Origin: a virus
Virus record (IMG/VR): IMGVR_UViG_3300037485_001992
Span: 1 to 64,000 of that record
DNA length: 64,000 nucleotides
Direction: 5' to 3' (one strand)
Shown: one piece after another, positions 1 to 64,000 of the stretch
How the letters are laid out: each line of letters starts with the position of its first letter
Position numbering within the stretch: position 1 is the first letter of the stretch
Position numbers and translations under genes: made by a program
The notes under the pieces: model-generated
Told to the model about the DNA's origin: nothing
The model's input: the letters and a program-made list of their open reading frames with translations, nothing else
Database searches by the model: none

Positions 1-66
1 CACGTGGCAGATGAGCCTATCGCCCCAGAGAACTTCCACAACATGATTACCCCTGAGGTACATTGA
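1..66 (+). CDS. 3' end of an unidentified gene (partial)
   Basis: Frame 1 is open from the window edge to a TGA at 64-66 and encodes 21 residues ending ITPEVH. The next gene starts 1 nt later, and its ribosome site (GAGGT) lies inside this reading frame, the same tight packing seen elsewhere in the window. No family can be recognised from so short a fragment. It could also be an untranslated leader. Confidence 0.45.
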   Translation, partial: HVADEPIAPENFHNMITPEVH

Positions 67-67
67 A

Positions 68-421
68 ATGAGTAGCAACAAAGAACATGCAGAGTTTATC
101 AACAACGTGCTGAAGGTAATGAGAGGCTTCTCTGAAGTTGCCAACCTCCACCACGAGTCAGGAGGCATCACTATCTTTGCCGCTACGGTCTTCACATACA
201 TGGCAGCGAAGGCTTTCTCTAAGTCTCTTGACGAGAATATGAAGACAGATGAAGAATCGAGAGACGTGTTCAGGGAGTATGTGTCTCACCTCCGTCACAT
301 GTCTGCCCAGTTTCTCTGCATGAGACCTGAAGATGTGGATGAGCTTCTCCAAGATGAGTTTGCTGTAAAGGTTATCCCCTCCTCAAACTTCATCAAGAAC
401 GCACCGCAGGGGATGAACTAG
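68..421 (+). CDS. hypothetical phage protein, 117 aa
   Basis: The start is ATG at 68, with GAGGTACATTGAA upstream. The product is a soluble, mostly helical acidic protein with no membrane segment, signal peptide or recognisable motif. It belongs to a short plus-strand operon (68-1815) whose members abut or overlap. The TAG stop is 1 nt before the ATG of the next gene. No function can be assigned; an early accessory role is only inferred from its position beside the replication arm. Confidence 0.7.
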   Translation: MSSNKEHAEFINNVLKVMRGFSEVANLHHESGGITIFAATVFTYMAAKAFSKSLDENMKTDEESRDVFREYVSHLRHMSAQFLCMRPEDVDELLQDEFAVKVIPSSNFIKNAPQGMN

Positions 422-422
422 T

Positions 423-1274
423 ATGCCAATCATTGTGAGATTCCCTGTTGACCCAGCATCAATCCCCAATGATTCGCAACCAAAGTGCGAAGCGGATTGC
501 GAGATACTGATGCAGGGTCACAGGAGAAGTCTTAGTGATTGGCTTGTGATAGCAGGGAAAAGTTATGACGAATGGCTCGCACTCTACTCCTCTGGGCTTG
601 GGAAGAAGCAAGCCCTCATCCACGGCCTCCCTATCGATGCTGGGAAACTCGTGGATAGAGACCTTCTCACTTACGCTGAAGGAAACCCATACCCAGAGCG
701 TCTTTCTCAATTCGACTTACGCCGTGGAAGGGTTGAAGCTTGGCTTGCGAAGTACAGTTCCCTCGATGATTTGGAGAGACGGTTCTGGACCCGTGCTCTC
801 CTTACTTCTTGCTACGAATCTTGGCGCAAAGGGGAGCCTTGGAGACCTACTCTCCAATACTTCTTCCCCTGGACAGATGCTATCCCAGCAACAGTTGAGG
901 AGAGAAGCGTCTTTCGCGCCGTCGAGCGATGCCCTTTGGTATCTGGCAACCTCCGCGAAGGATACTGGGCAACCCCTACCCTCGAACAATACTTCGTCAA
1001 GCGGGTCAAGGAAAAGGGAGTCGCTATTCACTCATGGCGTAGTCGCTTCGCCACTCTGCCCGACGAACCTTGTACTCTTTCTGCAATCGCCAAGCTCCTC
1101 TCCATCCACCGCTTCACCCTTTATCGCAGCTTCAAACGTAAAGGGATTGATACGGGTGGGACACGCACCAAAGCCGAGTGGCTCAGACTCGCCATAAAGT
1201 GCGACGAGACACGCAGCACGAAGGGTGATATGATGAAGAATCGCACTCGTGGAAACATTCGGAGGTACGCATGA
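423..1274 (+). CDS. putative DNA-binding protein with C-terminal helix-turn-helix, 283 aa
   Basis: ATG at 423 is preceded by AGGGGA about 10 nt upstream. The first 200 residues are tryptophan- and arginine-rich and match no family I know. Around residues 215-245 the pattern LSAIAKLLSIHRFTLYRSFK resembles a helix-turn-helix (AIAKLLSIHRFTLYR as helix-turn-recognition helix), and the C-terminus is strongly basic. This suggests nucleic-acid binding. Its last codons overlap the next gene by ATGA. The HTH call is by eye, and the overall function (regulator, small terminase-like or other) is unknown. Confidence 0.65.
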   Translation: MPIIVRFPVDPASIPNDSQPKCEADCEILMQGHRRSLSDWLVIAGKSYDEWLALYSSGLGKKQALIHGLPIDAGKLVDRDLLTYAEGNPYPERLSQFDLRRGRVEAWLAKYSSLDDLERRFWTRALLTSCYESWRKGEPWRPTLQYFFPWTDAIPATVEERSVFRAVERCPLVSGNLREGYWATPTLEQYFVKRVKEKGVAIHSWRSRFATLPDEPCTLSAIAKLLSIHRFTLYRSFKRKGIDTGGTRTKAEWLRLAIKCDETRSTKGDMMKNRTRGNIRRYA

Positions 1275-1474
1275 AAGAAGGACCCGTCACACAGTTCTCT
1301 CACTTCAGCCTCGCTCTCCTCAAACAGCGGACAGAGAAGATGGTTGACTCCATCCGCCGTGGCCAGGCCGGACTATCCCAGATGGAATGTGCTCACTTGC
1401 TTGAGGAGTGGCAGTACCGTCTCACCAGTGCTGTGGCGCAGGTGAAAGAAACCATCGACCAGGATTTCCGATGA
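1271..1474 (+). CDS. hypothetical small protein, 67 aa
   Basis: The start overlaps the upstream stop as ATGA, and the stop overlaps the next ATG in the same way at 1471-1474, so translation is probably coupled. A GGAGG lies 6-10 nt before the start. The protein is predicted helical (residues 12-62), with alternating charged and hydrophobic residues that could form a short coiled coil. No family was recognised. Confidence 0.65.
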   Translation: MKEGPVTQFSHFSLALLKQRTEKMVDSIRRGQAGLSQMECAHLLEEWQYRLTSAVAQVKETIDQDFR

Positions 1475-1815
1475 ACTCTTGGCTTTTTGCGTGGAAAAAA
1501 GACGAGGAATTAAGTGAGTTCCTCGTCCAGCTGAAGCGGAACAACTATCACATCACTGCGCTCAAATGCCACCGCGGACTGTGGAGGGTGGCTGCGTACC
1601 ACTATTATCCTGAGCCTGGGCCGTTCGCTTCCTCAGCATTGCGCGTGTCCGCCCCATCGACTCGCCCAGCTCGCGCCGTTTTGCATTCATCTCTGGAGCC
1701 CAGGTGTCTCCGATTTTGGTTGGGTCGGGCACTTCTGAGAGTTGCAAGTCTTCTTCTGAGATGGTTTCGGGTACTGGCTTGTCGGGGTTCTTCGCCATCC
1801 AAATACGCTTCATGA
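1471..1815 (+). CDS. hypothetical protein, 114 aa, running antisense into the lysozyme gene
   Basis: ATG at 1471 overlaps the preceding TGA (ATGA). Residues 1-45 look like ordinary protein (tryptophan- and tyrosine-rich, ending around HYYPEPG). From about residue 31 the frame runs antisense to the 3' end of the minus-strand GH24 gene at 1562-2770, and the remaining 70 residues have the Arg/Ser/Leu-rich composition of an antisense shadow. The gene start is credible, but the 254-nt convergent overlap is unusual. The tail may be a read-through relic of a truncated gene. Confidence 0.5.
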   Translation: MNSWLFAWKKDEELSEFLVQLKRNNYHITALKCHRGLWRVAAYHYYPEPGPFASSALRVSAPSTRPARAVLHSSLEPRCLRFWLGRALLRVASLLLRWFRVLACRGSSPSKYAS

Positions 1816-2770
1816 TCTCTTGCCCGATGTCGTCTCCACCCTCTTGCGTTGCCCTCGTGATCTCATTCATCACCTCAGGATCGAGCACCATATCTCTCAC
1901 GGCATCCCCAACTTCCCTCTGCCGCGCCTCCTCATCATTCCCTGCAGGCAAAGCCTTTATGCCTGGCTCATCTGCTTGCGCTGCAGCGATGGGCGTTGAT
2001 GGCGTAGGCTTAGCATCAGGCTTCGAGGCTTTCCTGTACCTGTCGAGGTACTCTTGCTCACGCTGCTTCGGTCCTTCATTCGTCCCGAGTAACGCATCCC
2101 CCGCATCTGCAACGTAGCCTTTGATGCGGTCCCAGATGCTGCGCCCTTCTTCTGATGACGCAACATTCGTAGGGATTGTTTCTGTTGGTTTCGCAGCCTG
2201 GATCTTGGCTTCAACAGGTTTCGAAGGTTTGATGGTGGGGCGATACGCTTCGCCTGTCGCCATCTCACCACCCTTCATATACTTCGCTTCAATCGCTCTT
2301 CGCGTAGCAATGTCTGCATTCGGCTTGCCGTTAACAGTGTCGATTGACCTCGCGAAGCTGATGAGGGCGTCTTCGTCTCCACGGGCTGCGACCTTTGCTG
2401 CTTCTTTGAATCTCTTTGATGTTTGCAGCTCTCCCCACTTGGAATTGAAGAAGAGGAGACCGAGACCGTCAAGCAATCGGCCACTCGGATTAGCATAGCC
2501 AGAATCTCGCAGAGCTTGCGCTGCGTAATCTCTGTGACGCAAATAGTCCGACTTGAGTTTGTCAAGTGCTGCCTCCCTGCTGATAGATTGCCTTTGCCAG
2601 CCTGGTTTACTTGTGTCTACTTTGCTTCCGTAACCGATGTTGTACTGAGTTTTGTTCGGGTCAAGCGTTGGGCGAGCGACGAAACCTTCGTGTTTCGCCA
2701 GGTAACGAATGAGCCTATCCATGGTGCTTGGATCGTTCTGTGATGACTTGAGATCATGATAACGTGGCAT
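1562..2770 (-). CDS. GH24 (T4-lysozyme-like) muramidase domain fused to a long charged tail, 402 aa
   Basis: ATG at 2770 is chosen because GGAGG lies 9 nt upstream; the open frame extends further without a ribosome site. Residues 20-150 match the T4-lysozyme fold: KHEGF with Glu28, Asp37 nine residues later (the same spacing as T4 Glu11/Asp20), then NIGYG, where Asn44 stands at the T4 Thr26 position. This predicts cleavage of the peptidoglycan MurNAc-GlcNAc bond. Residues 150-402 are low-complexity and charged, unlike a free lysozyme of about 160 aa. It may therefore be a virion-associated or tail-tip lysozyme rather than the main endolysin. It lies downstream of the HTH gene and converges on the plus-strand operon. 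Confidence 0.75.
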   Translation of the reverse strand: MPRYHDLKSSQNDPSTMDRLIRYLAKHEGFVARPTLDPNKTQYNIGYGSKVDTSKPGWQRQSISREAALDKLKSDYLRHRDYAAQALRDSGYANPSGRLLDGLGLLFFNSKWGELQTSKRFKEAAKVAARGDEDALISFARSIDTVNGKPNADIATRRAIEAKYMKGGEMATGEAYRPTIKPSKPVEAKIQAAKPTETIPTNVASSEEGRSIWDRIKGYVADAGDALLGTNEGPKQREQEYLDRYRKASKPDAKPTPSTPIAAAQADEPGIKALPAGNDEEARQREVGDAVRDMVLDPEVMNEITRATQEGGDDIGQEIMKRIWMAKNPDKPVPETISEEDLQLSEVPDPTKIGDTWAPEMNAKRRELGESMGRTRAMLRKRTAQAQDNSGTQPPSTVRGGI

Positions 2771-2801
2771 CTGTTTGGTCCTCCATTCAGATACCACTCT
2801 A

Positions 2802-3161
2802 TCACAAGATAAACTCGTCGTCGTCCTTGGGTGTGGGCTTGACAGGCTTTGCAGCAGGTGTTGGTTTGGCGACGGGCTTAGGCTCAGGCTTAACGTCAAC
2901 AAGTGCATGAGTTGGTCTATCGTCTTCACTGATAAATCCTCTCGACGCAGTGACCAGCTTCGTCCAAAGTTGTTCTTTGATCTCCCCCACATGACCGTTC
3001 ACCCAGCGACTGAGGGTGACACGTGTGACACCAATGGTGTCAGCGAGGTCTTCTCCCAAACGCTTGTAACGCTCCCTCAGAAGCAGGATTTTTTCCTCGA
3101 TTGTCATATCCTTAGCTCCAACTTTCACTAACTTCTCCGAACGGGACGGGGTTTTAGCCAT
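2802..3161 (-). CDS. helix-turn-helix DNA-binding protein with KP-rich linker and DDDEFIL tail, 119 aa
   Basis: ATG at 3161 follows AAAGGAG with good spacing. Residues 20-75 contain an XRE/Cro-like helix-turn-helix (LADTIGVTRVTLSRWVNG is typical of helices 2-3). Residues 85-112 are a lysine/proline repeat resembling histone H1 tails, and the protein ends in the acidic tail DDDEFIL. That tail recurs on the SSB-like protein, DNA polymerase, SF3 ATPase and a 154-aa protein here, suggesting a shared partner. Upstream is a promoter-like TTGACA inside a 7-bp inverted repeat, so autoregulation is plausible. Function as repressor or nucleoid-associated protein is inferred. Confidence 0.75.
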   Translation of the reverse strand: MAKTPSRSEKLVKVGAKDMTIEEKILLLRERYKRLGEDLADTIGVTRVTLSRWVNGHVGEIKEQLWTKLVTASRGFISEDDRPTHALVDVKPEPKPVAKPTPAAKPVKPTPKDDDEFIL

Positions 3162-3182
3162 CGTTAACTCCTTTCACTAGAG

Positions 3183-3212
3183 AACATCGCTTGACATGCG
3201 GTGTTTGTCAAG
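3183..3212 (-). promoter_or_regulatory. promoter with inverted-repeat operator upstream of the HTH gene
   Basis: On the minus strand a perfect -35 TTGACA (3206-3211) is followed after 17 nt by GATGTT (3183-3188; 3 of 6 match to TATAAT). The arms CTTGACA (3190-3196) and TGTCAAG (3206-3212) form a perfect 7-bp inverted repeat with a 9-nt spacer covering the -35 and the spacer. Because the repeat is symmetric, a TTGACA also points rightward. A repressor dimer, possibly the downstream HTH protein, could block it. Confidence 0.5.
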
Positions 3213-3255
3213 GCAATCTTTCACAGTGCTTCTGAGTTACCCTTGAAACTGCTGT

Positions 3256-3606
3256 CTATTTCTTAGACACCTTGGGTTTCACTGACTTAGCAGGCACAAG
3301 GCGCTTCGGGGCTGGAATCTTCGCCACAGTGCTCATCAATTTACGACTGAGCATGACACGAATCCCATAGTGTTCTGGCAAGTCTCTAAGCTTCCTGGCG
3401 TTGACGTCATAGAAGTGTTTCTTAGGTTTCAAGCGAGGTTGTAACGTCATGAGTCTCACGATGGATACAGTATTTCCGAGAGTGATTTGCTCAACTATTG
3501 TATCTACCATCGTGTCAACGACGTGGTTAATTGAGTACGTGGAAAGGCCCTTGATGCTGGGGTTGTTTCGTAACAGTTCCTTCAATGATGCTAATGTAAC
3601 TTTCAA
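3256..3606 (-). CDS. HU/IHF-like DNA-binding protein, 116 aa
   Basis: The start is taken as TTG at 3606 because AGGAG lies 7 nt upstream and the HU-like alignment begins there. An upstream in-frame ATG has no ribosome site and would run into the opposite HU gene. Residues 4-95 follow the HU pattern: two N-terminal helices, then LGNTVSIVRLMTLQP corresponding to the G-x-V-x-L-x-x-F-G-x-F region, an arm, and a C-terminal helix. A basic KP-rich tail follows, as in histone-like fusions. It probably bends or coats phage or host DNA. Divergent from the paralogous gene at 3619. Confidence 0.7.
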   Translation of the reverse strand: MKVTLASLKELLRNNPSIKGLSTYSINHVVDTMVDTIVEQITLGNTVSIVRLMTLQPRLKPKKHFYDVNARKLRDLPEHYGIRVMLSRKLMSTVAKIPAPKRLVPAKSVKPKVSKK

Positions 3607-3607
3607 A

Positions 3608-3618
3608 AGGAGTCTCCT
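3608..3618. promoter_or_regulatory. bidirectional palindromic Shine-Dalgarno shared by two HU-like genes
   Basis: The 11 bp AGGAGTCTCCT form an inverted repeat of AGGAG around one central base. Read rightward, AGGAG precedes GTG at 3619 by 6 nt; read leftward, it precedes TTG at 3606 by 7 nt. Only 12 bp separate the two start codons, so each mRNA must begin inside the other gene and the two 5' ends must be complementary. Confidence 0.65.
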
Positions 3619-3939
3619 GTGAAACGTGGGTTTGGGTGGAAGAAGTCTGACAAGTACAGCCACGCCAAGTGGATCTCTGATACTCTCTTCCTCCTCAGAA
3701 ATTGTGATGGGTCGGAGATAAGGGGACGCGACGTGGTGGAGGTCGTTGAGACGTCCCTCGCCGCGTTGCGTATCGCTTTGATTGAGCGCGGCCAGGTGTG
3801 CGTCAAGGGGCTCGGAACCATCGTCGTGATATTGGAGAATGGGAAGACAGAGTTCCGCTTCATACCTAGCCCTGATATGGCGAAATCAGTCATGGCGTCC
3901 CTTCTATCTTCCCCACCCGCTTCGTCCTCTCAGCCCTAG
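3619..3939 (+). CDS. HU/IHF-like DNA-binding protein, 106 aa
   Basis: GTG at 3619 has AAGGAG 6 nt upstream. Residues 10-95 fit the HU family: helices to residue 60, then RGQVCVKGLGTIVVI, matching the conserved G-x-x-V-x-L-x-G-x-G-x-F strand, followed by a short arm and helix (SPDMAKSVMASLL). It lacks the basic tail of its divergent neighbour. HU/IHF proteins act as dimers, so the two products may heterodimerise. The 3' end overlaps the convergent zinc-ribbon gene by 50 nt. It is the only plus-strand gene in this arm between 1816 and 45274. Confidence 0.7.
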   Translation: MKRGFGWKKSDKYSHAKWISDTLFLLRNCDGSEIRGRDVVEVVETSLAALRIALIERGQVCVKGLGTIVVILENGKTEFRFIPSPDMAKSVMASLLSSPPASSSQP

Positions 3940-4327
3940 CGGATTGGATGTTCGCCTTGCGCGTAGCCAAGATGTCTTTGCGAATCTGCGGGCTGTCCCC
4001 ATCCACCATGATGCGTCTCCGAAAAGAAGATTGCTGCTCCGGTGTGAAGGTGCGAATGCTCCTATCCTTCAGGTTGGTGCTCAATACTTCCAGTCGCGTG
4101 AGAGGATCATCTGTGGCAGACCAGTTCTTTATGAAATTATTATGGTCGAGTTTCTCATTGCGTGAGCGGCCATGGTCGACCAAGCTGAAGCTCGATTCGT
4201 CCCAAAGCTCATATGTGATATTCATTGGAGAACTACACACATCACATTGGAAAGGTTCTCCGTAAGGGACAACCACATCAGCTTCTATGTTGTCGCAGAC
4301 TGGACATCTGTAGTCGTGCTTGGGCAT
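3890..4327 (-). CDS. FmdB-type zinc-ribbon protein, 145 aa
   Basis: ATG at 4327 lies 7 nt after GGAGG, inside the 3' end of the upstream gene. The N-terminus HDYRCPVCDNIEAD followed by CDVCSSPM gives two CxxC knuckles about 20 residues apart, the layout of FmdB/CxxC_CxxC_SSSS-type zinc ribbons that also occur in phages. Residues 45-145 are charged and helical, with a basic end. Role unknown: zinc binding is likely, transcription regulation only possible. It overlaps its neighbours by 43 nt (5') and 50 nt (3'). Confidence 0.7.
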   Translation of the reverse strand: MPKHDYRCPVCDNIEADVVVPYGEPFQCDVCSSPMNITYELWDESSFSLVDHGRSRNEKLDHNNFIKNWSATDDPLTRLEVLSTNLKDRSIRTFTPEQQSSFRRRIMVDGDSPQIRKDILATRKANIQSARAERTKRVGKIEGTP

Positions 4328-4629
4328 CCTAATTCCTCCATCTTCTCTGCGAGCAGCTTCTCCAGAACCTTCCTATTCTTCTCGTTAGGGAACGCATAAG
4401 GACCACGATAGGCATAGGCGGCACTTCGCGATATGCCCGCCGCCACAAGCTCCTTGACTGTGAAATACTTCTTGAGCTTCTTTGCAAACTCCATATCGTC
4501 AAAGAACTTAGCTTGCCCGTTGGCTATCAGTCCTCCCCGATGCTCGGGTCTGAGCTGTTGTCTTGCAGCAGTCGTCTTTCCAGACCGATTGCCAGCAGGA
4601 ACAAAACGATAGTTATGATCAGTCATCAT
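4285..4629 (-). CDS. small protein with P-loop-like motif and putative HTH, 114 aa
   Basis: The first of two consecutive ATGs (4629, 4626) lies 11 nt after GGGGAGG, which sits in the last codons of the upstream 34-aa gene. Residues 10-22 contain AGNRSGKTT, which satisfies the [AG]x4GK[ST] P-loop pattern and resembles the Walker A of phage terminases, but 114 residues are too few for an ATPase domain. Residues 55-110 (VKELVAAGISRSAAYAYRG) look like a helix-turn-helix. It may be a DNA-binding regulator; the P-loop match could be fortuitous. Confidence 0.6.
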   Translation of the reverse strand: MMTDHNYRFVPAGNRSGKTTAARQQLRPEHRGGLIANGQAKFFDDMEFAKKLKKYFTVKELVAAGISRSAAYAYRGPYAFPNEKNRKVLEKLLAEKMEELGCPSTTTDVQSATT

Positions 4630-4635
4630 GACACT

Positions 4636-4740
4636 TCAATCCTCCCCTGATGGTTTGTCCTGGTCGTCTTTCGGCAAGAGAGTTCCCAGAACCAGGGTGA
4701 TAAGGCATACGAATATCAGTAACAATTCTCCCCATGACAC
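4636..4740 (-). CDS. small single-span membrane protein, 34 aa
   Basis: GTG at 4740 is preceded by GGAGG with 6-nt spacing, 1 nt after the stop of the upstream gene. The product begins MSWGELLLIF, has an uninterrupted hydrophobic segment (residues 5-23, LLLIFVCLITLVLGTLL) and a charged tail ending PSGED. Both this gene and its upstream neighbour end in the same GGAGGATTGA, which serves as ribosome site for the next gene. An ATG 5 nt further on opens a less convincing 38-aa frame. Function unknown; small phage membrane proteins often act on host physiology or lysis. Confidence 0.6.
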   Translation of the reverse strand: MSWGELLLIFVCLITLVLGTLLPKDDQDKPSGED

Positions 4741-4741
4741 A

Positions 4742-5206
4742 TCAATCCTCCACAACGACGCGGGACTTCAGAAGCTCCACGGTGTTGATAAACGCTTTCT
4801 GCAGCAACTCGCTTGGAAGCTCCAGGGTGTAGACAGTCCCGCTTCTTCCCATGCCGGCCATGACGCAATCGGCAATGTGCTCCAGCACGTCAATCAGGTT
4901 CACGTCATCACGCACACCTTCAGGATAGTTGATGTGGTGACGCTCCTCGCGCTTGTGCATCTCGAACCAATCTTGAACCTTGAAGCCAGTCTTGAAGTCA
5001 TTGTGGAAGTCATCAAGTTTGCAGAGTTTCGTGTAGTCGTGGTGAGCCCCTGCGTAGAACAGTCTCTCCATGAAGAAGTCCAGAGCCTTGCCCACGTCCC
5101 CAATGTGCTGGCAAGACGAATGGTACAGCGTTTCTCTTGTTACAGTCGAAAAGTCACACGTCCTGGTGTCTGCTGTGCTTGACTTATAAATTCGTATCTT
5201 GTCCAT
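4742..5206 (-). CDS. conserved phage protein with HD/HH-rich core, 154 aa
   Basis: ATG at 5206 directly follows the upstream stop. Residues 45-105 contain AHHDYTKL, then an F-rich stretch and WFEMHKREERHHINYP, a His/Asp-rich layout resembling the DUF5662-type phage family (HD...K, W-H...HH). Such residues could bind metal, and a phosphohydrolase-like activity has been suggested for HD folds, but nothing here proves catalysis. The 3' end supplies the GGAGG for the 34-aa membrane protein, so the two are probably translationally coupled. Confidence 0.65.
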   Translation of the reverse strand: MDKIRIYKSSTADTRTCDFSTVTRETLYHSSCQHIGDVGKALDFFMERLFYAGAHHDYTKLCKLDDFHNDFKTGFKVQDWFEMHKREERHHINYPEGVRDDVNLIDVLEHIADCVMAGMGRSGTVYTLELPSELLQKAFINTVELLKSRVVVED

Positions 5207-5440
5207 CTAACGACCCCTTTCCTGCACATAGTTCTTGATTGCTTCGAGGCCCGAAATTTTCTGTTCGTCTGTGAGTGCAGCGAACTTCTTCGTCATCGTT
5301 CCCACACGCAGACCCACTTCGTCTATCGCGCGACGGCTCGTCATCCATGCTTCTGGTGTTACGCCTGCTTGCAAACAGGCACACCTAAATACGACGTCGA
5401 TGAAGTCAGCGTCATCAACCGTTGGGACTCTCGTCTCCAT
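5207..5440 (-). CDS. hypothetical protein, 77 aa
   Basis: ATG at 5440 is chosen because AAGGAGG lies 6 nt upstream; the longer open frame begins with an unlikely Cys/Arg-rich stretch. The product (METRVPTVDD...) is small, helical and soluble, with one CAC near residue 20 and no clear motif. It overlaps the upstream gene by 26 nt and its stop abuts the ATG of the HD-rich protein. No function recognised. Confidence 0.65.
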   Translation of the reverse strand: METRVPTVDDADFIDVVFRCACLQAGVTPEAWMTSRRAIDEVGLRVGTMTKKFAALTDEQKISGLEAIKNYVQERGR

Positions 5441-5978
5441 CTTGCACCTCCTTCTTCCCAACGCGCAGGCCGAAGGGCACACGCCCATCCCGCACATCAA
5501 TCATGTGGGAGCGATGGGAAGCGAGCATCGAATCGCCATGCTGTTCAAGCTGCTGCGAAGCAAAAGCCCTTACCGTCTGCCACAGTTCGAACGGAATCGT
5601 TGTGAACTGTGCTTCGCCCTCAGGGAAGCAGAGGTCAGAGAAGCCGAGGATGCGGATGCCCACAGGGTCTGTGATACCAAAGAACTGCATCATCTCTCCA
5701 CCAAGCATCATCGCCTCTTTCACCGTGACCTTATCGTCCTTCGTCGCTTCACGAAACGCGTCTACCATAGCTTTCTTGATGGGGTAGAGGCGCTGCTCCT
5801 CAGGTGGAATCTCCACCCCATCCTCTGCGAGCATCTTCTCTTCAGGAAGGTCTGCTGTCTCATTCATGATCAACTCCGCTGCTTGTTCTGCCGTAATCAA
5901 TCCTTCCACGATCTCTCCTTCTTCGTTTCTTGGAAAAACCATATCCATCAACATCTGCTGCTTCACTGCTAAGCTCAT
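5415..5978 (-). CDS. hypothetical acidic protein, 187 aa
   Basis: ATG at 5978 overlaps the stop of the resolvase gene as ATGA, with AAAGAAG just upstream; a second in-frame ATG at 5993 is possible. The sequence (MSLAVKQQML...) is acidic and largely helical. It resembles the tail-assembly-chaperone-like or DUF-type small acidic phage proteins only in composition. It sits between the resolvase and small unknown genes in the DNA-metabolism operon, which hints at a replication or recombination accessory role. No motif supports more. Confidence 0.6.
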   Translation of the reverse strand: MSLAVKQQMLMDMVFPRNEEGEIVEGLITAEQAAELIMNETADLPEEKMLAEDGVEIPPEEQRLYPIKKAMVDAFREATKDDKVTVKEAMMLGGEMMQFFGITDPVGIRILGFSDLCFPEGEAQFTTIPFELWQTVRAFASQQLEQHGDSMLASHRSHMIDVRDGRVPFGLRVGKKEVQDGDESPNG

Positions 5979-6451
5979 TGCTTCTTTATCCATGCGTGGC
6001 CGATACCCAAAGCATCGCACATTCCATCTTGCATCACTCTGCATCCCTTAGGCTTCAGCTGCGAAACCATCGATGGGTACAACCTTTGTGCTGCCATGCG
6101 TGACCTGTCCTTTGGTGCTGTCTTCACCGGGATGCCAGCGTGGAAGATTTTCGTCCAAACGTTTGGCGCCACGAATTCGAGTCTGCACTTCTCTGCGATG
6201 GTCGCACCAATGATGCAACCAACGTCTCGCCCGAACTTAAATGCAGCTGGTGCGCTCTGACCGGGCATCCCTCCCACCTTCTCCAGCACCACCGTTGTCA
6301 TATGCTCCAGCATCTCGCAGATTGTCACGATGTCCACGTCGCTCCCAATCATTGGCATCGCCATGGCGCCAAGAGGTACGCCTTCCTCCCAGATGACGAT
6401 GCCTCCTTTCTGTCCGGGGTCGATACTCATCCATCTCTGCGGCAGCTTCAT
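5975..6451 (-). CDS. RuvC-like Holliday junction resolvase, 158 aa
   Basis: ATG at 6451 overlaps the helicase stop (ATGA). The protein has an RNase H-like fold signature: SIDPGQKGGI with Asp11, VVLEKVGGMPGQ with Glu57, then FKFGRDVGCIIG, the P-x-x-W patch, and QDGMCDALGI with Asp142/Asp146. These match the four-acid metal site and spacing of RuvC-type crossover junction endodeoxyribonucleases of phages. Length (158 aa) is typical. It would cut branched DNA during recombination and before packaging. Neighbouring SNF2-like helicase and PD-(D/E)XK nuclease fit a recombination module. Confidence 0.85.
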   Translation of the reverse strand: MKLPQRWMSIDPGQKGGIVIWEEGVPLGAMAMPMIGSDVDIVTICEMLEHMTTVVLEKVGGMPGQSAPAAFKFGRDVGCIIGATIAEKCRLEFVAPNVWTKIFHAGIPVKTAPKDRSRMAAQRLYPSMVSQLKPKGCRVMQDGMCDALGIGHAWIKKQ

Positions 6452-7761
6452 TCTCCCAATCCCCCTAGTGCTCGTTGTTCAATTGCATCTTTTCTTTGTA
6501 GCGCAGCTTCAATCTGCTCATCAATCCCCTCGCGCACAATCGAATACACGATGCAAGGTTTCGTCTGGCCAATGCGATGGATGCGTTTCATCGCTTGACG
6601 GTTCGCAGAGGGGAGCCAATTCTTGTCATTCACGATGCAAATACTTGCTGCTGTCAGCGTCTGTCCCACACCCATCGTCTTCGTCGTTGCTACCAGAACA
6701 TCCGTGAGACCAGCTTGAAAGTTCTCGACAAACTCATCCCTCTTCCGCATTGATATAGATCCGTGTACGAGGCTGCAAGAGTATTCCGCTCCTTCAAAAA
6801 TCTCAGCCAAGCGGCACGCGGCCCGCACATGATCGGTGAACACGACGAGTGGGCCGAGTCCTTGTTCAAGCAAGTCAAGTGCGAAACGGCCAGTCTTTTC
6901 CGCTTTTTCAAATGCGTTTCTAGCCTTTGCTGTTGAGAAGTGCTCACCTCCCACGGTCTCCTCATCCTCATCCCACATCTCTTGCTTGCGCCCAGCTTGA
7001 AACGCTCCCCATTCAGTCCGCAGTTGTGACTCAAGTGCTTTGCTTCCTCCCTCAATCCCAATCTCAATAAGTCTAAGCGGAGGGAGGTCTGTCTCTTGCA
7101 TCGTGTATCGGATGTAAATAGGCTTGATCCACTCACGCAGCTCCTCCTCGTTTCGCAGTCCTTCATACTCCGTCACCATGAACCCACCACGCTTCACCAG
7201 GCGCGTATGGGTGAACTCTCGCGCGAAGCTCCCCCACGAAGGGAACGCTTCACGGAATCCACAGTTGTTGACAAAATCAAGAAGCTTCAGTGGGTGGTAG
7301 AGGTCTGGTATCTTGTTGTTGAGGATGGTACCACTCATGAGAAGAAGGCGCCGGGGCTTGTACTTCTTGATATAATCGTGGAGCGTCTTACTTCGCTTCG
7401 CTTTGGGATTGCAGCAATATTGCGCTTCGTCGATCAAGTAAACACGCGCAACTTTGAATAGCTCCGGGCAACGTCCAATCATCTCGTATGACATCACGAT
7501 GATGTTCGTGTCTTTCTTCAATCGAAACTTGGCATCATACCTTTGCATCTTCAGTTCAGGGAAAAGGCGCGCGGCCTCCCTCATCCAATTGTGGCAGAGG
7601 GAAGCGGGGACAATGGCAAGGCATGGCTCTCCTAGTATTCTCGCCAATTCAAGCGCCGTGACGCCCTTTCCCGTTCCCATTTCCGATGCGTCGAGCACCC
7701 CGCGTCGCTTCATGATGCGGGCGAGAGTTTTGACCTGGTGCTTTCGTAGGGTGACAGGCAA
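6448..7761 (-). CDS. SNF2-like SF2 DNA helicase/translocase, 437 aa
   Basis: The start is TTG at 7761, 7 nt after GAGGAGG. All main SF2 motifs are visible: Walker A SEMGTGKG (Lys32), DEAQ box LIDEAQ (111-114), motif III LMSGT (about 142), motif V-like VATTKTMGVGQTLT and motif VI KRIHRIGQT near residue 395. RIHRIGQ is characteristic of the SNF2/Rad54-like branch. At 437 residues it is a compact helicase core like those in many phages. It probably remodels DNA in recombination-dependent replication. It lies between the Fe-S-type nuclease and the resolvase. Confidence 0.88.
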   Translation of the reverse strand: MPVTLRKHQVKTLARIMKRRGVLDASEMGTGKGVTALELARILGEPCLAIVPASLCHNWMREAARLFPELKMQRYDAKFRLKKDTNIIVMSYEMIGRCPELFKVARVYLIDEAQYCCNPKAKRSKTLHDYIKKYKPRRLLLMSGTILNNKIPDLYHPLKLLDFVNNCGFREAFPSWGSFAREFTHTRLVKRGGFMVTEYEGLRNEEELREWIKPIYIRYTMQETDLPPLRLIEIGIEGGSKALESQLRTEWGAFQAGRKQEMWDEDEETVGGEHFSTAKARNAFEKAEKTGRFALDLLEQGLGPLVVFTDHVRAACRLAEIFEGAEYSCSLVHGSISMRKRDEFVENFQAGLTDVLVATTKTMGVGQTLTAASICIVNDKNWLPSANRQAMKRIHRIGQTKPCIVYSIVREGIDEQIEAALQRKDAIEQRALGGLGE

Positions 7762-7838
7762 GAGAAAACCTCCTCAACAGTTTGTCGGGAGGCTATCAGG
7801 TTTGTCATGGAGTGTACAGTAGGGCCGGTAAATTCGGA

Positions 7839-9599
7839 CTATTCGTCAGCAAGCTTCTCGACCATCTTCTGGAACTCGTCTGTCACTTCGCCATCACGGA
7901 GGACGACGACTTTTTTCTTCGCAAGAGCCGTGGAAATCTCCACCGCGCGGGCCTTCTTTGCAGCCTTCTCACGCCACTTCTTGCCCCAGTGACCGTCAAG
8001 CTCAGTCATCAGCAGCGGGCTTGTTTCTTTGTTGCCAGCGACCCACACCACTTCGTCAGCAGCCTTCACCTTAGCCTTGCCCTTGGCGACTGGCTTCTCT
8101 TCTTCCTCCTCGTCTTCCTCAGGCTCTTCCTTCGGAGCGGGCTTAGCGGCCTTCGCAGGCTTCGCTACGGGCTTCTCCTCTTCCTCGTCCTCAGGCTCTT
8201 CCTTTGTGACAGGAGCGGCCTTCGCTGCAGGCTTAGCCTCTTCCTTCGTGCTCTGGACAGTCGTGGGGAATCCGCCCTTCGGTGGCGGCAAGCCCTTCAC
8301 ACCAAGCATCTCGCACCAAGCGTGGAAAATCTGGTCTTGGCGCAAGTTAGACAAGTGAATCCAAAACTGGACTTTGATGTCGTTCATCGCCCTCTCAATG
8401 CACTCATTCATCCATGCTGCATCGACGGTCTTCGCTGTCTCGAAATAGAAGGGACGGCTGTATTCCTGCCCACCCAAGGAGCAAGACACGATGACGCGGC
8501 ATGACTTCTCAGAAGGAAACCAATTCGTTTCTTTGACTACAACATTCAGCATATCTAGCTCCTCTTTGTTTATGTTCGGTGGAGTCCAGACAAGGTCCCC
8601 CACATCAATGATGTTCTCTGGCTCGATCACTTTCCCAGTCTTATTATTGCGAACTGCAGTGCGGGAGATGTGAACCTTCTTCTTGCTCTCTGTCGCCGTG
8701 CATCCGTAACATTGTGACCAATACTCGCAGGTGTGGTTAAACTCAAGACAGGCGGCGTAATTTCTCCTGGGTGGGAGAATCTCGTGGCCCATCTCTTCTG
8801 CTTGGAACTGCGTTGCCCCGTCCGCTCCCAGGTCCATCGCCCGAAGCCACATCGCCTTGTGCTCTGCGACCACCCGCTCCACGTCCATGTCTTCCTTCAA
8901 GACGTGCATGAAGTAACAACGGATGTTGGCCCTTTCGCGGAAACTCTCAAGGGATTCTTGATAGCCAGGGACAAGCTTGGTCTTGCACACTGCGCGGTAG
9001 ATGACTCCTGCAAAGTCTGCGAGGTCCACGTCGTACCCGAGGTCACGCAACGCTTCCACAACCTGCGGAAGATGCTCTGTGTACAAATTCAATTGTGGGT
9101 CATGCGTGAGACGGTTGGGCAGAAGGTCTTTCCACCAACCTGTCGACTTCAAATCCACAATCCAAAACCTGCCACGCTTGTCGATTCCGATGGCATCAAT
9201 CTTTCCGTAGGAGTGGTTAGACCTGATCTCCATTTCGCAGAGAACAATCGTCAGACCCGACCTGTCTGATACTTCGTAATACGCCATTATGCAGGCGTAG
9301 AGATGGTAAAAATCCATCTCATCAGACAGGTCTTCCGCCTCCATCGCCTCAATCAAGATGCGACGTTTGAACTCTTTGCGCGTGTGGTGCGTATGCTCTG
9401 CAATATGGTGAAGAGCACTTCCAAACTTGAACGGGTGCCAGTCAGGTTTAGAGTCTGGGTCATGCGGGACCTTCGCCACCTTGTAGAAATAATACTTCGC
9501 CTCACACATCCGTAGCGTCTGGTCAGAGGAGTGAGAGAGCGTGGTGGGAAGGTCCGTCTTGTCGATGGGATCAATGACCCCCTCTTCGTGGAAACTCAA
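7839..9599 (-). CDS. PD-(D/E)XK nuclease with Fe-S-type cysteines (Cas4/AddB-like), 586 aa
   Basis: TTG at 9599 overlaps the upstream TGA (TTGA), with GGGGAG 8 nt before it. Motifs: MCEAKYYFYK with Cys32, FGSALHHIAEH, GKIDAIG with Asp135, and IVDLKS with Asp149/Lys151, the catalytic PD-(D/E)XK core. Cys284, Cys291, Cys297 and Cys300 with Cys32 recall the 4Fe-4S staple of Cas4 and AddB nucleases. Residues 440-510 are two imperfect KEEPE(D/E)EEEE...KPVAK repeats, and an unrelated roughly 70-residue domain follows. Probable exonuclease in phage recombination. The charged linker and extra domain are unusual. Confidence 0.82.
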   Translation of the reverse strand: MSFHEEGVIDPIDKTDLPTTLSHSSDQTLRMCEAKYYFYKVAKVPHDPDSKPDWHPFKFGSALHHIAEHTHHTRKEFKRRILIEAMEAEDLSDEMDFYHLYACIMAYYEVSDRSGLTIVLCEMEIRSNHSYGKIDAIGIDKRGRFWIVDLKSTGWWKDLLPNRLTHDPQLNLYTEHLPQVVEALRDLGYDVDLADFAGVIYRAVCKTKLVPGYQESLESFRERANIRCYFMHVLKEDMDVERVVAEHKAMWLRAMDLGADGATQFQAEEMGHEILPPRRNYAACLEFNHTCEYWSQCYGCTATESKKKVHISRTAVRNNKTGKVIEPENIIDVGDLVWTPPNINKEELDMLNVVVKETNWFPSEKSCRVIVSCSLGGQEYSRPFYFETAKTVDAAWMNECIERAMNDIKVQFWIHLSNLRQDQIFHAWCEMLGVKGLPPPKGGFPTTVQSTKEEAKPAAKAAPVTKEEPEDEEEEKPVAKPAKAAKPAPKEEPEEDEEEEEKPVAKGKAKVKAADEVVWVAGNKETSPLLMTELDGHWGKKWREKAAKKARAVEISTALAKKKVVVLRDGEVTDEFQKMVEKLADE

Positions 9600-10111
9600 A
9601 GCACGAACTCCCCATCCTCTTCGTCATCATCTGCAGGGAGACTATCAGCGAACCGCTTCCGCTTCGCAGCTGGCTCTTCCTCAACCTGTTCCTCGAAACG
9701 AGGTTTGCGTGAGGGTGGCTTGTGAGCAGGAGCTGCTTCCTCCTCTTCGCGCTTCGCAACGTCTGCCGAACTTCCCATGGAAGAATCGAACAAAGTCTTG
9801 TCACGGAAGAGTTTGAGATTGTGGGCATAGGTCCCTGCATACGGACCCTTCTTCATCTTGTCCATTCCGGCATACTCAATTTTGATGTAGTCGCCAGGAA
9901 CGATGTTCGCTTCTTTGAATTTTTTCTCAAGGAGTGTGCAGCCATTCGCAATGAAAAGTGAACCAGTATCTTTGTCTTTGATTTCAAAATTCGGAATTGC
10001 GAATCGCCCTTTGCGTCGGCCTCGGTACCAGCCTTCGCAGACCGTTTCCCCGATTTCCATATCTTTATACGACTTGAAATTTCCTTGTCCGCCTTCTTCC
10101 TCAAAAGCCAT
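9596..10111 (-). CDS. putative ssDNA-binding protein with acidic EFVL tail, 171 aa
   Basis: ATG at 10111 lies 9 nt after AAGGA. Residues 1-110 read as an OB-fold-like beta domain (short alternating strands, SLFIANGCTLLEKKF, GDYIKIEYAG). Residues 110-150 are a low-complexity Glu/Pro/Lys linker, and the C-terminus is FADSLPADDDEEDGEFVL. An OB-fold plus disordered linker plus acidic tip is the plan of phage T7 gp2.5 and bacterial SSB. The 154-aa protein at 17470 ends in almost the same FADSLPADDDEEEFIL. A 185-bp upstream gap without a gene probably carries its promoter. Confidence 0.65.
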   Translation of the reverse strand: MAFEEEGGQGNFKSYKDMEIGETVCEGWYRGRRKGRFAIPNFEIKDKDTGSLFIANGCTLLEKKFKEANIVPGDYIKIEYAGMDKMKKGPYAGTYAHNLKLFRDKTLFDSSMGSSADVAKREEEEAAPAHKPPSRKPRFEEQVEEEPAAKRKRFADSLPADDDEEDGEFVL

Positions 10112-10296
10112 ATTACTGTTTCCTTCCTTACTGCTTACTGCTTCGTGTTTCCTGGCGTTTCCCCTTTGTGTGCGGCTTTGCCATGAGGCACAGGGCTATC
10201 TCTTGCAGTGGAGAGTTTGTGTGATTTTCCTCAGCCAGTAGTGTTTAAGGGAAACTGGAAAAGGTACCACCACAAGAGACAGTGTGGGTGAGACTA

Positions 10297-10716
10297 TCAG
10301 CGAAGGGCGGGATTTGCAAGCGTTACGTTTGAATCGTCACCATCCTCAAGAGATGGTAGGGAATCCGCCAGATTGACCCTTGCCAACGCCCGTTTTATGT
10401 GCCGCTCGATGGGGTAGAAAGTGCTCGATGGGTCAGTGATGGGACCAGCCAACTCCACCGCTGCAGCCACTTTCAGGAGCGTCACCTCGCCTGGTGCATG
10501 GCAGAGCACATAGCCGCCGTTCGTGCCGCGTTGGCTGCTGAGGATTCCCCCAGCGCAGAGGAGCTTCAGGAGGTCATCAGAAAGCGTGGACGAGCAATTC
10601 CTCTTGCCCAGTAGCATCTCGCGCGTGTAGCGACCCGCAGAGCCAAGATTGCGGTCCTCTTCCGCCATCCGCGTCAGAAGCTCCCAAGCAATTCTCGTGT
10701 AGTGTGTCAGGCGCAT
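10297..10716 (-). CDS. Rrf2-family winged-helix regulator lacking cluster cysteines, 139 aa
   Basis: ATG at 10716 has GGGGAGG 5 nt upstream. MRLTHYTRIAWELLTRMA at the start and LCAGGILSSQRGTNGGYVL around residues 55-75, followed by TLLKVAAAVEL, match the Rrf2/IscR winged helix and its wing (GG-x-x-S-x-R-G-x-x-GGY). Rrf2 proteins act as dimers on promoter DNA. The three C-terminal cysteines that hold the Fe-S cluster in IscR are absent, so it should be cluster-independent. Its tail contains LADSLPSLEDGDD, reminiscent of the FADSLPADDD tails of two replication proteins here. Confidence 0.78.
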   Translation of the reverse strand: MRLTHYTRIAWELLTRMAEEDRNLGSAGRYTREMLLGKRNCSSTLSDDLLKLLCAGGILSSQRGTNGGYVLCHAPGEVTLLKVAAAVELAGPITDPSSTFYPIERHIKRALARVNLADSLPSLEDGDDSNVTLANPALR

Positions 10717-10901
10717 CGGTCCCTCCCCTGTGATTTTTCTTCCTGCGTCCAGCCGCGGGCCTTTGTATGGTCCGCGCGACCCTCTCGGATGTCCTTTAAC
10801 TCCCAGTCCCACAGTCGTCTCCCAGCGCAGTCCGTCGTCAGCGTGTTGTCATCCATCATCCCGCCACACACATCACACCAGACGCAATCCTTGTGTTCCA
10901 T
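10707..10901 (-). CDS. small cysteine-rich (zinc-knuckle-like) protein, 64 aa
   Basis: ATG at 10901 follows GGAGG by 6 nt; it overlaps the Rrf2 gene start by 10 nt. The N-terminus has Cys6-x2-Cys9-x2-Cys12 and another Cys near 25, suggesting a small zinc site; the rest is charged. It is one of several short Cys-rich proteins in this operon. No family name can be given. Confidence 0.6.
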   Translation of the reverse strand: MEHKDCVWCDVCGGMMDDNTLTTDCAGRRLWDWELKDIREGRADHTKARGWTQEEKSQGRDRCA

Positions 10902-11000
10902 GGCTTCCCTCCCTGCGAATACCAACCGACCCTAAGTGTTTGGTCATACGCTGCGGGTCGGCGGGACTACATGTCCATTGAGAGTGGGAAGGGTAGCACG

Positions 11001-11441
11001 TCATTCCGCCTTCTTCAACCACTGTGCCTTGTTGCGGATGGCGTTTTCAGAAACACGGTTGATGTTCTCTGGCGCCATCCCGTTACACTTGCATTGGCTG
11101 CTGAAGAAGAAGAGCTTCCCCTTCATGTAAAAGTCATACGATTTTCCGCAGCGTGGGCAAGTGCGATAACGGTAGCGTTGGCCCTTCTTCATCCACCAAA
11201 TGATGGCATCAACCGCGTCTTCTGGTGGGACCTCGACAGGAGGCGTTGGTTCTGGGAGTCCAGCCTCGAGATTCTTGAGAGGCTTCCGCCCGTACCACGT
11301 CTCGCGTCCATTCACGGCCTGGTCAAACATCTCAAGACACCCAGAGAGGAAATTCGAAAGGATGAAGTCTGGGGTGTTGGAACCGTTCTCTTTTGAGTGT
11401 CGGTTGAGGAGTGTCTCGACGTCTTTCCTGAATTCATCCAT
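11001..11441 (-). CDS. hypothetical protein with C-terminal zinc ribbon, 146 aa
   Basis: ATG at 11441 is the best start (AGG about 5 nt upstream); the longer frame would overlap the upstream gene heavily. Residues 70-80 are proline-rich, and CPRCGKS plus QCKCNG about 20 residues later form a zinc-ribbon-like CxxC...CxC. The C-terminus is helical and basic (NRVSENAIRNKAQWLKKAE). Zinc ribbon plus basic helix suggests nucleic-acid binding. A 99-bp gap with no convincing gene follows before the next gene (10902-11000). Confidence 0.62.
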   Translation of the reverse strand: MDEFRKDVETLLNRHSKENGSNTPDFILSNFLSGCLEMFDQAVNGRETWYGRKPLKNLEAGLPEPTPPVEVPPEDAVDAIIWWMKKGQRYRYRTCPRCGKSYDFYMKGKLFFFSSQCKCNGMAPENINRVSENAIRNKAQWLKKAE

Positions 11442-11442
11442 G

Positions 11443-11865
11443 TTACCTGCCAGCCCTTCTGAGATCCATCTCCAAATTGAAATGGGTCTTGTACTGCTGC
11501 AAGTCTGCAATCATCTCTTGCAGTGTCTCGATTGTCTTCTCTGCAGTTGCAAGCTTCTCAGCCATGCGGTTTGAGACCTCGTTGAAGAGAGGCATCTTCT
11601 CAAACGCCGTGGCGAGAGACTCCTTCACCACCCCGACAATCTCCAAGGGATTGCTCTTTCCCAGCAACGCAGCATCGAGGGAAGACCGACTGATTTCGAG
11701 GGTGACTGGGAACGTGATTTCGAGAGTGACTCGCTTCGTGTAGCGGTCAGGAAGAGTGTCAACCGTCATCTGCGAGTTGGCAAATGGGACGCCAAGCATC
11801 TGGCTAATGATAACAACAACTGCGTCGTCAATCTTGTTTGGTGTTGTGAATTTCAAGCTACTCAT
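11443..11865 (-). CDS. hypothetical protein with C-terminal coiled coil, 140 aa
   Basis: ATG at 11865 overlaps the upstream stop by 8 nt. Residues 1-60 are mixed strands (KRVTLEITFPVTLEISRSS); residues 75-140 are a regular amphipathic helix (RMAEKLATAEKTIETLQEMI) likely to form a coiled coil. Its upstream neighbour is also coiled-coil, so the two may pair. No known family recognised. Confidence 0.6.
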   Translation of the reverse strand: MSSLKFTTPNKIDDAVVVIISQMLGVPFANSQMTVDTLPDRYTKRVTLEITFPVTLEISRSSLDAALLGKSNPLEIVGVVKESLATAFEKMPLFNEVSNRMAEKLATAEKTIETLQEMIADLQQYKTHFNLEMDLRRAGR

Positions 11866-12448
11866 ACGGCACCACCACGATAGGTGCAGTAGTGGTTCTG
11901 AATGCAAGTTCCGCCGCCCCTTCAATATTCCCACTCTTCAACCAAGCTACAATATGGTGAAGCTCATTGTGGCGATTCGCTGCGTCAGTATACCTCTTGT
12001 AAAAGTCCATCTTCTCTTGGAGGAGTCTCTCAATAACCTTCTTTTGCTCCTTCATGCAGGTCAAGTAGTTCTCAATCTTCCCCGATGCAATCTCACACGT
12101 CTTCCGTGCCTCTTCGCAATTCTCTCCCATCCCCTTCAGAGTCTTTTCCTGGACAGACATCTTGAACTCTGCTGCGTTCAACTTCTTCTCAGCCGCCTCA
12201 CGCTTCTTCTTCTCAGCCGCCTCACGCTTCTTCTTCTTCTCTTCGTCATACAGAGACTGCAGCGCAGTGAGGGATTCTGATGGGGAGAGTTGAAACACGG
12301 GTGGCTCATACTTCTTGATTGAGAGGTCCAAATACTCCTTTGCCATGTTGTCTATCTGTCCCTGGAACCCACGTATCCTGGCCCAAAGACTCTTCACTTC
12401 TCGTTCATGTTCGATTTGCAACTGAAGGTTTATGTCGTCAAAGTTCAT
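11858..12448 (-). CDS. coiled-coil protein with KKKREAAE repeat, 196 aa
   Basis: ATG at 12448 overlaps the upstream stop (ATGA). Nearly the whole protein is predicted helical, with an internal duplication of the octapeptide KKKREAAE (around residues 70-88) encoded by a 24-bp tandem repeat. Cysteines at about 111, 117 and 130 are scattered. A structural or scaffolding-type coiled coil is likely, but its partner is unknown; the adjacent coiled-coil protein is the obvious candidate. Confidence 0.65.
   Translation of the reverse strand: MNFDDINLQLQIEHEREVKSLWARIRGFQGQIDNMAKEYLDLSIKKYEPPVFQLSPSESLTALQSLYDEEKKKKREAAEKKKREAAEKKLNAAEFKMSVQEKTLKGMGENCEEARKTCEIASGKIENYLTCMKEQKKVIERLLQEKMDFYKRYTDAANRHNELHHIVAWLKSGNIEGAAELAFRTTTAPIVVVPYE
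12182..12230. repeat. 24-bp in-frame tandem duplication
   Basis: Two near-identical copies of a 24-bp unit (plus-strand core CTCAGCCGCCTCACGC flanked by TTC repeats) encode two KKKREAAE octapeptides in the coiled-coil gene. The copies are almost identical at the DNA level, pointing to a recent slippage duplication. Confidence 0.7.
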
Positions 12449-12684
12449 GGCATCGCCTCCCTAACTTCCATCTCAAACTCCACGAAGGGGTTGGCCCCTT
12501 CTCCCCAAACGTTGTTCACAGGAGCCCACTTCGCGCACCACTCACCCTCTGCAATCTTTGGGAAGTGGCTGACAGATTCGTAAGGGTCGTGAGGGATAGG
12601 AAACACCCTCGGGGACTCAGCCCTGCATTCTGTGTATTGCTTGTGCCACCACTGGCAGTTTCCGCACTTTAGCTTTTCGTTCAT
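12445..12684 (-). CDS. small cysteine/tryptophan-rich protein, 79 aa
   Basis: ATG at 12684, with AAGGA upstream. The layout CGNCQWW, ECRAESP and EWCAKW gives four cysteines (7, 10, 20, 50) interleaved with tryptophans, as in a common family of short phage and prophage proteins of unknown function that probably bind zinc. The acidic C-terminus overlaps the downstream ATG by 4 nt. Confidence 0.65.
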   Translation of the reverse strand: MNEKLKCGNCQWWHKQYTECRAESPRVFPIPHDPYESVSHFPKIAEGEWCAKWAPVNNVWGEGANPFVEFEMEVREAMP

Positions 12685-12696
12685 AGTCTGTCCTTC

Positions 12697-12921
12697 CTAT
12701 GGTTCTTCGTCAAAATAGTAAACTGCATTCCCCTTCGCGCCTCTGCGAAGAAGAGCAACGCGAATCCCTCGTCTCTTCAGTCGCCGTGCTCTCCTTCTGT
12801 CTGATGTGATGGCCTGGAAGCGCCCTTCCGCCACGAGAGAAAGATTGCCGTTGCACCTGAAGTAGTAGCCAAGGATTCCCACGTTTGTTCGTCGCGCGAC
12901 ACGCGCCTTCCTCCCCGTCAT
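12697..12921 (-). CDS. small highly basic protein, 74 aa
   Basis: ATG at 12921 overlaps the upstream TGA (ATGA). The protein is Arg-rich (DRRRARRLKRRGIRVALLRRG) with strand-forming stretches either side, which would suit RNA or DNA binding. No family recognised. It is followed by 12 nt before the ATG of the next gene. Confidence 0.6.
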   Translation of the reverse strand: MTGRKARVARRTNVGILGYYFRCNGNLSLVAEGRFQAITSDRRRARRLKRRGIRVALLRRGAKGNAVYYFDEEP

Positions 12922-13169
12922 ATCTGGCCCCAGTCTTCGCCCATGAACTTGCGAAACTCAACGCTGCACTCGTCGCAAAGTCTGACACGCGGGTAGATTC
13001 TCTTGTTCTCTCCCGCTACCACAAACTCTTCAACGTTCCGCAGCGAGAAGCCCATCGTCGTTGTCTGGCGCACTGGGCTTCCTGGTATCTCTTCAATTCG
13101 CAGCGCCCCAAAGCAGCGGGTGCAGTTCGTTGTACGTCCATTGACGCGGTGCATTGGTGTGTTGCTCAT
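12918..13169 (-). CDS. zinc-ribbon protein, 83 aa
   Basis: ATG at 13169 overlaps the lipoprotein gene stop (ATGA), with AAAGGA 7 nt upstream. CTRCFGAL and LCDECSVEF, 50 residues apart, form two CxxC knuckles of a zinc ribbon, and the intervening segment is basic. Probable nucleic-acid or protein binding; no specific role visible. Confidence 0.62.
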   Translation of the reverse strand: MSNTPMHRVNGRTTNCTRCFGALRIEEIPGSPVRQTTTMGFSLRNVEEFVVAGENKRIYPRVRLCDECSVEFRKFMGEDWGQI

Positions 13170-13360
13170 TTGCAATCCTTTACACTTTCACAAGGTACCG
13201 TCGTCACTTCTCTGACTCTTACCACCCAGCAAATGTTTCGTTTCACATCTTTCTCAACCTTGAAACTCTCACAGAAGCCGGTGCTCCCGCCTTCCTCCCT
13301 CATACAAGATACCAGCAGAAGTCCTGCTATAAGTGCTCCATATCTCACCCTAGTTCTCAT
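13166..13360 (-). CDS. phage-encoded lipoprotein, 64 aa
   Basis: ATG at 13360 follows GGAGGG by 5-6 nt. The N-terminus is a textbook lipoprotein signal: basic n-region MRTRVRYG, hydrophobic core ALIAGLLL, lipobox LVSC with Cys19. The mature part is about 45 residues with three further cysteines, able to form disulfides in the periplasm. It is far from the endolysin gene, so an Rz1-like spanin role is less likely. Small early lipoproteins of phages such as T5 (Llp) block receptors against superinfection, and that is my preferred but unproven idea. Confidence 0.7.
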   Translation of the reverse strand: MRTRVRYGALIAGLLLVSCMREEGGSTGFCESFKVEKDVKRNICWVVRVREVTTVPCESVKDCK

Positions 13361-13608
13361 CTTTCCCTCCACTCTACTCTCTTTGGTCCTTGGCAAGCAT
13401 CTAGCACATCAAGAATCATCTGTGCAATCACCCTCGCTGCATCATCATTCACGCACAAGACTTGTTGGAAGGGTCCATCCTCATAAGCAAGGTACGCAGT
13501 GATGACGTCTGCCGTCGTTTGCAGCTCGACTCTCACCCGCTGCGTCTCGTCGCCACGGACTGCATTCGGGTCATAGAATGGTTTCGATTCTCTCACCCAC
13601 GTTGCCAT
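13357..13608 (-). CDS. hypothetical protein, 83 aa
   Basis: ATG at 13608 overlaps the upstream TGA as TGATG, with GAGGAGG 5 nt before it; a TTG one codon earlier is less likely. The product is a small alpha/beta protein (RVRVELQTTADVITAYLAYE, then a helix VNDDAARVIAQMILDVLDAC). No family recognised. Its stop overlaps the lipoprotein start. Confidence 0.62.
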   Translation of the reverse strand: MATWVRESKPFYDPNAVRGDETQRVRVELQTTADVITAYLAYEDGPFQQVLCVNDDAARVIAQMILDVLDACQGPKRVEWRER

Positions 13609-13964
13609 CAATCCTCCTCATCGAAAGAGCAACTCATCGCGTATTCGTAACCTTCCCAGTTGTCCACCCCACACGCGTGGAGCACGTCAAGCTTGTCAGC
13701 TTTCTTCGTCGCCCGCATGAGCGCCACTTCGAGTTCGTCTCGTTCCTTGCGAAGTGCGCTCAACGCTCGGTACAAGTCCAAAGCGTCATACGTCATCGCG
13801 TTGTGTGTCTGTTCTTCTCTGTACATGAGTGGTCTGCCAAGGCAGATTGGGCACCAGTGGTCATAGACGTTCGCCTGACCCACCGTGCCGGAGTACACCC
13901 AATCGCAAATCGTGTTGCACTCCCCGCAGTACCTGTCAGGCAAAACGTAGTTTCCTCGTTTCAC
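13608..13964 (-). CDS. zinc-ribbon plus coiled-coil protein, 118 aa
   Basis: GTG at 13964 overlaps the preceding TAG (TAGTG), with AAGGAGG about 5 nt upstream. YCGECNTICDW and WCPICLGR (residues 13-43) make a four-cysteine zinc ribbon. Residues 55-95 form a charged helix (ALSALRKERDELEVALMRAT) suited to a coiled coil. The C-terminus ends in an acidic EED whose codons double as the ribosome site of the next gene. Role unknown. Confidence 0.62.
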   Translation of the reverse strand: MKRGNYVLPDRYCGECNTICDWVYSGTVGQANVYDHWCPICLGRPLMYREEQTHNAMTYDALDLYRALSALRKERDELEVALMRATKKADKLDVLHACGVDNWEGYEYAMSCSFDEED

Positions 13965-14287
13965 TAGCCCTCCTTCTCAATGTTTCGGTACGGGCAATCG
14001 AGACGGCGTCCCATCTCAGGGATTTTTGCATCTTCCATGCAGCCATCCTCCCAACGAAACATGCACTCGTCGCGCTCAACGTCTCGACAAAGGCACGCTT
14101 CTTCATTGCTGCGAGTGAAGCTGCACTGCTTGCCAAACACTCTCTTGAGGAGTGCTCTTGCCTCGTCACGTTCTTCCTGCAACTTATTTACGTCTTCAAA
14201 CGGTACCCAGGCTCCTTCAACGTGCTCGTCCATCTGCTGCCAACCGAATCCTCTTCCGCCGTGACTGGTCAGATTGTATCTATTCAT
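13964..14287 (-). CDS. cysteine-rich coiled-coil protein, 107 aa
   Basis: ATG at 14287 has AGGAGG 8 nt upstream. Residues 30-52 are coiled-coil-like; residues 55-100 contain six cysteines (ACLC, ECMF, GCME, DCPY) suggesting metal binding. The DCPY motif near the end resembles DCPF in the 105-aa protein at 14399, so the two may be distant paralogues. No known family. Confidence 0.58.
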   Translation of the reverse strand: MNRYNLTSHGGRGFGWQQMDEHVEGAWVPFEDVNKLQEERDEARALLKRVFGKQCSFTRSNEEACLCRDVERDECMFRWEDGCMEDAKIPEMGRRLDCPYRNIEKEG

Positions 14288-14394
14288 TCCTCCATCCTCC
14301 TCTTGCACTCTTTGAGCCATCTCTTCCTCTGCAGCTTCTTGAGCCACCCCTTGCGCCGTGGCCTCTTAAACGCCCCGTCGTAACAGGATTCCAT
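14284..14394 (-). CDS. very basic small protein, 36 aa
   Basis: ATG at 14394 is preferred because GGAAGAG lies about 8 nt upstream, across the stop of the previous gene; a longer 61-aa version would overlap that gene by 71 nt. The protein is almost entirely Lys/Arg/Trp (KRPRRKGWLKKLQRKRWLK), like a nucleic-acid-binding or membrane-active peptide. Start and even coding status are uncertain. Confidence 0.45.
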   Translation of the reverse strand: MESCYDGAFKRPRRKGWLKKLQRKRWLKECKRRMEE

Positions 14395-14398
14395 CCAC

Positions 14399-14716
14399 TC
14401 ACTCTTCCACCTGCGTGGGACGTGTGAGAACCTCATCGCTCCCCTCAAATATTGTGAATGGGCAGTCATCCCTTCGCTTCTCGTTCATGCTTTCCTCTCC
14501 GAGAAGGTTGCAAATAAAGTCTGTCGCTTCGAACCCACACTCTGCACACCCACGAGGGTAGGCCAATGTTCGTTTCGGGTATTGAATGATAAGTTTCGCA
14601 GCTTCCAGACGACGCTTCAAAATAGCGTTCTCTGCTTCTGCGTTCTCTGCGCGCTTCATCCACTCACCTAGAATCACGGCTCGGCTCTCGCCGTCATATG
14701 CCATCGGGTTAGTCAT
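14399..14716 (-). CDS. coiled-coil/zinc-binding-like protein, 105 aa
   Basis: ATG at 14716 overlaps the upstream TGA (ATGA). Residues 18-45 are a coiled coil (ENAEAENAILKRRLEAAKLI). GCAECGFE, FICN and DCPFTIFEG supply four to five cysteines as in the neighbouring gene at 13964. Probable zinc-stabilised small protein, function unknown. Confidence 0.6.
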   Translation of the reverse strand: MTNPMAYDGESRAVILGEWMKRAENAEAENAILKRRLEAAKLIIQYPKRTLAYPRGCAECGFEATDFICNLLGEESMNEKRRDDCPFTIFEGSDEVLTRPTQVEE

Positions 14717-14973
14717 TCCTTCACCTCTTCCAACACACCAAACCCACGAAGCGACGGCCCCTTCTCGTCCTCAGTGTCAATCACCAGCGACTCCAACTCA
14801 AACTTGACGTTGTTTTTCGGAAGGCCCAAATCTTCAGCGAAGATGGATTGCTGCTTCAATGATTCCTCTGCTGACGATTGGTGCTTGAAGTAGCGAACAA
14901 CTTCGCTCAAAAGTCCGCTGCGCCCATCCTTGTTTATCACCTTAACTTTTGTAACCCAGAACGTATATTTCAT
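14713..14973 (-). CDS. hypothetical protein, 86 aa
   Basis: ATG at 14973 overlaps the end of the DNA polymerase gene; the polymerase's GAGGAG codons (for Glu-Glu of its EEEFVL tail) lie 8 nt upstream and act as ribosome site. The product is a small alpha/beta protein beginning MKYTFWVTKVKVI. No family recognised. Strict coupling to the polymerase suggests a replication-linked role. Confidence 0.62.
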   Translation of the reverse strand: MKYTFWVTKVKVINKDGRSGLLSEVVRYFKHQSSAEESLKQQSIFAEDLGLPKNNVKFELESLVIDTEDEKGPSLRGFGVLEEVKE

Positions 14974-17039
14974 AGAACGAACTCCTCTTCCCTCAGGTAC
15001 GGTCGTAACATCTCATACTCTTTCACTGCTCTCTCATCAATGTAGATTTCCTGTGTCGCTACATGATTCCCTCCGGGTGTGATTACTTTTCCATCTTGCA
15101 CGAGTCCCGTTCCCCAGCAGTAGACGTCTTGGCGAATATCGACCATCACCCCCATGTTCCGCATATACGGGTCCATGTAGAAGTGGAATGCTTCGTTCAT
15201 CACGCGAGCAAGCAAGTCGACTGACACCCAATCATTCAACTCCTCCTCAACGTAGATGGCATCGTGCAGCGTCATGATGGGTGTGAGCCCTTCGTCCTGG
15301 GCCAATGCGATGCTCTTTCGCATGATGCTCCCACCCACGCCTTGCACTGGCATGTTCCCCACGGAGCGGAAATTCTGGTTATCAGCAAGCATCCTCCACC
15401 CACACGGGAGACGAATCGTTCCCGACTGACGATACTCGCGTTGCACCGTTTCTTTCCACTCTGCGAAGTCACAGTAGGTCTCATAAAAGAGGTCGATAAG
15501 TACCTGCGCTTCTTCCTCAGTACAAGCTTGCTTCGTGTCGTTCACAATCTTTTGTGACAGACCACGCGCCGTCATATCGTAAGAGATAGCGAGGACTGTC
15601 GCCTTGTACCTTTCACGTATGTCTTTGTGCGTGTGCTTCGTCGCTCCCTTCGGTGCTGCGCGAGATTGGATTGCGAACGCCATATAGACGTCGCCTGACA
15701 TGTAAGCTTCGAGCATCTTCTTGTCGCCAGAGAGAAGCGCAGAAAGAAGGAACTCTTCGCTTCCATAGTCGCTACCCACAATCATCTTGCCGACTGGTGG
15801 GTGCACGAGACCCCTGAGCGCGGCGGATTTGAGGAAGACATAGCCCGTGGCAGATGGTTGGGAGCGGCTGCTCTGGGCGCCGTAGATTCCAAAGTATGGG
15901 CGCGCCCTTCCATCTTTTCCGAGGTAATCATAGAAGCTCTTCTTCGAAGTTTCCTTGAGCGGGCGGAAGCCATTGATGGACTGATTGAAGCGCGAGAACC
16001 TCAATAGCTGATCCACCGGGTCGTCTCTAAATTCGTGTCGCGAACCACTCACCTTTGAGAGCGTCTCTTCGTCGAGGCATGGGGCTTTCGTGGGTGTGCG
16101 CTTCGGCCATCGCTTCCCGTATTTCTGGTCGACCCAATCCCCGATGAGCTTGACGTTTCGCGTGAAGGACTTTGTCTTTCTGTCCCAGGAGAACATCTTG
16201 AATCCAAGTTCTCGCTCAGTTCGTTTAATAATATCCCTCTGCAACGCTTGCAGTAGAGAAGGAATGTTAGCTGTAAGCGCCCGCAGCGCAGGCACGTCAA
16301 CCGGGTAGCCGACTCCGACCATGCGAGCCGTGCGAGCAGCGTACTCTGCGCGACGATACTGCTCCCTGACCAACTCTTGTTCGTCCACCTCGTCTTCATG
16401 ACTCGACAAATAATCCACCCAGTACGACCACATCTCAGAGTGAAGCGGTGCAAGGTGCTCAACGTCTGACGCGCAGTATTCCATGATGCGCTTCTTCTCA
16501 TCCTCATTGAATGGTCCTCCCCTGATGATGCGCCCGCGCACCTCATGTTTTTCCTGCGTGTCGACAATCTTCCCAAGCATCTTGAATGCCGCCGCCGCGT
16601 AGTTCATCTCCGCTTGCGAATAGTCTTCCGATGAATCCTTCTCTTCTCGCCACCTGGGAGGTACATCTGTAACGCGTACCTTTCCCTTGATGAGCTGCTT
16701 CCCGTATTCCAGTTCGTGGTTGTGGTTGAGCAGCTGCCGGTATTCAAGATAGAGGTCGACGGCCTTCCACGGCACACTATCGAAACCAAGCGCCAGGAGC
16801 GCCCTAGACTCTGCTTCCCACGAGTAGGAGCTGAACACATAGCCTGACCTCGCCCAGACGTCTACGAACGCCTTAAACTGCCGCAGCGATGGTCCTCCGT
16901 CATAGAGCCATTGTGACATGACGGCGTGACGCTTTCCCCCATCCACCACCTGCCATGATACGCATACAGGTGTAACGTTCTCTTCTTCTGTGTTGCAGTA
17001 TTCGAAGTCAAGATACACGAGTTTCTTCTGTGGTACCAT
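14970..17039 (-). CDS. family A DNA polymerase with 3'-5' exonuclease, 689 aa
   Basis: ATG at 17039 follows AGAGGAAACC. The exonuclease domain has LDFEYCN (Asp11, Glu13) and EYCASDVEHL (Tyr188, Asp192), a DEDDy-type proofreading site. The polymerase domain has motif A SDYGSEE (Asp424), motif B RERYKATVLAISYD (Arg475, Lys479) and motif C LHDAIYVEE (His592, Asp593). At the position of E. coli Pol I Phe762 it has Leu483, and at the Gly767 position Asp488. Length is close to T7 gp5 without a thioredoxin loop. The C-terminus LREEEFVL is the tail shared with the SSB-like protein and SF3 ATPase. Main replicative polymerase. Confidence 0.92.
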   Translation of the reverse strand: MVPQKKLVYLDFEYCNTEEENVTPVCVSWQVVDGGKRHAVMSQWLYDGGPSLRQFKAFVDVWARSGYVFSSYSWEAESRALLALGFDSVPWKAVDLYLEYRQLLNHNHELEYGKQLIKGKVRVTDVPPRWREEKDSSEDYSQAEMNYAAAAFKMLGKIVDTQEKHEVRGRIIRGGPFNEDEKKRIMEYCASDVEHLAPLHSEMWSYWVDYLSSHEDEVDEQELVREQYRRAEYAARTARMVGVGYPVDVPALRALTANIPSLLQALQRDIIKRTERELGFKMFSWDRKTKSFTRNVKLIGDWVDQKYGKRWPKRTPTKAPCLDEETLSKVSGSRHEFRDDPVDQLLRFSRFNQSINGFRPLKETSKKSFYDYLGKDGRARPYFGIYGAQSSRSQPSATGYVFLKSAALRGLVHPPVGKMIVGSDYGSEEFLLSALLSGDKKMLEAYMSGDVYMAFAIQSRAAPKGATKHTHKDIRERYKATVLAISYDMTARGLSQKIVNDTKQACTEEEAQVLIDLFYETYCDFAEWKETVQREYRQSGTIRLPCGWRMLADNQNFRSVGNMPVQGVGGSIMRKSIALAQDEGLTPIMTLHDAIYVEEELNDWVSVDLLARVMNEAFHFYMDPYMRNMGVMVDIRQDVYCWGTGLVQDGKVITPGGNHVATQEIYIDERAVKEYEMLRPYLREEEFVL

Positions 17040-17048
17040 GGTTTCCTC

Positions 17049-17216
17049 TTACAGTATTGGGAGATAGACTTTTTCGAAATACCAACGGGCGACAGCCACC
17101 ATCCACCCGGCGTTGGGTGGAGATGGCGGGGCGAGATAAACAGAATGTTCATTGAGCATGGCGATGCGCCACTCGCGTTTCTCGTAGATGATGTGATCGC
17201 CAAGAGCGAGGGTCAC
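17049..17216 (-). CDS. hypothetical protein, 55 aa
   Basis: GTG at 17216 overlaps the upstream stop (GTGA), with GGGGAAG upstream; a TTG start at 17264 would overlap the neighbour by 52 nt and lacks a ribosome site. The product looks like a small beta-barrel fragment (GDHIIYEKREWRIAML...), reminiscent of short SH3-like phage proteins, but this is only impressionistic. Confidence 0.5.
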   Translation of the reverse strand: MTLALGDHIIYEKREWRIAMLNEHSVYLAPPSPPNAGWMVAVARWYFEKVYLPIL

Positions 17217-17473
17217 AAGCTCTTCCCCATCCTCTCCATGCCAGGCCCACCAGCTTCTATCCAAGAGTTGTACATGTCAGTGAAAGAGACTCCCCGGTGC
17301 TCTGGCTTGGAGAACCAACCGATTAGCGCAGGGACCTTTGAAAACTGGTTATTGCGCTCTCCCTCTCTGAAGATGGCTCGAAGCTCCTCAATAGTACCCT
17401 CGTTCTCTCTTCCCTTGTCAGCGAAAGTATAAAACAACCGAAAAAATGTTTCCCAGAACTCTTCGCGCGTCAT
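17213..17473 (-). CDS. hypothetical protein, 86 aa, paralogue of the 154-aa neighbour
   Basis: ATG at 17473 overlaps the upstream TGA; GAGGAG in the neighbour's tail codons is 8 nt upstream. Residues 50-72 (LIGWFSKPEHRGVSFTDMY) align with LLTWLNKPDNWGVAVSEMY in the upstream 154-aa protein, and both share a GKSL further on, so they arose by duplication. This copy lacks the acidic C-terminal tail. Function unknown. Confidence 0.6.
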   Translation of the reverse strand: MTREEFWETFFRLFYTFADKGRENEGTIEELRAIFREGERNNQFSKVPALIGWFSKPEHRGVSFTDMYNSWIEAGGPGMERMGKSL

Positions 17474-17934
17474 AAAATGAACTCCTCTTCATCATCGTCT
17501 GCAGGAAGGCTATCTGCAAATCGCTTCCGTTTCAGGATTGGGTCTTCCTCAGGCTGTTCCTTCGGAGTGTCTGGCTCCCCACCTGTCCGAAGATCAGCCC
17601 CAGCTTCAGCCAGACTTTTACCTCTGCTTGCCTTTGCAGCTCTCTCCTCTTCCTCAATAAATCGTCGATACATCTCAGAGACTGCGACTCCCCAATTATC
17701 CGGCTTATTAAGCCATGTCAGTAACTCCTGCTCCCTGACAGGGTTGTGGTATCCGAGATTCAGATCCGTAGCCAGTCTATGGACCCAACCCAGATGGGAA
17801 ATCCCTCGCTCCGAGAAAATCTCGAAATGACTCAAGAATACTAGCCACTCTCTCACGCTTGGGTGGTAGGCATTCTTGACGTACTTCTTATCGTAAAAAT
17901 CCTTCTCACCAACGCCCCTGTCATCAACTTTCAC
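17470..17934 (-). CDS. unknown replication-arm protein with FADSLPADDDEEEFIL tail, 154 aa
   Basis: GTG at 17934 overlaps the SF3 gene stop (GTGA). Residues 30-100 hold a W/K-P/G-V/M-Y domain shared with the 86-aa protein downstream. Residues 115-135 are a Pro/Glu linker, and the end KRKRFADSLPADDDEEEFIL is nearly identical to the SSB-like protein's end although the DNA differs at many third positions, so the peptide is under selection. The gene lies between the SF3 ATPase and the DNA polymerase, so it is a candidate replisome component. No named family recognised. Confidence 0.65.
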   Translation of the reverse strand: MKVDDRGVGEKDFYDKKYVKNAYHPSVREWLVFLSHFEIFSERGISHLGWVHRLATDLNLGYHNPVREQELLTWLNKPDNWGVAVSEMYRRFIEEEERAAKASRGKSLAEAGADLRTGGEPDTPKEQPEEDPILKRKRFADSLPADDDEEEFIL

Positions 17935-19598
17935 AACACAAACCCCTCTTCTTCCTCTTCAATTGACGCTTCAGTCAACTCATTATCTCGACCCTTCCAG
18001 CGAACCCCGTGAAATACTCTGGCCCCGAAATCCCCAGACTTCATACACCCCGTCTTGTTTTTCGTGTCAGTTCCCACCATACCCTTTATCAAGTTGTCAA
18101 AAGTTTGAAGAACTGTTTCTTTCTCCCGTACCAACGTTGTGCGACTGTCGGGAGAGTTCCTCATCGCGCGCTGGTAGTGCGGGCGAAACCACTTCCACAA
18201 ATCTTCTTCGTACACCTTTGCGGTATTGTCCACGACTAAATTATTCTCTATGTAGGACCTAACTACGTTCCTGATTGGCTTGTCGCAACGGAGTTTGATA
18301 TTGTCCCACATGGTTTCTGGCACTTTGATGTCTCGATACTTCCCGTCTTGCTTCTTGCACAGCTTCTCATGAACGACTCCACAAGCATGAAGAAAATGCC
18401 AGAACTCTTCCCGGTACCTGCTGATGACTTCAGAGTCTGCTTCCTCCTCATTGAAAGGCTGCACGACAAAATAGAGAAGACGAGTTCGCATTGCATTGTT
18501 TGTTGTGTCCACCTCAGGTGCAACATTCGAATGGGCCACGACACGAGCGAAGAGCTTCGCGGCGAAGCTACTGATAAACTTTATTTCCATCTCCCCCATG
18601 TCACCGCCAGTCAATTGCTTGACCAGTTCCGAGCCGAGATAGTATTTGTTTGAGCAGTCGGGGGCCATGGCAAATCGTTTCAAGTAGCACTTGGCGGCGG
18701 TGAACTGATTGGCATACGACGTCTTCTGAAGGACGACGGCAATCTTTTGAAGGTGCTCATACACCACGTTCCAAAACGTCGATTGACCCGAGTGACCCAG
18801 TGACTGAGACCACACCATCTGTCTTCCGAAATCCTCTGGGTCGAAACATTTCCAGATGAAAGCCATCAACTGGTCTGGATGGTCGACCCTTGCGATAAAC
18901 CTTTTCAGATGGGGCCAAGGACCGGGAACACACTTCGTCGAGTCGAACCTGACGAACGCATTCTCGTCCCATGCCATGAGAGGGAGAGAGCCAGACAGAA
19001 TGCACTCCTCAACATCCTGGTCGATGAGAATCTTCTTGAAAGCCCAAAGCATGACGTCCCCAATCTCTGGGATAGCCACTCGCTTAGCTGCCATGTAAAG
19101 GGTGACGTTGTCCTCAATTATTTGCTGAACGTCTTTCCTCCACGCAGAATACTCGGCTGCATTCTGCTGCCGGATTATGCTGATTATCTCTGCAAGTTGG
19201 ATAGAGCTGGTGGGGAGGAATCCTACTTTGTACAGGTCGAGGGAGGTCTCGGTAAGGATGTAGGTTGAAAGCCTTCCGTCCCTTGTCAGGAGTCTCACAT
19301 ACTTTTTCAAGTATTGTATTGTTCGATTCGTTAGGCTCTGGTCCACGTTCCTGACGTTGGTCTTCACCTGGTTGTCCCCCGCCTTCGCCTCTTTCTTCTT
19401 CTTGTTCTTGACCGTATCTAACATTTCCTGAGACTCCGATTCTTTCTTAATCCCATAAACCTGACCTACTGCATATGCCGTCACTTCCTCTTCCTTACTA
19501 GCAAACTCGTTGTCCGCTTTCCAGACAAGTTTGGTTCCAACCATTTCAGACAACTTATCCAATGGTTCGACTGGCTTCACAACCTCTGTTTTACCCAT
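17931..19598 (-). CDS. SF3-type (D5-like) replicative helicase/ATPase with degenerate Walker A, 555 aa
   Basis: ATG at 19598 follows GAGGGAG closely. Residues 80-215 resemble the D5-N region. Residues 240-385 follow SF3 order: Walker A position SLGHSGQST (266-274), Walker B FAMAPD (309-314), KQLTGGDMGEMEIKF, sensor HSNVAPEVD (Asn358) and MRTRLLYF (Arg371/373). The Walker A lysine is Gln272 (codon CAA), which in known P-loop ATPases abolishes or weakens ATP hydrolysis. No primase domain is obvious. The C-terminus EEEEEGFVL is the shared replication tail. First gene of the operon, probably read from the promoter at 19635-19663. Confidence 0.78.
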   Translation of the reverse strand: MGKTEVVKPVEPLDKLSEMVGTKLVWKADNEFASKEEEVTAYAVGQVYGIKKESESQEMLDTVKNKKKKEAKAGDNQVKTNVRNVDQSLTNRTIQYLKKYVRLLTRDGRLSTYILTETSLDLYKVGFLPTSSIQLAEIISIIRQQNAAEYSAWRKDVQQIIEDNVTLYMAAKRVAIPEIGDVMLWAFKKILIDQDVEECILSGSLPLMAWDENAFVRFDSTKCVPGPWPHLKRFIARVDHPDQLMAFIWKCFDPEDFGRQMVWSQSLGHSGQSTFWNVVYEHLQKIAVVLQKTSYANQFTAAKCYLKRFAMAPDCSNKYYLGSELVKQLTGGDMGEMEIKFISSFAAKLFARVVAHSNVAPEVDTTNNAMRTRLLYFVVQPFNEEEADSEVISRYREEFWHFLHACGVVHEKLCKKQDGKYRDIKVPETMWDNIKLRCDKPIRNVVRSYIENNLVVDNTAKVYEEDLWKWFRPHYQRAMRNSPDSRTTLVREKETVLQTFDNLIKGMVGTDTKNKTGCMKSGDFGARVFHGVRWKGRDNELTEASIEEEEEGFVL

Positions 19599-19634
19599 AT
19601 CTCCCTCAGATCCATAAGGAATGCACTGAAACGT

Positions 19635-19676
19635 CTTTACCGCACCTACCGACGACTTGTCAACTGCACGACAAGT
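19635..19676 (-). promoter_or_regulatory. promoter/operator of the replication operon
   Basis: On the minus strand TTGACA (19658-19663) is followed after 17 nt by GTAAAG (19635-19640), a weak -10. The -35 is embedded in a perfect inverted repeat ACTTGTC (19655-19661) / GACAAGT (19670-19676) with an 8-nt spacer, similar in placement to the repeat before the HTH gene at 3190-3212. Suggests a repressor site controlling the replication genes. Confidence 0.45.
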
Positions 19677-20466
19677 AGAAAAAGTTTTTATTTTTGTGGA
19701 GCGTATATAAGTTACTGAGTTTCTGGGGAGGGGTGAAATGTAAAAACCACACTTACTACTTTGAAAAGGGGCTTATATATTCCTTGTTTTTTTTTCCCTA
19801 AAATCGCGGGAGCCTAATAGAATGGGGGGGTCGAAAATCGTAAGAGTCAAAATGACAAGAGTTGGCGTGTTACCAATGAATCATTGCGATACGGGTACTC
19901 GCAATTCTTCATCTCTGTCGTTTCGATAATTCTCACGATAGTTTCCTCGACACCGAGCCGCGACTGTTACCAATCGAAGCCACCATAATGGGGGCTATTT
20001 GCCCCGGGGAGCTAATGGTTTCCCATGCCTGGCGTACATTACTCAGTGAGTTCTTGATGTAGACCGGGTCAAATTCCAAAGCTCCGCTCCTCGCACGATC
20101 TGGGAAAAGGGTGCCATGGCTCTGTGAAGCCTGTCAAGCGTGTGACCACCCAAAAGTATTCATCTTCAGATTATGTTCCGAGTTTCTTATTGACACGCAG
20201 GTGCATCCTATGCGAGGGTCCAATTCGTAAGCCGAGGCGCTGTCGATCGATTTGTTGGGAATGGCTTCCTGCAGCAGAACGATCCCTCGACTGATTGAAG
20301 TACCCGTTGACCCAATGTTTCACCAAGGCACTCACCATGGAATCCCAATCCCGCCTTGTGAGATGTTCAGTCCTATCGGGTGTTGCGAAGGGTAGCTCCC
20401 TTCCGCAACAGAGCCGCTTCTCTCGATGCTCCGGCAGGGACAGCAGTAACCCATGAAGCAAGAATC

Positions 20467-20502
20467 GCCCTTATCTGCCGTGTGTCGACCGGAGATAAGG
20501 GC
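20467..20502. other. perfect 10-bp hairpin in the intergenic region
   Basis: GCCCTTATCT (20467-20476) and AGATAAGGGC (20493-20502) pair perfectly, with a possible inner CCG/CGG extension. There is no strong U-run on either strand, so it is more likely a structural element of the proposed RNA than a terminator. Confidence 0.6.
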
Positions 20503-20545
20503 TTCTTGGTTGAAGGGCGGAAACGCTAAACTTCATCGCTATGTG

Positions 20546-20582
20546 GCCCTGATTCATCCTTGAGTCAGGGCTCTTTTGTTAT
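20546..20582 (+). terminator. Rho-independent terminator, plus strand
   Basis: GCCCTGATTCA (20546-20556) and TGAGTCAGGGC (20561-20571) form an 11-bp stem with one G-U pair and a 4-nt loop, followed by TCTTTTGTTAT. The U-rich side is on the plus strand only, although the structural operon ends from the other direction at 20594. This is the main evidence for plus-strand transcription of the preceding gap. Confidence 0.65.
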
Positions 20583-20593
20583 AGGGGGATCAC

Positions 20594-23500
20594 CTACTCT
20601 GGCGTAGGTTCCTCTGGTGTCTCCTCTTCCGAAGAGTCTGGGGTATAAGCGGGGTCAGGCTTGTACTGACCCACACCCTCCCCACCCATGATTGTTGTTT
20701 CCAGGTCTTGTTTATGTTGAGCTTCCTTCCGCCTTGCTTCTCTCATTTGGTAGAGGAAGGAGAGAGGGATAGCTTTCTCTTTGGCGAGATACTCAAGCAT
20801 ATTATCAGGGGTGAAGTCATAGAGGGTTTCGTGAAGTTCCTTCCTTGGAGTGAGGACGGTGAGGAGCTTGAACATGCTGGCCATGAAGGAGTTTTCCTCT
20901 CCCGCGAGAGGCATTCCTTCTGGCGCCGTCTTGAGATTGAGTTGGTCTTTCTCAGCCATGCCTTGGAGTTCTTGGAGGATGTGTGGATTGCCTCCATCCA
21001 AATAGGCATAGCCAAGCTTCCCAGGAGAGTAGACAAAGTCGCGAAGAAGTGGACCAAGGATGTTTGGTGTCGTTTGCACCGCGAGGTCAATGATTCTCAT
21101 CCAATCGTCGTGGAGCTTCGCGTTGAGCGCGGCTGTGTCCGCCGTTCCGTCACCCGTCGCTGTTGCTAGGGATTTCACGAGACTCGCAGTCCGCCAGAAC
21201 AAATCGAGAAGAATCGCATTCTGCATTGACCCGACCTTGAGGGAGGGTTCCATCTGGTTTTTCGCTTCTTGCTTCGGGTCCTGTCCAACGATGGACTGGA
21301 AGCCAGCCAGAGGAATCATCTTTGTTAGGCTAGTCATACCAGTGGTCTTGCTTGCAGCCAGCCAGAACGAGGATAGTCCATACAGACCTGCTATCGTGGC
21401 CACAGCCACGCCAACGTGGCCCGCGTCCCGTCCCCGTTCCGTCACCAGCGTATGGCCTGCTGCCAGCAGGCGATAGAGCCCTCCTGTGAGCGGGTTGAAG
21501 AACTGGGCGGTACTTGGCAGCATCCGGTCGATGATTCGCACCATGGCGGGCACGTTGCCTGGGTCGTAGCGGGTCAGGGACTGGTGGCAGAAGGCCGTCG
21601 CGAACCGTTCGTATGCCGCTGTGCCCTCCGTTCCCAATTCCTTTACCAATGACATGGCTATCTGGGCAGTGTCTACCCTAGACCCCGTCACTCCTGCAAG
21701 CGGTTTCTCCAAGGCCGCAGCGGCAGCGCGGAACATTGCCCCCTCGCCTTGATCCGAAACAGACCTGGCCGCAGCCCCTGCCGTCTCCCAAATGTTCGCT
21801 GCCTGGCCCAGTACGATGCGATACGTGGTTGAGTCAGCGTTTTCCTTTATTGACCCTTGGATGTGCTCGAAAATAGGGTCAGCGAGTCCCGCAAATCCTG
21901 CGTGAGTTTTCTTCCAAAGAGGTGAGACGTCCCAATTGATTCTCCCCAGTTTCGACTGCATCTTTGCTGATAGTGTGGGGTTGAGCCCAGCAATGAGTTG
22001 TGCGTTTATTTCCGCATACTTTGGCGATGGGACGTTGCCTGCGACTGCTGCCGCTTCTACCATGTCTTCGTTGTTCAAAGCTCGTGCTACCATGCCTTTC
22101 ATGAATCCTGGCACACTGCGGACAAGCGTCTTGAAAGCGTTAGTGGCTTGGAAGGGATTCAACGCCTGCATCTGCGCGTTCTGTCCAAAGTTCTGTGCAG
22201 CTTGCCCAAGACTCACAAGCAAATAGTTTGCTTGGATGAGAGGTGACAAGACCTTCGCGTGCTTAAATCCTGGTAGCTTATTAAAGACGTACTCAAGTGC
22301 ACGTCTGGTATCGGGTCCACTGGTAGAAAGTCCCCCGAGAAAGGAGCGCGTTAAAACTGTAGCGAAGGCTCCGCAACCCGCGTTTTCCATGAGTAACCCC
22401 TTCTCCCAGAGCCGTCTGCGGGGTTCGCGCGAGTGCAAATCTTGGAAGAGCTTGTGGGTCGCAGAGTGGAACAAATCATCGGGGTGCATGAGGTCTGCGA
22501 GCGAATCATTCACCTGGGCCTTCATGTTCTGGCCCGTTTCATTCGTCCTGACTTGGCGACCAAACATAGTGTCCATCGAGCTAAGTGATTCCATATTTGA
22601 CGTGTCGTATGTCACTCTGCTCGTTATTGAGGCATTCGTCTCCAGTCGGGCGGGCTGGTACTCAAGCACCGCCACCCGCGTCCCGTCCCGCGCGTTGAGT
22701 CTGCTGTTGTCGAGGTTCCACTCATTGACTTTCAATTCATCGTGCTTCTGCCAGAGTTGGATATATTTTATTCCCATCTCGTGTGACTCTGAGTCCAAAC
22801 CTTGAACTCTCCAGTAACGTTTCAATGAGTCCGCCATGTCGATTGCTTGGTTGTCAATCTCCCGAGATTTAACACCACCCTTCCACTCTTCCATGATGCG
22901 TGTGAGCGACTCATCGGTCTGACCTTGCGCCACCCACTTGCGAAACACCATTCCAAGTTCTGTCTCGACACCCTTCTGGACGAGGCGACCCTTAATCCCA
23001 CGAAGTCCAATGATGCTCTTCTGAGCCATCTCTATAAATGGTTTGTGACCTTGGAAGTCGATGTAAGACTTGCTTCCCACTTTCAGTGCATCTCGTTCAT
23101 CAAAGAAGCCCATCACAAGCTTATCAGCCCGCGCTTTTCCAATCATCTTCCCCTGCGCCATACGAGACACATCTGCAGCCACCGCATAGCCAGTCTCTTT
23201 CGAAATGACTGTTGCCATGACCTCTTGGTTTGCGATATTAGAGAAGAACTCCAAGTACCTTGGGCTAGCTGAACCTTTCCTGTAGTATTTCGCAAGCTGC
23301 ATGGCTGCGCCTAAATACCCAGACTTATCGAAGTCATTCGAAGGGGTGAGAAACCAAGACGCTACAACTGAAACGTTCAAGTCATTTTTGTCTTTACCCA
23401 GCACGTCAGAGAAGACGTTCTTCAGTTCGTCCATCACGAGTGGTGTCGTGTTCTTAATGAGACCAAAGACGTTTTCTGCCTCCTCAGCCCGTGTCACGAT

Positions 23501-26500
23501 CCAAGTTGGGTCCTTCGCCAGACGGTATCTTTGCACCATGCTACCAGTCATAAACTCAACAAGGTTCTTCGTGTCCTTCTTCGATATTACTCCCGTATCT
23601 GCGTAGCGTTCAGCAAGGTCATAGAGGGCGTATGCCCGTTTGTCGAGTTCACGCTGCATCCGAGACACCTTGAAAGCTTGCCTCATCATCTTCAGGTTTC
23701 GGGCAATGCCTGGGACAGACGCCTTGTCAGACTTGATTTGTGAGTCAAGCAAAGCAATGCTCTTCTTCCACATAGCTCCCTCTGCTGAGAGACCGTAGAG
23801 CGTGTCTGCTGCATTCCCCACCCGTGTCACGAAGCGTTTGTAGTCAGCATTGTTAAACCCATTAAACCCGATCACTTCCTTAACGAACTTCCTATTTTGC
23901 AATAGACGCAAATAGCCAATGGACTCTGGTGAGATTGAGACTGAACCTGTCCGTTCGAGAGAATCTCCAATCTCTTCCGCAATCATCCCAACAACGTTTT
24001 GGTAGTATTTGCTGTCCGTGAGACCTGGCACCTGGTGCTTACCAACTAGCTCTGCGTTCAAGTCTCCTAGCGCCACGCTTGCAGCTTTCGATGGTTTATC
24101 GTAGAGAGCTTCTTTCTGCAGATTTATGCTTCGACTTTTGACGATACGTTCGTCTATCGCTCCACGCTGGATCAAGGCTTCTTGCATAGATGCCTTAATC
24201 TCCTGACCCTTCCTGGCCGTGTAGCCAACGTCCTCAAGTTGCTTTTGTATCTTTGCTGGAAAAAGTAGCATCTCTGACTTGGCGATTGTCCCACCTTTGT
24301 TCACTCTGTCAATGATGTCTTGAAGCTGTTGCTTCCTATTTTCTGGGAAGCTAGGGTCTTGGAGATACATTGATAACTTGTCGAGCTTCGAGGGACGGGG
24401 GCGAGCCGCCCCTTCCGGAGTGGGAGAGGTGAGCTTGAGAGATTGATCCAAATCATTACTTGCCCCAGCCATTGACTTGAGTTGCCTGTCGATGAATTCT
24501 GCGTCAAGAGAAGTCTTGAAACGGTATTGGCGCAGCTTTTCCTCCTGCAGCATCTTCGTCATGCGAAGCTCAGCAGAATTCATCCCAATCACTTTTCTCT
24601 TACCCTGCATTGAGGTATAGAGACCAATATCCTCCATAGCCAAGTTTACAATGTTTTTTATCTCTTGTGGTCCACCGACTTTGAGTAACTTTTCTGCAGA
24701 TTTGGTCGGGGATATTCCTGCTAGTTCTGTGTCGAACACAGATGTAACGTTAGTCCTACCAAGCTTCTCGACGGCTTGGAAGTGCTTAGCGAACTCTGGT
24801 TTATTCCCTACGAGGTCCATGAGTTCTGCGAGTATCCGTGGGTTTGAAGCGTCTGCAGCTGCAGCAGCGACCTTCAGATAGTCTTGCATGAAAACACGGT
24901 AGGGGAGATTGTCAGAGCCTGAAGTGAAGAGGCCCTCCATGGTATCAGCGAGGAACTCTCCACCCGCAAGTTTGAAGCCTTTGACCTCTTCGCCACGAAG
25001 CACGCGAATGAGGGATTCCGTGTCATTCAAAACGTGGTTTGGGATTTGCGGAAGTTGCTGAGATAAGTTAGACGATGCCTCAATCTTATTCTTCAACATT
25101 GTGTACTGGGAGCTATCACCTTGGTTCTTGAGTTTCTTTTGGTCCGCCGAGGAGCGAGAGACCTGGTCGTCAAGAAGCTTCTGCATCATCTGCTTGTTTG
25201 TGCGACCCACAGGAGTGATGCCATCTGGGTCTCCACCCGTGGATAACATATCGAGATACCCACGCAGCTTCGGGCTCTTTGAGCCTTCCTCCAGCAGCAT
25301 CTCCATGGCCTCAGGAGGGAGTTGACCAGCCTTGATTTTTGTCTGAGTTTCAGAAACCATCTTACGAAGTTCCAAACCATTGATGGTATTCTGTCTGAAC
25401 TCTTCGTAAGGAACACCTTCTGGCAGATGGGTATCGACGTACTTCTTCACGAAGGAAGGAAGCTTGTCATACTCAGGTGTGCGGAGGATGGCCTTCATTG
25501 GGTCACGCGCGCGGTAGATTGCTGCCATGGCAGGTTCAACGAGAGCGAAGGTACCACCAAGCGCCACTCCGCCCACGAATGCCTCTCGCTCCGTCCCCTC
25601 GGGGGCGCCCACCGCTCCAAGGACCGCAGGGGTCAGAACCTTCGTCGCTGCCTTCCCCGAGATGGCGAGTCCCTTCGCAAGAGCCGGGGAGGTCTTCTCC
25701 AGTTCCGCAAGCTTCAAAGTTAACTTAGGTGATACTCTTGTAACACCTTGGACCGCTCCCTCAATGACTTGTCCAGGTTTGCCAAGGGCCTCAAGAACCT
25801 TGCCCGTTTTAGACGCAAGGCTCGTCGCTTTGGCCCCGGCGCTTAGGCCCTTACCCAGCATCTTCAACGAGCCGCCTGCCGGGACGAACATGGAGGCGAT
25901 GCTCTGCCAGTTTTCCATCGCCTGGGATTCGACCTGGCCCTTTTGGGAGTCGAGGATTGCCCTCCACCCCTCGCGTTCAAGCTCTTGCGCCGAGTCGCCG
26001 CGGTGAGCGTCTTTCACCTCAACACCATTGGCGTAGGCCGTGTCGCCGTCCCACACGATGTCGATGGGGATAGGGATGTTCTGGGTATTCTTGAGGAGAT
26101 CAAGCTTCTCGTCCGTCGTCATCTTTGTGAGCTTCCACGACGGGAGGTTGAAGGCAGCTTCATCCACCACCCGTGCCACGCGCTTCGCCATCGCACCAGC
26201 GTCTGTGTCATCAGCCATGACTCCACCACGCGCGCCAAGGATATTGCGCCAGACTTCTTTCGAAACGTGTGTGCGCTGTTCTGCGTAGTTGAGCATGAGT
26301 TCGTTTTGCTGATAGCGGGGAAGGTCTGACACGGCCACCGCTTCGGGGTCGATGAGGCCGTACTTGTCTATGATGGGCTTAGAAAGGATGCGCTTCACGT
26401 TTTCCGTGACGTCTTTGTCTGTCCCCGAGATGCCCGATTGCTTCTTTCCCTCTGCAAACTGCGTCACGTTTTGGATGATGGAACCGAGGAACGTGAGAGG

Positions 26501-27031
26501 AGAGAAGGCTTCGCTCCTTCCCTCCATCGCCACGTTCACGTCGAGAGGGAAGGAGGATTCAGTCTTCCCCAGACGTGCGAAGGTCTTGCCCACTGCGCCA
26601 AGGAACGAAGGCTCTGTCCACCCTTCTTTTTGTTTGAAAGCTTCAATCTCTCCGCTCCCCGCGCCACGACTTTCCATCTCTTTGACGGCTGCTGCGATGC
26701 GCTCGTTTGTGGTGATGCGATTGAGGAGTTCCTTTCGTTTGGCGTCTGCTGCAAGCACATCTTTTTGTAAGTCACCAGCGTGCTTCTCGTTAATGGCCTT
26801 ATCTGAAAGCTTCGTTGTGTCGAGTGGCTCTGCAGAATTAGGTTCATAATTGAGAAGTTTCTGAACTTCAGGGCTCGCCGCCGGCACGGGCTTTTTAGCC
26901 GGTGCTGACGGTTCATAATCGAGAAGAGACTGAAGTTCAGGGTCCACAGGTGCAGGAGTTTCTGTTGCGGGTGGCTCATATTTGAGCAAGTCATTAAGCT
27001 CCCCCGGTGAGAGGGACATCTCGTTTGCCAC
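20594..27031 (-). CDS. very large internal virion (ejection) protein, 2145 aa
   Basis: GTG at 27031 has GGAGG 8 nt upstream. The N-terminus carries three copies of E-[LV]-x2-LL-x-YEP at residues 11-20, 32-41 and 55-64, separated by proline/alanine-rich linkers. The body is mostly helical, with Ala/Gly-rich amphipathic segments and one hydrophobic stretch around residue 1900 (VAVATIAGLYGLSSFWLAA). Being last in the virion operon after adaptor, nozzle and other coiled proteins, and of this size, it fits an internal core/ejection protein as in T7 or N4-like podoviruses. No RNA polymerase motifs were found. Function inferred from position, size and composition. Confidence 0.65.
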   Translation of the reverse strand: MANEMSLSPGELNDLLKYEPPATETPAPVDPELQSLLDYEPSAPAKKPVPAASPEVQKLLNYEPNSAEPLDTTKLSDKAINEKHAGDLQKDVLAADAKRKELLNRITTNERIAAAVKEMESRGAGSGEIEAFKQKEGWTEPSFLGAVGKTFARLGKTESSFPLDVNVAMEGRSEAFSPLTFLGSIIQNVTQFAEGKKQSGISGTDKDVTENVKRILSKPIIDKYGLIDPEAVAVSDLPRYQQNELMLNYAEQRTHVSKEVWRNILGARGGVMADDTDAGAMAKRVARVVDEAAFNLPSWKLTKMTTDEKLDLLKNTQNIPIPIDIVWDGDTAYANGVEVKDAHRGDSAQELEREGWRAILDSQKGQVESQAMENWQSIASMFVPAGGSLKMLGKGLSAGAKATSLASKTGKVLEALGKPGQVIEGAVQGVTRVSPKLTLKLAELEKTSPALAKGLAISGKAATKVLTPAVLGAVGAPEGTEREAFVGGVALGGTFALVEPAMAAIYRARDPMKAILRTPEYDKLPSFVKKYVDTHLPEGVPYEEFRQNTINGLELRKMVSETQTKIKAGQLPPEAMEMLLEEGSKSPKLRGYLDMLSTGGDPDGITPVGRTNKQMMQKLLDDQVSRSSADQKKLKNQGDSSQYTMLKNKIEASSNLSQQLPQIPNHVLNDTESLIRVLRGEEVKGFKLAGGEFLADTMEGLFTSGSDNLPYRVFMQDYLKVAAAAADASNPRILAELMDLVGNKPEFAKHFQAVEKLGRTNVTSVFDTELAGISPTKSAEKLLKVGGPQEIKNIVNLAMEDIGLYTSMQGKRKVIGMNSAELRMTKMLQEEKLRQYRFKTSLDAEFIDRQLKSMAGASNDLDQSLKLTSPTPEGAARPRPSKLDKLSMYLQDPSFPENRKQQLQDIIDRVNKGGTIAKSEMLLFPAKIQKQLEDVGYTARKGQEIKASMQEALIQRGAIDERIVKSRSINLQKEALYDKPSKAASVALGDLNAELVGKHQVPGLTDSKYYQNVVGMIAEEIGDSLERTGSVSISPESIGYLRLLQNRKFVKEVIGFNGFNNADYKRFVTRVGNAADTLYGLSAEGAMWKKSIALLDSQIKSDKASVPGIARNLKMMRQAFKVSRMQRELDKRAYALYDLAERYADTGVISKKDTKNLVEFMTGSMVQRYRLAKDPTWIVTRAEEAENVFGLIKNTTPLVMDELKNVFSDVLGKDKNDLNVSVVASWFLTPSNDFDKSGYLGAAMQLAKYYRKGSASPRYLEFFSNIANQEVMATVISKETGYAVAADVSRMAQGKMIGKARADKLVMGFFDERDALKVGSKSYIDFQGHKPFIEMAQKSIIGLRGIKGRLVQKGVETELGMVFRKWVAQGQTDESLTRIMEEWKGGVKSREIDNQAIDMADSLKRYWRVQGLDSESHEMGIKYIQLWQKHDELKVNEWNLDNSRLNARDGTRVAVLEYQPARLETNASITSRVTYDTSNMESLSSMDTMFGRQVRTNETGQNMKAQVNDSLADLMHPDDLFHSATHKLFQDLHSREPRRRLWEKGLLMENAGCGAFATVLTRSFLGGLSTSGPDTRRALEYVFNKLPGFKHAKVLSPLIQANYLLVSLGQAAQNFGQNAQMQALNPFQATNAFKTLVRSVPGFMKGMVARALNNEDMVEAAAVAGNVPSPKYAEINAQLIAGLNPTLSAKMQSKLGRINWDVSPLWKKTHAGFAGLADPIFEHIQGSIKENADSTTYRIVLGQAANIWETAGAAARSVSDQGEGAMFRAAAAALEKPLAGVTGSRVDTAQIAMSLVKELGTEGTAAYERFATAFCHQSLTRYDPGNVPAMVRIIDRMLPSTAQFFNPLTGGLYRLLAAGHTLVTERGRDAGHVGVAVATIAGLYGLSSFWLAASKTTGMTSLTKMIPLAGFQSIVGQDPKQEAKNQMEPSLKVGSMQNAILLDLFWRTASLVKSLATATGDGTADTAALNAKLHDDWMRIIDLAVQTTPNILGPLLRDFVYSPGKLGYAYLDGGNPHILQELQGMAEKDQLNLKTAPEGMPLAGEENSFMASMFKLLTVLTPRKELHETLYDFTPDNMLEYLAKEKAIPLSFLYQMREARRKEAQHKQDLETTIMGGEGVGQYKPDPAYTPDSSEEETPEEPTPE

Positions 27032-27032
27032 G

Positions 27033-29162
27033 TTACTTTCCTCCGATTTTCTTCTTCAGGTCTGCAATCTTCTCTCTGATTTGCGCTTTCACATACGGAT
27101 GCTTTTCCGTTGCGAGGGCTGCTTCGAGCTTCGCAATCACGTCTTGCGGAGTCTGGGTCGGTGCAGACGTTGGTGCGGGAGCAGGCGCAGCAGGTGCTGC
27201 ATCTTGCCTGTTTTGCATTGGCACATCACCACGCGGCCCCTTCTCGACACGCTTCTCCTTGTGGTAGACGGGCCACAGTGCAGACCCTGGTGTTCTCGCC
27301 ATTGTGTCAAGCGTTGCTGAGATGTTCTCAAGCTCTTCGAAAGAGTTGATGTGGGGAAGAGCAGTTTGGAGGTGAGCTGCGAAGGCAGCATTTGTTCCCT
27401 TCATGTCTTTCGGTGCTCCCGATCGCAAGACACCCACTTCGCGAAGGACAGCCTCTTTTGCTTTAGCCAAGTCCCCTCGCTTCTTCGCTTCTGCGTAGAT
27501 TGAATTCCCCGTGAGCTTTCCTTGGTACGCTGCCCCGTAGCTTCTTGCAGCTTCGAAACCCTTGCGAAGTCCCGTATCCTCCTCAGAAGTCGTCGTTCCA
27601 CCCTCTGGCCCAGCTGCGAGCTTCTTGTCTGCGATTCTCTCTGCGCTTTCCCGACCAAGCCTATTTTGGTCGTTCTGGTTGAGTCTGGCGAGATTCTTCT
27701 CAAGGGCCTCAGCTTGGAGGTCCATCTTCTTGATGCGTTCTGCGTTATCAAGCTTATCAAGCTCGAAACCAATCTTCTCAGGAGAGATGAAGTCGACACC
27801 TTCGGTTCCACCACTTGTTTGAATCTTCTTCGTGAGGTCAAGGATGCGGAAGAGTCTATCCTGACCATCCTTGTTGAGACTCATGGCCATGTTGATGGTT
27901 TTCTCGCGTCCTGCGAGTTTCAGAGCCTGCTGCTCTTTGATGTCCTTCTCACGCGACGAGATGTCACCCGACTCGGCAGCAAACTTCTTTTCGGCATTCT
28001 GGGCCTGCATATCTCCAATCCCAGATGGAGCGTACTCATAGTATTTGCCTACGGGAGTTCCCGTCGCGAATCCTGCCACGCCACCCGCAATCTTTCCAAG
28101 GTTGTTGGCGATGGCGTCGATAAACTTGCTTCGTTCTCCCCTATCAAGTCCTTGTGTGTAGCGAGAAAGAGCGTCACGTTTCTCTTGCTTCAATGCGTCT
28201 TGCTCTGGGGTGTTCTTGCCAATATTCCCGATCTCAGCAAGGTACTCTTGATACCTTCTTTGTGTTTCCTCTTCGCCCGTCTTCCCTGCAGCTTCTGCCT
28301 CTGCGAGCTTTTCTTTGTCGACAATGGGCTCTTGGAGAGAACTGGTCTTCGAGTAACGGCTCTCCCAAGGAATGCCTCGACCCGTTGGGTCTTTCGCTCC
28401 GTCAAGCGCCGGGGGAGGCGCTTCGCCTCTCACCCGGGCAAGAGGGTCCGTCACTTCGACTGTCTTGCTCTGGGCGGATTGAACAAGCGATGGGTCTTCT
28501 TGCGCTCCATAGTCCGTCTTCTTGAATTTCCCGAGCGGGTCGACAGGCTGCACAGGCGCCTGAGTCTCGATCTGCATGGTAGGCGTTTCGGGAATCTTGT
28601 CCTCAGGCTTCACGCCTTTCATTTCGTCGAAGGTGTTGCCCATTCCGCTCATGTCAAACGCACCAAGGCCAGAAGCTTTGGCTTCAGGAGGAGCGACAGG
28701 TGGCATGGGTTTCTTCTGAGCCATCTTCTTCTTGAGGCGGTTCTGAAGCGGAGCATTCTGCTGCGCCAGCTGCTTGCCTGAGGGAGCACTTGCTGCGCCC
28801 ATCCGTGGAGCTTCCATGTCTGGCATAGCCGTGTCACTGCGGAGCGGAACCTTGTGCTCGCCACCAGGCTTGAAGAAGTTTGGCTCAGTCTTCTCAAACA
28901 GGTTTGGAAGCTGGTTCTGCCCTTGCGCGGGAGGGGTGAAAGGCTTTGCTCCATTGCGCGCAAGGATGCTTGCTGTGTCTCGCGGCCCGGGCTTCCCAGC
29001 CCCGTTGGCGCGCAGCACGTCAGCAGTGCTCGTTGCCTCGTAGCGATAGACTGGTGCGCCTTGGAACGTGCCCACAGGCACTGCTTTGAAGCCTGGCTTG
29101 TCCGTTGAAGGAGCCGTCCGCAGCACTCGTTTTCCACTCTCGTCAATCACGTAAAATCTCAT
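27033..29162 (-). CDS. putative internal virion protein, 709 aa
   Basis: ATG at 29162 is preferred over GTG at 29171 because GAGGTG lies 6 nt before it. The first 300 residues are low-complexity (Pro, Gly, Ala, Lys), with the remainder largely helical and charged, including long coiled-coil-like runs (residues 280-520). The end reads KIADLKKKIGGK, whose codons provide GGAGG for the 2145-aa gene. Neighbouring genes and composition suggest a core or ejection protein. No family recognised. Confidence 0.6.
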   Translation of the reverse strand: MRFYVIDESGKRVLRTAPSTDKPGFKAVPVGTFQGAPVYRYEATSTADVLRANGAGKPGPRDTASILARNGAKPFTPPAQGQNQLPNLFEKTEPNFFKPGGEHKVPLRSDTAMPDMEAPRMGAASAPSGKQLAQQNAPLQNRLKKKMAQKKPMPPVAPPEAKASGLGAFDMSGMGNTFDEMKGVKPEDKIPETPTMQIETQAPVQPVDPLGKFKKTDYGAQEDPSLVQSAQSKTVEVTDPLARVRGEAPPPALDGAKDPTGRGIPWESRYSKTSSLQEPIVDKEKLAEAEAAGKTGEEETQRRYQEYLAEIGNIGKNTPEQDALKQEKRDALSRYTQGLDRGERSKFIDAIANNLGKIAGGVAGFATGTPVGKYYEYAPSGIGDMQAQNAEKKFAAESGDISSREKDIKEQQALKLAGREKTINMAMSLNKDGQDRLFRILDLTKKIQTSGGTEGVDFISPEKIGFELDKLDNAERIKKMDLQAEALEKNLARLNQNDQNRLGRESAERIADKKLAAGPEGGTTTSEEDTGLRKGFEAARSYGAAYQGKLTGNSIYAEAKKRGDLAKAKEAVLREVGVLRSGAPKDMKGTNAAFAAHLQTALPHINSFEELENISATLDTMARTPGSALWPVYHKEKRVEKGPRGDVPMQNRQDAAPAAPAPAPTSAPTQTPQDVIAKLEAALATEKHPYVKAQIREKIADLKKKIGGK

Positions 29163-29172
29163 GTGTGTCACC

Positions 29173-29949
29173 TCAATTCATGAACGAGGAAATGGCAGAA
29201 GATGCGGTCCCCGCCACACCTGCCGTGATGTCTGCGATAGCCTTTGCGCGAATCTGATCTTTGAGTGCTGCCTTCTGCTCCTCGAGGAGAGCCTCCATCC
29301 GGGCCTTCGCTCCGGCAATGTTTCCCTTCTTGAGCATAACTTCGAACTCCCCCATCGACCTTTGAAGAGCTTCGTCAGCTGCGTATTTTCGTTTGATGGC
29401 GCGCTGCTCAAGGTCGATTTGAAGGCGCTGCAAGTCCGCAGCTGATTCTCGTCCCGCCGCAAAATCCTCTTTGAGCTTTGCGAGAGAGTAGTCAGCAAGC
29501 GCAGAGTTCTCGTGAAAGATGAGTTCGCGCGCCGTCATGCCTTCGCTAAATGCCTTGTCAGCCACCGCCCGCGCCAGGCGCTGGGTGTTGGATTCAAGGC
29601 CCCGCTGCGTGTTGCCCACGGCTTGCTCACTCCTGGCACTCGCAATGGCTTGCTCCATCCCTGCGCCCGTGACGTCTTGCTGGTCGCGCGCCTGGGCTTG
29701 CTCTCCAAGCTGTGTCATGGCTGCAGGTGCAGCTTGCTGAATGATACCAAGACTCCCGAGCCCCTGCAGCTGCGGAGAGCCACGCACGGTCTGAGCTTGC
29801 TGCCCCGTTGCTGCCATCGTCTGCCGCTTCGACTCGTCACGGTCTGCTTTCTGTTGCTCAGTGAGCATAGGGTCTTGGTTGAGGAAATCTCCAAGCACCC
29901 TCTTTCGACTCGCCACCCTTTCCTCTGGGGTGATGTAAGAATCAACCAT
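29173..29949 (-). CDS. putative internal virion protein, 258 aa
   Basis: ATG at 29949. Gln- and Ala-rich helical protein (residues 20-240), beginning MVDSYITPEERVASRK and ending with a small hydrophobic stretch (IADITAGVAGTASSAISSF) that may touch membrane. The size and Ala/Gln-rich helicity resemble gp14-like inner core proteins of podoviruses. Overlaps the 114-aa gene upstream by 8 nt. Confidence 0.55.
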   Translation of the reverse strand: MVDSYITPEERVASRKRVLGDFLNQDPMLTEQQKADRDESKRQTMAATGQQAQTVRGSPQLQGLGSLGIIQQAAPAAMTQLGEQAQARDQQDVTGAGMEQAIASARSEQAVGNTQRGLESNTQRLARAVADKAFSEGMTARELIFHENSALADYSLAKLKEDFAAGRESAADLQRLQIDLEQRAIKRKYAADEALQRSMGEFEVMLKKGNIAGAKARMEALLEEQKAALKDQIRAKAIADITAGVAGTASSAISSFMN

Positions 29950-30286
29950 AAATCAGTTCACCCCTCTGCTTCGCTTGTGCGTTGTCGAAGCGCCTGGTTC
30001 TCCCGCGCAGGCTTTGCTGAAAGCGTTTTTGCGGGATCATCTCGGGGGAGATTTCTTGCACAGGAGCATTCACGCTTCGTGGCAGAGCTTCATCGAGAGG
30101 TGGATTTTCGTAAGCTTGCTGGTCGAAACCAGGAAGCATATTCGCGTTCACCTGTGGCTCATTTGCTTGTGGCTGAGGAGAAAATTGTTGGTCGAGAGGC
30201 GACACAATCTGCTCCTGGCTCCAAGCCTTGTCATACGCTTCTGGGTTCTTCATCTTCTTCATAATTGCCATCAATCTTGCTCTCAT
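29942..30286 (-). CDS. hypothetical virion-operon protein, 114 aa
   Basis: ATG at 30286 overlaps the upstream stop (ATGA) with CGGAGG upstream; the longer open frame has an Arg/Trp-rich shadow-like extension. Met/Gln/Pro-rich and probably flexible, with no recognisable domain. It sits between two membrane-active-looking virion genes, so a core-associated or chaperone role is possible. Confidence 0.55.
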   Translation of the reverse strand: MRARLMAIMKKMKNPEAYDKAWSQEQIVSPLDQQFSPQPQANEPQVNANMLPGFDQQAYENPPLDEALPRSVNAPVQEISPEMIPQKRFQQSLRGRTRRFDNAQAKQRGELIYG

Positions 30287-31071
30287 TGTGCCTCCGAAGC
30301 TTTGCCAATGCCTGTTCCAATCGCCGCTCCTGCGCCTACGCCGTAAGCTGCGCCTGTCGGGCCTCCTGCGTACCAACCGATGACTGCGCCTGCCACACCA
30401 CCAAGGCCACCCATCAGAAGCCCAGTATTTGCTGCAGCCGACTCCATCCCACGCTGAGTCTTGGACCAACCAATTTGCGAGTCAATCTTGTAGTCTTCCA
30501 AGTCCTCGTTGAGTTGGTTGATGAGGAGTTTGAAGTATTGGTCGACGTCTTGCATCTTGAGTTGATGGTTGAAAGCCATGTTTTGGAGGGCTTCTTCTGC
30601 CACACCCTTGCGCCACAAACTTGCCATCGCGTCGTCGCGTTCCGCTTGGTTCTTGAAGAGGCCAAAGTCAAATTCGTTTTTCTTTTGCTCAAGCCCAGCC
30701 ATCGACTCCTTAACGTTCTGGCCCAAGGTGAGTGACGTTTGGGCTTGCTGCTGAGCGGCATCTGCATTCACGTTTCGGTATTTGGAATAAGCGTCTGTGA
30801 GCGTGTTCTGCACGTTGGCGTTGCGCTCGTCGATTTGATTCGAGAGACCAAACGCATTCCCCGCCGCCTGTTGCCGTCGCTGATTCTCTGCGCCGACCCA
30901 CTGGTTCCTCACACCTTGGCGCTGGAAGCGGTTGAGGCCCGTGACTGGGCCTCCCGTCACCTGGCGCTGCACTGCCTGTTGCCCCGCTTCCAAATCGCGC
31001 AGCTCGTCATCTGCCTCTTTCGGGTTTCTCATTTGCGTGCTTTTCAGTACGTCTGAAGTGTACGTTGCCAT
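30283..31071 (-). CDS. putative inner virion protein with C-terminal glycine-zipper membrane segment, 262 aa
   Basis: ATG at 31071 is 5 nt after GGAG. Residues 1-190 are Gln/Asn-rich helices; residues 205-255 are a Gly/Ala-rich hydrophobic stretch (LLMGGLGGVAGAVIGWYAGG then GAAYGVGAGAAIGTGIG), a glycine-zipper pattern common in phage DNA-ejection and pore-forming proteins. Likely helps form the channel across the inner membrane during infection. Inferred, not proven. Confidence 0.62.
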   Translation of the reverse strand: MATYTSDVLKSTQMRNPKEADDELRDLEAGQQAVQRQVTGGPVTGLNRFQRQGVRNQWVGAENQRRQQAAGNAFGLSNQIDERNANVQNTLTDAYSKYRNVNADAAQQQAQTSLTLGQNVKESMAGLEQKKNEFDFGLFKNQAERDDAMASLWRKGVAEEALQNMAFNHQLKMQDVDQYFKLLINQLNEDLEDYKIDSQIGWSKTQRGMESAAANTGLLMGGLGGVAGAVIGWYAGGPTGAAYGVGAGAAIGTGIGKASEAQ

Positions 31072-31080
31072 CACGTCTCC

Positions 31081-34000
31081 TTAATCGTTTCTATGCGCTC
31101 GTTGTCCGCGACCACCGCCTTCGCCTGTCATGTCTCCAATGCTGCCCCGTCCCCCGCCAGACCCTTCGCCATCACTTCCTCGACCTGTGTTCTGCTGGGT
31201 GGATGGAGGAACAACTGCACCGGCTGGCCTAAATGCGGGATCAATCGCCGCTTTCTCTTCGGGTGTAAGCTGCTCCCACGTTTTGTTCGTTGGGACGTAG
31301 TTCAACTCTGTGGCGGATTTGCTGGAGTCGAACCCAATCGTGCTGAAGAAAGACTTGAGCCATGAGGGAGACAGGTCTTGCACGGCTTCTTTGATGCGCG
31401 TTCCGATTGGGACTTCTGAGATGCGCTTCGTGTCAACAAATTCTGTCGCGCCAATCCTTGCGAGGTACGTGTTGATGTTCTCGTTTGCAGGGATGGTGAC
31501 GCGAATGACGTTGGCTGAGTAGACACCAGGAACCTCATACGTCTTGAGTTTCGTTCCTGCAGCAGCGGGTGGCTGCTTGTCGAGCTTATCCTTGATTGCT
31601 TGCGGAATCGCTGCAGGTGGCGCTTGCTGCACACCAGTGTTCTTCAGAATCTCAATATCCTTTTGATCACTCACACTCACAGGTGTGTACTCAAGGTTAG
31701 AGTCGAGGCGTTGCGTGTCGTCTTCTGTGTAAGAAACATCGTAGCCCATCTTTGCGAAGTCTTCTGGCTTGAAGTTTGCGAACTTCGGTCCAAGGAGTTT
31801 CGTGTCGCCCGTCTTCGCCGCCATGAACATCTGCAGAGGTGTGGCAGAGGTGATTTGACTGATGCTCATTCGTGCTTGCATGAGCGCAGTCTTGATGCCC
31901 ACAACCGCAGAGCCAGCAAGCGCAGTGGCACTCTTCGCTTCTGCCATCTTGGCGTTGAGGTACATTTCCTTCTCGCGCAACTGTCTGCTGGCCTCAGTGC
32001 TCTTGAACATCATCTCGTAAGGGATGTTGCCCATGAGTTGCTTCGCCACGCTGAATTGGTTCTGGTCAGCGGGTGTCTGCTTGAACACGATGCGTGGGTT
32101 CGTCACCATCTGGTCAAGAACCGGCCCATACTGAGCAAGCATTGTCGCGTAAAGAGGTGTCCCGCGCGCAGCTTTCATGTACGAAAGGAATGAGTAGACT
32201 CGTGCTCTTTCGTTAAGGTCTTCAGGAGCGAGTTGGCCCCAACCCGCTTTGAGCAGAACGTCTTGGATGATGGTCGCATATTGAGGTGTCCGAGAATCAA
32301 TTGCCCCTTCCACCGCAGCACGAACATTGTCAGCACCAGTCTTACGCAGGAGAGCGAACTGGTCGAGAAACACCTGAATCTCTTTCTGGTCTCGCACTGC
32401 CCTGTCTTGCACTTGTTGTGCTTGCTTTGCTGCCGTCTCTGCTGCGATGTTGACAGCGTTGAGTTCATCCGCCGCGCGCTGCGAGATGGTGTCTTGCATC
32501 CCCTGTCCACCAAGAGTGGCTGGGTCAACACCAGCTTCAATGATTTTGTTGTAGACGTCCTTCACTGCGCTGTTCTTGAAAGAGTTGAGGTTATTGACCA
32601 TTGCTTCACGGAAGCTGGAAACTGCCGTCTTGAAGCTTCCATCTTTCATGAGGTCAGACACATACTCCGTGTCTTTCTTCAGGTCTTTCCCAAGCGTCCC
32701 ACTGCGGTCTTGGATGATGCTTTCAATCGCATCCTGCTTCTCTTGCGTGCTGCGTGATTCATCACCAAGAATCTCCGCAATCTGTTGCTTATCACTTGAC
32801 GTGAACATCACGCGCTTCGTGTTCCCAAACTCATCCTTCGTGAGCGCGTAGCCCTTCTCAGAAACTTGCTGCAGAAGGTTGGCGATTTCCCCCTTGCCCG
32901 AAGCGTCTTCCCCAATCGTCTGCCCAAGCCACTTCTTCAGCGTTGCCCGTGCCTCAGGAGCCATTCCCACGTCGCTTGAGAGGAGTTGCTGAATCACCTG
33001 GGCGAAGTTCCTCGACCCGTTCTGAACGCCGGTTTGAAGGTCTGTGAACCACTGCTTCGCCTGGTCGACCCACTTCGTATCTTCACCCCGCGCAGCCGCT
33101 TCGGCTTTCTTTGCTTCGAGGTCTTGGATGATGCCTTGCGCTGCACCAAGGAACTCTTCGTTGATTTGTCCACGCGACTCTTCCAAAGAGTCTTCGTACT
33201 CCTTGAGCCATGTGTCTGTCGTGTCGCGAATCGCTTGCATCACCGTGGCATCTTCCGTCGCTGCGCCCGCATATTGGCGCGCAGCCTCGTCGTATTGGCT
33301 TCGAAGGGAAGTCGTCACGTCTCCCGAGAAAAGCCCTTGTCCGCCTTCTGTTGCCTTCTCAAGTTCTTTGAGCACATCTGCAGAAGACATCTCCACCAAG
33401 TTTTCAAGGCTTTTGTCTTCACCCTCTGCACCAGCAACCTTCATCCCTGAGACTGATTCGTATTTCTCCCGCGCGGCTTGAAGGCCAGACACCAACCCCT
33501 CCCGGTCTTGAAATTGAAGCTGCATCCTGAGTGCTTCTGCTTCAGGGGAATACGGGTCGAGTTGTTCAAGTCTCCTCAGTTCGTTGACAATACCAAACGA
33601 TTGGTTGAGGAACGCTTTTTCGTTGGCATCGATGACCCCGTTTCCATCCGTGTCGGCAAACCGTTCGAGAACCTTTTCAAAGTTTCCATCGCGAAAAACG
33701 GAAGAGGCTTCTTCCACCGACCGCAGCTGCTGGAGCTTCTCGTCGAGCACTCCACCAAGCCCTGCCGTCACGTTTATTTCTGGAGCGGACCAGGTGCCTG
33801 TCGTTTCGTCATAGACAGGAGAAGAGCCGGCAGCGTTTTGTGCGTTGATACTCGCTGTTGGTCCACCCTTCAGGTACTGGTTGATGGCGCCTTGGAGCTT
33901 CGTCGCGAAGCTGCCGAGGTTCGCCCGCATCGCGGCAATCTGGGGTGAGGCTTGCCCCGCCACGGTGCGAGTCTGGCTCGCCTGCGCGCCCACCCCTTGC

Positions 34001-34194
34001 GTCTCTTGCTGTTTGTCCGTTGCCTGCTTCCCTGAAAGGATTCCTTTGGGAGAGTTCTTCGCCTCCATCGACCCCAGGTTCACGGCCTGATTGTTCATGG
34101 GACTGCGGGCGTAAGCCATTTCCTTCTGCTTCTTCGTCAGGTCCGTCAGCCCGCCCGAAGCTTCTGTTCCTGATGAAAAGTTTATCTCTGCCAT
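31081..34194 (-). CDS. large internal virion protein with EF-hand motif, 1037 aa
   Basis: ATG at 34194 with AGGTAAGGT upstream. The sequence is helical and rich in Ala, Gln and Glu. Residues 181-192 are DTDGNGVIDANE, a complete canonical EF-hand loop (Asp1, Asp3, Asn5, Gly6, Ile8, Asp9, Glu12) flanked by helices, which predicts calcium binding. The C-terminal 120 residues are Pro/Gly-rich. Located among ejection-type genes, it is probably a core protein; calcium may control folding or ejection. No lytic transglycosylase motif was noticed. Confidence 0.65.
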   Translation of the reverse strand: MAEINFSSGTEASGGLTDLTKKQKEMAYARSPMNNQAVNLGSMEAKNSPKGILSGKQATDKQQETQGVGAQASQTRTVAGQASPQIAAMRANLGSFATKLQGAINQYLKGGPTASINAQNAAGSSPVYDETTGTWSAPEINVTAGLGGVLDEKLQQLRSVEEASSVFRDGNFEKVLERFADTDGNGVIDANEKAFLNQSFGIVNELRRLEQLDPYSPEAEALRMQLQFQDREGLVSGLQAAREKYESVSGMKVAGAEGEDKSLENLVEMSSADVLKELEKATEGGQGLFSGDVTTSLRSQYDEAARQYAGAATEDATVMQAIRDTTDTWLKEYEDSLEESRGQINEEFLGAAQGIIQDLEAKKAEAAARGEDTKWVDQAKQWFTDLQTGVQNGSRNFAQVIQQLLSSDVGMAPEARATLKKWLGQTIGEDASGKGEIANLLQQVSEKGYALTKDEFGNTKRVMFTSSDKQQIAEILGDESRSTQEKQDAIESIIQDRSGTLGKDLKKDTEYVSDLMKDGSFKTAVSSFREAMVNNLNSFKNSAVKDVYNKIIEAGVDPATLGGQGMQDTISQRAADELNAVNIAAETAAKQAQQVQDRAVRDQKEIQVFLDQFALLRKTGADNVRAAVEGAIDSRTPQYATIIQDVLLKAGWGQLAPEDLNERARVYSFLSYMKAARGTPLYATMLAQYGPVLDQMVTNPRIVFKQTPADQNQFSVAKQLMGNIPYEMMFKSTEASRQLREKEMYLNAKMAEAKSATALAGSAVVGIKTALMQARMSISQITSATPLQMFMAAKTGDTKLLGPKFANFKPEDFAKMGYDVSYTEDDTQRLDSNLEYTPVSVSDQKDIEILKNTGVQQAPPAAIPQAIKDKLDKQPPAAAGTKLKTYEVPGVYSANVIRVTIPANENINTYLARIGATEFVDTKRISEVPIGTRIKEAVQDLSPSWLKSFFSTIGFDSSKSATELNYVPTNKTWEQLTPEEKAAIDPAFRPAGAVVPPSTQQNTGRGSDGEGSGGGRGSIGDMTGEGGGRGQRAHRND

Positions 34195-34203
34195 TACCTT
34201 ACC

Positions 34204-34734
34204 TCACAAAAAAAGAAGCTTCACTTGCTCCGTTGCCAATGAAATTGAGTGCTGCGTGATGCTTGTGACGAGACTTGAGAGATAGATGCTTGTGCCAGAC
34301 ACCTTCGTTATGCGGTTTGGGAGCCCGTCAACCACCACCGCGTCCCCTTCGCGAAAGAAGGGAGCGTCAACCGTGATGAGCCTGTCTGTGAGCGTCCTTC
34401 CCGTCCCGTAAGACGAGGCGGTCGCCGTAAGAAGTCGGAACAGAAGGATGGCTTGGGTCGAGTTGACAGACACCTGCGTCACAAATTCGACCCTTCCGCT
34501 CGTCAGAATCACCTGTGCCGGAGAGCGACCCAAGCCGTGCTCAATCACCACATTCTGAGCGTGCTCCACGCCACCACCATACGAAACGTGTTCAAGATTC
34601 TCCGACAGGACAATCCCGTTTTGGAATGCCTTGCGGAGAGTTGCGAGCGTCTGACCAAACGTCATCCACAATTCCTTCGCCCCCGGTGGAATGGGGGTGA
34701 GTGCTTGGAAGGATGGGAACGAAAACCTTGCCAT
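34204..34734 (-). CDS. putative small tail/virion protein, 176 aa
   Basis: ATG at 34734 with GGAG nearby. After a helical first 40 residues the protein is beta-rich (VVIEHGLGRSPAQVILTSG...), with a pattern like the head-binding or adaptor domains of short-tail fibres and tail-completion proteins. It is placed directly after the nozzle-like gene. Ends LLFL. Family not recognised. Confidence 0.55.
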   Translation of the reverse strand: MARFSFPSFQALTPIPPGAKELWMTFGQTLATLRKAFQNGIVLSENLEHVSYGGGVEHAQNVVIEHGLGRSPAQVILTSGRVEFVTQVSVNSTQAILLFRLLTATASSYGTGRTLTDRLITVDAPFFREGDAVVVDGLPNRITKVSGTSIYLSSLVTSITQHSISLATEQVKLLFL

Positions 34735-34743
34735 CGCTTTCTC

Positions 34744-37700
34744 CTAAGTCCCAGGTTGAGAGGTGAGTTTTGTCGTTCCATCACTCGACTCAAAGAAGAT
34801 TCCATGCACTTCTGCTGCCGTATCCACCTCGTCGTTGGTGATTTCGATGGAGAGGTTCTGAGCGCGCGGGGTCGGTGGTGTCCGTCGCATCGTGTCGACA
34901 TAAGCATCAGAGAGCGCAACTGTCGCCACCGCATTGAGTGGGTCACTCGTCTGCACCGTGAACGAGGAGATGTGGGTGTAGGTCGTGCCAAAATCCTTCG
35001 TGAGCGCCACTTCCATCGTGTTGTTCGTTTCCGTCCCGAACTGGAAGAAGATGCTGCGGTAGAAGCGCACACCGACAGGATCTGTCGCGTCCACGTAGCG
35101 TGTTCTGATGAGGAAAGGAATGGAGCGGCGTTCGTCCGAGTAGACTGTCTTCGTGTGCTCTCTGCGGATGCGGAACACCTTTCCACCCGTCGATGCGAAG
35201 TAGGATTCAGACCCCACCCGCGTCCAGAATGTGGCGGGAATTTGCGTGTTCACACTCCACCCAACGTCAATCGAGTAAAGAGTGATGTTGCGGTTTGAGT
35301 AGTCGAACACGAGCTGCCCGTCGAACGTGCTCACGGCTGGACCACGGACTTCGGAAAGCGGGACGCCAATATAGACAGCCTTCGTAAAGGGGTTGTGGAA
35401 GCCTGCCGTGAACGGGAAAAGGTCAACGTTCTGCGCCACTCGGTCACGGAACACACGCGACGGCTGCAACACATCCTCCATCGACGCGCCATCTGTGAAG
35501 TACACCCCAGAGTCATGAAGCACGAAAGCGCCCTTCGGGGTTGGAATGACGTTCTTTGCTGATGATGCACCAACAATGGCAGGGATACGGTCTTTGGTGA
35601 GATAGGTTCCATTGTCAAACTGTATGCGCCAGGAGCTACTCTTCTTGAAGAGAAGTCCAAACGTTTGTTGCTGACACATGGCCCGGATGCTCTCCCCATC
35701 TTGCGAATCCACCTCGTCGAACGAGAGTTCTCTGAACGCTTGCCCAATGAGCGTTCCCGTTGGGTTCGTGTACCAAAGGCGTGCAGGCCGCGTCTCCTTT
35801 GCCGTGACGGTTGTCACTGCTGTGCGTGGATAGGTTGTCGCAACACCGTCGCTCCGTGTCTCGCCATCGATGTGCCAATACGCCGCCTGTCCATAAAGAG
35901 ACCACGACGCTTCTCTTGTTTCTGTCGGGTGCGTCGTTGTCACGTAACGATAGAACTGTTCATCCACGGGATAGAGATGGGTGAGAAGCTTCAGGCCGTT
36001 CGTCGGAAGGACGTTGCCTGGGTGGGACGATTCATCATTGGCAATTCTCCGTCCACCCCAGTAGGCGAACATCTTGTCGTGGAGAACAGTGTTGATGGCA
36101 TGGGCGAAACGCTTGATGACTTTCTCAAGCGGGGTGTAGCCATCCGTTGGTCCGTACATCGTTCCCGTAAGGTCTGACAAATAAGGGTCGTTGCGCTGCA
36201 CGAGAGGGACAGGGACAGGGATGTATTTTGTCAGAGCGACGGATGGTGTGGATTGGTCAATGAACACAACTTTCGTCTCACTCACACCCGTCATGGCTGC
36301 GAAGTCAAGCGCAGGAAGAGACGCCGTGGGGCAATCTATCTCCACCTCGACACCTGTGAGTGCTGCACCAATGGCGAGACTCGTGACCCATGCAGCGACG
36401 TTGTTTCTCACCCGCACCACTTTGAACCACCCAGAGAGCGGAGGATAGAAAGTGTCGTTCTCCTTCCCTCTCACAATCATGTAAATCCAATCGCCAGCGA
36501 CGACTGGGACCGTGAGGACTTGAGAGGTGAGAAGCACCTGCAGATAGTTCACATCCCCAATCGCCACACCGTAGGCGAAGATGTCTTTTGGGATGCTCAG
36601 CTTTCCGTAGTCTGATGCAAGGGTCTGACCAATGCTGCCTCGCACTTCTTCGGGAAGCGTTGGACACGTCACAGTAAAGGCACCCGCCGCATAGTTTGGC
36701 GCCACGGCTTTGTAGTGGCGATTCCAGTTGCAGTTGCTCCCGCGTGGAATATCAAACGGCAGTGCATCAACAATGATGTCCGTTCCTGCAGGAATGGTGA
36801 GAACAGGTGCGGCGGTGATTGTCAGGGTCGCCGTGGGTGAAGGGAGAGACGTGTTGGTGATGGGGAAAGAAGTCGTCTTCACTCCCACATCAACTGCGTA
36901 AATGGTGAAAGGGCCATGGAACACACCCCCCGCAAGGTTCGAGACGGAAAGAGCACTCTTCACCACCACTCGTTTGTAGACTGTCGCTCCTGCTGCAGAG
37001 TTGCTGATAACGCAGATTGCGAGAGAGTAGATGTCTGGGTCAGCAGCAGTGACTGCTGTGAGGACTTCACAAATTATATCTGTGTCGAAGTTGAGAATCC
37101 TTCCATCTGCATCCTTGACTTGCCCCGTCGTGCCAAGACCTTTTAAGATGAGCATATCCCCAACATCGAAGACCACTGCTGCCGTGGTCTTTATCTTGAG
37201 AGTGAACTTTGCTATCTCACTCTCACTTGTTGAGTCTCCAGACGAGCCAGTGATGATGAGGCCATTCTCGTTCGAAACATTCTCGACGGATTGATACTCT
37301 TGAAAAATGATGAATCGCTCAGAAGGCGTGATAACCGTTCCACTCACATCCTTTGAGACCCATTTCTTTTGTGCTGAAACTTCAGTGTTCGTCGACCCGC
37401 CCGTCCCCGTGAACGTTTGTGACTCGAAACCGAAACTGTCATAAAACGGGTCTTTCCCGCCAGAGATAGAGGCTTCTTTCGAGCCCTTCTCAAAGCGCAG
37501 AAGGCACTTCACCCCAACAAGAACTGCTGCTCCCGTCAGACGGAAGAGATGGGAATTGTCCGTGTGAGCTATGGTCGATAAGTCGTAAATCCCGACAGGA
37601 GCAAATACCTGCGCGACACGGTTTGTTCCTGCATCATCGCTCACTGTCACCGTCGTCGTGACAGGCGTGAGGGGGACGGACACAAATTCGTAAGAGGTGT

Positions 37701-40242
37701 CTTGAGTGGCGTTAGGCGGCGAATATCGCAATTGGACGTCCGCCGCGAAGGAGCCATCAGACGTGTCGAACACGTCCTTGCAGATGAGATTAACATAAGG
37801 AAGCTCCCCCCCGTTAGCGGCAATCACGCGATTTTCAAGCGCCGTGATCACAGAAGCGAGGGGTGGGTCGATAATCTCCCGCGCGAGTTCATCACTCGTC
37901 ACATCTGATTGCACTGACGCATAAAGTATCTTGTAATTCGTTTCGTTGAAGTCGAGCGGTGGTTCCGTTCCCGCCAAAATTGCGACGTAGGGCAAATAGG
38001 GGTTGTTCGCCACCTGCCTTTCGAGGAGATAGATTTCACTCGTCGCCTGCGTTGCGAGCTTTCCTGACTTTGTGCGGTAGACGTTGATAAACATCGACTC
38101 TACTGGAAGACCGATCCCCAGCGGGAGAGTTGGGACTTGGAGTTCGACGAGCTGCGACTGGCCACTCCCATCGAGTGCTGGTGCACTTGTGATGGTGTAG
38201 CCACCCACGGGGCTGAGACCAGACTCATACGTCACGAGTTTACCGTTGATAAGTTCAACGTAGGAGTAGGTGACAATGAAGTCGTATTGTCTTCCACTCT
38301 GCAGCCCATCATCCGCCGTGTCAATCTTGAGTTGGCCGTTGGTGCCCCGGATGTTGCGGATGAAACCAGAGGGGGGTCGCGGGATTCGCATGTTGACAAA
38401 TTGTGACCCATTGTAGCGCCACATCCCATTCTCTCGCGCAGCGAATATGACGCTTCTCTCAAGTTCCACAGAGTTGACGTCAACGACGGTTGATGGGGGG
38501 TACGCGGTGGTGATGGGTGCGTTCATGCCCTCAGGAAATATGGGGTAGAAGATGTTCAAAGGTGTGAAGACGCTGTCACTCTCCCACGTCACTTCCGTAT
38601 CGAGTTCGAAAAGTGGCAAGCTTCCTGACACTTGCTTTACCACGTAAACAGGATTGAGTGGGTTCGCCTCTCCTTGTTGTATCGTCATTCCATTGAAGTT
38701 GAAGTATGGCTCCACAGACCAAACCACAGTGCTTGAAGTGCGCCGGAACTTTAGATACGTCAGAGTCGGAAGATAAAGTCTCGTCTCAGTCCCCGCCTGC
38801 AGATAGACGTGGGTGGCAGAAGCACTGTCAACAACATAAGTCTTCGTCACCAGCGTTCCAAGCCAGTCCGTCGCGTATTGAATTGTGATGATGTCATTTT
38901 CCTCGTAGTACGAGCTTGCAGAGCCAATCGGGATCGCAAAGAGCCCGTTCGATGCAGCAAAGGTCGTCGCCACGCCTGTGTACTGAGGAGAATCAGCGGT
39001 GATGAATATGCCCGTCATCGGCGTCTCGACAAAGAAGCTGCCCCGATAGCCGCACACAAGTCTTTCGGTTCCAAGGTCTGCATCGAAATACTTGTTGAGA
39101 GAATTGACGTATCCTACATCAATCTCCGTTCCAAAAAGGAAACCAATCTCGTCGACGTTCCCCGTCGCGACAGCCACTCCCGTTTCTGTGCTTGTGAGAC
39201 TGTGGTTCGATACGATTCTCACACAGTCGAGGATGCGAATTTTCTGCACACCAGGTCCTGTGAGAATTGGTCCTGTCGTCTTGAACTTTCGTCCTGAATC
39301 TGCTGCAGCATAAATGAACTGCTTTGCTTCTGTGTAGAGGATAGAGAGGTTGACAAGGGACGCGACGAGACCAGCAGGATTCGATAGGGAATCATACATC
39401 TGAATCGAGAGTGTCGTTGCTGTCTTCGCCGTCACAATGCCAGACACACCTGTACGCCGGGCTGGGTCGGCTCCCCGCAGCACCGTCTCAAAGTTCACGA
39501 TGGTGAGGAGAGACAAATCTGCCAGAGTCGAACCAGCAACGAACGTGGCTGTCACAACGGTAGGTGCAGCTGCGCCGACCGAGAGACTCACAATATCTTC
39601 AACCGGAAGGCGATTAAAGGTGAAAGCATCACAGATGTAGGCCGTATAGTCTTGTCCAACAAGATCCGTTGGGACAGGTACCGGGTTGAAGCCCTGCAGC
39701 ATCTGAATGGGGAGAAGAAACTTTGCCACACCACTCACCGTTCCATCATCAAACACAATGGTTGGGCGATAGGAATAGGGGACAGGAACAGCCACGCTAC
39801 CCTGCACAATTTGCAAGATTGTGTCGACGGTGATGGGTGGAACATCCGTGAACCCAGGAGAAAAAGCAGCCCACGTCACAGTCACGAACACGGTGTTGAG
39901 GCTGTCGTCTGGGTGGTAGAAGAAAGAGTCACTAAGGTTCGTGAGGTTGGCTCCGGTGTTCTTGAAGATGGAGATGGTGATCTCTTGGTTCCTCACGGAG
40001 TCAAGCTCAAAGACTTTGTCTCCAAGCCCTGCTGCGATTTCTGCGCGACGAGTTCTGACGGGCAAGCGACAAGCGTGAGTTTGGTACCCCGCGCGACGCT
40101 TGACTTTCCCTGCTTCCGAGAGGTCAACGTTCTCTGCGTCAAGCACATATCCTTCGGGAATATCTGAGATGGACGACACCCCGTCGATGCCTTTTCCAAT
40201 GTCTTCCGTTGAAAGCCGGGAGTTGGTCCCTTTGAAGCTCAT
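34744..40242 (-). CDS. giant tail nozzle/stabilisation-like protein, 1832 aa
   Basis: ATG at 40242 overlaps the upstream stop (TGATG), with GGGGAGG upstream. Residues 25-60 (PEGYVLDAENVDLSEAGKV then KRRAGYQ) resemble the start of P22 gp10/T7 gp12-type tail nozzle proteins (asparagine-rich, G-K-V-x-x-R-x-G-Y). The rest is beta-strand rich with repeated Val/Thr patterns, including Ig-like insertions. P22 gp10 is about 470 aa and T7 gp12 about 800 aa, so this is two to four times larger and probably carries receptor-binding or decoration insertions. It lies directly after the adaptor. Confidence 0.6.
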   Translation of the reverse strand: MSFKGTNSRLSTEDIGKGIDGVSSISDIPEGYVLDAENVDLSEAGKVKRRAGYQTHACRLPVRTRRAEIAAGLGDKVFELDSVRNQEITISIFKNTGANLTNLSDSFFYHPDDSLNTVFVTVTWAAFSPGFTDVPPITVDTILQIVQGSVAVPVPYSYRPTIVFDDGTVSGVAKFLLPIQMLQGFNPVPVPTDLVGQDYTAYICDAFTFNRLPVEDIVSLSVGAAAPTVVTATFVAGSTLADLSLLTIVNFETVLRGADPARRTGVSGIVTAKTATTLSIQMYDSLSNPAGLVASLVNLSILYTEAKQFIYAAADSGRKFKTTGPILTGPGVQKIRILDCVRIVSNHSLTSTETGVAVATGNVDEIGFLFGTEIDVGYVNSLNKYFDADLGTERLVCGYRGSFFVETPMTGIFITADSPQYTGVATTFAASNGLFAIPIGSASSYYEENDIITIQYATDWLGTLVTKTYVVDSASATHVYLQAGTETRLYLPTLTYLKFRRTSSTVVWSVEPYFNFNGMTIQQGEANPLNPVYVVKQVSGSLPLFELDTEVTWESDSVFTPLNIFYPIFPEGMNAPITTAYPPSTVVDVNSVELERSVIFAARENGMWRYNGSQFVNMRIPRPPSGFIRNIRGTNGQLKIDTADDGLQSGRQYDFIVTYSYVELINGKLVTYESGLSPVGGYTITSAPALDGSGQSQLVELQVPTLPLGIGLPVESMFINVYRTKSGKLATQATSEIYLLERQVANNPYLPYVAILAGTEPPLDFNETNYKILYASVQSDVTSDELAREIIDPPLASVITALENRVIAANGGELPYVNLICKDVFDTSDGSFAADVQLRYSPPNATQDTSYEFVSVPLTPVTTTVTVSDDAGTNRVAQVFAPVGIYDLSTIAHTDNSHLFRLTGAAVLVGVKCLLRFEKGSKEASISGGKDPFYDSFGFESQTFTGTGGSTNTEVSAQKKWVSKDVSGTVITPSERFIIFQEYQSVENVSNENGLIITGSSGDSTSESEIAKFTLKIKTTAAVVFDVGDMLILKGLGTTGQVKDADGRILNFDTDIICEVLTAVTAADPDIYSLAICVISNSAAGATVYKRVVVKSALSVSNLAGGVFHGPFTIYAVDVGVKTTSFPITNTSLPSPTATLTITAAPVLTIPAGTDIIVDALPFDIPRGSNCNWNRHYKAVAPNYAAGAFTVTCPTLPEEVRGSIGQTLASDYGKLSIPKDIFAYGVAIGDVNYLQVLLTSQVLTVPVVAGDWIYMIVRGKENDTFYPPLSGWFKVVRVRNNVAAWVTSLAIGAALTGVEVEIDCPTASLPALDFAAMTGVSETKVVFIDQSTPSVALTKYIPVPVPLVQRNDPYLSDLTGTMYGPTDGYTPLEKVIKRFAHAINTVLHDKMFAYWGGRRIANDESSHPGNVLPTNGLKLLTHLYPVDEQFYRYVTTTHPTETREASWSLYGQAAYWHIDGETRSDGVATTYPRTAVTTVTAKETRPARLWYTNPTGTLIGQAFRELSFDEVDSQDGESIRAMCQQQTFGLLFKKSSSWRIQFDNGTYLTKDRIPAIVGASSAKNVIPTPKGAFVLHDSGVYFTDGASMEDVLQPSRVFRDRVAQNVDLFPFTAGFHNPFTKAVYIGVPLSEVRGPAVSTFDGQLVFDYSNRNITLYSIDVGWSVNTQIPATFWTRVGSESYFASTGGKVFRIRREHTKTVYSDERRSIPFLIRTRYVDATDPVGVRFYRSIFFQFGTETNNTMEVALTKDFGTTYTHISSFTVQTSDPLNAVATVALSDAYVDTMRRTPPTPRAQNLSIEITNDEVDTAAEVHGIFFESSDGTTKLTSQPGT

Positions 40243-41954
40243 CAGCGCCTCCCCGTTCGTCGAGATTGCGAGATGGCGTTACTCCTGCAGGAAAAATCTT
40301 TTTGTATCATCACACCCAGCTTCCGCCCCGCCGTGTCACCCTTCAGGTCGACCATCATCTCTTTCAAGATTGCTGTCACCTCTGCGTCTGTCTCATTGAG
40401 TGCAGACTTTGCTACGAGGGAAGCCCATTCAACAAGGATTTGGTGGTAGGGTGCGGGGAGAATCGGAATGCCTGTACCGAACCCGTACACCACCACATCT
40501 CCTACCGCCACATCGTAATCGTGATCATAAGCGTCAGGGTCATTCGTCGTGACGGCTGGCTTCTGCGCGATGGCAAAGGGTGAGCTGCCTGAGGCTCGCA
40601 AGGTGAGCTGGGCCGCGTTGGTCGAGGAGAGTTCGGTGATGGCTGGGAAGCCCGTTCCCACGTTCAAAGCAGGGTATTGGTAGAGCGTTGCGTTGCCCGC
40701 TCCACCCCACACTCCAGCAAGCGCAGAGATAAGCACCACGAGCGTGTTGGCGCCAGTCGGTATGCACTTGAGGGTTCCTGTGAGATTGGCGTCTGCCGTG
40801 GCTGCAAACGTGATTTTCGTGACGCGCCCGACCGTGAGTCCATGGGGAGCGGCGAGAGTCACATTCACCACAGGCTGCGTGAGGTACGTTCCGTTCGCTG
40901 CAGCTGCGAGGTTGATAGTGAACGTCGCCCCAGGAGGGCTCGGGTAGCGGTCGACGAATGTGGGGACGAGAGTGTCATCCACCCACGAGATGCTGTTTGC
41001 AGAGATGGCAGTCACGACCACCCGCCGAGTCGTCGTATCGACAGGAATCGTGTACTCGGGTGGGTCATAGAAGTTCGTATCATCAACAAGCGTATCGACA
41101 ATATTGTACGTGTCGCCTTCCGTCACATCGAGAGACGCTTCAATCGTGTCGCCCAGCGCGATACCTTCCACCGTATCAGTTGTCGTGATGGTGACGGTTT
41201 TCGTAGCCACCACATAGTCAACTTTCGACACGGCATACGAATAGCACTTCGTTATGGCCTGACCAAAGTATTCAGAAATCCCAATCGCTTTCCCAAGCGT
41301 GATAACTCTTTCGCCTAACGTATCGTCATACGTTCCTACGGCTTCATAAGGATAGACAGCTTTCACTTCGCCTGTCATGTAGTCGCAGATGCTCAGGAAG
41401 TTGAAATTTCGTTTCGCAAGGTTCGCTGCGAGGTACGTGTCATCCCTGTCCAAAGTGAGTTTGTCACCTTCAAAATCGAGGATGATTCCCTCAACCGCAG
41501 CCAGTGGTGGGATGGCTTCTGTCACCAGGTAACGCAGTTTGCTGGGGACGATGGGAGGTGGCGCGATGACAAGCTTGTTGCGAATTTGTGTCCACACCGA
41601 AGGCAACAACGTGCGGGCGCGCGGCGAGTCGTAACGCGACATACTCTGCGGGTCACGCCTGTCAATGGGGGTGTAGTTGAAAGGTTCGAAGCCTGTTTGC
41701 GGAGGGTTTGGAGCTTCAAGCTGCTCCACGCGCTTCCCCCAGAGATTCTTTGGGAGAGTGTAGCTTGAGAGTCCCGGGCTCACGATGAAATATTTCCACC
41801 GCGCGTAAAGACTGTCGTTGCTTTTGACGAGATGGTTGTAGCAATACTCGTAGCCAAAGTTGAGGCGCGAGAGGATCGCCCTGTCTGTCACTGGGTCAAC
41901 GTCGAATTCGAGCATCTGGTCTCGAACCTGCGCGACCATTTCATCCGTTCTCAT
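40242..41954 (-). CDS. putative head-tail adaptor (tail tubular A/gp4-like) with beta insertion, 570 aa
   Basis: ATG at 41954 follows AGGAG by about 7 nt. Residues 1-60 (MRTDEMVAQVRDQMLEF, then helices with an aromatic NFGYEYCYNHL) resemble the helical N-terminus of podovirus adaptor proteins. From residue 60 it is beta-rich with internal Thr/Val repeats. Its position between the head genes and the giant nozzle supports adaptor function. A terminator-like hairpin lies just upstream (41976-42009), separating head from tail genes. Confidence 0.58.
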   Translation of the reverse strand: MRTDEMVAQVRDQMLEFDVDPVTDRAILSRLNFGYEYCYNHLVKSNDSLYARWKYFIVSPGLSSYTLPKNLWGKRVEQLEAPNPPQTGFEPFNYTPIDRRDPQSMSRYDSPRARTLLPSVWTQIRNKLVIAPPPIVPSKLRYLVTEAIPPLAAVEGIILDFEGDKLTLDRDDTYLAANLAKRNFNFLSICDYMTGEVKAVYPYEAVGTYDDTLGERVITLGKAIGISEYFGQAITKCYSYAVSKVDYVVATKTVTITTTDTVEGIALGDTIEASLDVTEGDTYNIVDTLVDDTNFYDPPEYTIPVDTTTRRVVVTAISANSISWVDDTLVPTFVDRYPSPPGATFTINLAAAANGTYLTQPVVNVTLAAPHGLTVGRVTKITFAATADANLTGTLKCIPTGANTLVVLISALAGVWGGAGNATLYQYPALNVGTGFPAITELSSTNAAQLTLRASGSSPFAIAQKPAVTTNDPDAYDHDYDVAVGDVVVYGFGTGIPILPAPYHQILVEWASLVAKSALNETDAEVTAILKEMMVDLKGDTAGRKLGVMIQKDFSCRSNAISQSRRTGRR

Positions 41955-41975
41955 AAGTGTCTCCTAGAAATGAAG

Positions 41976-42009
41976 AAGCCTCCCAGACTCATGCGAATCT
42001 GGGAGGCTT
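41976..42009 (-). terminator. 12-bp hairpin between head and tail genes
   Basis: AAGCCTCCCAGA (41976-41987) and TCTGGGAGGCTT (41998-42009) pair perfectly over 12 bp with a 10-nt loop. On the minus strand a moderately T-rich CTTCATTTC follows. It probably acts as a partial terminator or mRNA-stabilising stem reducing tail relative to capsid gene expression. Confidence 0.6.
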
Positions 42010-42032
42010 GCCTGCACGATGGAATGCTGGAA

Positions 42033-42365
42033 TCAATACTTCTTGCCAGCCATTTTGCTCATCGCTGCAGGGACTGCGCCGCCACCGCCACCCGGTTCAA
42101 GACTCTCTTCTTCCGGGGTTTCAGCCCCGGCCAGAGGTTCGGCCTCCCCTTCGCTACCTGCGTCGAGGATAGCACGGACCTGGTCAAGTTTCGCCGGATC
42201 CACACTGTAACCTGCGGCTTGGAGAGCCTCAGCCAGAGGGTCTTGTTCCTCCATGCCTTCTTCCCCGAACATTGCATCAAAGTCCCCGGGACCGGGAGCA
42301 GGAGCCCCGGCTGGGTCAGCAGGCTTGTCGCCACCTGCAAGAAAACTGTCTAGGGCCTTCTTCAC
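42033..42365 (-). CDS. acidic proline/glycine-rich virion-operon protein, 110 aa
   Basis: ATG at 42365 lies 5-10 nt after AAAGGAG. The protein is disordered-looking: Pro/Ala/Gly-rich linkers around an acidic helical core (residues 30-75), ending SKMAGKKY. Located next to the putative decoration protein and major capsid gene, it may be a minor head protein or chaperone. No domain recognised. Confidence 0.55.
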   Translation of the reverse strand: MKKALDSFLAGGDKPADPAGAPAPGPGDFDAMFGEEGMEEQDPLAEALQAAGYSVDPAKLDQVRAILDAGSEGEAEPLAGAETPEEESLEPGGGGGAVPAAMSKMAGKKY

Positions 42366-42379
42366 GTTTCAGTCTCCTT

Positions 42380-43258
42380 TCAGACGTTGGGCGAATACCA
42401 GATGATGTCATCAATGGCGAGTCCAACGGGGTCATGGGTTGCAACGACATACGCTGCCTGGTGCATGACGCGCCCAGCAATTTGCATGTCGGTGACGGCT
42501 GCAGGAACGACGTAAGAACCAAACGGTCTTCCGTCAAGCTCAAGGAGCATGTTGCGAGACGTGCTGTCGTACTCAAACGTCACGACAAAGTCTCCCGTGG
42601 GGAGGATCTTTGTTGCAAGCAGAGTCGCTGTGGTCGATACGCTGTAAGAACGAATCGTACTCTCAGCAATCGTGAAGTGCACACCGGCTGCGTTCATCAC
42701 GGCAGTCGGGTCAACGCCGAGGGCTCCACCAATGACGCCAAACTCTGAAGAGCCGATGGTCTCAAGGGTAGAAGCGTTACGAGCGTAGGACACATGCACG
42801 CAGAGCTTCCACGAGCGGCTCATGGAGATGGGTGCGAGATTTCCTTGGTCAAGCAGGATTTGGGCTGCGTCGACCACGTCTGCCAGCTGCATCCTGAGGA
42901 TGCCTCGGGCGGCTGTGTCGAGGGTGGTGATTTCCGCGATTCCCGTGGTGGAAGCAGCGATGGCTGCAGCCGTCACTGAGCCAATCCGCAGACGGAAGGG
43001 GCTGTGCTTGAGCCAGTAGGCCACGGGAGTTGCGAGGTCGCCACCCGCAGAGGCAGCAACGAACTTCGCGATGCTGTGGGTCGTGGCGCCTGCGATGATG
43101 GCATCAGGAAACAGAAGCTCTTGCGAGAATCCTGTGCAGATGCCGTTGAAGGTTCCTGCGAGCATGTCACCCGCATAGGTCTGGCCACCCGTCGCATGGG
43201 TCATGTGCCTGTCCCATGCGTCGATGTCGCCTTGCTTGAAAAACAACTTTCTTGCCAT
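42380..43258 (-). CDS. putative capsid decoration protein, 292 aa
   Basis: ATG at 43258 (MARKLFFKQGD) follows AAGGAG by 10 nt; the 35 residues upstream of it look spurious. The protein is beta-rich, and residues 150-290 read like a concanavalin/LamG-type jelly roll (WKLCVHVSYARNAS..., FVVTFEYDSTSRNMLLELDG, IDDIIWY). Genes directly after the major capsid gene often encode decoration or head-fibre proteins. The lectin-like reading is by eye only. Confidence 0.55.
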   Translation of the reverse strand: MARKLFFKQGDIDAWDRHMTHATGGQTYAGDMLAGTFNGICTGFSQELLFPDAIIAGATTHSIAKFVAASAGGDLATPVAYWLKHSPFRLRIGSVTAAAIAASTTGIAEITTLDTAARGILRMQLADVVDAAQILLDQGNLAPISMSRSWKLCVHVSYARNASTLETIGSSEFGVIGGALGVDPTAVMNAAGVHFTIAESTIRSYSVSTTATLLATKILPTGDFVVTFEYDSTSRNMLLELDGRPFGSYVVPAAVTDMQIAGRVMHQAAYVVATHDPVGLAIDDIIWYSPNV

Positions 43259-43290
43259 GTTGCGTTTTCTCCTTTCTGTGTTGAGTTTTG

Positions 43291-44940
43291 TTACAACACA
43301 GACGTTTTGAAGTTCGTGATAACACCGCAACGCCGCAGACCCTTGACGCTCATCTCTCCGCAAACGGTCGCGTAAGCTTCATTGATGTTCACGCGCTGGC
43401 CGTTTTGGATGCTGAGAAATTCCTTCTGCCCACCGACTTCGACAGATTCAATCTTGCCGTCGTGGAGGGTGATTGCCTTGTTCGCAATCGTGAAGAGCCG
43501 GTCACGCCGCATGACGGAGTGAGCTTCCAGCTGGAATTTCTTTCCACCAAAAGAGATGTACTTCGCGCCATCTTCGCCCCGGATGCCCTGGCCTTCGGTG
43601 ATGCGCCGGTCATTTTCAGACAGGGCGACCATGTTGCTGTACGTGATGGGGTTCATGAGACACGTGGACCAGTCGGTCGCAATCTTGCGGTTACGGGAGT
43701 GGTGCTGAGCGAGAAATGCGTACAGGGTGTTGAACGTCATGTCCTTGCCGCCGTTGTCCTTGATGGTCGGGAGATACTGCATGACGGAAGCGCGGTTGAT
43801 GTTGTGAACCGTGTTGGAGCTGTTGAGCAGCAGAGTCTCAAGACCAGTCAAGATACCATCATTGATGGTGGAGATGTCCGTGGTGTTGGCCCATCCGATC
43901 CCGATCTGGAGTCGAGCAGCAGCCTGCGACTCAGCCACATACTGGGGATGGATGAGAGATGCGTAGTGAGCAGTCTCGCCACCAAGGATGAGGTTGAGGT
44001 CGTTGATCTGTGCGCCAAACACAGTATCCGTTGCGACGGCCAGATAGTCTGCGGAGCGGCCACGGAAGGGAGTCACAGTCACTGCGCCCGTACCAGAAGC
44101 AACCCACTCAGAGTCTTGCGAGAAGGCTCCATTGTCAGTTCCAACCGTGGTGGAGTAGCGGCCAGGCATACAGTGGATGGCGTCATCTTCTTGGTCGACT
44201 TTCACAACGCGGAATGCGTCAAAGGCGCGAGCCGTACCAGCGCCAGCATCTTCGAACGAGAAGGAGACGAAACGCACACGGCTGTTGGCCGCAGTCACTT
44301 CATCAGCGCCGTCGTCGTTGAGGTCTCTATCACCATAAATCACAGAGACCATCGAACCTTCGAGGAACCATGCAGCGCAGCCTGCGGAAGTCGTGGTGCT
44401 TCCAAGCTTAATCTTCATGGGGGTTGTCACGTCAGCGATGGTGAACGTGGCGCCAGCAGCAGTTTCAGCAGCGCCGAAACCAACGGGCACGCCTTGACGG
44501 CCCGTGCCGTCACCCATCATCTGTAACACCATGAAGGACTTCTGGAACATGTTCTTCATGAGAAATTCTTGCTTTGCATTCTCGATGTACGCTTGTGCCT
44601 GCGTCTTCGAGAGCTTCTGGTGGAAGCGTTCGAACTGGTAGGTGAAGGTCTGGTATTTAGGATAGACCTTGCCCAGAATGTTACGGGTCTTGTCCCCAGG
44701 CGAGAAGCGGCCAGACTGTTGGGCGATTCGTCCAAACGCGCCACCACCGGCATCCACATTGAGGGAATAGCGAACTTCCTGTCCCCAATCGGCGGAAGCG
44801 TGATCGATGACGGCTTCGAGAGAGTCCTCCACTTCAGCCCAAAGCGGATCAATTCCGTTCTCCTGAATAATCTTGAGCAACTCAGTCAAGGAAAAAGAAG
44901 TGCTATTGGGAAACACAACTGCTTGTGGTGAAACTACCAT
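43291..44940 (-). CDS. major capsid protein, 549 aa
   Basis: ATG at 44940 overlaps the end of the small upstream gene; GAGGTAAC lies about 8 nt before it. The size, position after portal and scaffold, and sequence character (long N-terminal helix, then alternating beta segments, WGQEVRYSLNVDAGGGAF, YPKYQTFTYQFERFHQ) fit the HK97-fold major capsid protein of podoviruses. An insertion of about 200 residues between the expected E-loop and P-domain parts makes it larger than typical (300-400 aa). A good promoter lies at 45176-45204. Confidence 0.75.
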   Translation of the reverse strand: MVVSPQAVVFPNSTSFSLTELLKIIQENGIDPLWAEVEDSLEAVIDHASADWGQEVRYSLNVDAGGGAFGRIAQQSGRFSPGDKTRNILGKVYPKYQTFTYQFERFHQKLSKTQAQAYIENAKQEFLMKNMFQKSFMVLQMMGDGTGRQGVPVGFGAAETAAGATFTIADVTTPMKIKLGSTTTSAGCAAWFLEGSMVSVIYGDRDLNDDGADEVTAANSRVRFVSFSFEDAGAGTARAFDAFRVVKVDQEDDAIHCMPGRYSTTVGTDNGAFSQDSEWVASGTGAVTVTPFRGRSADYLAVATDTVFGAQINDLNLILGGETAHYASLIHPQYVAESQAAARLQIGIGWANTTDISTINDGILTGLETLLLNSSNTVHNINRASVMQYLPTIKDNGGKDMTFNTLYAFLAQHHSRNRKIATDWSTCLMNPITYSNMVALSENDRRITEGQGIRGEDGAKYISFGGKKFQLEAHSVMRRDRLFTIANKAITLHDGKIESVEVGGQKEFLSIQNGQRVNINEAYATVCGEMSVKGLRRCGVITNFKTSVL

Positions 44941-45152
44941 TTCTTGTTACCTCTTGATTTTTGATTTGGTTTGCAACGCGACAGAGGACTATCACCGAAA
45001 GAAAATAACTCCCGACTCATCAGCCTCTTTCCGACCTGGGGAAAGAATTGCCGAGAAGTGTTCATCACCTCTTGCAGCCCTTGGTCAAAGCTCACCAAAG
45101 CAATGCTCCGACCGAAGTCGGATGATCGATTGATTGGGTGTTGCCTGTGCAT
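44934..45152 (-). CDS. hypothetical small protein before the capsid gene, 72 aa
   Basis: ATG at 45152 follows AAGGAG by 5 nt, an excellent site, and the stop overlaps the capsid ATG. Basic, Ser/Arg-rich with no obvious fold (MHRQHPINRSSDFG...). It might be a leader that couples translation to the capsid gene or a short head protein. It is the first gene after the divergent homing endonuclease. Confidence 0.55.
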   Translation of the reverse strand: MHRQHPINRSSDFGRSIALVSFDQGLQEVMNTSRQFFPQVGKRLMSRELFSFGDSPLSRCKPNQKSRGNKKW

Positions 45153-45175
45153 GGTTTCTCCTTGTCTCACAGATC

Positions 45176-45204
45176 ACTGTACCGAGTCGCGTTACTTTTT
45201 TCAA
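45176..45204 (-). promoter_or_regulatory. sigma70-type promoter of the capsid genes
   Basis: On the minus strand TTGAAA (45199-45204), 17-nt spacer, TACAGT (45176-45181; 4 of 6 to TATAAT). It lies 24 bp upstream of the 72-aa gene and restores capsid transcription after the plus-strand endonuclease interrupts the operon. Confidence 0.6.
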
Positions 45205-45221
45205 GGTCCCGTTCTTTTCGG

Positions 45222-45250
45222 TTGACAAGGGAAACGTGTTGCGATAACGC
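45222..45250 (+). promoter_or_regulatory. possible promoter of the homing endonuclease
   Basis: TTGACA at 45222-45227 on the plus strand; the best -10 candidates (GATAAC after 15 nt or TAACGC after 17 nt) are weak. It lies 25 bp upstream of the GTG start at 45275 and divergent from the capsid promoter. Confidence 0.35.
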
Positions 45251-45274
45251 TAAAATCGAGAAGGAAAGGTTGGT

Positions 45275-46771
45275 GTGCAAGTGTACAAGATTCATGAATG
45301 TTGGGAAGTTATTAGTGACAACTGTATGGTGGGTACGAAGCCCAGACGTCATTTTCACTTGAAATGCAAAGAGTGTGGCGCAGAAGTCTACCGTACCACG
45401 ACTCACATGAAGTCGAAACCCAATAGCCCATGCAAGTGTGTATCCCATAAGGGAATTACGGGGAGGAGGTTGGCAAAGTACACGTTTGAAACTAGGCAAG
45501 AAGTTAACGGGTGGCGCATCCTTCGTGAGACAAAAGATAAGTTTGGTCAAAGTGTTCTTGAGTGCGTCTGTACAACTTGTGATAAGTTGCAGCACAAACA
45601 GTACCACGAGATAGGGAAAATGGTGTGTCGTTGCCACTCACGAGAGAAGGCAGCTGCGACAACCCTTGCGAGGTACGGAGTAGACAATGCTTTCAAGCTT
45701 GCATCTATAAGAGACAAGCAACGCTCTCCTACAACGCAGAAGAAAGCAGAAGCCTCCCGTGTGAAGACGAACCTGGAACGGTTTGGCGTCACCAACTGGG
45801 CAAAGACTGACGCAGCAAGACTGCAGCGCCACAAGCAACACCTCCTCTACACGATTGCTGGTCAGCCGCTGATTGAGTGGTGCAAGACGCAGGATATTTC
45901 CTACACAGCCTCGTGCCGAGTTTTCAAGCTTTATGGGGAAGAGAAGTTTCTTGACTGGGCGAAGAATGTGAAGAACGGAAATTCCTCGCTTGAGATGTTC
46001 TTCATAAAGCACGTGCTCCCTGAAGCAACTCAGCACAACAAGCGTCTTCCTGGTGCGAACATTCGTCCCGATTTTAAACTATCGGACAAGATTTTCGTTG
46101 AGTGTGATGGTCTCTACTTCCACTCAGAAGTGAAGTACCCCGAGAAGAACTGGCACGCTGACCGAAGGAGGATTTACGAGTCTCTCGGGTACCGAGTTTA
46201 CATGTTTCGTGAGGACGAGATATTTTACAAACCAGAGATTGTGAGAAGCATCCTTGACGGAGCGTTAGGAAAGTCAAAGAAGATTGATGCACGGAAGTGT
46301 GTCTTGCGACGAGCGAAGAAGCCAGAGTCAAATGAGTTCCTCTTGAAGAACCATTTGATGGGGAAAGATGCACCCACCACACGAGCGGCGGTGCTTGAGT
46401 ACGAAGGAGAGGCCGTGGCAATAATGACAGTGAGGATGAAGGGTGGGGAGATGGAGATTGCCAGGTTCTGTCCGATGCTTGGCTGCAACATCCGTGGCGG
46501 ATTCTCCCGCCTTCTCTCGTACTGGAAGAAGAAGCTTCTTCCCCAGTCCATCATTTCTTTTTGCGACCTGCGCTACGGGGATGGCCACTCTTACGAGAAG
46601 CTTGGGTTTCACATGGAGAGCGAAGCGGTCTCGTTCAAGTGGACAAACGGGAGAGAAACTTTCCACCGCCTCCGTTGTGTGTCGCCTGTGGAGGCTAAGG
46701 AGAAAGGGTGGTTTCGGATTTGGGATGCAGGGCAACGCAAGTACAGGCTAGATATTGCTTTCGTACTTTAA
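45275..46771 (+). CDS. Vsr-like (EDxHD) homing endonuclease, 498 aa
   Basis: GTG at 45275 with AAAGG upstream. The N-terminus has zinc knuckles (CKECG, CVCTTC, CRCH); two NUMOD-like DNA-binding repeats follow (ARYGVDNAF and ERFGVTNWAK). Around residue 265 RPDFKLSDKIFVECDGLYFHSE has the Vsr/EDxHD nuclease signature. The C-terminal domain (IARFCPMLGCNIRGGFSRLL, FCDLRYGDG, YEKLGF) is the one often attached to phage homing endonucleases. It lies alone on the plus strand between scaffold and capsid genes and touches the scaffold stop tail-to-tail, as expected for a free-standing mobile gene. It ends AFVL, a partial match to the replication tail. Confidence 0.85.
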   Translation: MQVYKIHECWEVISDNCMVGTKPRRHFHLKCKECGAEVYRTTTHMKSKPNSPCKCVSHKGITGRRLAKYTFETRQEVNGWRILRETKDKFGQSVLECVCTTCDKLQHKQYHEIGKMVCRCHSREKAAATTLARYGVDNAFKLASIRDKQRSPTTQKKAEASRVKTNLERFGVTNWAKTDAARLQRHKQHLLYTIAGQPLIEWCKTQDISYTASCRVFKLYGEEKFLDWAKNVKNGNSSLEMFFIKHVLPEATQHNKRLPGANIRPDFKLSDKIFVECDGLYFHSEVKYPEKNWHADRRRIYESLGYRVYMFREDEIFYKPEIVRSILDGALGKSKKIDARKCVLRRAKKPESNEFLLKNHLMGKDAPTTRAAVLEYEGEAVAIMTVRMKGGEMEIARFCPMLGCNIRGGFSRLLSYWKKKLLPQSIISFCDLRYGDGHSYEKLGFHMESEAVSFKWTNGRETFHRLRCVSPVEAKEKGWFRIWDAGQRKYRLDIAFVL

Positions 46772-47877
46772 TTGCGGAGTTTCATTTTGCCTTGACCAAC
46801 CATATCACTGAATCGGTCAAAGACGCTTGCTGCCGTCACAGGTCCAGTCTGAACTGGTCCCTGTCTTGCGTTCGCCGCTGCGCTTGAAATTCCTCCACGT
46901 AATGCGTTTGTCGACTCGTTCTTCTTGTTCTCTAAAGCTCGTCCAGCCTCCCTCTTCATTTGCGAGGGACTTTTTGCGTGGACGGCAGGAGCCAAGAGAG
47001 CTTCGAGCCACTGACTCATTTCGCGGAACGTAACTTTCACCCCAGCGTCAAGTTTTGCCTTGGCCCGAGCAACAACAGATTCCATCGCAATCTTGACCGA
47101 CTCCCGATACTCGACCGGGATCTTTTTCGTCCAAGAATCGACTTCCTTGTTGCGCCACTGGTCGAACTTTGCCTTCTCTGTCTTTTGGGTCTGCTCCTCT
47201 TTCTCTTGGAGGAGTTTCGCCCTGTCTGCTTCCAAATCTTTGTTGCCTTGGATGATGCGCTGCGCCTCACGGACACGCATCTCTTTCTCGCGTTCGTCCT
47301 TGCTCATTTCCGCGAGTTTCTTGTAGTCCTGATAAGCTTCATAAACCCAATTAGCCATGACCTCTTCAGGTATGAGTTCTTCGCGCAGCAAGTTGAGGAG
47401 ACCCGCAGGGTCCTCCGTCTGCATCTTCAAAAAGTCCTGCGCGTACTGCAGGTCTTCCGTCACTGATGCTTTCCAGTCCTGAATCTCTTTGTATGCCTGG
47501 TAAAGCGCAGGAGCCGCTTCACCTTGCGCGATGACACGGTTGAGGTCTTTCTCCGTTTCGTATTTCTTCGCGACTTCTTGCCCAAGTACCTTACCCTTGA
47601 ACTCGTAAGGCTTGAACGCAGCCGGTGCTTCTGCAGGTTTCTCTCCACCCTCGGGTGCAAGCGCGTCAGGAGACAACTCGTCAGAAGCTTCATCTGTCTC
47701 TTCTGTTTCGTTTGTGCCTTCCGTCCCCTGTTCATCCGTCGTGCCAACATCCTCTTCATCGTCACCGAAGAATTGGTCACGGGCCGCGTCGAAGAAACCC
47801 TCTGCGGTCGTGGGCATCGTGGGTGCGCTCGTCCCTGCGTCTGCAGCTCCTGCCGGTGTCGTATCTGTCTCTGCCAT
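46768..47877 (-). CDS. capsid scaffolding protein, 369 aa
   Basis: ATG at 47877 follows AAGGAG by 8 nt. The N-terminal 80 residues are acidic and low-complexity (TEE/DE-rich). Residues 130-300 are long charged coiled coils (LAEMSKDEREKEMRVREAQ...), and the C-terminus is basic (VGQGKMKLRN), the classic scaffold plan with a capsid-binding tip. It sits between portal and capsid genes. The convergent homing endonuclease overlaps its stop by 4 nt. Confidence 0.75.
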   Translation of the reverse strand: MAETDTTPAGAADAGTSAPTMPTTAEGFFDAARDQFFGDDEEDVGTTDEQGTEGTNETEETDEASDELSPDALAPEGGEKPAEAPAAFKPYEFKGKVLGQEVAKKYETEKDLNRVIAQGEAAPALYQAYKEIQDWKASVTEDLQYAQDFLKMQTEDPAGLLNLLREELIPEEVMANWVYEAYQDYKKLAEMSKDEREKEMRVREAQRIIQGNKDLEADRAKLLQEKEEQTQKTEKAKFDQWRNKEVDSWTKKIPVEYRESVKIAMESVVARAKAKLDAGVKVTFREMSQWLEALLAPAVHAKSPSQMKREAGRALENKKNESTNALRGGISSAAANARQGPVQTGPVTAASVFDRFSDMVGQGKMKLRN

Positions 47878-47915
47878 TCGTCTAGCTCCTTGCTATGATT
47901 ATTACGTTACAGTAT

Positions 47916-49943
47916 TCACCCAGCGTTTGGCAATGGCGCAATCGCCATCGGTTCGGGCTGAGCGGGGTTTCCAGGCTCTTGGGGCGCGTTTGTCGGTGCT
48001 CCTGCGCCCTCAGCATCCTTCGCTCCCGCAATCGGTGTGGGAGCGCCTTGCTGCTGCGCTTCGGCTTCAAGTTTCGCGATGGCTTGTTTATGTTCGTTGG
48101 AGTGGTCAAGGATAGCCTTCTTCGACTCAGGCGGCAGACTCTCGAAAAATTTCTTCTGCATGAATTCGGCACAAGCGGCGTAGTGGGTAAGATGTTCGTG
48201 CCACTCCTGCACAGGAACATTCTCTCCCTCGATCATCCGCATGAATTCTTCTTCTTGGACGCGTTTCGCTTGGTCGAACAAATCCTTTATGTCGAGCATA
48301 TCGCCGTCCACAAGGATGGTGACGAGCTTTTGGTAGTTTCCTCCTGCCTTTTCAAAGATACCTTGTTTCACGATGTCGAGAATCTGTTGCTTGCGCGCGT
48401 AGGGGTCAATGGGCATGTAGGGTCCGAAGTCGACGAAGATTCCGTAGTCACCAGCAAGGTCACTTCCTTTGAAGAACTCAAAATTGTGTGACTCTTCTTT
48501 GCCACACACACGAAACATTCTCTCTTCTGAAGCGTACTGAACGAGATTCGAGATGCTCTGTTCGTAACAACGCTTGAGCAGCCGTTTCTTCTTGTTGAAG
48601 AGGCGAATCTTGCGCTTGTCACCTTGCTCGATGGCAAGCTGCACGGCGAAGGAAGAAAGTTCCCGGTTAATTTCTCCCCTGTCAAATTCGTTGGAGCCAT
48701 AGAGTTGGTCGATTTCTGACCCGAGCAAAGTGTGCAGCCGCCAAATATCTGTCGTCACATTGCTTGGCGAGAGATAGACCGGCTTCTCGCCCAGAGCCGC
48801 ATTGTAGGGGATGCGGATTGCCGGATGATTCGATGACATGTCGTCTGAGGTGGCGCCTTCGGGCCAGAGGAGACGGATATTTCCATGCAACTCTATGTTT
48901 GCTATGACCTGCATGAACATCTGGTTGATTGCCTCTTGCGCTGGGAGCGCAACCACAGCACGCGAAAGCCCATACGGGTCGTCCGGCACATCAATATCTG
49001 TGAGAACGCTGTAGGGAAGCTGCTTGTGGGCATAGGGATTTGGGTTTCGCGAAAGGATTTCGACCTGGTTCTCTTCTGACTCAACGAAGATGATGTAGGC
49101 TCCTGCCATTCCGTTCCATGGTCTTGCTCGCTCATAATACTCCCAGAAGTTGAGAGACGACGCGCGACGACGGGGTTGGTCCGCTTCCTTTTGCGAGTAT
49201 TGGGTGTCGCGGCTCCGCTTCGCTTTCTCTGCTTCGAGTTCGAGGAATGCGGCCTTCTCTGGGTAGCGGTAGATGGCCTCTTCCAAAGGAATGCGATGGC
49301 GCTCCATGCACCAATCCGCGTCAATATCAAACTCTGTGGCGTTGGGGTCAATGATGAAGTCGTCAGGAGAGACGCTGCGGAACCAGAGGTCTCCTTCAAG
49401 AGTCAACTCCAACTCCTCAAGCTTCTCTGCCTGAACCGCAGCTTTGATGACTTCTGCATCCGTCGTGACGCGCCCAGCCTCTTCATCCCAACCGTGGAAC
49501 AAGATGCCCGTGCCAGGCACGGCAGTGTTGAGATAGACACCCTTCTCAAGCACGCTTGGGAGGGTGGTGGATTGGCGGATGTGCTCAACAGCTATCTGCG
49601 CGTATTGGGAAGATTTGATGGATTCAAGGTCACGGTTGAAGGGCTTGCAGGAAACAGCAGGCTCAGAGATGCAGAGTTTCGAATGAAGCCCATACATGTT
49701 GTTGAGGACTCGCATGGAGTCGAGGGAAATCTGGTCAGCGTTGTCTTGCTGCGCGGTGGCAAGGAACGTCGCCACCATATCAGCATCGACGCCTCCGAAA
49801 CCCTTCTGCGTCACGCCTTGGTAAGTCGCGCGCGCAGCGTTCCACTCGACTCGCATTCGCTCAAGGCGCTGTTTGCCGTCTTTGAGTTTATCCGCAAGGT
49901 CAGCGCGAAGTTCCTCATCACTCCGCAAACGTATCTTAGCCAT
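47916..49943 (-). CDS. portal protein, 675 aa
   Basis: ATG at 49943 follows GAGGTG. Sequence features match podovirus portals: N-terminal charged helix, GYQGVTQ-like stretch, LNNMYGLHSKLC, then a long mixed alpha/beta body (residues 100-520) and a C-terminal barrel-like helix and acidic tail. Located between TerL and scaffold, as in nearly all such phages. It would form the dodecameric DNA entry ring. 675 aa is in the range of P22 (725 aa). Confidence 0.8.
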   Translation of the reverse strand: MAKIRLRSDEELRADLADKLKDGKQRLERMRVEWNAARATYQGVTQKGFGGVDADMVATFLATAQQDNADQISLDSMRVLNNMYGLHSKLCISEPAVSCKPFNRDLESIKSSQYAQIAVEHIRQSTTLPSVLEKGVYLNTAVPGTGILFHGWDEEAGRVTTDAEVIKAAVQAEKLEELELTLEGDLWFRSVSPDDFIIDPNATEFDIDADWCMERHRIPLEEAIYRYPEKAAFLELEAEKAKRSRDTQYSQKEADQPRRRASSLNFWEYYERARPWNGMAGAYIIFVESEENQVEILSRNPNPYAHKQLPYSVLTDIDVPDDPYGLSRAVVALPAQEAINQMFMQVIANIELHGNIRLLWPEGATSDDMSSNHPAIRIPYNAALGEKPVYLSPSNVTTDIWRLHTLLGSEIDQLYGSNEFDRGEINRELSSFAVQLAIEQGDKRKIRLFNKKKRLLKRCYEQSISNLVQYASEERMFRVCGKEESHNFEFFKGSDLAGDYGIFVDFGPYMPIDPYARKQQILDIVKQGIFEKAGGNYQKLVTILVDGDMLDIKDLFDQAKRVQEEEFMRMIEGENVPVQEWHEHLTHYAACAEFMQKKFFESLPPESKKAILDHSNEHKQAIAKLEAEAQQQGAPTPIAGAKDAEGAGAPTNAPQEPGNPAQPEPMAIAPLPNAG

Positions 49944-49947
49944 GGTG

Positions 49948-50265
49948 TCACCTCAAGTTTCGGTTTTGGAGCGCAGCAATCCGTGCAGCACTCGCGCGTG
50001 TCGCGTCCTTGGCAGTTTTCTTGACGTTCTCAACGAACATGTGGGTTTGTTCGACGATGGGTGCAGTGACGTCGAGGTCTTTACGAAGCTTCTCACACTT
50101 TCTGTAAAGCTCATTTGCTTGCGTTTCGAGTTCTGCGATTCGGTGGGATAGGCTGACAGTGACTGACTCCCAATCATCCACCCGAGCCATCGCTTTGCTT
50201 AGCCAGAACGCCATCACAATGACGGCGACTATCAGGAATACTATGAACACCCAAGCGTAAATCAT
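49948..50265 (-). CDS. membrane-anchored coiled-coil protein, 105 aa
   Basis: ATG at 50265 overlaps the TerL stop (TAATG), with AGGAG 7 nt before it. Residues 4-24 (AWVFIVFLIVAVIVMAFWL) are one transmembrane span; residues 30-90 are a coiled coil. This N-in anchor plus periplasmic coil is like an inner-membrane spanin (Rz) but no Rz1 partner overlaps it. Other options are an assembly factor or a superinfection protein. Position between terminase and portal is unusual for a lysis gene. Confidence 0.6.
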   Translation of the reverse strand: MIYAWVFIVFLIVAVIVMAFWLSKAMARVDDWESVTVSLSHRIAELETQANELYRKCEKLRKDLDVTAPIVEQTHMFVENVKKTAKDATRASAARIAALQNRNLR

Positions 50266-51803
50266 TATCTAACTCCTCTTTGCCGTAGTGTATTGACTTG
50301 TTGGCGCCGTTGCTGCATCCGAGTGACAGTCCCTCCCCCAAACACACGATTCCCTTTCTGCGCCCATTTCTTTGCAAGCTTCCTGAAGTGGGCCTTCTTG
50401 ATTTCTTCTGGCAAGTCACACGGAACACTTTGCTGTCCAGGAATGAAGGGTGGCATTTCTCGGCAGAAGTATTGCAGTGGGTCGACAAGATGATCCTTCT
50501 TTTTGTAGACCGCTCCGTCAGGCTTACGGCGATACTGGTAGATTTGCCTGACAAGCGCAGCCGCACCCACTTTGAAAAACTTGACTCTCCCCGCAACGAC
50601 CTGGTCTCTTGCGTTGTTGATGAGGATTTCCTTGTTCTTCTTGTGGACACAAGGACGCCACTTGCCAAGCTTCCCTGTCGAGTGAGCACCAAACCACGCT
50701 TCCGCATTGTCATAGACGCTCATGTAGTAGCGGAAATCTTCGTAAGGGGCGAGGCTGTCAATCACCCCTTCGATGTCATCAGCTTTGGCAAGTTTCCCGG
50801 TCCACTCTATCTCCCGAGCAATGGTTGCGTACCACTGTCCATCATTCGGATCTTCAGCAAATATAACAACACCAGTCCGATGCGAAGCGGGGTCAGCGAA
50901 TCGTACTTGCCGCCAATCGAGAGGTATCTCAAAATCATCAACGCAAATGGGAGTGACATTCTCGAAAATCCTTTGCCCTTCAGGAATCTCTTCGTACCAT
51001 TCGCCCGTCATACGAGCGCGCCGGAGTGGCTCTGGGAGCCCCGCCCATTCGGCTATGGCTCGGGCGAGCTTCTCCGGGTTGTCACGGTAGACGGGGTTCT
51101 CGTTGAGCGCCCACTGGTGGACAGACATTTGCGTGTGCTTGTCCACGTATTCGCGTATGTCTGGCACCTTCACGACGGGTGTGAAGCCAAGGATGAAGTC
51201 AGCGCCGTGGTCGAGGCAGCGCGTGACAAGTTCTGATAGGACAAGGAGTGATGGGGGCATCTCGTCAATGTAGACGCCACCCGACACCGCGCGACCCATC
51301 TTCGAGAGAAGGTTTTGTGAGTAGGTCTTGAACTCTACCACGTCGCCGTTGCGGAAGGTGATGCTCTCCAAATACTCCTCGCCCTTGTCTTTCTTCCATG
51401 AAAGACCAGAGACAAAATCATCGTCTGTGTAGTACCACTTGGGAAAGAATCGTTCGAGGTACATCTTCCAAATGGTTTCACGCAGGAATTCGAACGTAGG
51501 TGCCACCACCCACCAGGTCTTCCCGCCGTCTTTGAAGTAGGACTTTTCATCCCACCTCTGCCACTTCTTGATGTACGGGTGGCGCCTCATCACCTTCCAC
51601 GACAGGTCTCGCATCGTCGTGAAAGTCTTTGCGGCACGGTTTCCGCACCGCGCCAATTTCGTCAGCGCCTCGTCGGCGAGGAAACGCTTTTGTGCGTCAA
51701 ACACCACCGCGTCAGCTTGCCACGGAATCAGCATGTCTTGGCGGTTCTTTTTATCGAGAAGAAGCGCCTCGCGATACGCTTTTACGTCGTCATGCGTTAT
51801 CAC
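50265..51803 (-). CDS. terminase large subunit (TerL), 512 aa
   Basis: GTG at 51803 overlaps the upstream stop (GTGA). The ATPase has Walker A RCGNRAAKTFT (about residue 53), a common phage variant with Ala in place of Gly before Lys, and Walker B GGVYIDEMPP (around 176). The nuclease domain shows VRFADPASHRTG (Asp about 305) and later HLVDPLQYF (about 455), typical of RNase H-like terminase nucleases. Full length; cuts and packages the concatemer with the portal. Head of the virion operon after the small basic gene. Confidence 0.9.
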   Translation of the reverse strand: MITHDDVKAYREALLLDKKNRQDMLIPWQADAVVFDAQKRFLADEALTKLARCGNRAAKTFTTMRDLSWKVMRRHPYIKKWQRWDEKSYFKDGGKTWWVVAPTFEFLRETIWKMYLERFFPKWYYTDDDFVSGLSWKKDKGEEYLESITFRNGDVVEFKTYSQNLLSKMGRAVSGGVYIDEMPPSLLVLSELVTRCLDHGADFILGFTPVVKVPDIREYVDKHTQMSVHQWALNENPVYRDNPEKLARAIAEWAGLPEPLRRARMTGEWYEEIPEGQRIFENVTPICVDDFEIPLDWRQVRFADPASHRTGVVIFAEDPNDGQWYATIAREIEWTGKLAKADDIEGVIDSLAPYEDFRYYMSVYDNAEAWFGAHSTGKLGKWRPCVHKKNKEILINNARDQVVAGRVKFFKVGAAALVRQIYQYRRKPDGAVYKKKDHLVDPLQYFCREMPPFIPGQQSVPCDLPEEIKKAHFRKLAKKWAQKGNRVFGGGTVTRMQQRRQQVNTLRQRGVR

Positions 51804-52120
51804 TTCTTACGCGCCCTCAGACGATTCGAACTTGCAGTGTTGGATGCGCGCGACCCAAACTTGCCCATCATATCTTTCCCCGTTGTACCTTTGTGAGCAC
51901 CAGGAAACTTGTGCATTGCGACGACGTCTGGGCCTGGGTCTTTCCCACCATTCGCAGCAAGGAGTTTCTCACGCAATGAGGTCACGATTTTTCCGTAGTT
52001 ATCCTTACCCTTCACGAACTTCGAGCGGACCAGGTGGTACCCGCGGCCCTTCGCCGTTTCAGATTTGCGCGACTGTTCGCCATGGCCTCGGACTCGGGCT
52101 TTGAATGCTTCAGCTGACAT
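51800..52120 (-). CDS. small basic protein upstream of TerL, 106 aa
   Basis: ATG at 52120 follows GGGGGAG by 6 nt; the upstream part of the open frame is implausible. The product is Lys/Arg/Gly-rich (FKARVRGHG..., SRASNTASSNRLRARKK). First gene of the virion operon, coupled to TerL by GTGA. Could be a packaging accessory or DNA-binding protein; a small-terminase role cannot be excluded but the gene at 62727 is the better candidate. Confidence 0.6.
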   Translation of the reverse strand: MSAEAFKARVRGHGEQSRKSETAKGRGYHLVRSKFVKGKDNYGKIVTSLREKLLAANGGKDPGPDVVAMHKFPGAHKGTTGKDMMGKFGSRASNTASSNRLRARKK

Positions 52121-52138
52121 GTGTGCTCCCCCGTTTCC

Positions 52139-52167
52139 ATGATAGGATAACACCGTACACCAACCAA
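52139..52167 (-). promoter_or_regulatory. promoter of the virion operon
   Basis: Minus strand TTGGTT (52162-52167), 17-nt spacer, TATCAT (52139-52144; 5 of 6 to TATAAT). It lies 19 bp upstream of the small basic gene and divergent from the plus-strand gene at 52182. Confidence 0.55.
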
Positions 52168-52181
52168 GGGGAGAAGCGCCA

Positions 52182-52835
52182 ATGTTGCCCAACCTTCGCG
52201 ACCCAGTCGACGCCTCAGTCAAAGCGGCAGATTTGAATCTTCATGTGTGTCACGCCTGGTGGAACAGTGCGCCACTTCTTGGTGACGACTACCAGCGCGC
52301 GTGCATCGGGACGAACCTTAATTGGCAGGTGCTGACGCTTTACTGGCAGGTGCGGAACAACTTCGGAAGAAAGATGATTCGCGATACGTTTGGTTTCGAG
52401 TGGGGAGGGAGCCCGGAAGAAGAGGCCATCAACGCGACCATCCACTGCCAAGGAATCCAAAACCTCAAAGATTTGCCGGGTGACGAGACTTTCTGGGGGA
52501 CGTTCGAGATTGTGTGGAAACAGTGGGTCAAGTGGATGGCGACACTGAACGAAGTGCGGGTGGGAAAGCCTCTTCCTGCGCCCGTTCCCCCGCCCGTTCC
52601 CCCGCCGCAGGCACCAACGCCACCCCCGGCGCCGAAACCTGCGCCTACGGTCCCAGAAACGCCAAAACCGACCACCCCTGCCCCGTCCTGGCGAAGCACT
52701 CTCCTGAAGGTGGGTCTTGCCCTGGCTGGGGTGGCTGCGCTCTTGTCCGTTGCCTCGTTCTTTGTTCCCGCGTTGGCACCAATTGCAGCTGCTTTGAAAG
52801 CTCTCGGTACCTTGCTACAATCAACTGGAAAGTGA
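52182..52835 (+). CDS. C-terminally membrane-anchored protein with proline-rich linker, 217 aa
   Basis: ATG at 52182 has AGGGGAG 8 nt upstream. Residues 1-125 form a Trp-rich globular domain. Residues 130-168 are Pro/Ala/Thr repeats (PAPVPPPVPPPQ then APTPPPAPKPAP), a rigid spacer. Residues 175-212 are hydrophobic with two Ala/Leu stretches that could be one span or a hairpin (LALAGVAALLSVASFFVPA). A holin-like or surface-exclusion role can be imagined; nothing confirms it. Start of a three-gene plus-strand operon. Confidence 0.6.
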   Translation: MLPNLRDPVDASVKAADLNLHVCHAWWNSAPLLGDDYQRACIGTNLNWQVLTLYWQVRNNFGRKMIRDTFGFEWGGSPEEEAINATIHCQGIQNLKDLPGDETFWGTFEIVWKQWVKWMATLNEVRVGKPLPAPVPPPVPPPQAPTPPPAPKPAPTVPETPKPTTPAPSWRSTLLKVGLALAGVAALLSVASFFVPALAPIAAALKALGTLLQSTGK

Positions 52836-52863
52836 CCCGAACAACTCTTGAAAGGAGTTTCCT

Positions 52864-53136
52864 ATGACCGGAGAAGACGTGAAAGAAGTGTCCGAAGTTG
52901 AAGTGGCCCTCATTGCCGTCATCAAAGTTGGCTTCAAGAAGGCTTGGAATTTCGGGGAAATCTGGAAGGAGTGCACCACCAACCCCATCCTCCAAGCAAA
53001 GTTTCTCGCTGCGGTGCAAGGGTGTGTAGACATCCCCGGTGAGCTGAAGAACATGACGATGGCGAAGTGGTTTGACCTGGCCAAAGCTGCCCTCAACGAA
53101 ATCATGGCAGAGAATCTGGCTCTTCTGGGAAAGTGA
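52864..53136 (+). CDS. hypothetical helical protein, 90 aa
   Basis: ATG at 52864 follows GAAAGGAG. Small, acidic to neutral, all-helical (VEVALIAVIKVGFKKAWNFG, then AKFLAAVQGCVDI). The first helix is fairly hydrophobic but interrupted by Lys. It lies between the membrane-anchored gene and a small basic gene on the same strand. Function unknown. Confidence 0.6.
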   Translation: MTGEDVKEVSEVEVALIAVIKVGFKKAWNFGEIWKECTTNPILQAKFLAAVQGCVDIPGELKNMTMAKWFDLAKAALNEIMAENLALLGK

Positions 53137-53145
53137 GGTCCCGCG

Positions 53146-53340
53146 ATGATTCCAGTCGACTCCGATCCGAAAATCGCGGCGAAAGAACGTATGCGAAGGA
53201 AAATCGTCAAAGGGATGTCGAAAAAAGCCAAGACCGAAGCGAAAGAAGACCCTCGCGTCGGGAGTATTGACCAGCATCGCTTGAAGAATCTTGCCTACGA
53301 TAAGTTGAACACGAAGAAGATGCGTGCCAAGATGTGCTGA
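53146..53340 (+). CDS. small basic protein, 64 aa
   Basis: ATG at 53146 follows GAGG by 7 nt, 10 bp after the preceding gene. Lys/Arg-rich and helical (KERMRRKIVKGMSKKAKTEAK). Probably nucleic-acid binding or scaffolding; no family recognised. End of the plus-strand operon. Confidence 0.58.
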   Translation: MIPVDSDPKIAAKERMRRKIVKGMSKKAKTEAKEDPRVGSIDQHRLKNLAYDKLNTKKMRAKMC

Positions 53341-53697
53341 TTCCTATTCGTCCCCTTCTCTCACTTTGCTTCAATCGCATAGCAGGACAAACAAAAGGTG
53401 AGGCTGGAAGGGGAGTTTTTCGTTTGTTTTAAGGCGTATAGGGGTGTTGGTATGAGAAGCAGGGAAGGGGAAGAATTGTGTCGGCTACCCGCTACTTGCG
53501 CGCCGACTCGCATTGGTTCCATGCGGGCTTGAATTCCAGGCGTATCTGCTTTCAAGTCTATCCTGGACCGATTTGATTATCCCCAGTTTATTCTCTATCG
53601 GCACGCGCAGCGCGCTCTTAAAGACGTGACCAGAGCCTTGCAGAAAATCTACATCTGCAAAATACCCAAGGCACAAAGTTTCGTCAAGAGTCTCGTG
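53341..53697. other. non-coding gap with hairpins
   Basis: About 360 bp separate the convergent operons. A GTCGGC/GCCGAC stem near 53478-53505 with an inner CGC/GCG is visible, and a weak 26-codon plus-strand frame starting ATGAGAAGC has only an AGGGG-type site. No tRNA could be drawn. Probably the 3' untranslated regions of the two converging operons. Confidence 0.4.
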
Positions 53698-53731
53698 AAA
53701 GAAAAATCGCCACCCGGTGTGAGGGGTGGCG
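53698..53731 (-). terminator. Rho-independent terminator of the lysis/fibre operon
   Basis: CGCCACCC (minus strand, 53731-53724) pairs with GGGTGGCG (53715-53708) around an 8-nt loop, followed on the minus strand by ATTTTTCTTT. It lies 28 bp beyond the stop of the 287-aa gene. Confidence 0.8.
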
Positions 53732-53758
53732 CGGAGGTTAAATCGAGTGAGTTCGCTC

Positions 53759-54622
53759 TCAGGAAACAGTTTGCCTGATTCCTTCGTCGGCTGCAATGAG
53801 CCCCCGCGTCAGAATCGTGGCGAACTCTCCAGCCCAAGCTTCAATCTCTGCCTCTCCCGCGCGCGGAGTGATGGGGAAATTGACGACAAGGCTCGGGATT
53901 TCCGTGTTGGGAAACTCTTCCCGAGGAACGGTCACAACGCTCTCGTCGAGAATTTGGAAACCCCCGTCGCGTAGGGTTTCAAGCAACGTGTCATTGAGGA
54001 TGCACAGAGGCATGGGGATGGGCTGGTCTTCGTACCGAGGGGTGGTGAGTTCCGCGGTGCGGCCCATGGCCACGACGGTACGCAGACCAAGGTACACATG
54101 TGTCCCGGCAGGAATGGCAGGCTCTGCAATCTTCCCATCATTCTCCGCTTCGTAATGGAAGTGAACGTCGAAACCCTCTTCATCAAGGAGAGAGAGAAGC
54201 TCGTTGCCAAGCGCCAGGGCTGCTTTCATCTTGCGCTTCGAAGCTGCGCCACGAAGGCCCCAGGTGCTGGCGTCAAGGAATACAGAGATACGCTTTGGTA
54301 CGTTGACTTCTGCAGCGACGGATTTGATGAGCGCGTCTGCTTCAGCGAAACGCTTGCGAACCGCGCGCCAGTCTCGCGACGGGCATCCTTCAGGGAATCG
54401 CTTCGGACAAAGATACTCAAGCCACTCGCCACAACTTCCCCACGAGCCACGAGAACCGGGAACGGCGAGAGCCCAGCGCAGGAAACCGGCGAGGTCTCCG
54501 TTCTTGAGGCACGGGTCATCTTGCATGAGCGCGAGAGATACATGCGCCAATGCGAGATGAGGGAATTCTGGAAGCAGGGTCAGACTTTGCACGGCCACAG
54601 ACCGCGCTGCTCCTTCTGTCAT
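53759..54622 (-). CDS. hypothetical protein, 287 aa
   Basis: ATG at 54622 overlaps the upstream stop (ATGA). The N-terminal 100 residues contain cysteines and tryptophans (GSWGSCGEWLEYLCPKRFPEG); residues 105-285 look like an alpha/beta domain (RISVFLDASTWGL, FDVHFHYEAENDG, PLCILND). The last gene before the terminator. No known family; being next to the Acb2-like gene it could be another accessory or anti-defence protein, which is speculation. Confidence 0.6.
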   Translation of the reverse strand: MTEGAARSVAVQSLTLLPEFPHLALAHVSLALMQDDPCLKNGDLAGFLRWALAVPGSRGSWGSCGEWLEYLCPKRFPEGCPSRDWRAVRKRFAEADALIKSVAAEVNVPKRISVFLDASTWGLRGAASKRKMKAALALGNELLSLLDEEGFDVHFHYEAENDGKIAEPAIPAGTHVYLGLRTVVAMGRTAELTTPRYEDQPIPMPLCILNDTLLETLRDGGFQILDESVVTVPREEFPNTEIPSLVVNFPITPRAGEAEIEAWAGEFATILTRGLIAADEGIRQTVS

Positions 54623-54987
54623 GGTGCGTTCACTCCTTCCACTCCACGAGCTTCCCTGTCCTTCTTGCGCTTCTCAAGCCACATAAGCGCCTCGTCGAGC
54701 TTCGTGATGGCTACAGAGTTCTCACGACAAGGGAAGTGGCTGTTGAGGCCCACAAGAATGAGTCTCGCCGCTTCAATCATCGTGTCGACCTGGCACCCGT
54801 TGAGGCCATAGGTTTTAATTGGGCCAAGCTGCAGCTTGAATGAGATGGTGTTCATTCGTTCCGTAATGTTGATAGGAAACTCGTCACGCAGCTTGTCAAA
54901 GTCGTCCCAAGACATCTCTGGTGGCTTGACTCTCACAATCTTGAATCCGCCAATCTTTTCTGTACCTGCCAAAGTCTCTAATGCCAT
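54619..54987 (-). CDS. Acb2/Tad1-hairpin-like protein (putative anti-CBASS sponge), 122 aa
   Basis: ATG at 54987. Residues 1-64 are a small alpha/beta domain I do not recognise. Residues 65-115 contain NGCQVDTMIEAARLILVGL, then a helix with CRENSVAITKLDEALMWLEK. The R-E-x-S-x-A-(I/L)-T-K-L-(D/E)-E-A-x-x-W signature is that of the Acb2/Tad1 helical hairpin family, whose members (such as T4 Vs.4) bind cyclic nucleotides made by CBASS or Thoeris-like defences. Here it is fused to an N-terminal domain. Function as sponge is inferred; many family members are untested. It sits downstream of the endolysin. Confidence 0.65.
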   Translation of the reverse strand: MALETLAGTEKIGGFKIVRVKPPEMSWDDFDKLRDEFPINITERMNTISFKLQLGPIKTYGLNGCQVDTMIEAARLILVGLNSHFPCRENSVAITKLDEALMWLEKRKKDREARGVEGVNAP

Positions 54988-55008
54988 ACGTTCTCCTCAG
55001 TAGTCTTG

Positions 55009-56271
55009 TTACGCATTCTTGTTCGCTTTCAACCATGCCACAATGGCCTCTGCCTGTGCAACACCAGCCTTCGCGCTCCACTCTTGGTGGTTTCCATCTG
55101 CGCTCTTGTGGTCGATGAAATAGGACTCGATGAGAAGACAAGCCCTCACGTCTGTCGCTCTCGCTGCGTTGGGAACAGTGTACCCCTCCTCACGACTCCC
55201 GGCGTCAGGAACCTCAATAGCTGGTGTGACTTTGTCGTCCAGTGCTGCAGCAATCGCCTTTGTCATCATCTTTGCGAGAGAGACGTCATTGGCGTTCGAT
55301 TGAGTCCCAAGGAACGCAACGCAGTGTTGAGCCTTTTCGTAGTACCAGTTGTGGTGTTGCGAGATAAAAACGTCATACCCTGCTGCTCTGGCGCCCCTGT
55401 CGTGAAGGGAAAGTCCTGCAGGTTCCACATCGACTGGACACCCAAGCTCCCGAAGCCTTTTTACACAGGCGTTCACCGCAATCTCATTGAGGCTCCGCTC
55501 TGTGGTCTTTGAGTCTGCATCCACCGCGCCAACATCAAAAGTGCCGTCTACGAGTTTCCCGTGGCCAATATCAATGCAAACTCCCTTCCTCTGCCAGTAT
55601 TTCTCTACGGGTTTCGGTTCAGAAGTAGGTTCAGCAGGTTTCGGGTCCGTGTGTGCAGGGGAAACTACGAAGTAGGTAAAGTCCATCGGAGCGTAGTCTG
55701 CCAACGCTTCGAGGATTTTGTTCCCCTTCGTGCTGATAGAGTGGAGGACCTTGAAATCTTCCGTAGGAGGAGGGACAGTCGTCCCATCCGCCACGCGCAG
55801 GAGTTCAGACGCTTCAAAAAGCAGGTTTTGGTGGATGTAGTCTGCATAATCAAGCCCACCGTGCTTTGCTTTCCACGCTTCGGTGAAACCTGGGGGACAA
55901 TAGTGAGGCCCAATGTGCTTGAGGAATGCGAGCCCACCTTGCCTGGCCGCGACTCGCCAGTCTCCATAGTGTTCCCAGTTATCAAACCAAGAGAAGTACC
56001 CGTGAACAGCAGCAGAGAAGGAAAAGAATTGAGCATAGAGTCCTGGCCCATCTGAGGCTTGATAATCGACTCCCTTGGCGTAGGGAGCGAGGAACGGATG
56101 ATAATGAATTCCTAGTGGGTTGCTGTGCTGCTTGAACAACTCCGTTGTCCCGCGCCCGCATTCGAGTATCGCTTGTGCCACGAGGTACGGTTTGAGGGCG
56201 GGAAACTCTATCGTCGCCCGCTTCACAGCTTCCACAAAATCAAGAAATCCTGGGGTCGGTTTATCTGCCAT
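55009..56271 (-). CDS. two-domain endolysin: GH73-like glucosaminidase plus amidase_3, 420 aa
   Basis: The second ATG (56271) has AAGGAG 6 nt upstream. Residues 10-150 resemble GH73 glucosaminidases: AILECGRGTTELFKQ with catalytic Glu (residue 37), NPLGIHYH, then YAQFFSFSAAVHGYFSWF. A Pro/Glu linker (205-225) follows. Residues 230-415 are an N-acetylmuramoyl-L-alanine amidase_3: CIDIGHG (His), ERSLNEIA (Glu), ISQHHN (His) for zinc and IESYFID (catalytic Glu). No signal peptide, so export needs a holin. Main lysis enzyme. Separate from the GH24-domain protein at 1562. Confidence 0.88.
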   Translation of the reverse strand: MADKPTPGFLDFVEAVKRATIEFPALKPYLVAQAILECGRGTTELFKQHSNPLGIHYHPFLAPYAKGVDYQASDGPGLYAQFFSFSAAVHGYFSWFDNWEHYGDWRVAARQGGLAFLKHIGPHYCPPGFTEAWKAKHGGLDYADYIHQNLLFEASELLRVADGTTVPPPTEDFKVLHSISTKGNKILEALADYAPMDFTYFVVSPAHTDPKPAEPTSEPKPVEKYWQRKGVCIDIGHGKLVDGTFDVGAVDADSKTTERSLNEIAVNACVKRLRELGCPVDVEPAGLSLHDRGARAAGYDVFISQHHNWYYEKAQHCVAFLGTQSNANDVSLAKMMTKAIAAALDDKVTPAIEVPDAGSREEGYTVPNAARATDVRACLLIESYFIDHKSADGNHQEWSAKAGVAQAEAIVAWLKANKNA

Positions 56272-56282
56272 CATTTGCTCCT

Positions 56283-56528
56283 TTATGCGTCTGCATCTTC
56301 TTTGTAATTGTGGATAACCACGATTCGTCTCGGGTAAATGTACGTTTTAGCACGGCACCAACAGTTTATACTCTCTTCGTGGCGCAACTCCAACTCTCCG
56401 TCATCCATCCTGATACCAAGCACCTCTTCACAAGGCGCCCAGTCAGCAGGCACCGGTTCGCTGTGAATCCCCAGCACGTCTTCCACCGCTTCAGAGTATT
56501 CACAGTTGTTGATGTTGGGGCTTCTCAC
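56283..56528 (-). CDS. hypothetical protein, 81 aa
   Basis: GTG at 56528 overlaps the upstream TGA (GTGA). Small, acidic, with two cysteines close together (NCWCRAK) and a beta-rich end (TYIYPRRIVVIHN). The longer open frame from 56612 overlaps the fibre-like gene and has an Arg/His-rich shadow start. No family recognised. It lies directly before the endolysin. Confidence 0.5.
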   Translation of the reverse strand: MRSPNINNCEYSEAVEDVLGIHSEPVPADWAPCEEVLGIRMDDGELELRHEESINCWCRAKTYIYPRRIVVIHNYKEDADA

Positions 56529-57136
56529 TTCGCCCAGGCTGTACCTCCCAAAATGGCTGTGGGTGTCCCTGTGAACGCTCCGCTCACAACGACAAACCGC
56601 GCCCTCACCCACGAATAGGGGTTGTCAACCTTCGCCACGGTTTGGGGAGACGAAGCAGTCACGAGGTTGATGGAGGAAATAGTCGTCCAAGACAACGCAG
56701 AAGTCGAGTTTGAGGGGTTTATGGCGCGTTCGACTTCACACGTTGCAACGTTCGCTTCTGGGGTGAAGGTGATGGTGGCAGCCGCGCTTCCCGTGTCCGT
56801 CAAATCAATCGGGACAGCCGTGGGTGCCACCGCGTCAGCGCGCGTCAAGGCGAGCTTGAAGGTGTCGTTATCGACCCAAATGATGAAGTAAGCGGTGCCA
56901 CTCACCAGGGGCGCAGGAACCGCAAGCCCATCCGTCGTGATGACAGCTGACATTCCTGTCTTGAAACCATGAGCTACTTTGGTGAAGGTGTTGTTGGGTT
57001 CAGAGACGTCGGTATCGGGGAGCGTGACAGGTGCCCCAGGCACGGCGGCAAGTACCCACGCGACGTCAATGACGAAAGATGGGCATCCCCGAACATCTCC
57101 TTTGGTACCAATGCTCGTCTGGTAGTAATTCCTCAT
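56525..57136 (-). CDS. putative virion (fibre or tail) accessory protein, 203 aa
   Basis: ATG at 57136 overlaps the upstream stop (ATGA). Beta-rich with Val/Thr/Ala repeats and an Ig-like look (VAHGFKTGMSAVITTDGLAV..., DTFKLALTRADAVAP). Similar composition to the 318-aa and fibre proteins upstream. Likely a structural or tail-fibre-associated protein. The end GGTAWAK overlaps the next gene. Confidence 0.55.
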   Translation of the reverse strand: MRNYYQTSIGTKGDVRGCPSFVIDVAWVLAAVPGAPVTLPDTDVSEPNNTFTKVAHGFKTGMSAVITTDGLAVPAPLVSGTAYFIIWVDNDTFKLALTRADAVAPTAVPIDLTDTGSAAATITFTPEANVATCEVERAINPSNSTSALSWTTISSINLVTASSPQTVAKVDNPYSWVRARFVVVSGAFTGTPTAILGGTAWAK

Positions 57137-57396
57137 TTATTGTTCCTTCTTTCCTGGTGAAGTCTGATTTCTACTTGGAGTTTAGCAATATCGACGCGAA
57201 GATTCTGTAAGTCGTTTCTGATTCCTGTGAGTTCTTGCATGATTCCTGAGGTGGTGGTGCTGATTTGGTCCTCGACCTGGCGGGGGACGGCGGAAAGGGC
57301 AGTGATCGTCCAGCCACAGAATCCGGCAAGGGCCAAAACGATAGGGATGAGGAGATATTTTGAGGCATCCCCCCAGCTTACGTGCTCTTCATCCAT
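57133..57396 (-). CDS. holin-like membrane protein with coiled coil, 87 aa
   Basis: ATG at 57396 follows GGGAG by 6 nt; the upstream part of the open frame is out. Residues 13-34 (YLLIPIVLALAGFCGWTITAL) are one transmembrane helix; residues 45-85 are a coiled coil ending QERRNNK. One span and a coil, in the same operon as the endolysin, fits a holin or inner-membrane spanin. No Rz1-like lipoprotein partner is visible nearby. A plus-strand frame starts 63 bp upstream, implying a divergent promoter region. Confidence 0.6.
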   Translation of the reverse strand: MDEEHVSWGDASKYLLIPIVLALAGFCGWTITALSAVPRQVEDQISTTTSGIMQELTGIRNDLQNLRVDIAKLQVEIRLHQERRNNK

Positions 57397-57459
57397 GAAA
57401 ACTCCCGAATGTGGTAAGGTTAGAGGAGAACCAAGCCTAGAATACCACGGGAGGGAAGG

Positions 57460-57792
57460 ATGCGAAACGCCCCACGGAAACAGCGAAACCAGGACGGGTT
57501 TCTCCCCATTGGCCACCTTTGCGGTGGGATGGAAGTCATCTCTGAGCGGAAAAAGCGGACAGACGGGAAGAAAAACAATCTTTGGGGTTACGATTGCCTT
57601 TGTTGCTACTGTTTTCGGGTAAAATGGGTCTCATTTGCCTCATTATCAGGGGAGTGCGCGAAGAGTTGTGGGTGTATGACGGGGGAATGGCTCTCGAAGT
57701 CGAAAAAGAACTACCACGAGCCAAAGAAAGTGAAGGAAACGCGCGTCCTCCCATCAGACGAGTATGCGTTCGTTGATAGGTGGACGCGGTGA
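57460..57792 (+). CDS. possible plus-strand gene, 110 aa
   Basis: ATG at 57460 has a very good GGGAGG 5 nt upstream, which is the main support. Basic, with a cysteine-rich middle (DCLCCYCF, ECAKSCGC) and an end KETRVLPSDEYAFVDRWTR that reads like a real protein. It lies in an otherwise non-coding 400-bp gap between minus-strand genes. It may equally be a chance frame. A short 64-aa frame overlaps it in another register. Confidence 0.45.
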   Translation: MRNAPRKQRNQDGFLPIGHLCGGMEVISERKKRTDGKKNNLWGYDCLCCYCFRVKWVSFASLSGECAKSCGCMTGEWLSKSKKNYHEPKKVKETRVLPSDEYAFVDRWTR

Positions 57793-57795
57793 GAG

Positions 57796-58023
57796 TTACT
57801 TCTTGCCCTTTGCCTTGTACACGATGGAATCAGCGGTTATCTCTGCTTTAATCTTGGCCTTGCTTGCTGCGGCAAGGATTCCAGCATCGACCCATCGGTG
57901 CATGAGAGCTTCCATATCCGCCGCGTATCCAGGGAGAATCTGGCTCAGCTGTTCGTGGATATACATGATGCCGACGATGGAAAGCTCGGCCTTTTCTGCG
58001 TCTGTGAGTGCTGATTTGGCCAT
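57796..58023 (-). CDS. hypothetical helical protein, 75 aa
   Basis: ATG at 58023, with GAGG in the end of the upstream gene. Helical, with a lysine-rich tail (KAKIKAEITADSIVYKAKGKK). The middle (VGIMYIHEQLSQILPGYAADM) could be a helical bundle. Part of a pair with the 120-aa gene just upstream between fibre and holin genes; perhaps fibre-assembly related. No family recognised. Confidence 0.55.
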   Translation of the reverse strand: MAKSALTDAEKAELSIVGIMYIHEQLSQILPGYAADMEALMHRWVDAGILAAASKAKIKAEITADSIVYKAKGKK

Positions 58024-58026
58024 GGT

Positions 58027-58389
58027 TCAAACCTCATCAAGCTGGGCCTGCGAAGGCTCACCATCAAGTGCAGCGTAAATCTGCATCGCGATACCTGGGA
58101 AATAGTAGTCTCGCGCTTGGTCTTTGATCAATTGGACCGCCTTCGACTTCAAAGGAATTGCCGTTGGGTCTGCTGCTCTTTCAAGCTTCAGAACGATAAG
58201 GCGACGGAAATTTAGATCGCCTTCACTAAGTCCTTTAGTTTTCTCGGTTACCATTTTAAATGACGTGACAACCGCATCCAACAGTGTCATAGCCTTTCCG
58301 TCAAGCGTCATTGCCCTACCATCTGCAGGATTTGTTGCTGTTGCGGAGAGGTCATATGTAATAGTTTGAACTGTTTTTTCTTCGCTCAT
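58027..58389 (-). CDS. hypothetical protein, 120 aa
   Basis: ATG at 58389 follows AAGGAG by 7 nt. The first 40 residues are Thr/Ala-rich strands; residues 45-120 are helices (LDAVVTSFKMVTEKTKGL, FRRLIVLKLERAADP, LIKDQARDYYFPG). Composition and its place after the tail-fibre gene suggest a fibre chaperone or accessory. No recognised family. Confidence 0.55.
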   Translation of the reverse strand: MSEEKTVQTITYDLSATATNPADGRAMTLDGKAMTLLDAVVTSFKMVTEKTKGLSEGDLNFRRLIVLKLERAADPTAIPLKSKAVQLIKDQARDYYFPGIAMQIYAALDGEPSQAQLDEV

Positions 58390-58424
58390 TTCTTGTCTCC
58401 TTGTGACTTTTTGTTCATGCTATC

Positions 58425-61304
58425 TTACGCACACCTGTATGTTATTGTAAAGTAAATTGCAAAACTCGTATCGACTGAAAGTCCAGAGAGTGCGTTTGAC
58501 CCTGTAGCAATGCTTGCTAAAGAAATCACACTCGCAGCAGATGCTACAAAGGCTACAGCAATTTGGTTTGCAGGGACGGTCAGAGAAGCTCCTTCCAGAA
58601 TGCTATAAGTGTAGCTTCCCGCAGCAGTTGCAGCCGCAAAAGGAATCCCTCCGATTGTCATGTTTCCTGTTGGACTTCCAGACCAGCTTGACACGTTTAT
58701 GTAACACGTAAGAAATACAAGGTTCCCGACCCTGGTGAAATACCCGTTTTGCGCCGCATAACTCGGCGTCCCTGCCGTTCCGCTCGCAATGATAGTTGGC
58801 GTCCATGTGCCTTCTTGATAGTGAGCCAATGCCGTCGGAGTATAGTTACCAGCCGCAGTCCCGAGTTTTACACTTGCTGGAATTGACCAAACCCCAACAT
58901 CACTAATCGTTCCAACTTTTGCTATTGGACTGCCATTTGTTCGTGTCCAGAATTCAAGACCGAAGGAGTAGTTATTACTCGTTGCATTGGTTTTCCCTGC
59001 GCGGATGCAGCACATAGATGCGTTTCCATTGCCACCGTCCACATACTGGGACTCAAATACAAGCCCCGGTCCTTGGCCGATAAATGTTGTTCCGGCCCAC
59101 GTATCTTTGAGCGACAACGTGTAGTAGCAACCTGTTCCAGCGTCCGAAGGTGTTGCTTGAATCGCATGTCGAATGGCCGAAGGTGTGGCTTGACCGACTG
59201 TCGTGCAGTCAGGCCCGAGAATGCAGCCATTCGTTCCATTGTAGTAACGGAGTGCACTGACACTTACCGGAAACGTCGCCGCGCCTTGAGCTGTCCAAGA
59301 CATCGCGTCGGCGCTAGTGCCATCCTTCAGATTCACACCGATAGCTCCGACCGTAGCAGTGTCAACGGTGCGGGGTATCATTTTCAAATAGGTGCCACTA
59401 AGAGAAGTCGTCCGCGCCGTAAGCGGACCTTGATAGCCAGATGCAGCATAATTTACGCCGATAATCATAGACCTATCAAGGTCTGCGGTGCCTGCTCCCT
59501 GTGACGAGATATTGCCATAGAAACCGTGTGTCCGGTTTGCATAGGTGCCTGCAGTGTCACCAATGCTAATCGCCCCTGTGGTCGAGATATTTATTCCAAG
59601 CGTGTAACCAGCACCAAGCTGCAGAGGATATGCACCGTCTGTCGCGATGATTCCACATTCAGTTGTCACGCCGCCAGTCAGACCAGAACCAGCCCCGATT
59701 CCGCCAGACGAGGAGTAGATAAGTCGCAGGTTCCGGTTGGAGTCGTTGCGGAGGATGATTTGTGCGTTGGCTCCAGCCGTCGCATCTGTGTTCTTCGCTA
59801 TCATCCCAGCTTGGCCTGCAGCGTTTGCATACGAAACCGTCATGAGTCCGGCAAAAGTCGCTGCGCCTGCATCCGTTATCGTCGCCGTCCCAGCAGCACC
59901 GAACGTCATCGTGTTCGAAGCGTAGGTGATGCGGCCTGCGGCTGCTGTGCCGGGGCCGATTGCTACACCCAATGCCATCGTAGCGAGTGCCAAGAACTCC
60001 TTCGCACCAGAGAACTGCTGCGTTGCGGTTGAGACGAGCCCAGCGACACCGTTGGCAGCAAACAGTTGGAGCTTGTCAAGCGCAGCAAACACGTTGGCTT
60101 CTGTCGTCAGAATTCCGCCTGCTGCCCACGTCACACCAGTGAGGCTGACTGCTGTGCCAGGATGCGAGTCTGTCGCGCTTCTATTGCTCAGTGACTGGTG
60201 GTCTGTCGGGCTGAATCCTCCTTGACCAATCAGAGAACGTTGCGAGCCAAGGAATTTGACAGGCTCTGCAGCGAGAAAGCATCGACCAGCCACGCCTGCA
60301 GGAGTCTCAGCAGGGACGACACTGTTCTTCTGGAAAGTCCACAACGCGTTGCTCACAAACTCAGGAATCACGCCAACAAGGTTGCCGAAATCATACTGAT
60401 TCGGGAGTTCTGCCTGTGCTGCTGCGAGTGTCGTGAACGTCCTTTGTCCAACGATACGGACCACGCGGAACTTTTGAGAGTCTGCATCAGCCGTGACTGG
60501 CAAGGACAAGTTGAGCACATTGACGTAGGAGTCTTCTGGCACATCTGCAAGGGACCACGTTCCTGCTGTGTTAAGGTTGTACTGGATGAACGTGGACGCG
60601 CCAATCTTGAACATTGACGTGTCAGTCGTTGACCACACCCATGCGCCACCAACGCCATTGCGATAGGCTACGGTGTAGGTTCCTTGTGGCCATGCAGGAA
60701 TGACTGTAGGAATGTCCTCGTCATAAATCGTGTGAGCATCGAGCCCCGGCGTGTTGGCTGCGTTGGTCGCAGTCGCTGCCGTGAGCACCGCGTATGTGCC
60801 AGCAGTCGGCACAACTGCAGAGCGCAACAGTGTTCCAAGACCATAATGGTCTTCGTTGTGGGACTGCCAGGGCATCGTGCCGTGGCACTCTCGGAGAGAG
60901 AACTGCGCCGTTGCATCCTTGTACGTGAACGCAATCATCACGTAGTCACGGAAGTCCCATGGAGTGGTGTCATACGTTACAGCCAAGGTGTCAGCATGAA
61001 TCTTGAGATAGTACGAGCCATTCACGTTGGCGTGAGCGAGCGGAATTGCACCACCAAGCACCGTCGGTACAATCCATGGAGAAGCGTAGGAATACTCCAC
61101 ACCACGTGCCCAGAACTTCACGAATCCGCTTGCGTGAGAAAGCGTGATTGTCCTGTCAGCAAGAGTATATGTTACGGTCAAATTCTCAGGATCGTCAAAC
61201 CCTGTCGGCTCTTTCGTCGCCGTGATGACGGTCTCTGCTGTGGTCGAAATCCGTTGCAGACCATCAGTCAGGAGCGGATTAAATATCAGTTTTGATGTGC
61301 TCAT
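58425..61304 (-). CDS. tail fibre/receptor-binding protein, 959 aa
   Basis: ATG at 61304. Beta-rich, Gly/Ala/Thr repeats throughout with strand-turn periodicity typical of trimeric fibres. Near residue 850, HYQEGTWTPTIIASG is the EGTWTP signature common in phage tail-fibre tips, followed by a compact C-terminal domain with YRCA at the end. It probably recognises the host surface. Two structural genes (61314, 62280) precede it. Confidence 0.75.
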   Translation of the reverse strand: MSTSKLIFNPLLTDGLQRISTTAETVITATKEPTGFDDPENLTVTYTLADRTITLSHASGFVKFWARGVEYSYASPWIVPTVLGGAIPLAHANVNGSYYLKIHADTLAVTYDTTPWDFRDYVMIAFTYKDATAQFSLRECHGTMPWQSHNEDHYGLGTLLRSAVVPTAGTYAVLTAATATNAANTPGLDAHTIYDEDIPTVIPAWPQGTYTVAYRNGVGGAWVWSTTDTSMFKIGASTFIQYNLNTAGTWSLADVPEDSYVNVLNLSLPVTADADSQKFRVVRIVGQRTFTTLAAAQAELPNQYDFGNLVGVIPEFVSNALWTFQKNSVVPAETPAGVAGRCFLAAEPVKFLGSQRSLIGQGGFSPTDHQSLSNRSATDSHPGTAVSLTGVTWAAGGILTTEANVFAALDKLQLFAANGVAGLVSTATQQFSGAKEFLALATMALGVAIGPGTAAAGRITYASNTMTFGAAGTATITDAGAATFAGLMTVSYANAAGQAGMIAKNTDATAGANAQIILRNDSNRNLRLIYSSSGGIGAGSGLTGGVTTECGIIATDGAYPLQLGAGYTLGINISTTGAISIGDTAGTYANRTHGFYGNISSQGAGTADLDRSMIIGVNYAASGYQGPLTARTTSLSGTYLKMIPRTVDTATVGAIGVNLKDGTSADAMSWTAQGAATFPVSVSALRYYNGTNGCILGPDCTTVGQATPSAIRHAIQATPSDAGTGCYYTLSLKDTWAGTTFIGQGPGLVFESQYVDGGNGNASMCCIRAGKTNATSNNYSFGLEFWTRTNGSPIAKVGTISDVGVWSIPASVKLGTAAGNYTPTALAHYQEGTWTPTIIASGTAGTPSYAAQNGYFTRVGNLVFLTCYINVSSWSGSPTGNMTIGGIPFAAATAAGSYTYSILEGASLTVPANQIAVAFVASAASVISLASIATGSNALSGLSVDTSFAIYFTITYRCA

Positions 61305-61313
61305 AGTCCCTCC

Positions 61314-62270
61314 TTAGACTGAAGCCGTGGACGTTACAGTCAGCTTATCAACCGCAGAGTACGTTACAGTGACAGTCTTGACAACAGCACCTCCTGCCCC
61401 ACCTAACTTATATGTGTGTACATCTGTTAGAGCCCCAGACGTATCTGTGCCGATATAGTCATAGGCACCTGGGACCAGACTTCCGCCGAGTCTTGCTTCG
61501 ACACTCGTCTTGAGTGCATCCAGCGTGACCTGCGTAGCGAAGTCCTTCGCGTTGAGTGTTGCGAGAGCACCCTCAACCCCATCCACATGCCCATCAATTG
61601 TCGTGAGTTGTCCTTGGATGACGGCCAGGTCTGCCGCATTCTGCACGAAACCCGCTGCAGCAGCTGTGTCGTAGACTCGAGGAGTCTGGGCGCCAGCAGC
61701 ACCGACACCAAAGTCCATCACACCCGTATCATTCACGAGGCGCACAGGGAGAGGCCGCGTGTTGGCAGGCGTCGTGGTGTCATACGCGACTTCCGTATCA
61801 ACAAACACGCCACCAGGACCATACTGCATGACGAGATTTGCATCGACAGACGTTCCACCAAGGAATGAGGAACCAGCAAACGAAATGAGCGTGCCAGGCA
61901 GGAAGCGATTCTTGCGCGCTTTGGTGACTGTGACCGATTGTCCAGCAGGAGCGGTGAGGGTGACGCGGATGATGGGTGCAACAAGCCCTGTCGAGAGAGA
62001 AACACTCGTGAGGAATGTTCCGGCAGCTGTGACCACGGCTCCGTTGAGATTCGTGAGTGCGATCCACGTCGCTCCATCATCAAAAGAGTGCTCAATTGCG
62101 ACTGTCGCGGGGTTTCCCACGTTGACGCCAGCAGACACAGCACTCGCTACAATTGCAATCGTGAGGGCTGAGATTTCCGAAGCGTCAACCGCTTCTTCCC
62201 ACACGAGTGGGACAGTGTCTGTCGCTATTCCCACCTTCCCACGCATATCTATCATCGTGTATGACGACAT
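61314..62270 (-). CDS. putative fibre/virion structural protein, 318 aa
   Basis: ATG at 62270. N-terminal 130 residues are beta-rich with Ig-like character (EHSFDDGATWIALTNLNG is common to phage Ig-like/fibre proteins). Residues 205-265 form a coiled-coil-like segment (AADLAVIQGQLTTIDGHVDGV), as in trimeric fibre shafts, followed by a final beta domain (LVPGAYDYIGTDTSG). Likely head or tail fibre base. Confidence 0.62.
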   Translation of the reverse strand: MSSYTMIDMRGKVGIATDTVPLVWEEAVDASEISALTIAIVASAVSAGVNVGNPATVAIEHSFDDGATWIALTNLNGAVVTAAGTFLTSVSLSTGLVAPIIRVTLTAPAGQSVTVTKARKNRFLPGTLISFAGSSFLGGTSVDANLVMQYGPGGVFVDTEVAYDTTTPANTRPLPVRLVNDTGVMDFGVGAAGAQTPRVYDTAAAAGFVQNAADLAVIQGQLTTIDGHVDGVEGALATLNAKDFATQVTLDALKTSVEARLGGSLVPGAYDYIGTDTSGALTDVHTYKLGGAGGAVVKTVTVTYSAVDKLTVTSTASV

Positions 62271-62279
62271 AAACCCTCC

Positions 62280-62714
62280 TTAGTTTCCAAGTCGTTTGGT
62301 GATGCGAACATCCGTGAGACGAAGCGCAGCATTGCGAAACTGTATCCCCACGATGGGTGGGAGCGGGTCTGGGAACGTCACTCCACCAAGCACCATCCCT
62401 GGTGTAATGGTGATAATGTTCGTCTTCTGCACGGAAAAGTCAAACACGATGTCTCCCAAGTACCTACTCGCTACCGCACCGGAGTTTACATCGTAAAAGG
62501 TGTTTCCCGCAATCTCTGTGTTCGGTTGCAAGTTTGTCGTATCGAATCCGGCCATGACCTGGCCATCAACGAGTGCTGCCAACACATCTTGGCTCCGCAA
62601 AAGAATCGAGAAACCAAAGACAGAATCCTCGTGAGACAGGTGATGCTCAACATAGAGGTAGTCGTTTACCCCTGCCATCTTTGAACACCTGACGTCTGCA
62701 ATTTCGAATTTCAT
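62280..62714 (-). CDS. putative virion accessory protein, 144 aa
   Basis: ATG at 62714 with AGGAG close upstream. Beta-rich (FGFSILLRSQDVLAALVDG, IVFDFSVQKTNIITITPG) and soluble, resembling fibre-base or tail-completion proteins by composition. It lies between the candidate small terminase and the fibre genes. Family not recognised. Confidence 0.55.
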   Translation of the reverse strand: MKFEIADVRCSKMAGVNDYLYVEHHLSHEDSVFGFSILLRSQDVLAALVDGQVMAGFDTTNLQPNTEIAGNTFYDVNSGAVASRYLGDIVFDFSVQKTNIITITPGMVLGGVTFPDPLPPIVGIQFRNAALRLTDVRITKRLGN

Positions 62715-62726
62715 GTTTCCTCCAAA

Positions 62727-63278
62727 CTAGATGTCATCTTCAGCAGGAATCGCATCGACGAATCCACCGTCCGTCGCTGCTTCAAGTCTTGCGACTTCCC
62801 CTGAGAGCATCTTACCATCTTTGCCCCGTAACCCGCGAGGGACACTTCCTGGTGGGAGCGTTCCACCCGCATTCGCATTCAAGTTATTTACGGTGACTGC
62901 TGGTCCATGGCTTTTGGCGAGAAGGAACTCTGCCGCTTTCATCTTTGCGCGGAAGATTTCAGAATTGAGAGATTTGTCTTCGTTTTTCGTCTTCATCTCC
63001 AGCACTTCAACAAGGAACTCATACGCTAAGTCCTTTGCGTGATACACTTTCTCGTCACACTCAAGGGGAGTCAGAAGCCAAGGCCAAAACTCTTTCTGAC
63101 CTTTTATCCACTCACGCAGGAGAATGATGGGAGTGGGAGAAACGTAGCGTTTCAACTCTTCGTCATCCGGCTTCAGAGTCCGAACCGTTCTTTCATCCAC
63201 AGATTTGTGGAGCAAAGCTTTGGCCCGTCGCTGAGCGGGAGTTGGTTTCCAAGGTTTCACTTCTTTCAAGACACTCAT
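62727..63278 (-). CDS. candidate terminase small subunit, 183 aa
   Basis: ATG at 63278 has AAGGAG 5 nt upstream; longer versions start at 63440 or 63512 but without a ribosome site. Residues 1-60 are basic (EVKPWKPTPAQRRAKALLHK), residues 85-145 helical with FRAKMKAAEFLLAKSHGP, a pattern seen near the end of many small terminases. The acidic C-terminus would contact TerL. The location far from TerL is unusual, and confidence is modest. A promoter lies at 63303-63331. Confidence 0.5.
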   Translation of the reverse strand: MSVLKEVKPWKPTPAQRRAKALLHKSVDERTVRTLKPDDEELKRYVSPTPIILLREWIKGQKEFWPWLLTPLECDEKVYHAKDLAYEFLVEVLEMKTKNEDKSLNSEIFRAKMKAAEFLLAKSHGPAVTVNNLNANAGGTLPPGSVPRGLRGKDGKMLSGEVARLEAATDGGFVDAIPAEDDI

Positions 63279-63302
63279 CCGTTCTCCTTCAAAGCTTCCC
63301 TC

Positions 63303-63331
63303 AGCATACCTTGACAGTTTGCTTCCGACAA
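63303..63331 (-). promoter_or_regulatory. promoter of the fibre/lysis operon
   Basis: Minus strand TTGTCG (63326-63331), 17-nt spacer, TATGCT (63303-63308). Both hexamers match the sigma70 consensus at 4 of 6 positions. It lies 25 bp upstream of the ATG at 63278 and is the only good promoter before this operon. Confidence 0.45.
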
Positions 63332-63617
63332 TGTAGCTCGTTCCTCTCTGCCACTCTTTCGTCCCTGTGAAAATCCATGGTGGATTGTCTTCGCTCTGAA
63401 GAGAGACGAAGGAATGGTGGACCTCTCTATATACTGACATGACAACTGGGGAACGCTCTCCCAAATTTCCGTACGAGACTGGCCACTTGGCCAAAATAAC
63501 CGATACTTTCAAAATTGGCGGGAGCGACGCACCACTCTTCGAGTCCTCGGTCCAACCCCGTCAGGGGTGACTCATGACTGGGAGGGAAAAGTCGTGACTT
63601 CGTGCCCTCGATACCTA

Positions 63618-63700
63618 CGTTACATTGTTTCCTAGAGTCATGCGTTACATTGTTTCCTAGAGTCATGCGTTACATTGTTTCATAGAGTCCTACGTTAATT
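63618..63700. repeat. tandem 25-bp repeats
   Basis: Two exact copies of CGTTACATTGTTTCCTAGAG+TCATG (63618-63642, 63643-63667), a third with changes (63668-63692) and the start of a fourth. Short direct iterons like these commonly bind replication or packaging proteins. They are AT-rich at the right flank and lie about 340 bp upstream of the candidate small terminase. Confidence 0.8.
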
Positions 63701-64000
63701 TTGAAAAAATGAATAGCGGAAGATGGACACCGTATGTTACGTTTTTAATTTTAAAAATCGTTTCCTCGTTGGAAGGACACCCACCACCCCCGCCACCGTT
63801 CCCCACTTCCCCATACCACGTAGCATCGTCCTGTCCACCACGCGCGAGACAGGGCTTCTCAAAGATACGTCTAGTCCTGTCCATAATGGGTGAGGCAGGA
63901 CACATCCATCACGTCACACGAAACAGGTCTAGCCAGGAAACTTCTTATCGTGCAGGGGGTATTACGCGCGAGATGTACCACGAAACATGCCCTGCGCGTC
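63701..64000. other. non-coding right end of the window
   Basis: No credible gene in the last 300 bases. It contains an AT-rich stretch (about 63740-63765) and four scattered copies of CCTGTCC or its complement GGACA. Together with the iterons this could be a packaging site, terminal region or origin. The strand and extent of any function are unclear. Confidence 0.35.

Follow-up and report, generated by a model that had tools for sequence, protein, structure and literature searches.

Shared docking tails on replication proteins are already known from phages T7 and T4. In T4, the C-termini of gp43, gp55, and gp33 bind the sliding clamp. In T7, our yardstick, the SSB gp2.5 ends in DEDGDF and the primase-helicase gp4 in NDTDF, and the polymerase has no such tail. 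The gp4 tails contact basic patches on the T7 polymerase (PMC12593628). Here, we describe a phage replication locus in which a comparable acidic tail with a hydrophobic end is found on five proteins, including the polymerase itself, and compare it to related phages in which the letters of the tail differ.

Tailed proteins of the window

The window, i.e., the whole stretch of DNA that was analysed, comprises the 64,000 nucleotides at positions 1 to 64,000 of the bacterial virus record IMGVR_UViG_3300037485_001992. Five genes, all on the minus strand, encode proteins ending in [E/G]-F-[V/I]-L, with C-termini exactly as given in the preliminary description, and no other minus-strand gene ends in this way. 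The first encodes an SSB-like protein of 171 aa with a probable OB fold (9596..10111; tail DDDEEDGEFVL, final eight codons and stop at 9596-9622) and the second a family-A DNA polymerase (PolA) of 689 aa (14970..17039; PF00476, 1.4e-16), the conserved core of which stops near Tyr681 and is followed by the tail LREEEFVL (final eight codons and stop at 14970-14996). A helical protein of 154 aa with a linker (17470..17934) ends in DDDEEEFIL (17470-17496, again the final eight codons and stop), and an SF3 helicase/primase-type ATPase of 555 aa (17931..19598; PF19263, 2.5e-6, and phrog_1156), labeled DUF5906/primase-helicase by Pfam and PHROG, ends in EEEEEGFVL (final eight codons and stop at 17931-17957). 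The fifth is an HTH DNA-binding protein of 119 aa (2802..3161; PF01381, 5.2e-5), in which a Pro/Lys linker is followed by the tail DDDEFIL (final seven codons and stop at 2802-2825). Two further minus-strand genes encode untailed proteins, a PD-(D/E)XK exonuclease (7839..9599; PF12705) that ends in EKLADE and is tailed in several relatives, and an SNF2/SF2-type helicase (6448..7761; PF00176/PF00271) that is conserved in the module.

Of the window's 757 six-frame open-reading frames with a length of 30 aa or more, only six end in [FYW][VILM][LIVMF], namely the five tailed genes and a plus-strand homing endonuclease (45275-46771) that ends in DIAFVL without an acidic tail. By window composition, the probability of an F[VI]L end is 3.5e-4 per gene, giving P = 2.8e-11 for at least five of 60 genes, a value that is post hoc as to the motif.

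No Pfam or PHROG match, including PF10991 and phrog_112, was obtained for the SSB-like protein of the window. Its label is supported by synteny, by homologues that adjoin the polymerase gene in relatives, and by an AlphaFold model with a beta-barrel and a disordered tail. In this AF2 model the barrel is confident over residues 10-110, and the tail is predicted to be disordered (pLDDT 55-60). Comparison to the PDB gave weak matches (best E 0.05 or worse), many of which are OB folds, and the viral matches include an annotated ssDNA-binding protein (E 6e-3). The AF2 model of the 154-aa protein has a helical domain and a tail likewise predicted to be disordered, and no significant match to this fold was found in the PDB.

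The tails of these two proteins are encoded within a direct repeat of 79 nt with 80% identity (D3), one minus-strand copy of which lies in the SSB gene (9615..9693) and the other in the 154-aa gene (17483..17561). As judged from this repeat, the 154-aa gene carries a copy, at the DNA level, of the tail-encoding sequence of the SSB gene. Over the 16 codons compared, eight changes are synonymous and none are non-synonymous, so that the amino-acid sequence of the duplicated tail has been conserved. The 154-aa gene adjoins that of an 86-aa paralogue (17213..17473, minus strand; 28% identity over 67 aa, E 9e-8 in a single BLASTP comparison), which carries no tail and is a natural control.

Matching of tails within and between phages

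Relatives were recovered by alignment queries; single-protein scans with the polymerase, portal, and SNF2 proteins, a DNA pattern of the SSB tail searched in viral contigs, and a search of genome contigs each returned none. The comparison set consists of 16 genomes, the window plus 15 other phages whose polymerases belong to its family (35-41% polymerase identity), which are deeply diverged yet not fully independent. By ortholog clustering, wide conservation is limited to the polymerase, SSB, exonuclease, SF3, and SNF2 proteins and two head/packaging families. The tail letters were observed to vary from phage to phage, while the replication proteins within one phage mostly agree, as in the sets EFDL/FDFDL/EEFNL, DYNI/DFNI/DFLDI, NLELL/EQDLL/NAELL, EVDLL/EGDLL, and EDLF/EDLF, each from a single phage. 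Tails of the DLL kind are simple and could have converged, which counts against a docking role. The F-x-L class requires at least two origins on the polymerase tree. In phage L013, the SSB and exonuclease belong to unrelated families (Enc34-type, with a PF10991/phrog_112 match, and DUF2800, respectively) and have tails of the same kind as that of the L013 polymerase; an Enc34-type SSB is also present in L141. No matching tails were found in the Silvanigrella phage L002 (30% polymerase identity).

The SSB is tailed in 15 of the 16 genomes. Not every replication protein is tailed, as with the window exonuclease and the polymerases of L009, L012, L144, and L152, and this also counts against docking. 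The preliminary description had held that homologues lacking the tail would refute a shared motif, and these four polymerases meet that condition in part, but the agreement within each phage is kept. Since the letters of EFVL change by phage while the within-phage match persists, absence of the tail from homologues is too simple a criterion.

This agreement was assessed by label shuffling, in which genome labels were permuted for the polymerase, SSB, exonuclease, and SF3 tails of the 16 genomes. Over the last four residues, the observed within-phage match was 2.17 compared to a null of -1.34 (sd 0.51; z ~7, p = 5e-5, which is the resolution limit of the test). The matching was limited to about the last six residues, with no within-phage signal at residues -6 to -20, and the SNF2 helicase likewise gave no tail-matching signal under shuffling. 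The match persisted when the window was left out. When only proteins with acidic/hydrophobic tails were kept, it remained at p = 5e-5, with one genome per clade at 1e-4, and with the window also removed at 0.002. Compared to gene sets drawn at random from the same genome, the combined P was 5e-15. Co-occurrence of tail presence or absence on the polymerase, exonuclease, and SF3 protein was not significant by the Fisher test; the signal lies in the matching of residues and not in co-occurrence. A second phage set, with an Enc34-type SSB (n = 52), again showed the match between SSB and SF3 tails (p = 0.0006); SSB-exonuclease and SSB-polymerase matching was not significant, and exonuclease-polymerase matching was marginal. 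That this set matches clearly only for SSB and SF3 is a further point against docking. Tail sharing is a broader phenomenon than the preliminary description proposed.

Candidate readings of the shared tails

The tails are probably short docking ligands for one shared receptor pocket on a common partner, a reading for which there are no binding data and no identified receptor. The ligand would be a flexible, mostly acidic stretch with a free hydrophobic C-terminus, of the kind seen at the SSB tip, and within one phage the same ligand would be carried by the polymerase, the SF3 helicase, the SSB, and accessory DNA-binding proteins, such that a common pocket binding all of them may serve recruitment to, or exchange at, the replication fork. 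The earlier suggestion of a shared docking motif for one hub thus gains support from the within-phage matching over 16 genomes (p = 5e-5), with binding itself and a single receptor remaining inferences. Because the tail code changes from phage to phage, we infer that the receptor is probably phage-encoded. Two phage-encoded candidates lead: the SNF2-type helicase (6448-7761) and the SSB's own OB groove. They stand equal by our own estimate, each a minority possibility, and are followed by the polymerase or an unidentified protein. The SNF2 helicase, present in the gene sets of 14 of 15 genomes, is a candidate because it is the sole conserved protein of the module that is almost never tailed, which is an argument by elimination and not a proof. 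A phage sliding clamp was rejected as an obvious hub, with no match to PF00712, PF02916, or PF00705 in any of 15 records; controls were good for PF00712 and PF00705, PF02916 had almost none that was positive, and a clamp of strongly diverged sequence could have been missed.

A host receptor, such as the beta sliding clamp, a host protein that binds the SSB tip, or another host hub, with tails that differ since hosts differ, seems unlikely to us. T7 polymerase does work with a host processivity factor (PMC12593628), ligands of the beta clamp may occupy extreme C-termini (PMC11139829), some phage SSBs end exactly as bacterial SSB does (L132 in DDDIPF, L060 in DDDLPF), and the absence of phage clamp matches would also fit. 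However, the beta-clamp and SSB-tip pockets read near-universal motifs, whereas the phage tails vary widely. The clamp motif is Q-phi-x-[LM]-[FL] or a hexamer form, in which Gln matters without being strictly required (PMC11139829), and even a loose Gln-containing pattern fits only one of the 62 tails of the polymerase set; the SSB-tip ending (acidic residues, then [ILV]PF) fits none of these 62 and only two SSBs in the Enc34 set.

Independent electrostatic or autoinhibitory tails that mimic ssDNA and fold back onto the protein bearing them, as in phage SSBs, with no receptor in common, are considerably less plausible still. In crystals, phage SSBs do place their acidic C-termini in the concave groove of adjacent molecules (PMC5686142), and the SSB is the protein that is nearly always tailed, but this leaves the match of the last four residues across unrelated folds within one phage unexplained. 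There is very little to recommend a turnover tag, by which a protease or PDZ-type protein would recognise the C-termini of early proteins. Such proteins typically bind free hydrophobic C-termini, but a turnover tag would not predict the restriction to replication proteins, the phage-private sequences, or the resemblance to the SSB tip.

Least credible, and already largely refuted, is a coding artefact in which the tail codons are merely the ribosome-binding site of an overlapping downstream gene. The preliminary description rightly remarked on such sites: in four of the five tailed genes, the stop has a 4-nt overlap (NTGA) with the start of the following gene, and GAGGAG or GGGGAG lies a short way upstream. 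However, five other genes with the same overlap in this region end in LGGLGE, REAMP, DWGQI, SFDEED, and LEEVKE without F-[VI]-L, and the HTH gene lacks an obvious coupling partner. In L027, L015, and L142, among other relatives, 35-120 nt separate the tailed SSB from the next gene, and the tail codons of the window differ among the five genes, as had been claimed. Start-stop coupling therefore explains the acidic codons and is not the source of F-V-L.

Returning to docking, we suggest, tentatively and as no more than a possibility, that each phage of the polymerase lineage has a private C-terminal address code on most of its replication proteins, read by a co-evolving and unidentified phage receptor. 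Such a code would keep the replisome together and apart from the machinery of the host or a co-infecting phage, and new proteins would be enrolled by tail copying. What is new here is that tail matching recurs across deeply diverged phages with a family-A polymerase and an SF3 helicase, that each phage has a tail sequence of its own, and that DNA duplication can move a tail onto a new protein. A phage's own tail is thus a cheap sequence signature for unknown replisome members, candidate receptors can be tested directly with short peptides, and these phages offer a natural system for studying how short linear motifs and their receptors co-evolve.

Comparison with known systems

With the bacterial SSB tip (DDDIPF), the window shares an acidic tail that is predicted to be disordered and has a terminal hydrophobic residue, on an SSB with a probable OB fold, but tails of the polymerase set end in FVL, DLL, FDL, YNI, etc., and not in PF, and other replisome proteins bear the ligand. 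Enc34/DUF2815 modules have a similar neighbourhood (exonuclease, SSB, PolA, SNF2-type helicase, and SF3 primase) and acidic SSB tails, but the window SSB lacks a PF10991 match and the polymerase is untailed in typical Enc34 modules. As in T4, one C-terminal epitope is found on the polymerase and another DNA-binding protein (window polymerase EEFVL, HTH protein DEFIL); unlike in T4, the tail is also on the SSB and helicase, and on the nuclease in several relatives, and no recognisable sliding clamp is present in the window or 14 relatives. T7 differs in that its polymerase is the untailed receptor, whereas the polymerase, HTH protein, and 154-aa protein of the window are all tailed, in that its helicase is DnaB-like and not SF3, and in its terminal Phe, the window tails having Leu last and Phe third from the end. 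In both, a family-A polymerase replisome carries acidic stretches with a terminal hydrophobic residue, and the SSB of a phage has the same kind of ending as its helicase (GEFVL and EGFVL in the window, DGDF and DTDF in T7).

Replication proteins with a common C-terminus

The five C-termini given in the preliminary description, ending [E/G]-F-[V/I]-L, proved correct exactly as written when all five proteins were checked. Their genes, all on the minus strand, encode an HTH protein (2802-3161), an SSB-like protein (9596-10111), a family-A DNA polymerase (Pol, 14970-17039), a 154-aa protein and an SF3/DUF5906 primase-helicase-type ATPase (SF3, 17931-19598). Also identified were a Holliday junction resolvase (5975-6451), an SNF2-type helicase (6448-7761) and a PD-(D/E)XK exonuclease (7839-9599). 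The 9596-10111 product had no family match, and its assignment rests on synteny, homologues in relatives being flanked by Pol and the exonuclease, and on an AlphaFold model in which residues about 10-110 form a confident beta-barrel and the tail is disordered. PDB matches to the model were weak (E 0.05 and worse) and included many OB folds, among them mitochondrial and bacterial SSBs, so that the product is likely SSB-like, though this is unproved. Two giant proteins lie in the virion region, at 20594-27031 (2145 aa, no Pfam match) and 34744-40242 (1832 aa). In the source record (IMG/VR, 66,884 bases), a PAPS-reductase/DndC-like frame at 65136-66143 (L003 5136-6143) appears to be divided in two by a stop codon.

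Ends of the form [FYW][VILM][LIVMF] occur in only 6 of 757 window ORFs (six-frame, at least 30 aa), namely the five tailed proteins and a homing endonuclease. From window composition, an F[VI]L end in at least 5 of 60 genes has P = 2.8e-11, but the motif was chosen after seeing the data, so that a comparative test across relatives is the stronger evidence. The homing endonuclease (45275-46771, plus strand; phrog_3339, 5.6e-45), surrounded by minus-strand structural genes, ends DIAFVL without an acidic stretch; this end was not shown to be a family trait, as among the homologues listed the alignment stops at residue 490.

Matching of tails within phages

Single-sequence scans found no relatives. 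A polymerase-alignment query recovered six, then more, leaving 15 other genomes after near-copy removal (Pol 35-41% identical), with mechanical gene calls and possibly incomplete records. The tail letters differ between these phages and mostly agree within them: L141 (Pol DREFDL, SSB DFDFDL, SF3 EEEFNL), L013 (Pol DYNI, SSB DFNI, exonuclease DFLDI), L143 (Pol NLELL, exonuclease EQDLL, SF3 NAELL), L151 (Pol EVDLL, exonuclease EGDLL), L027 (exonuclease AVDLL, SF3 FTDLL, Pol KTHLL), L150 (exonuclease LDLLF, Pol LDLLL) and L145, with SSB EEDLF and SF3 WEDLF beside Pol NLNLL and exonuclease LENLL. L013 and L141 carry different SSB and exonuclease families (Enc34-type SSB, DUF2800-type nuclease), whose tails match their own Pol except for the L141 nuclease. 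Pol lacks a tail in L009, L012, L144 and L152, where SSB keeps an acidic/hydrophobic tip (DDLA in L009). On the Pol tree, which is deep and resolves poorly, F-x-L needs at least two origins. In Silvanigrella phage L002 (CP017838), Pol ends QLIA and its gene is cut by the record ends (42-332 and 41704-43334), so a circular or circularly permuted genome is probable here. Tails of the kind seen on the replication proteins also occur on the products of small genes that precede the large terminase gene, one of which matches terminase small subunit: EDEELL (L143, 2933-3463), EEEELL (L145, 29580-30125), SPIDLL (L027, 22354-22863) and DDSDML (L151, 18746-19291).

Matching was scored within genomes by BLOSUM62, with genome labels shuffled independently per family (Pol, SSB, exonuclease, SF3). 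The last four residues scored 2.17 against a null of -1.34 (sd 0.51; p = 5e-5, the floor of 20,000 shuffles), and p was again 5e-5 without the window genome. Under the same shuffling, residues -10 to -6, -15 to -11 and -20 to -16 gave no signal (p = 0.16, 0.51 and 0.66); the p = 0.011 at -30 to -26 is taken as chance or residual relatedness. Tail presence alone cannot drive the match, since it persisted among acidic/hydrophobic-tailed proteins only (5.98 versus 1.26, p = 5e-5), and these, with one genome per well-supported clade, gave p = 1e-4, or 0.002 when the window was left out as well. Against random gene sets from the same genome, the Fisher-combined P was 5e-15. SNF2 showed no tail-matching signal with any of the four families. 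We found no paper on within-phage matching of C-terminal tails in the open-licence literature.

A second set comprised 87 distinct loci with an Enc34-type SSB, for which ten comparisons were made. SSB and SF3 tails matched (n = 52, p = 0.0006). No match was seen for SSB-Exo (p = 0.085) or SSB-Pol (p = 0.35), and Exo-Pol was marginal (p = 0.027 among the ten). Single phages give striking examples: AESLI ends both exonuclease and SSB of Yersinia phage YeP5 (L056), the corresponding ends in E. coli 611R5 phage (L057) are TADLI and AEALI, and Streptococcus phage Javan575 pairs an SSB ending DDDFLN with a primase ending DDDFLD; YeP5 and 611R5 are isolated phages, convenient for tests. Two Enc34-type SSBs carry bacterial SSB-tip ends, DDDIPF (L132) and DDDLPF (L060, 8911-9489), which suggests that they mimic the tip of host SSB.

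Translational coupling and inferred copying of the tail

Four of the five tails lie at a 4-nt overlap with the next start, upstream of which stands GAGGAG or GGGGAG. Coupling as the source of F-V-L is largely refuted by five other genes of the region with the same overlap, which end LGGLGE, REAMP, DWGQI, SFDEED and LEEVKE; the preliminary description had likewise held that the ribosome site explains the tails only in part, and it does account for the acidic codons and not for F-V-L.

A direct repeat (79 nt, 80% identity) that codes for the tail is present in both the SSB gene and the 154-aa gene. Across the 16 codons of KRKRFADSLPADDDEE the two copies show eight synonymous and no amino-acid differences, with five amino-acid changes in the codons flanking this stretch on both sides, and an 86-aa paralogue adjoining the 154-aa gene (28% over 67 aa) has no tail. 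Because the repeat differs only synonymously here and the paralogue is tail-less, we infer from sequence that the tail peptide was copied and then kept by selection.

Possible receptor and precedents

In the absence of binding data, the simplest account would be a short docking ligand of the SSB-tip type, borne by several proteins and bound by one common receptor. Because the tail letters differ from phage to phage, a phage-encoded receptor is inferred to be more likely than a conserved host protein. SNF2, conserved and almost never tailed (the exception, in L146, ends INLL), is a candidate that has not been shown to act so. The OB groove of SSB is an alternative, equally not shown, which would rest on analogy, since in crystals (PMC5686142) SSB tails of this kind sit in the grooves of adjacent molecules.

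No sliding clamp family was found in 15 records. The nearest precedent for a common docking ligand is T7, in which gp2.5 ends ..DGDF and gp4 ..DTDF, and gp4 tails bind basic patches of the polymerase (PMC12593628). Unlike in T7, the polymerase of the window phage carries the tail too, and with a tailed polymerase and no clamp family found, neither this precedent nor that of the clamp-binding C-termini of phage T4 gp43, gp55 and gp33 transfers directly.
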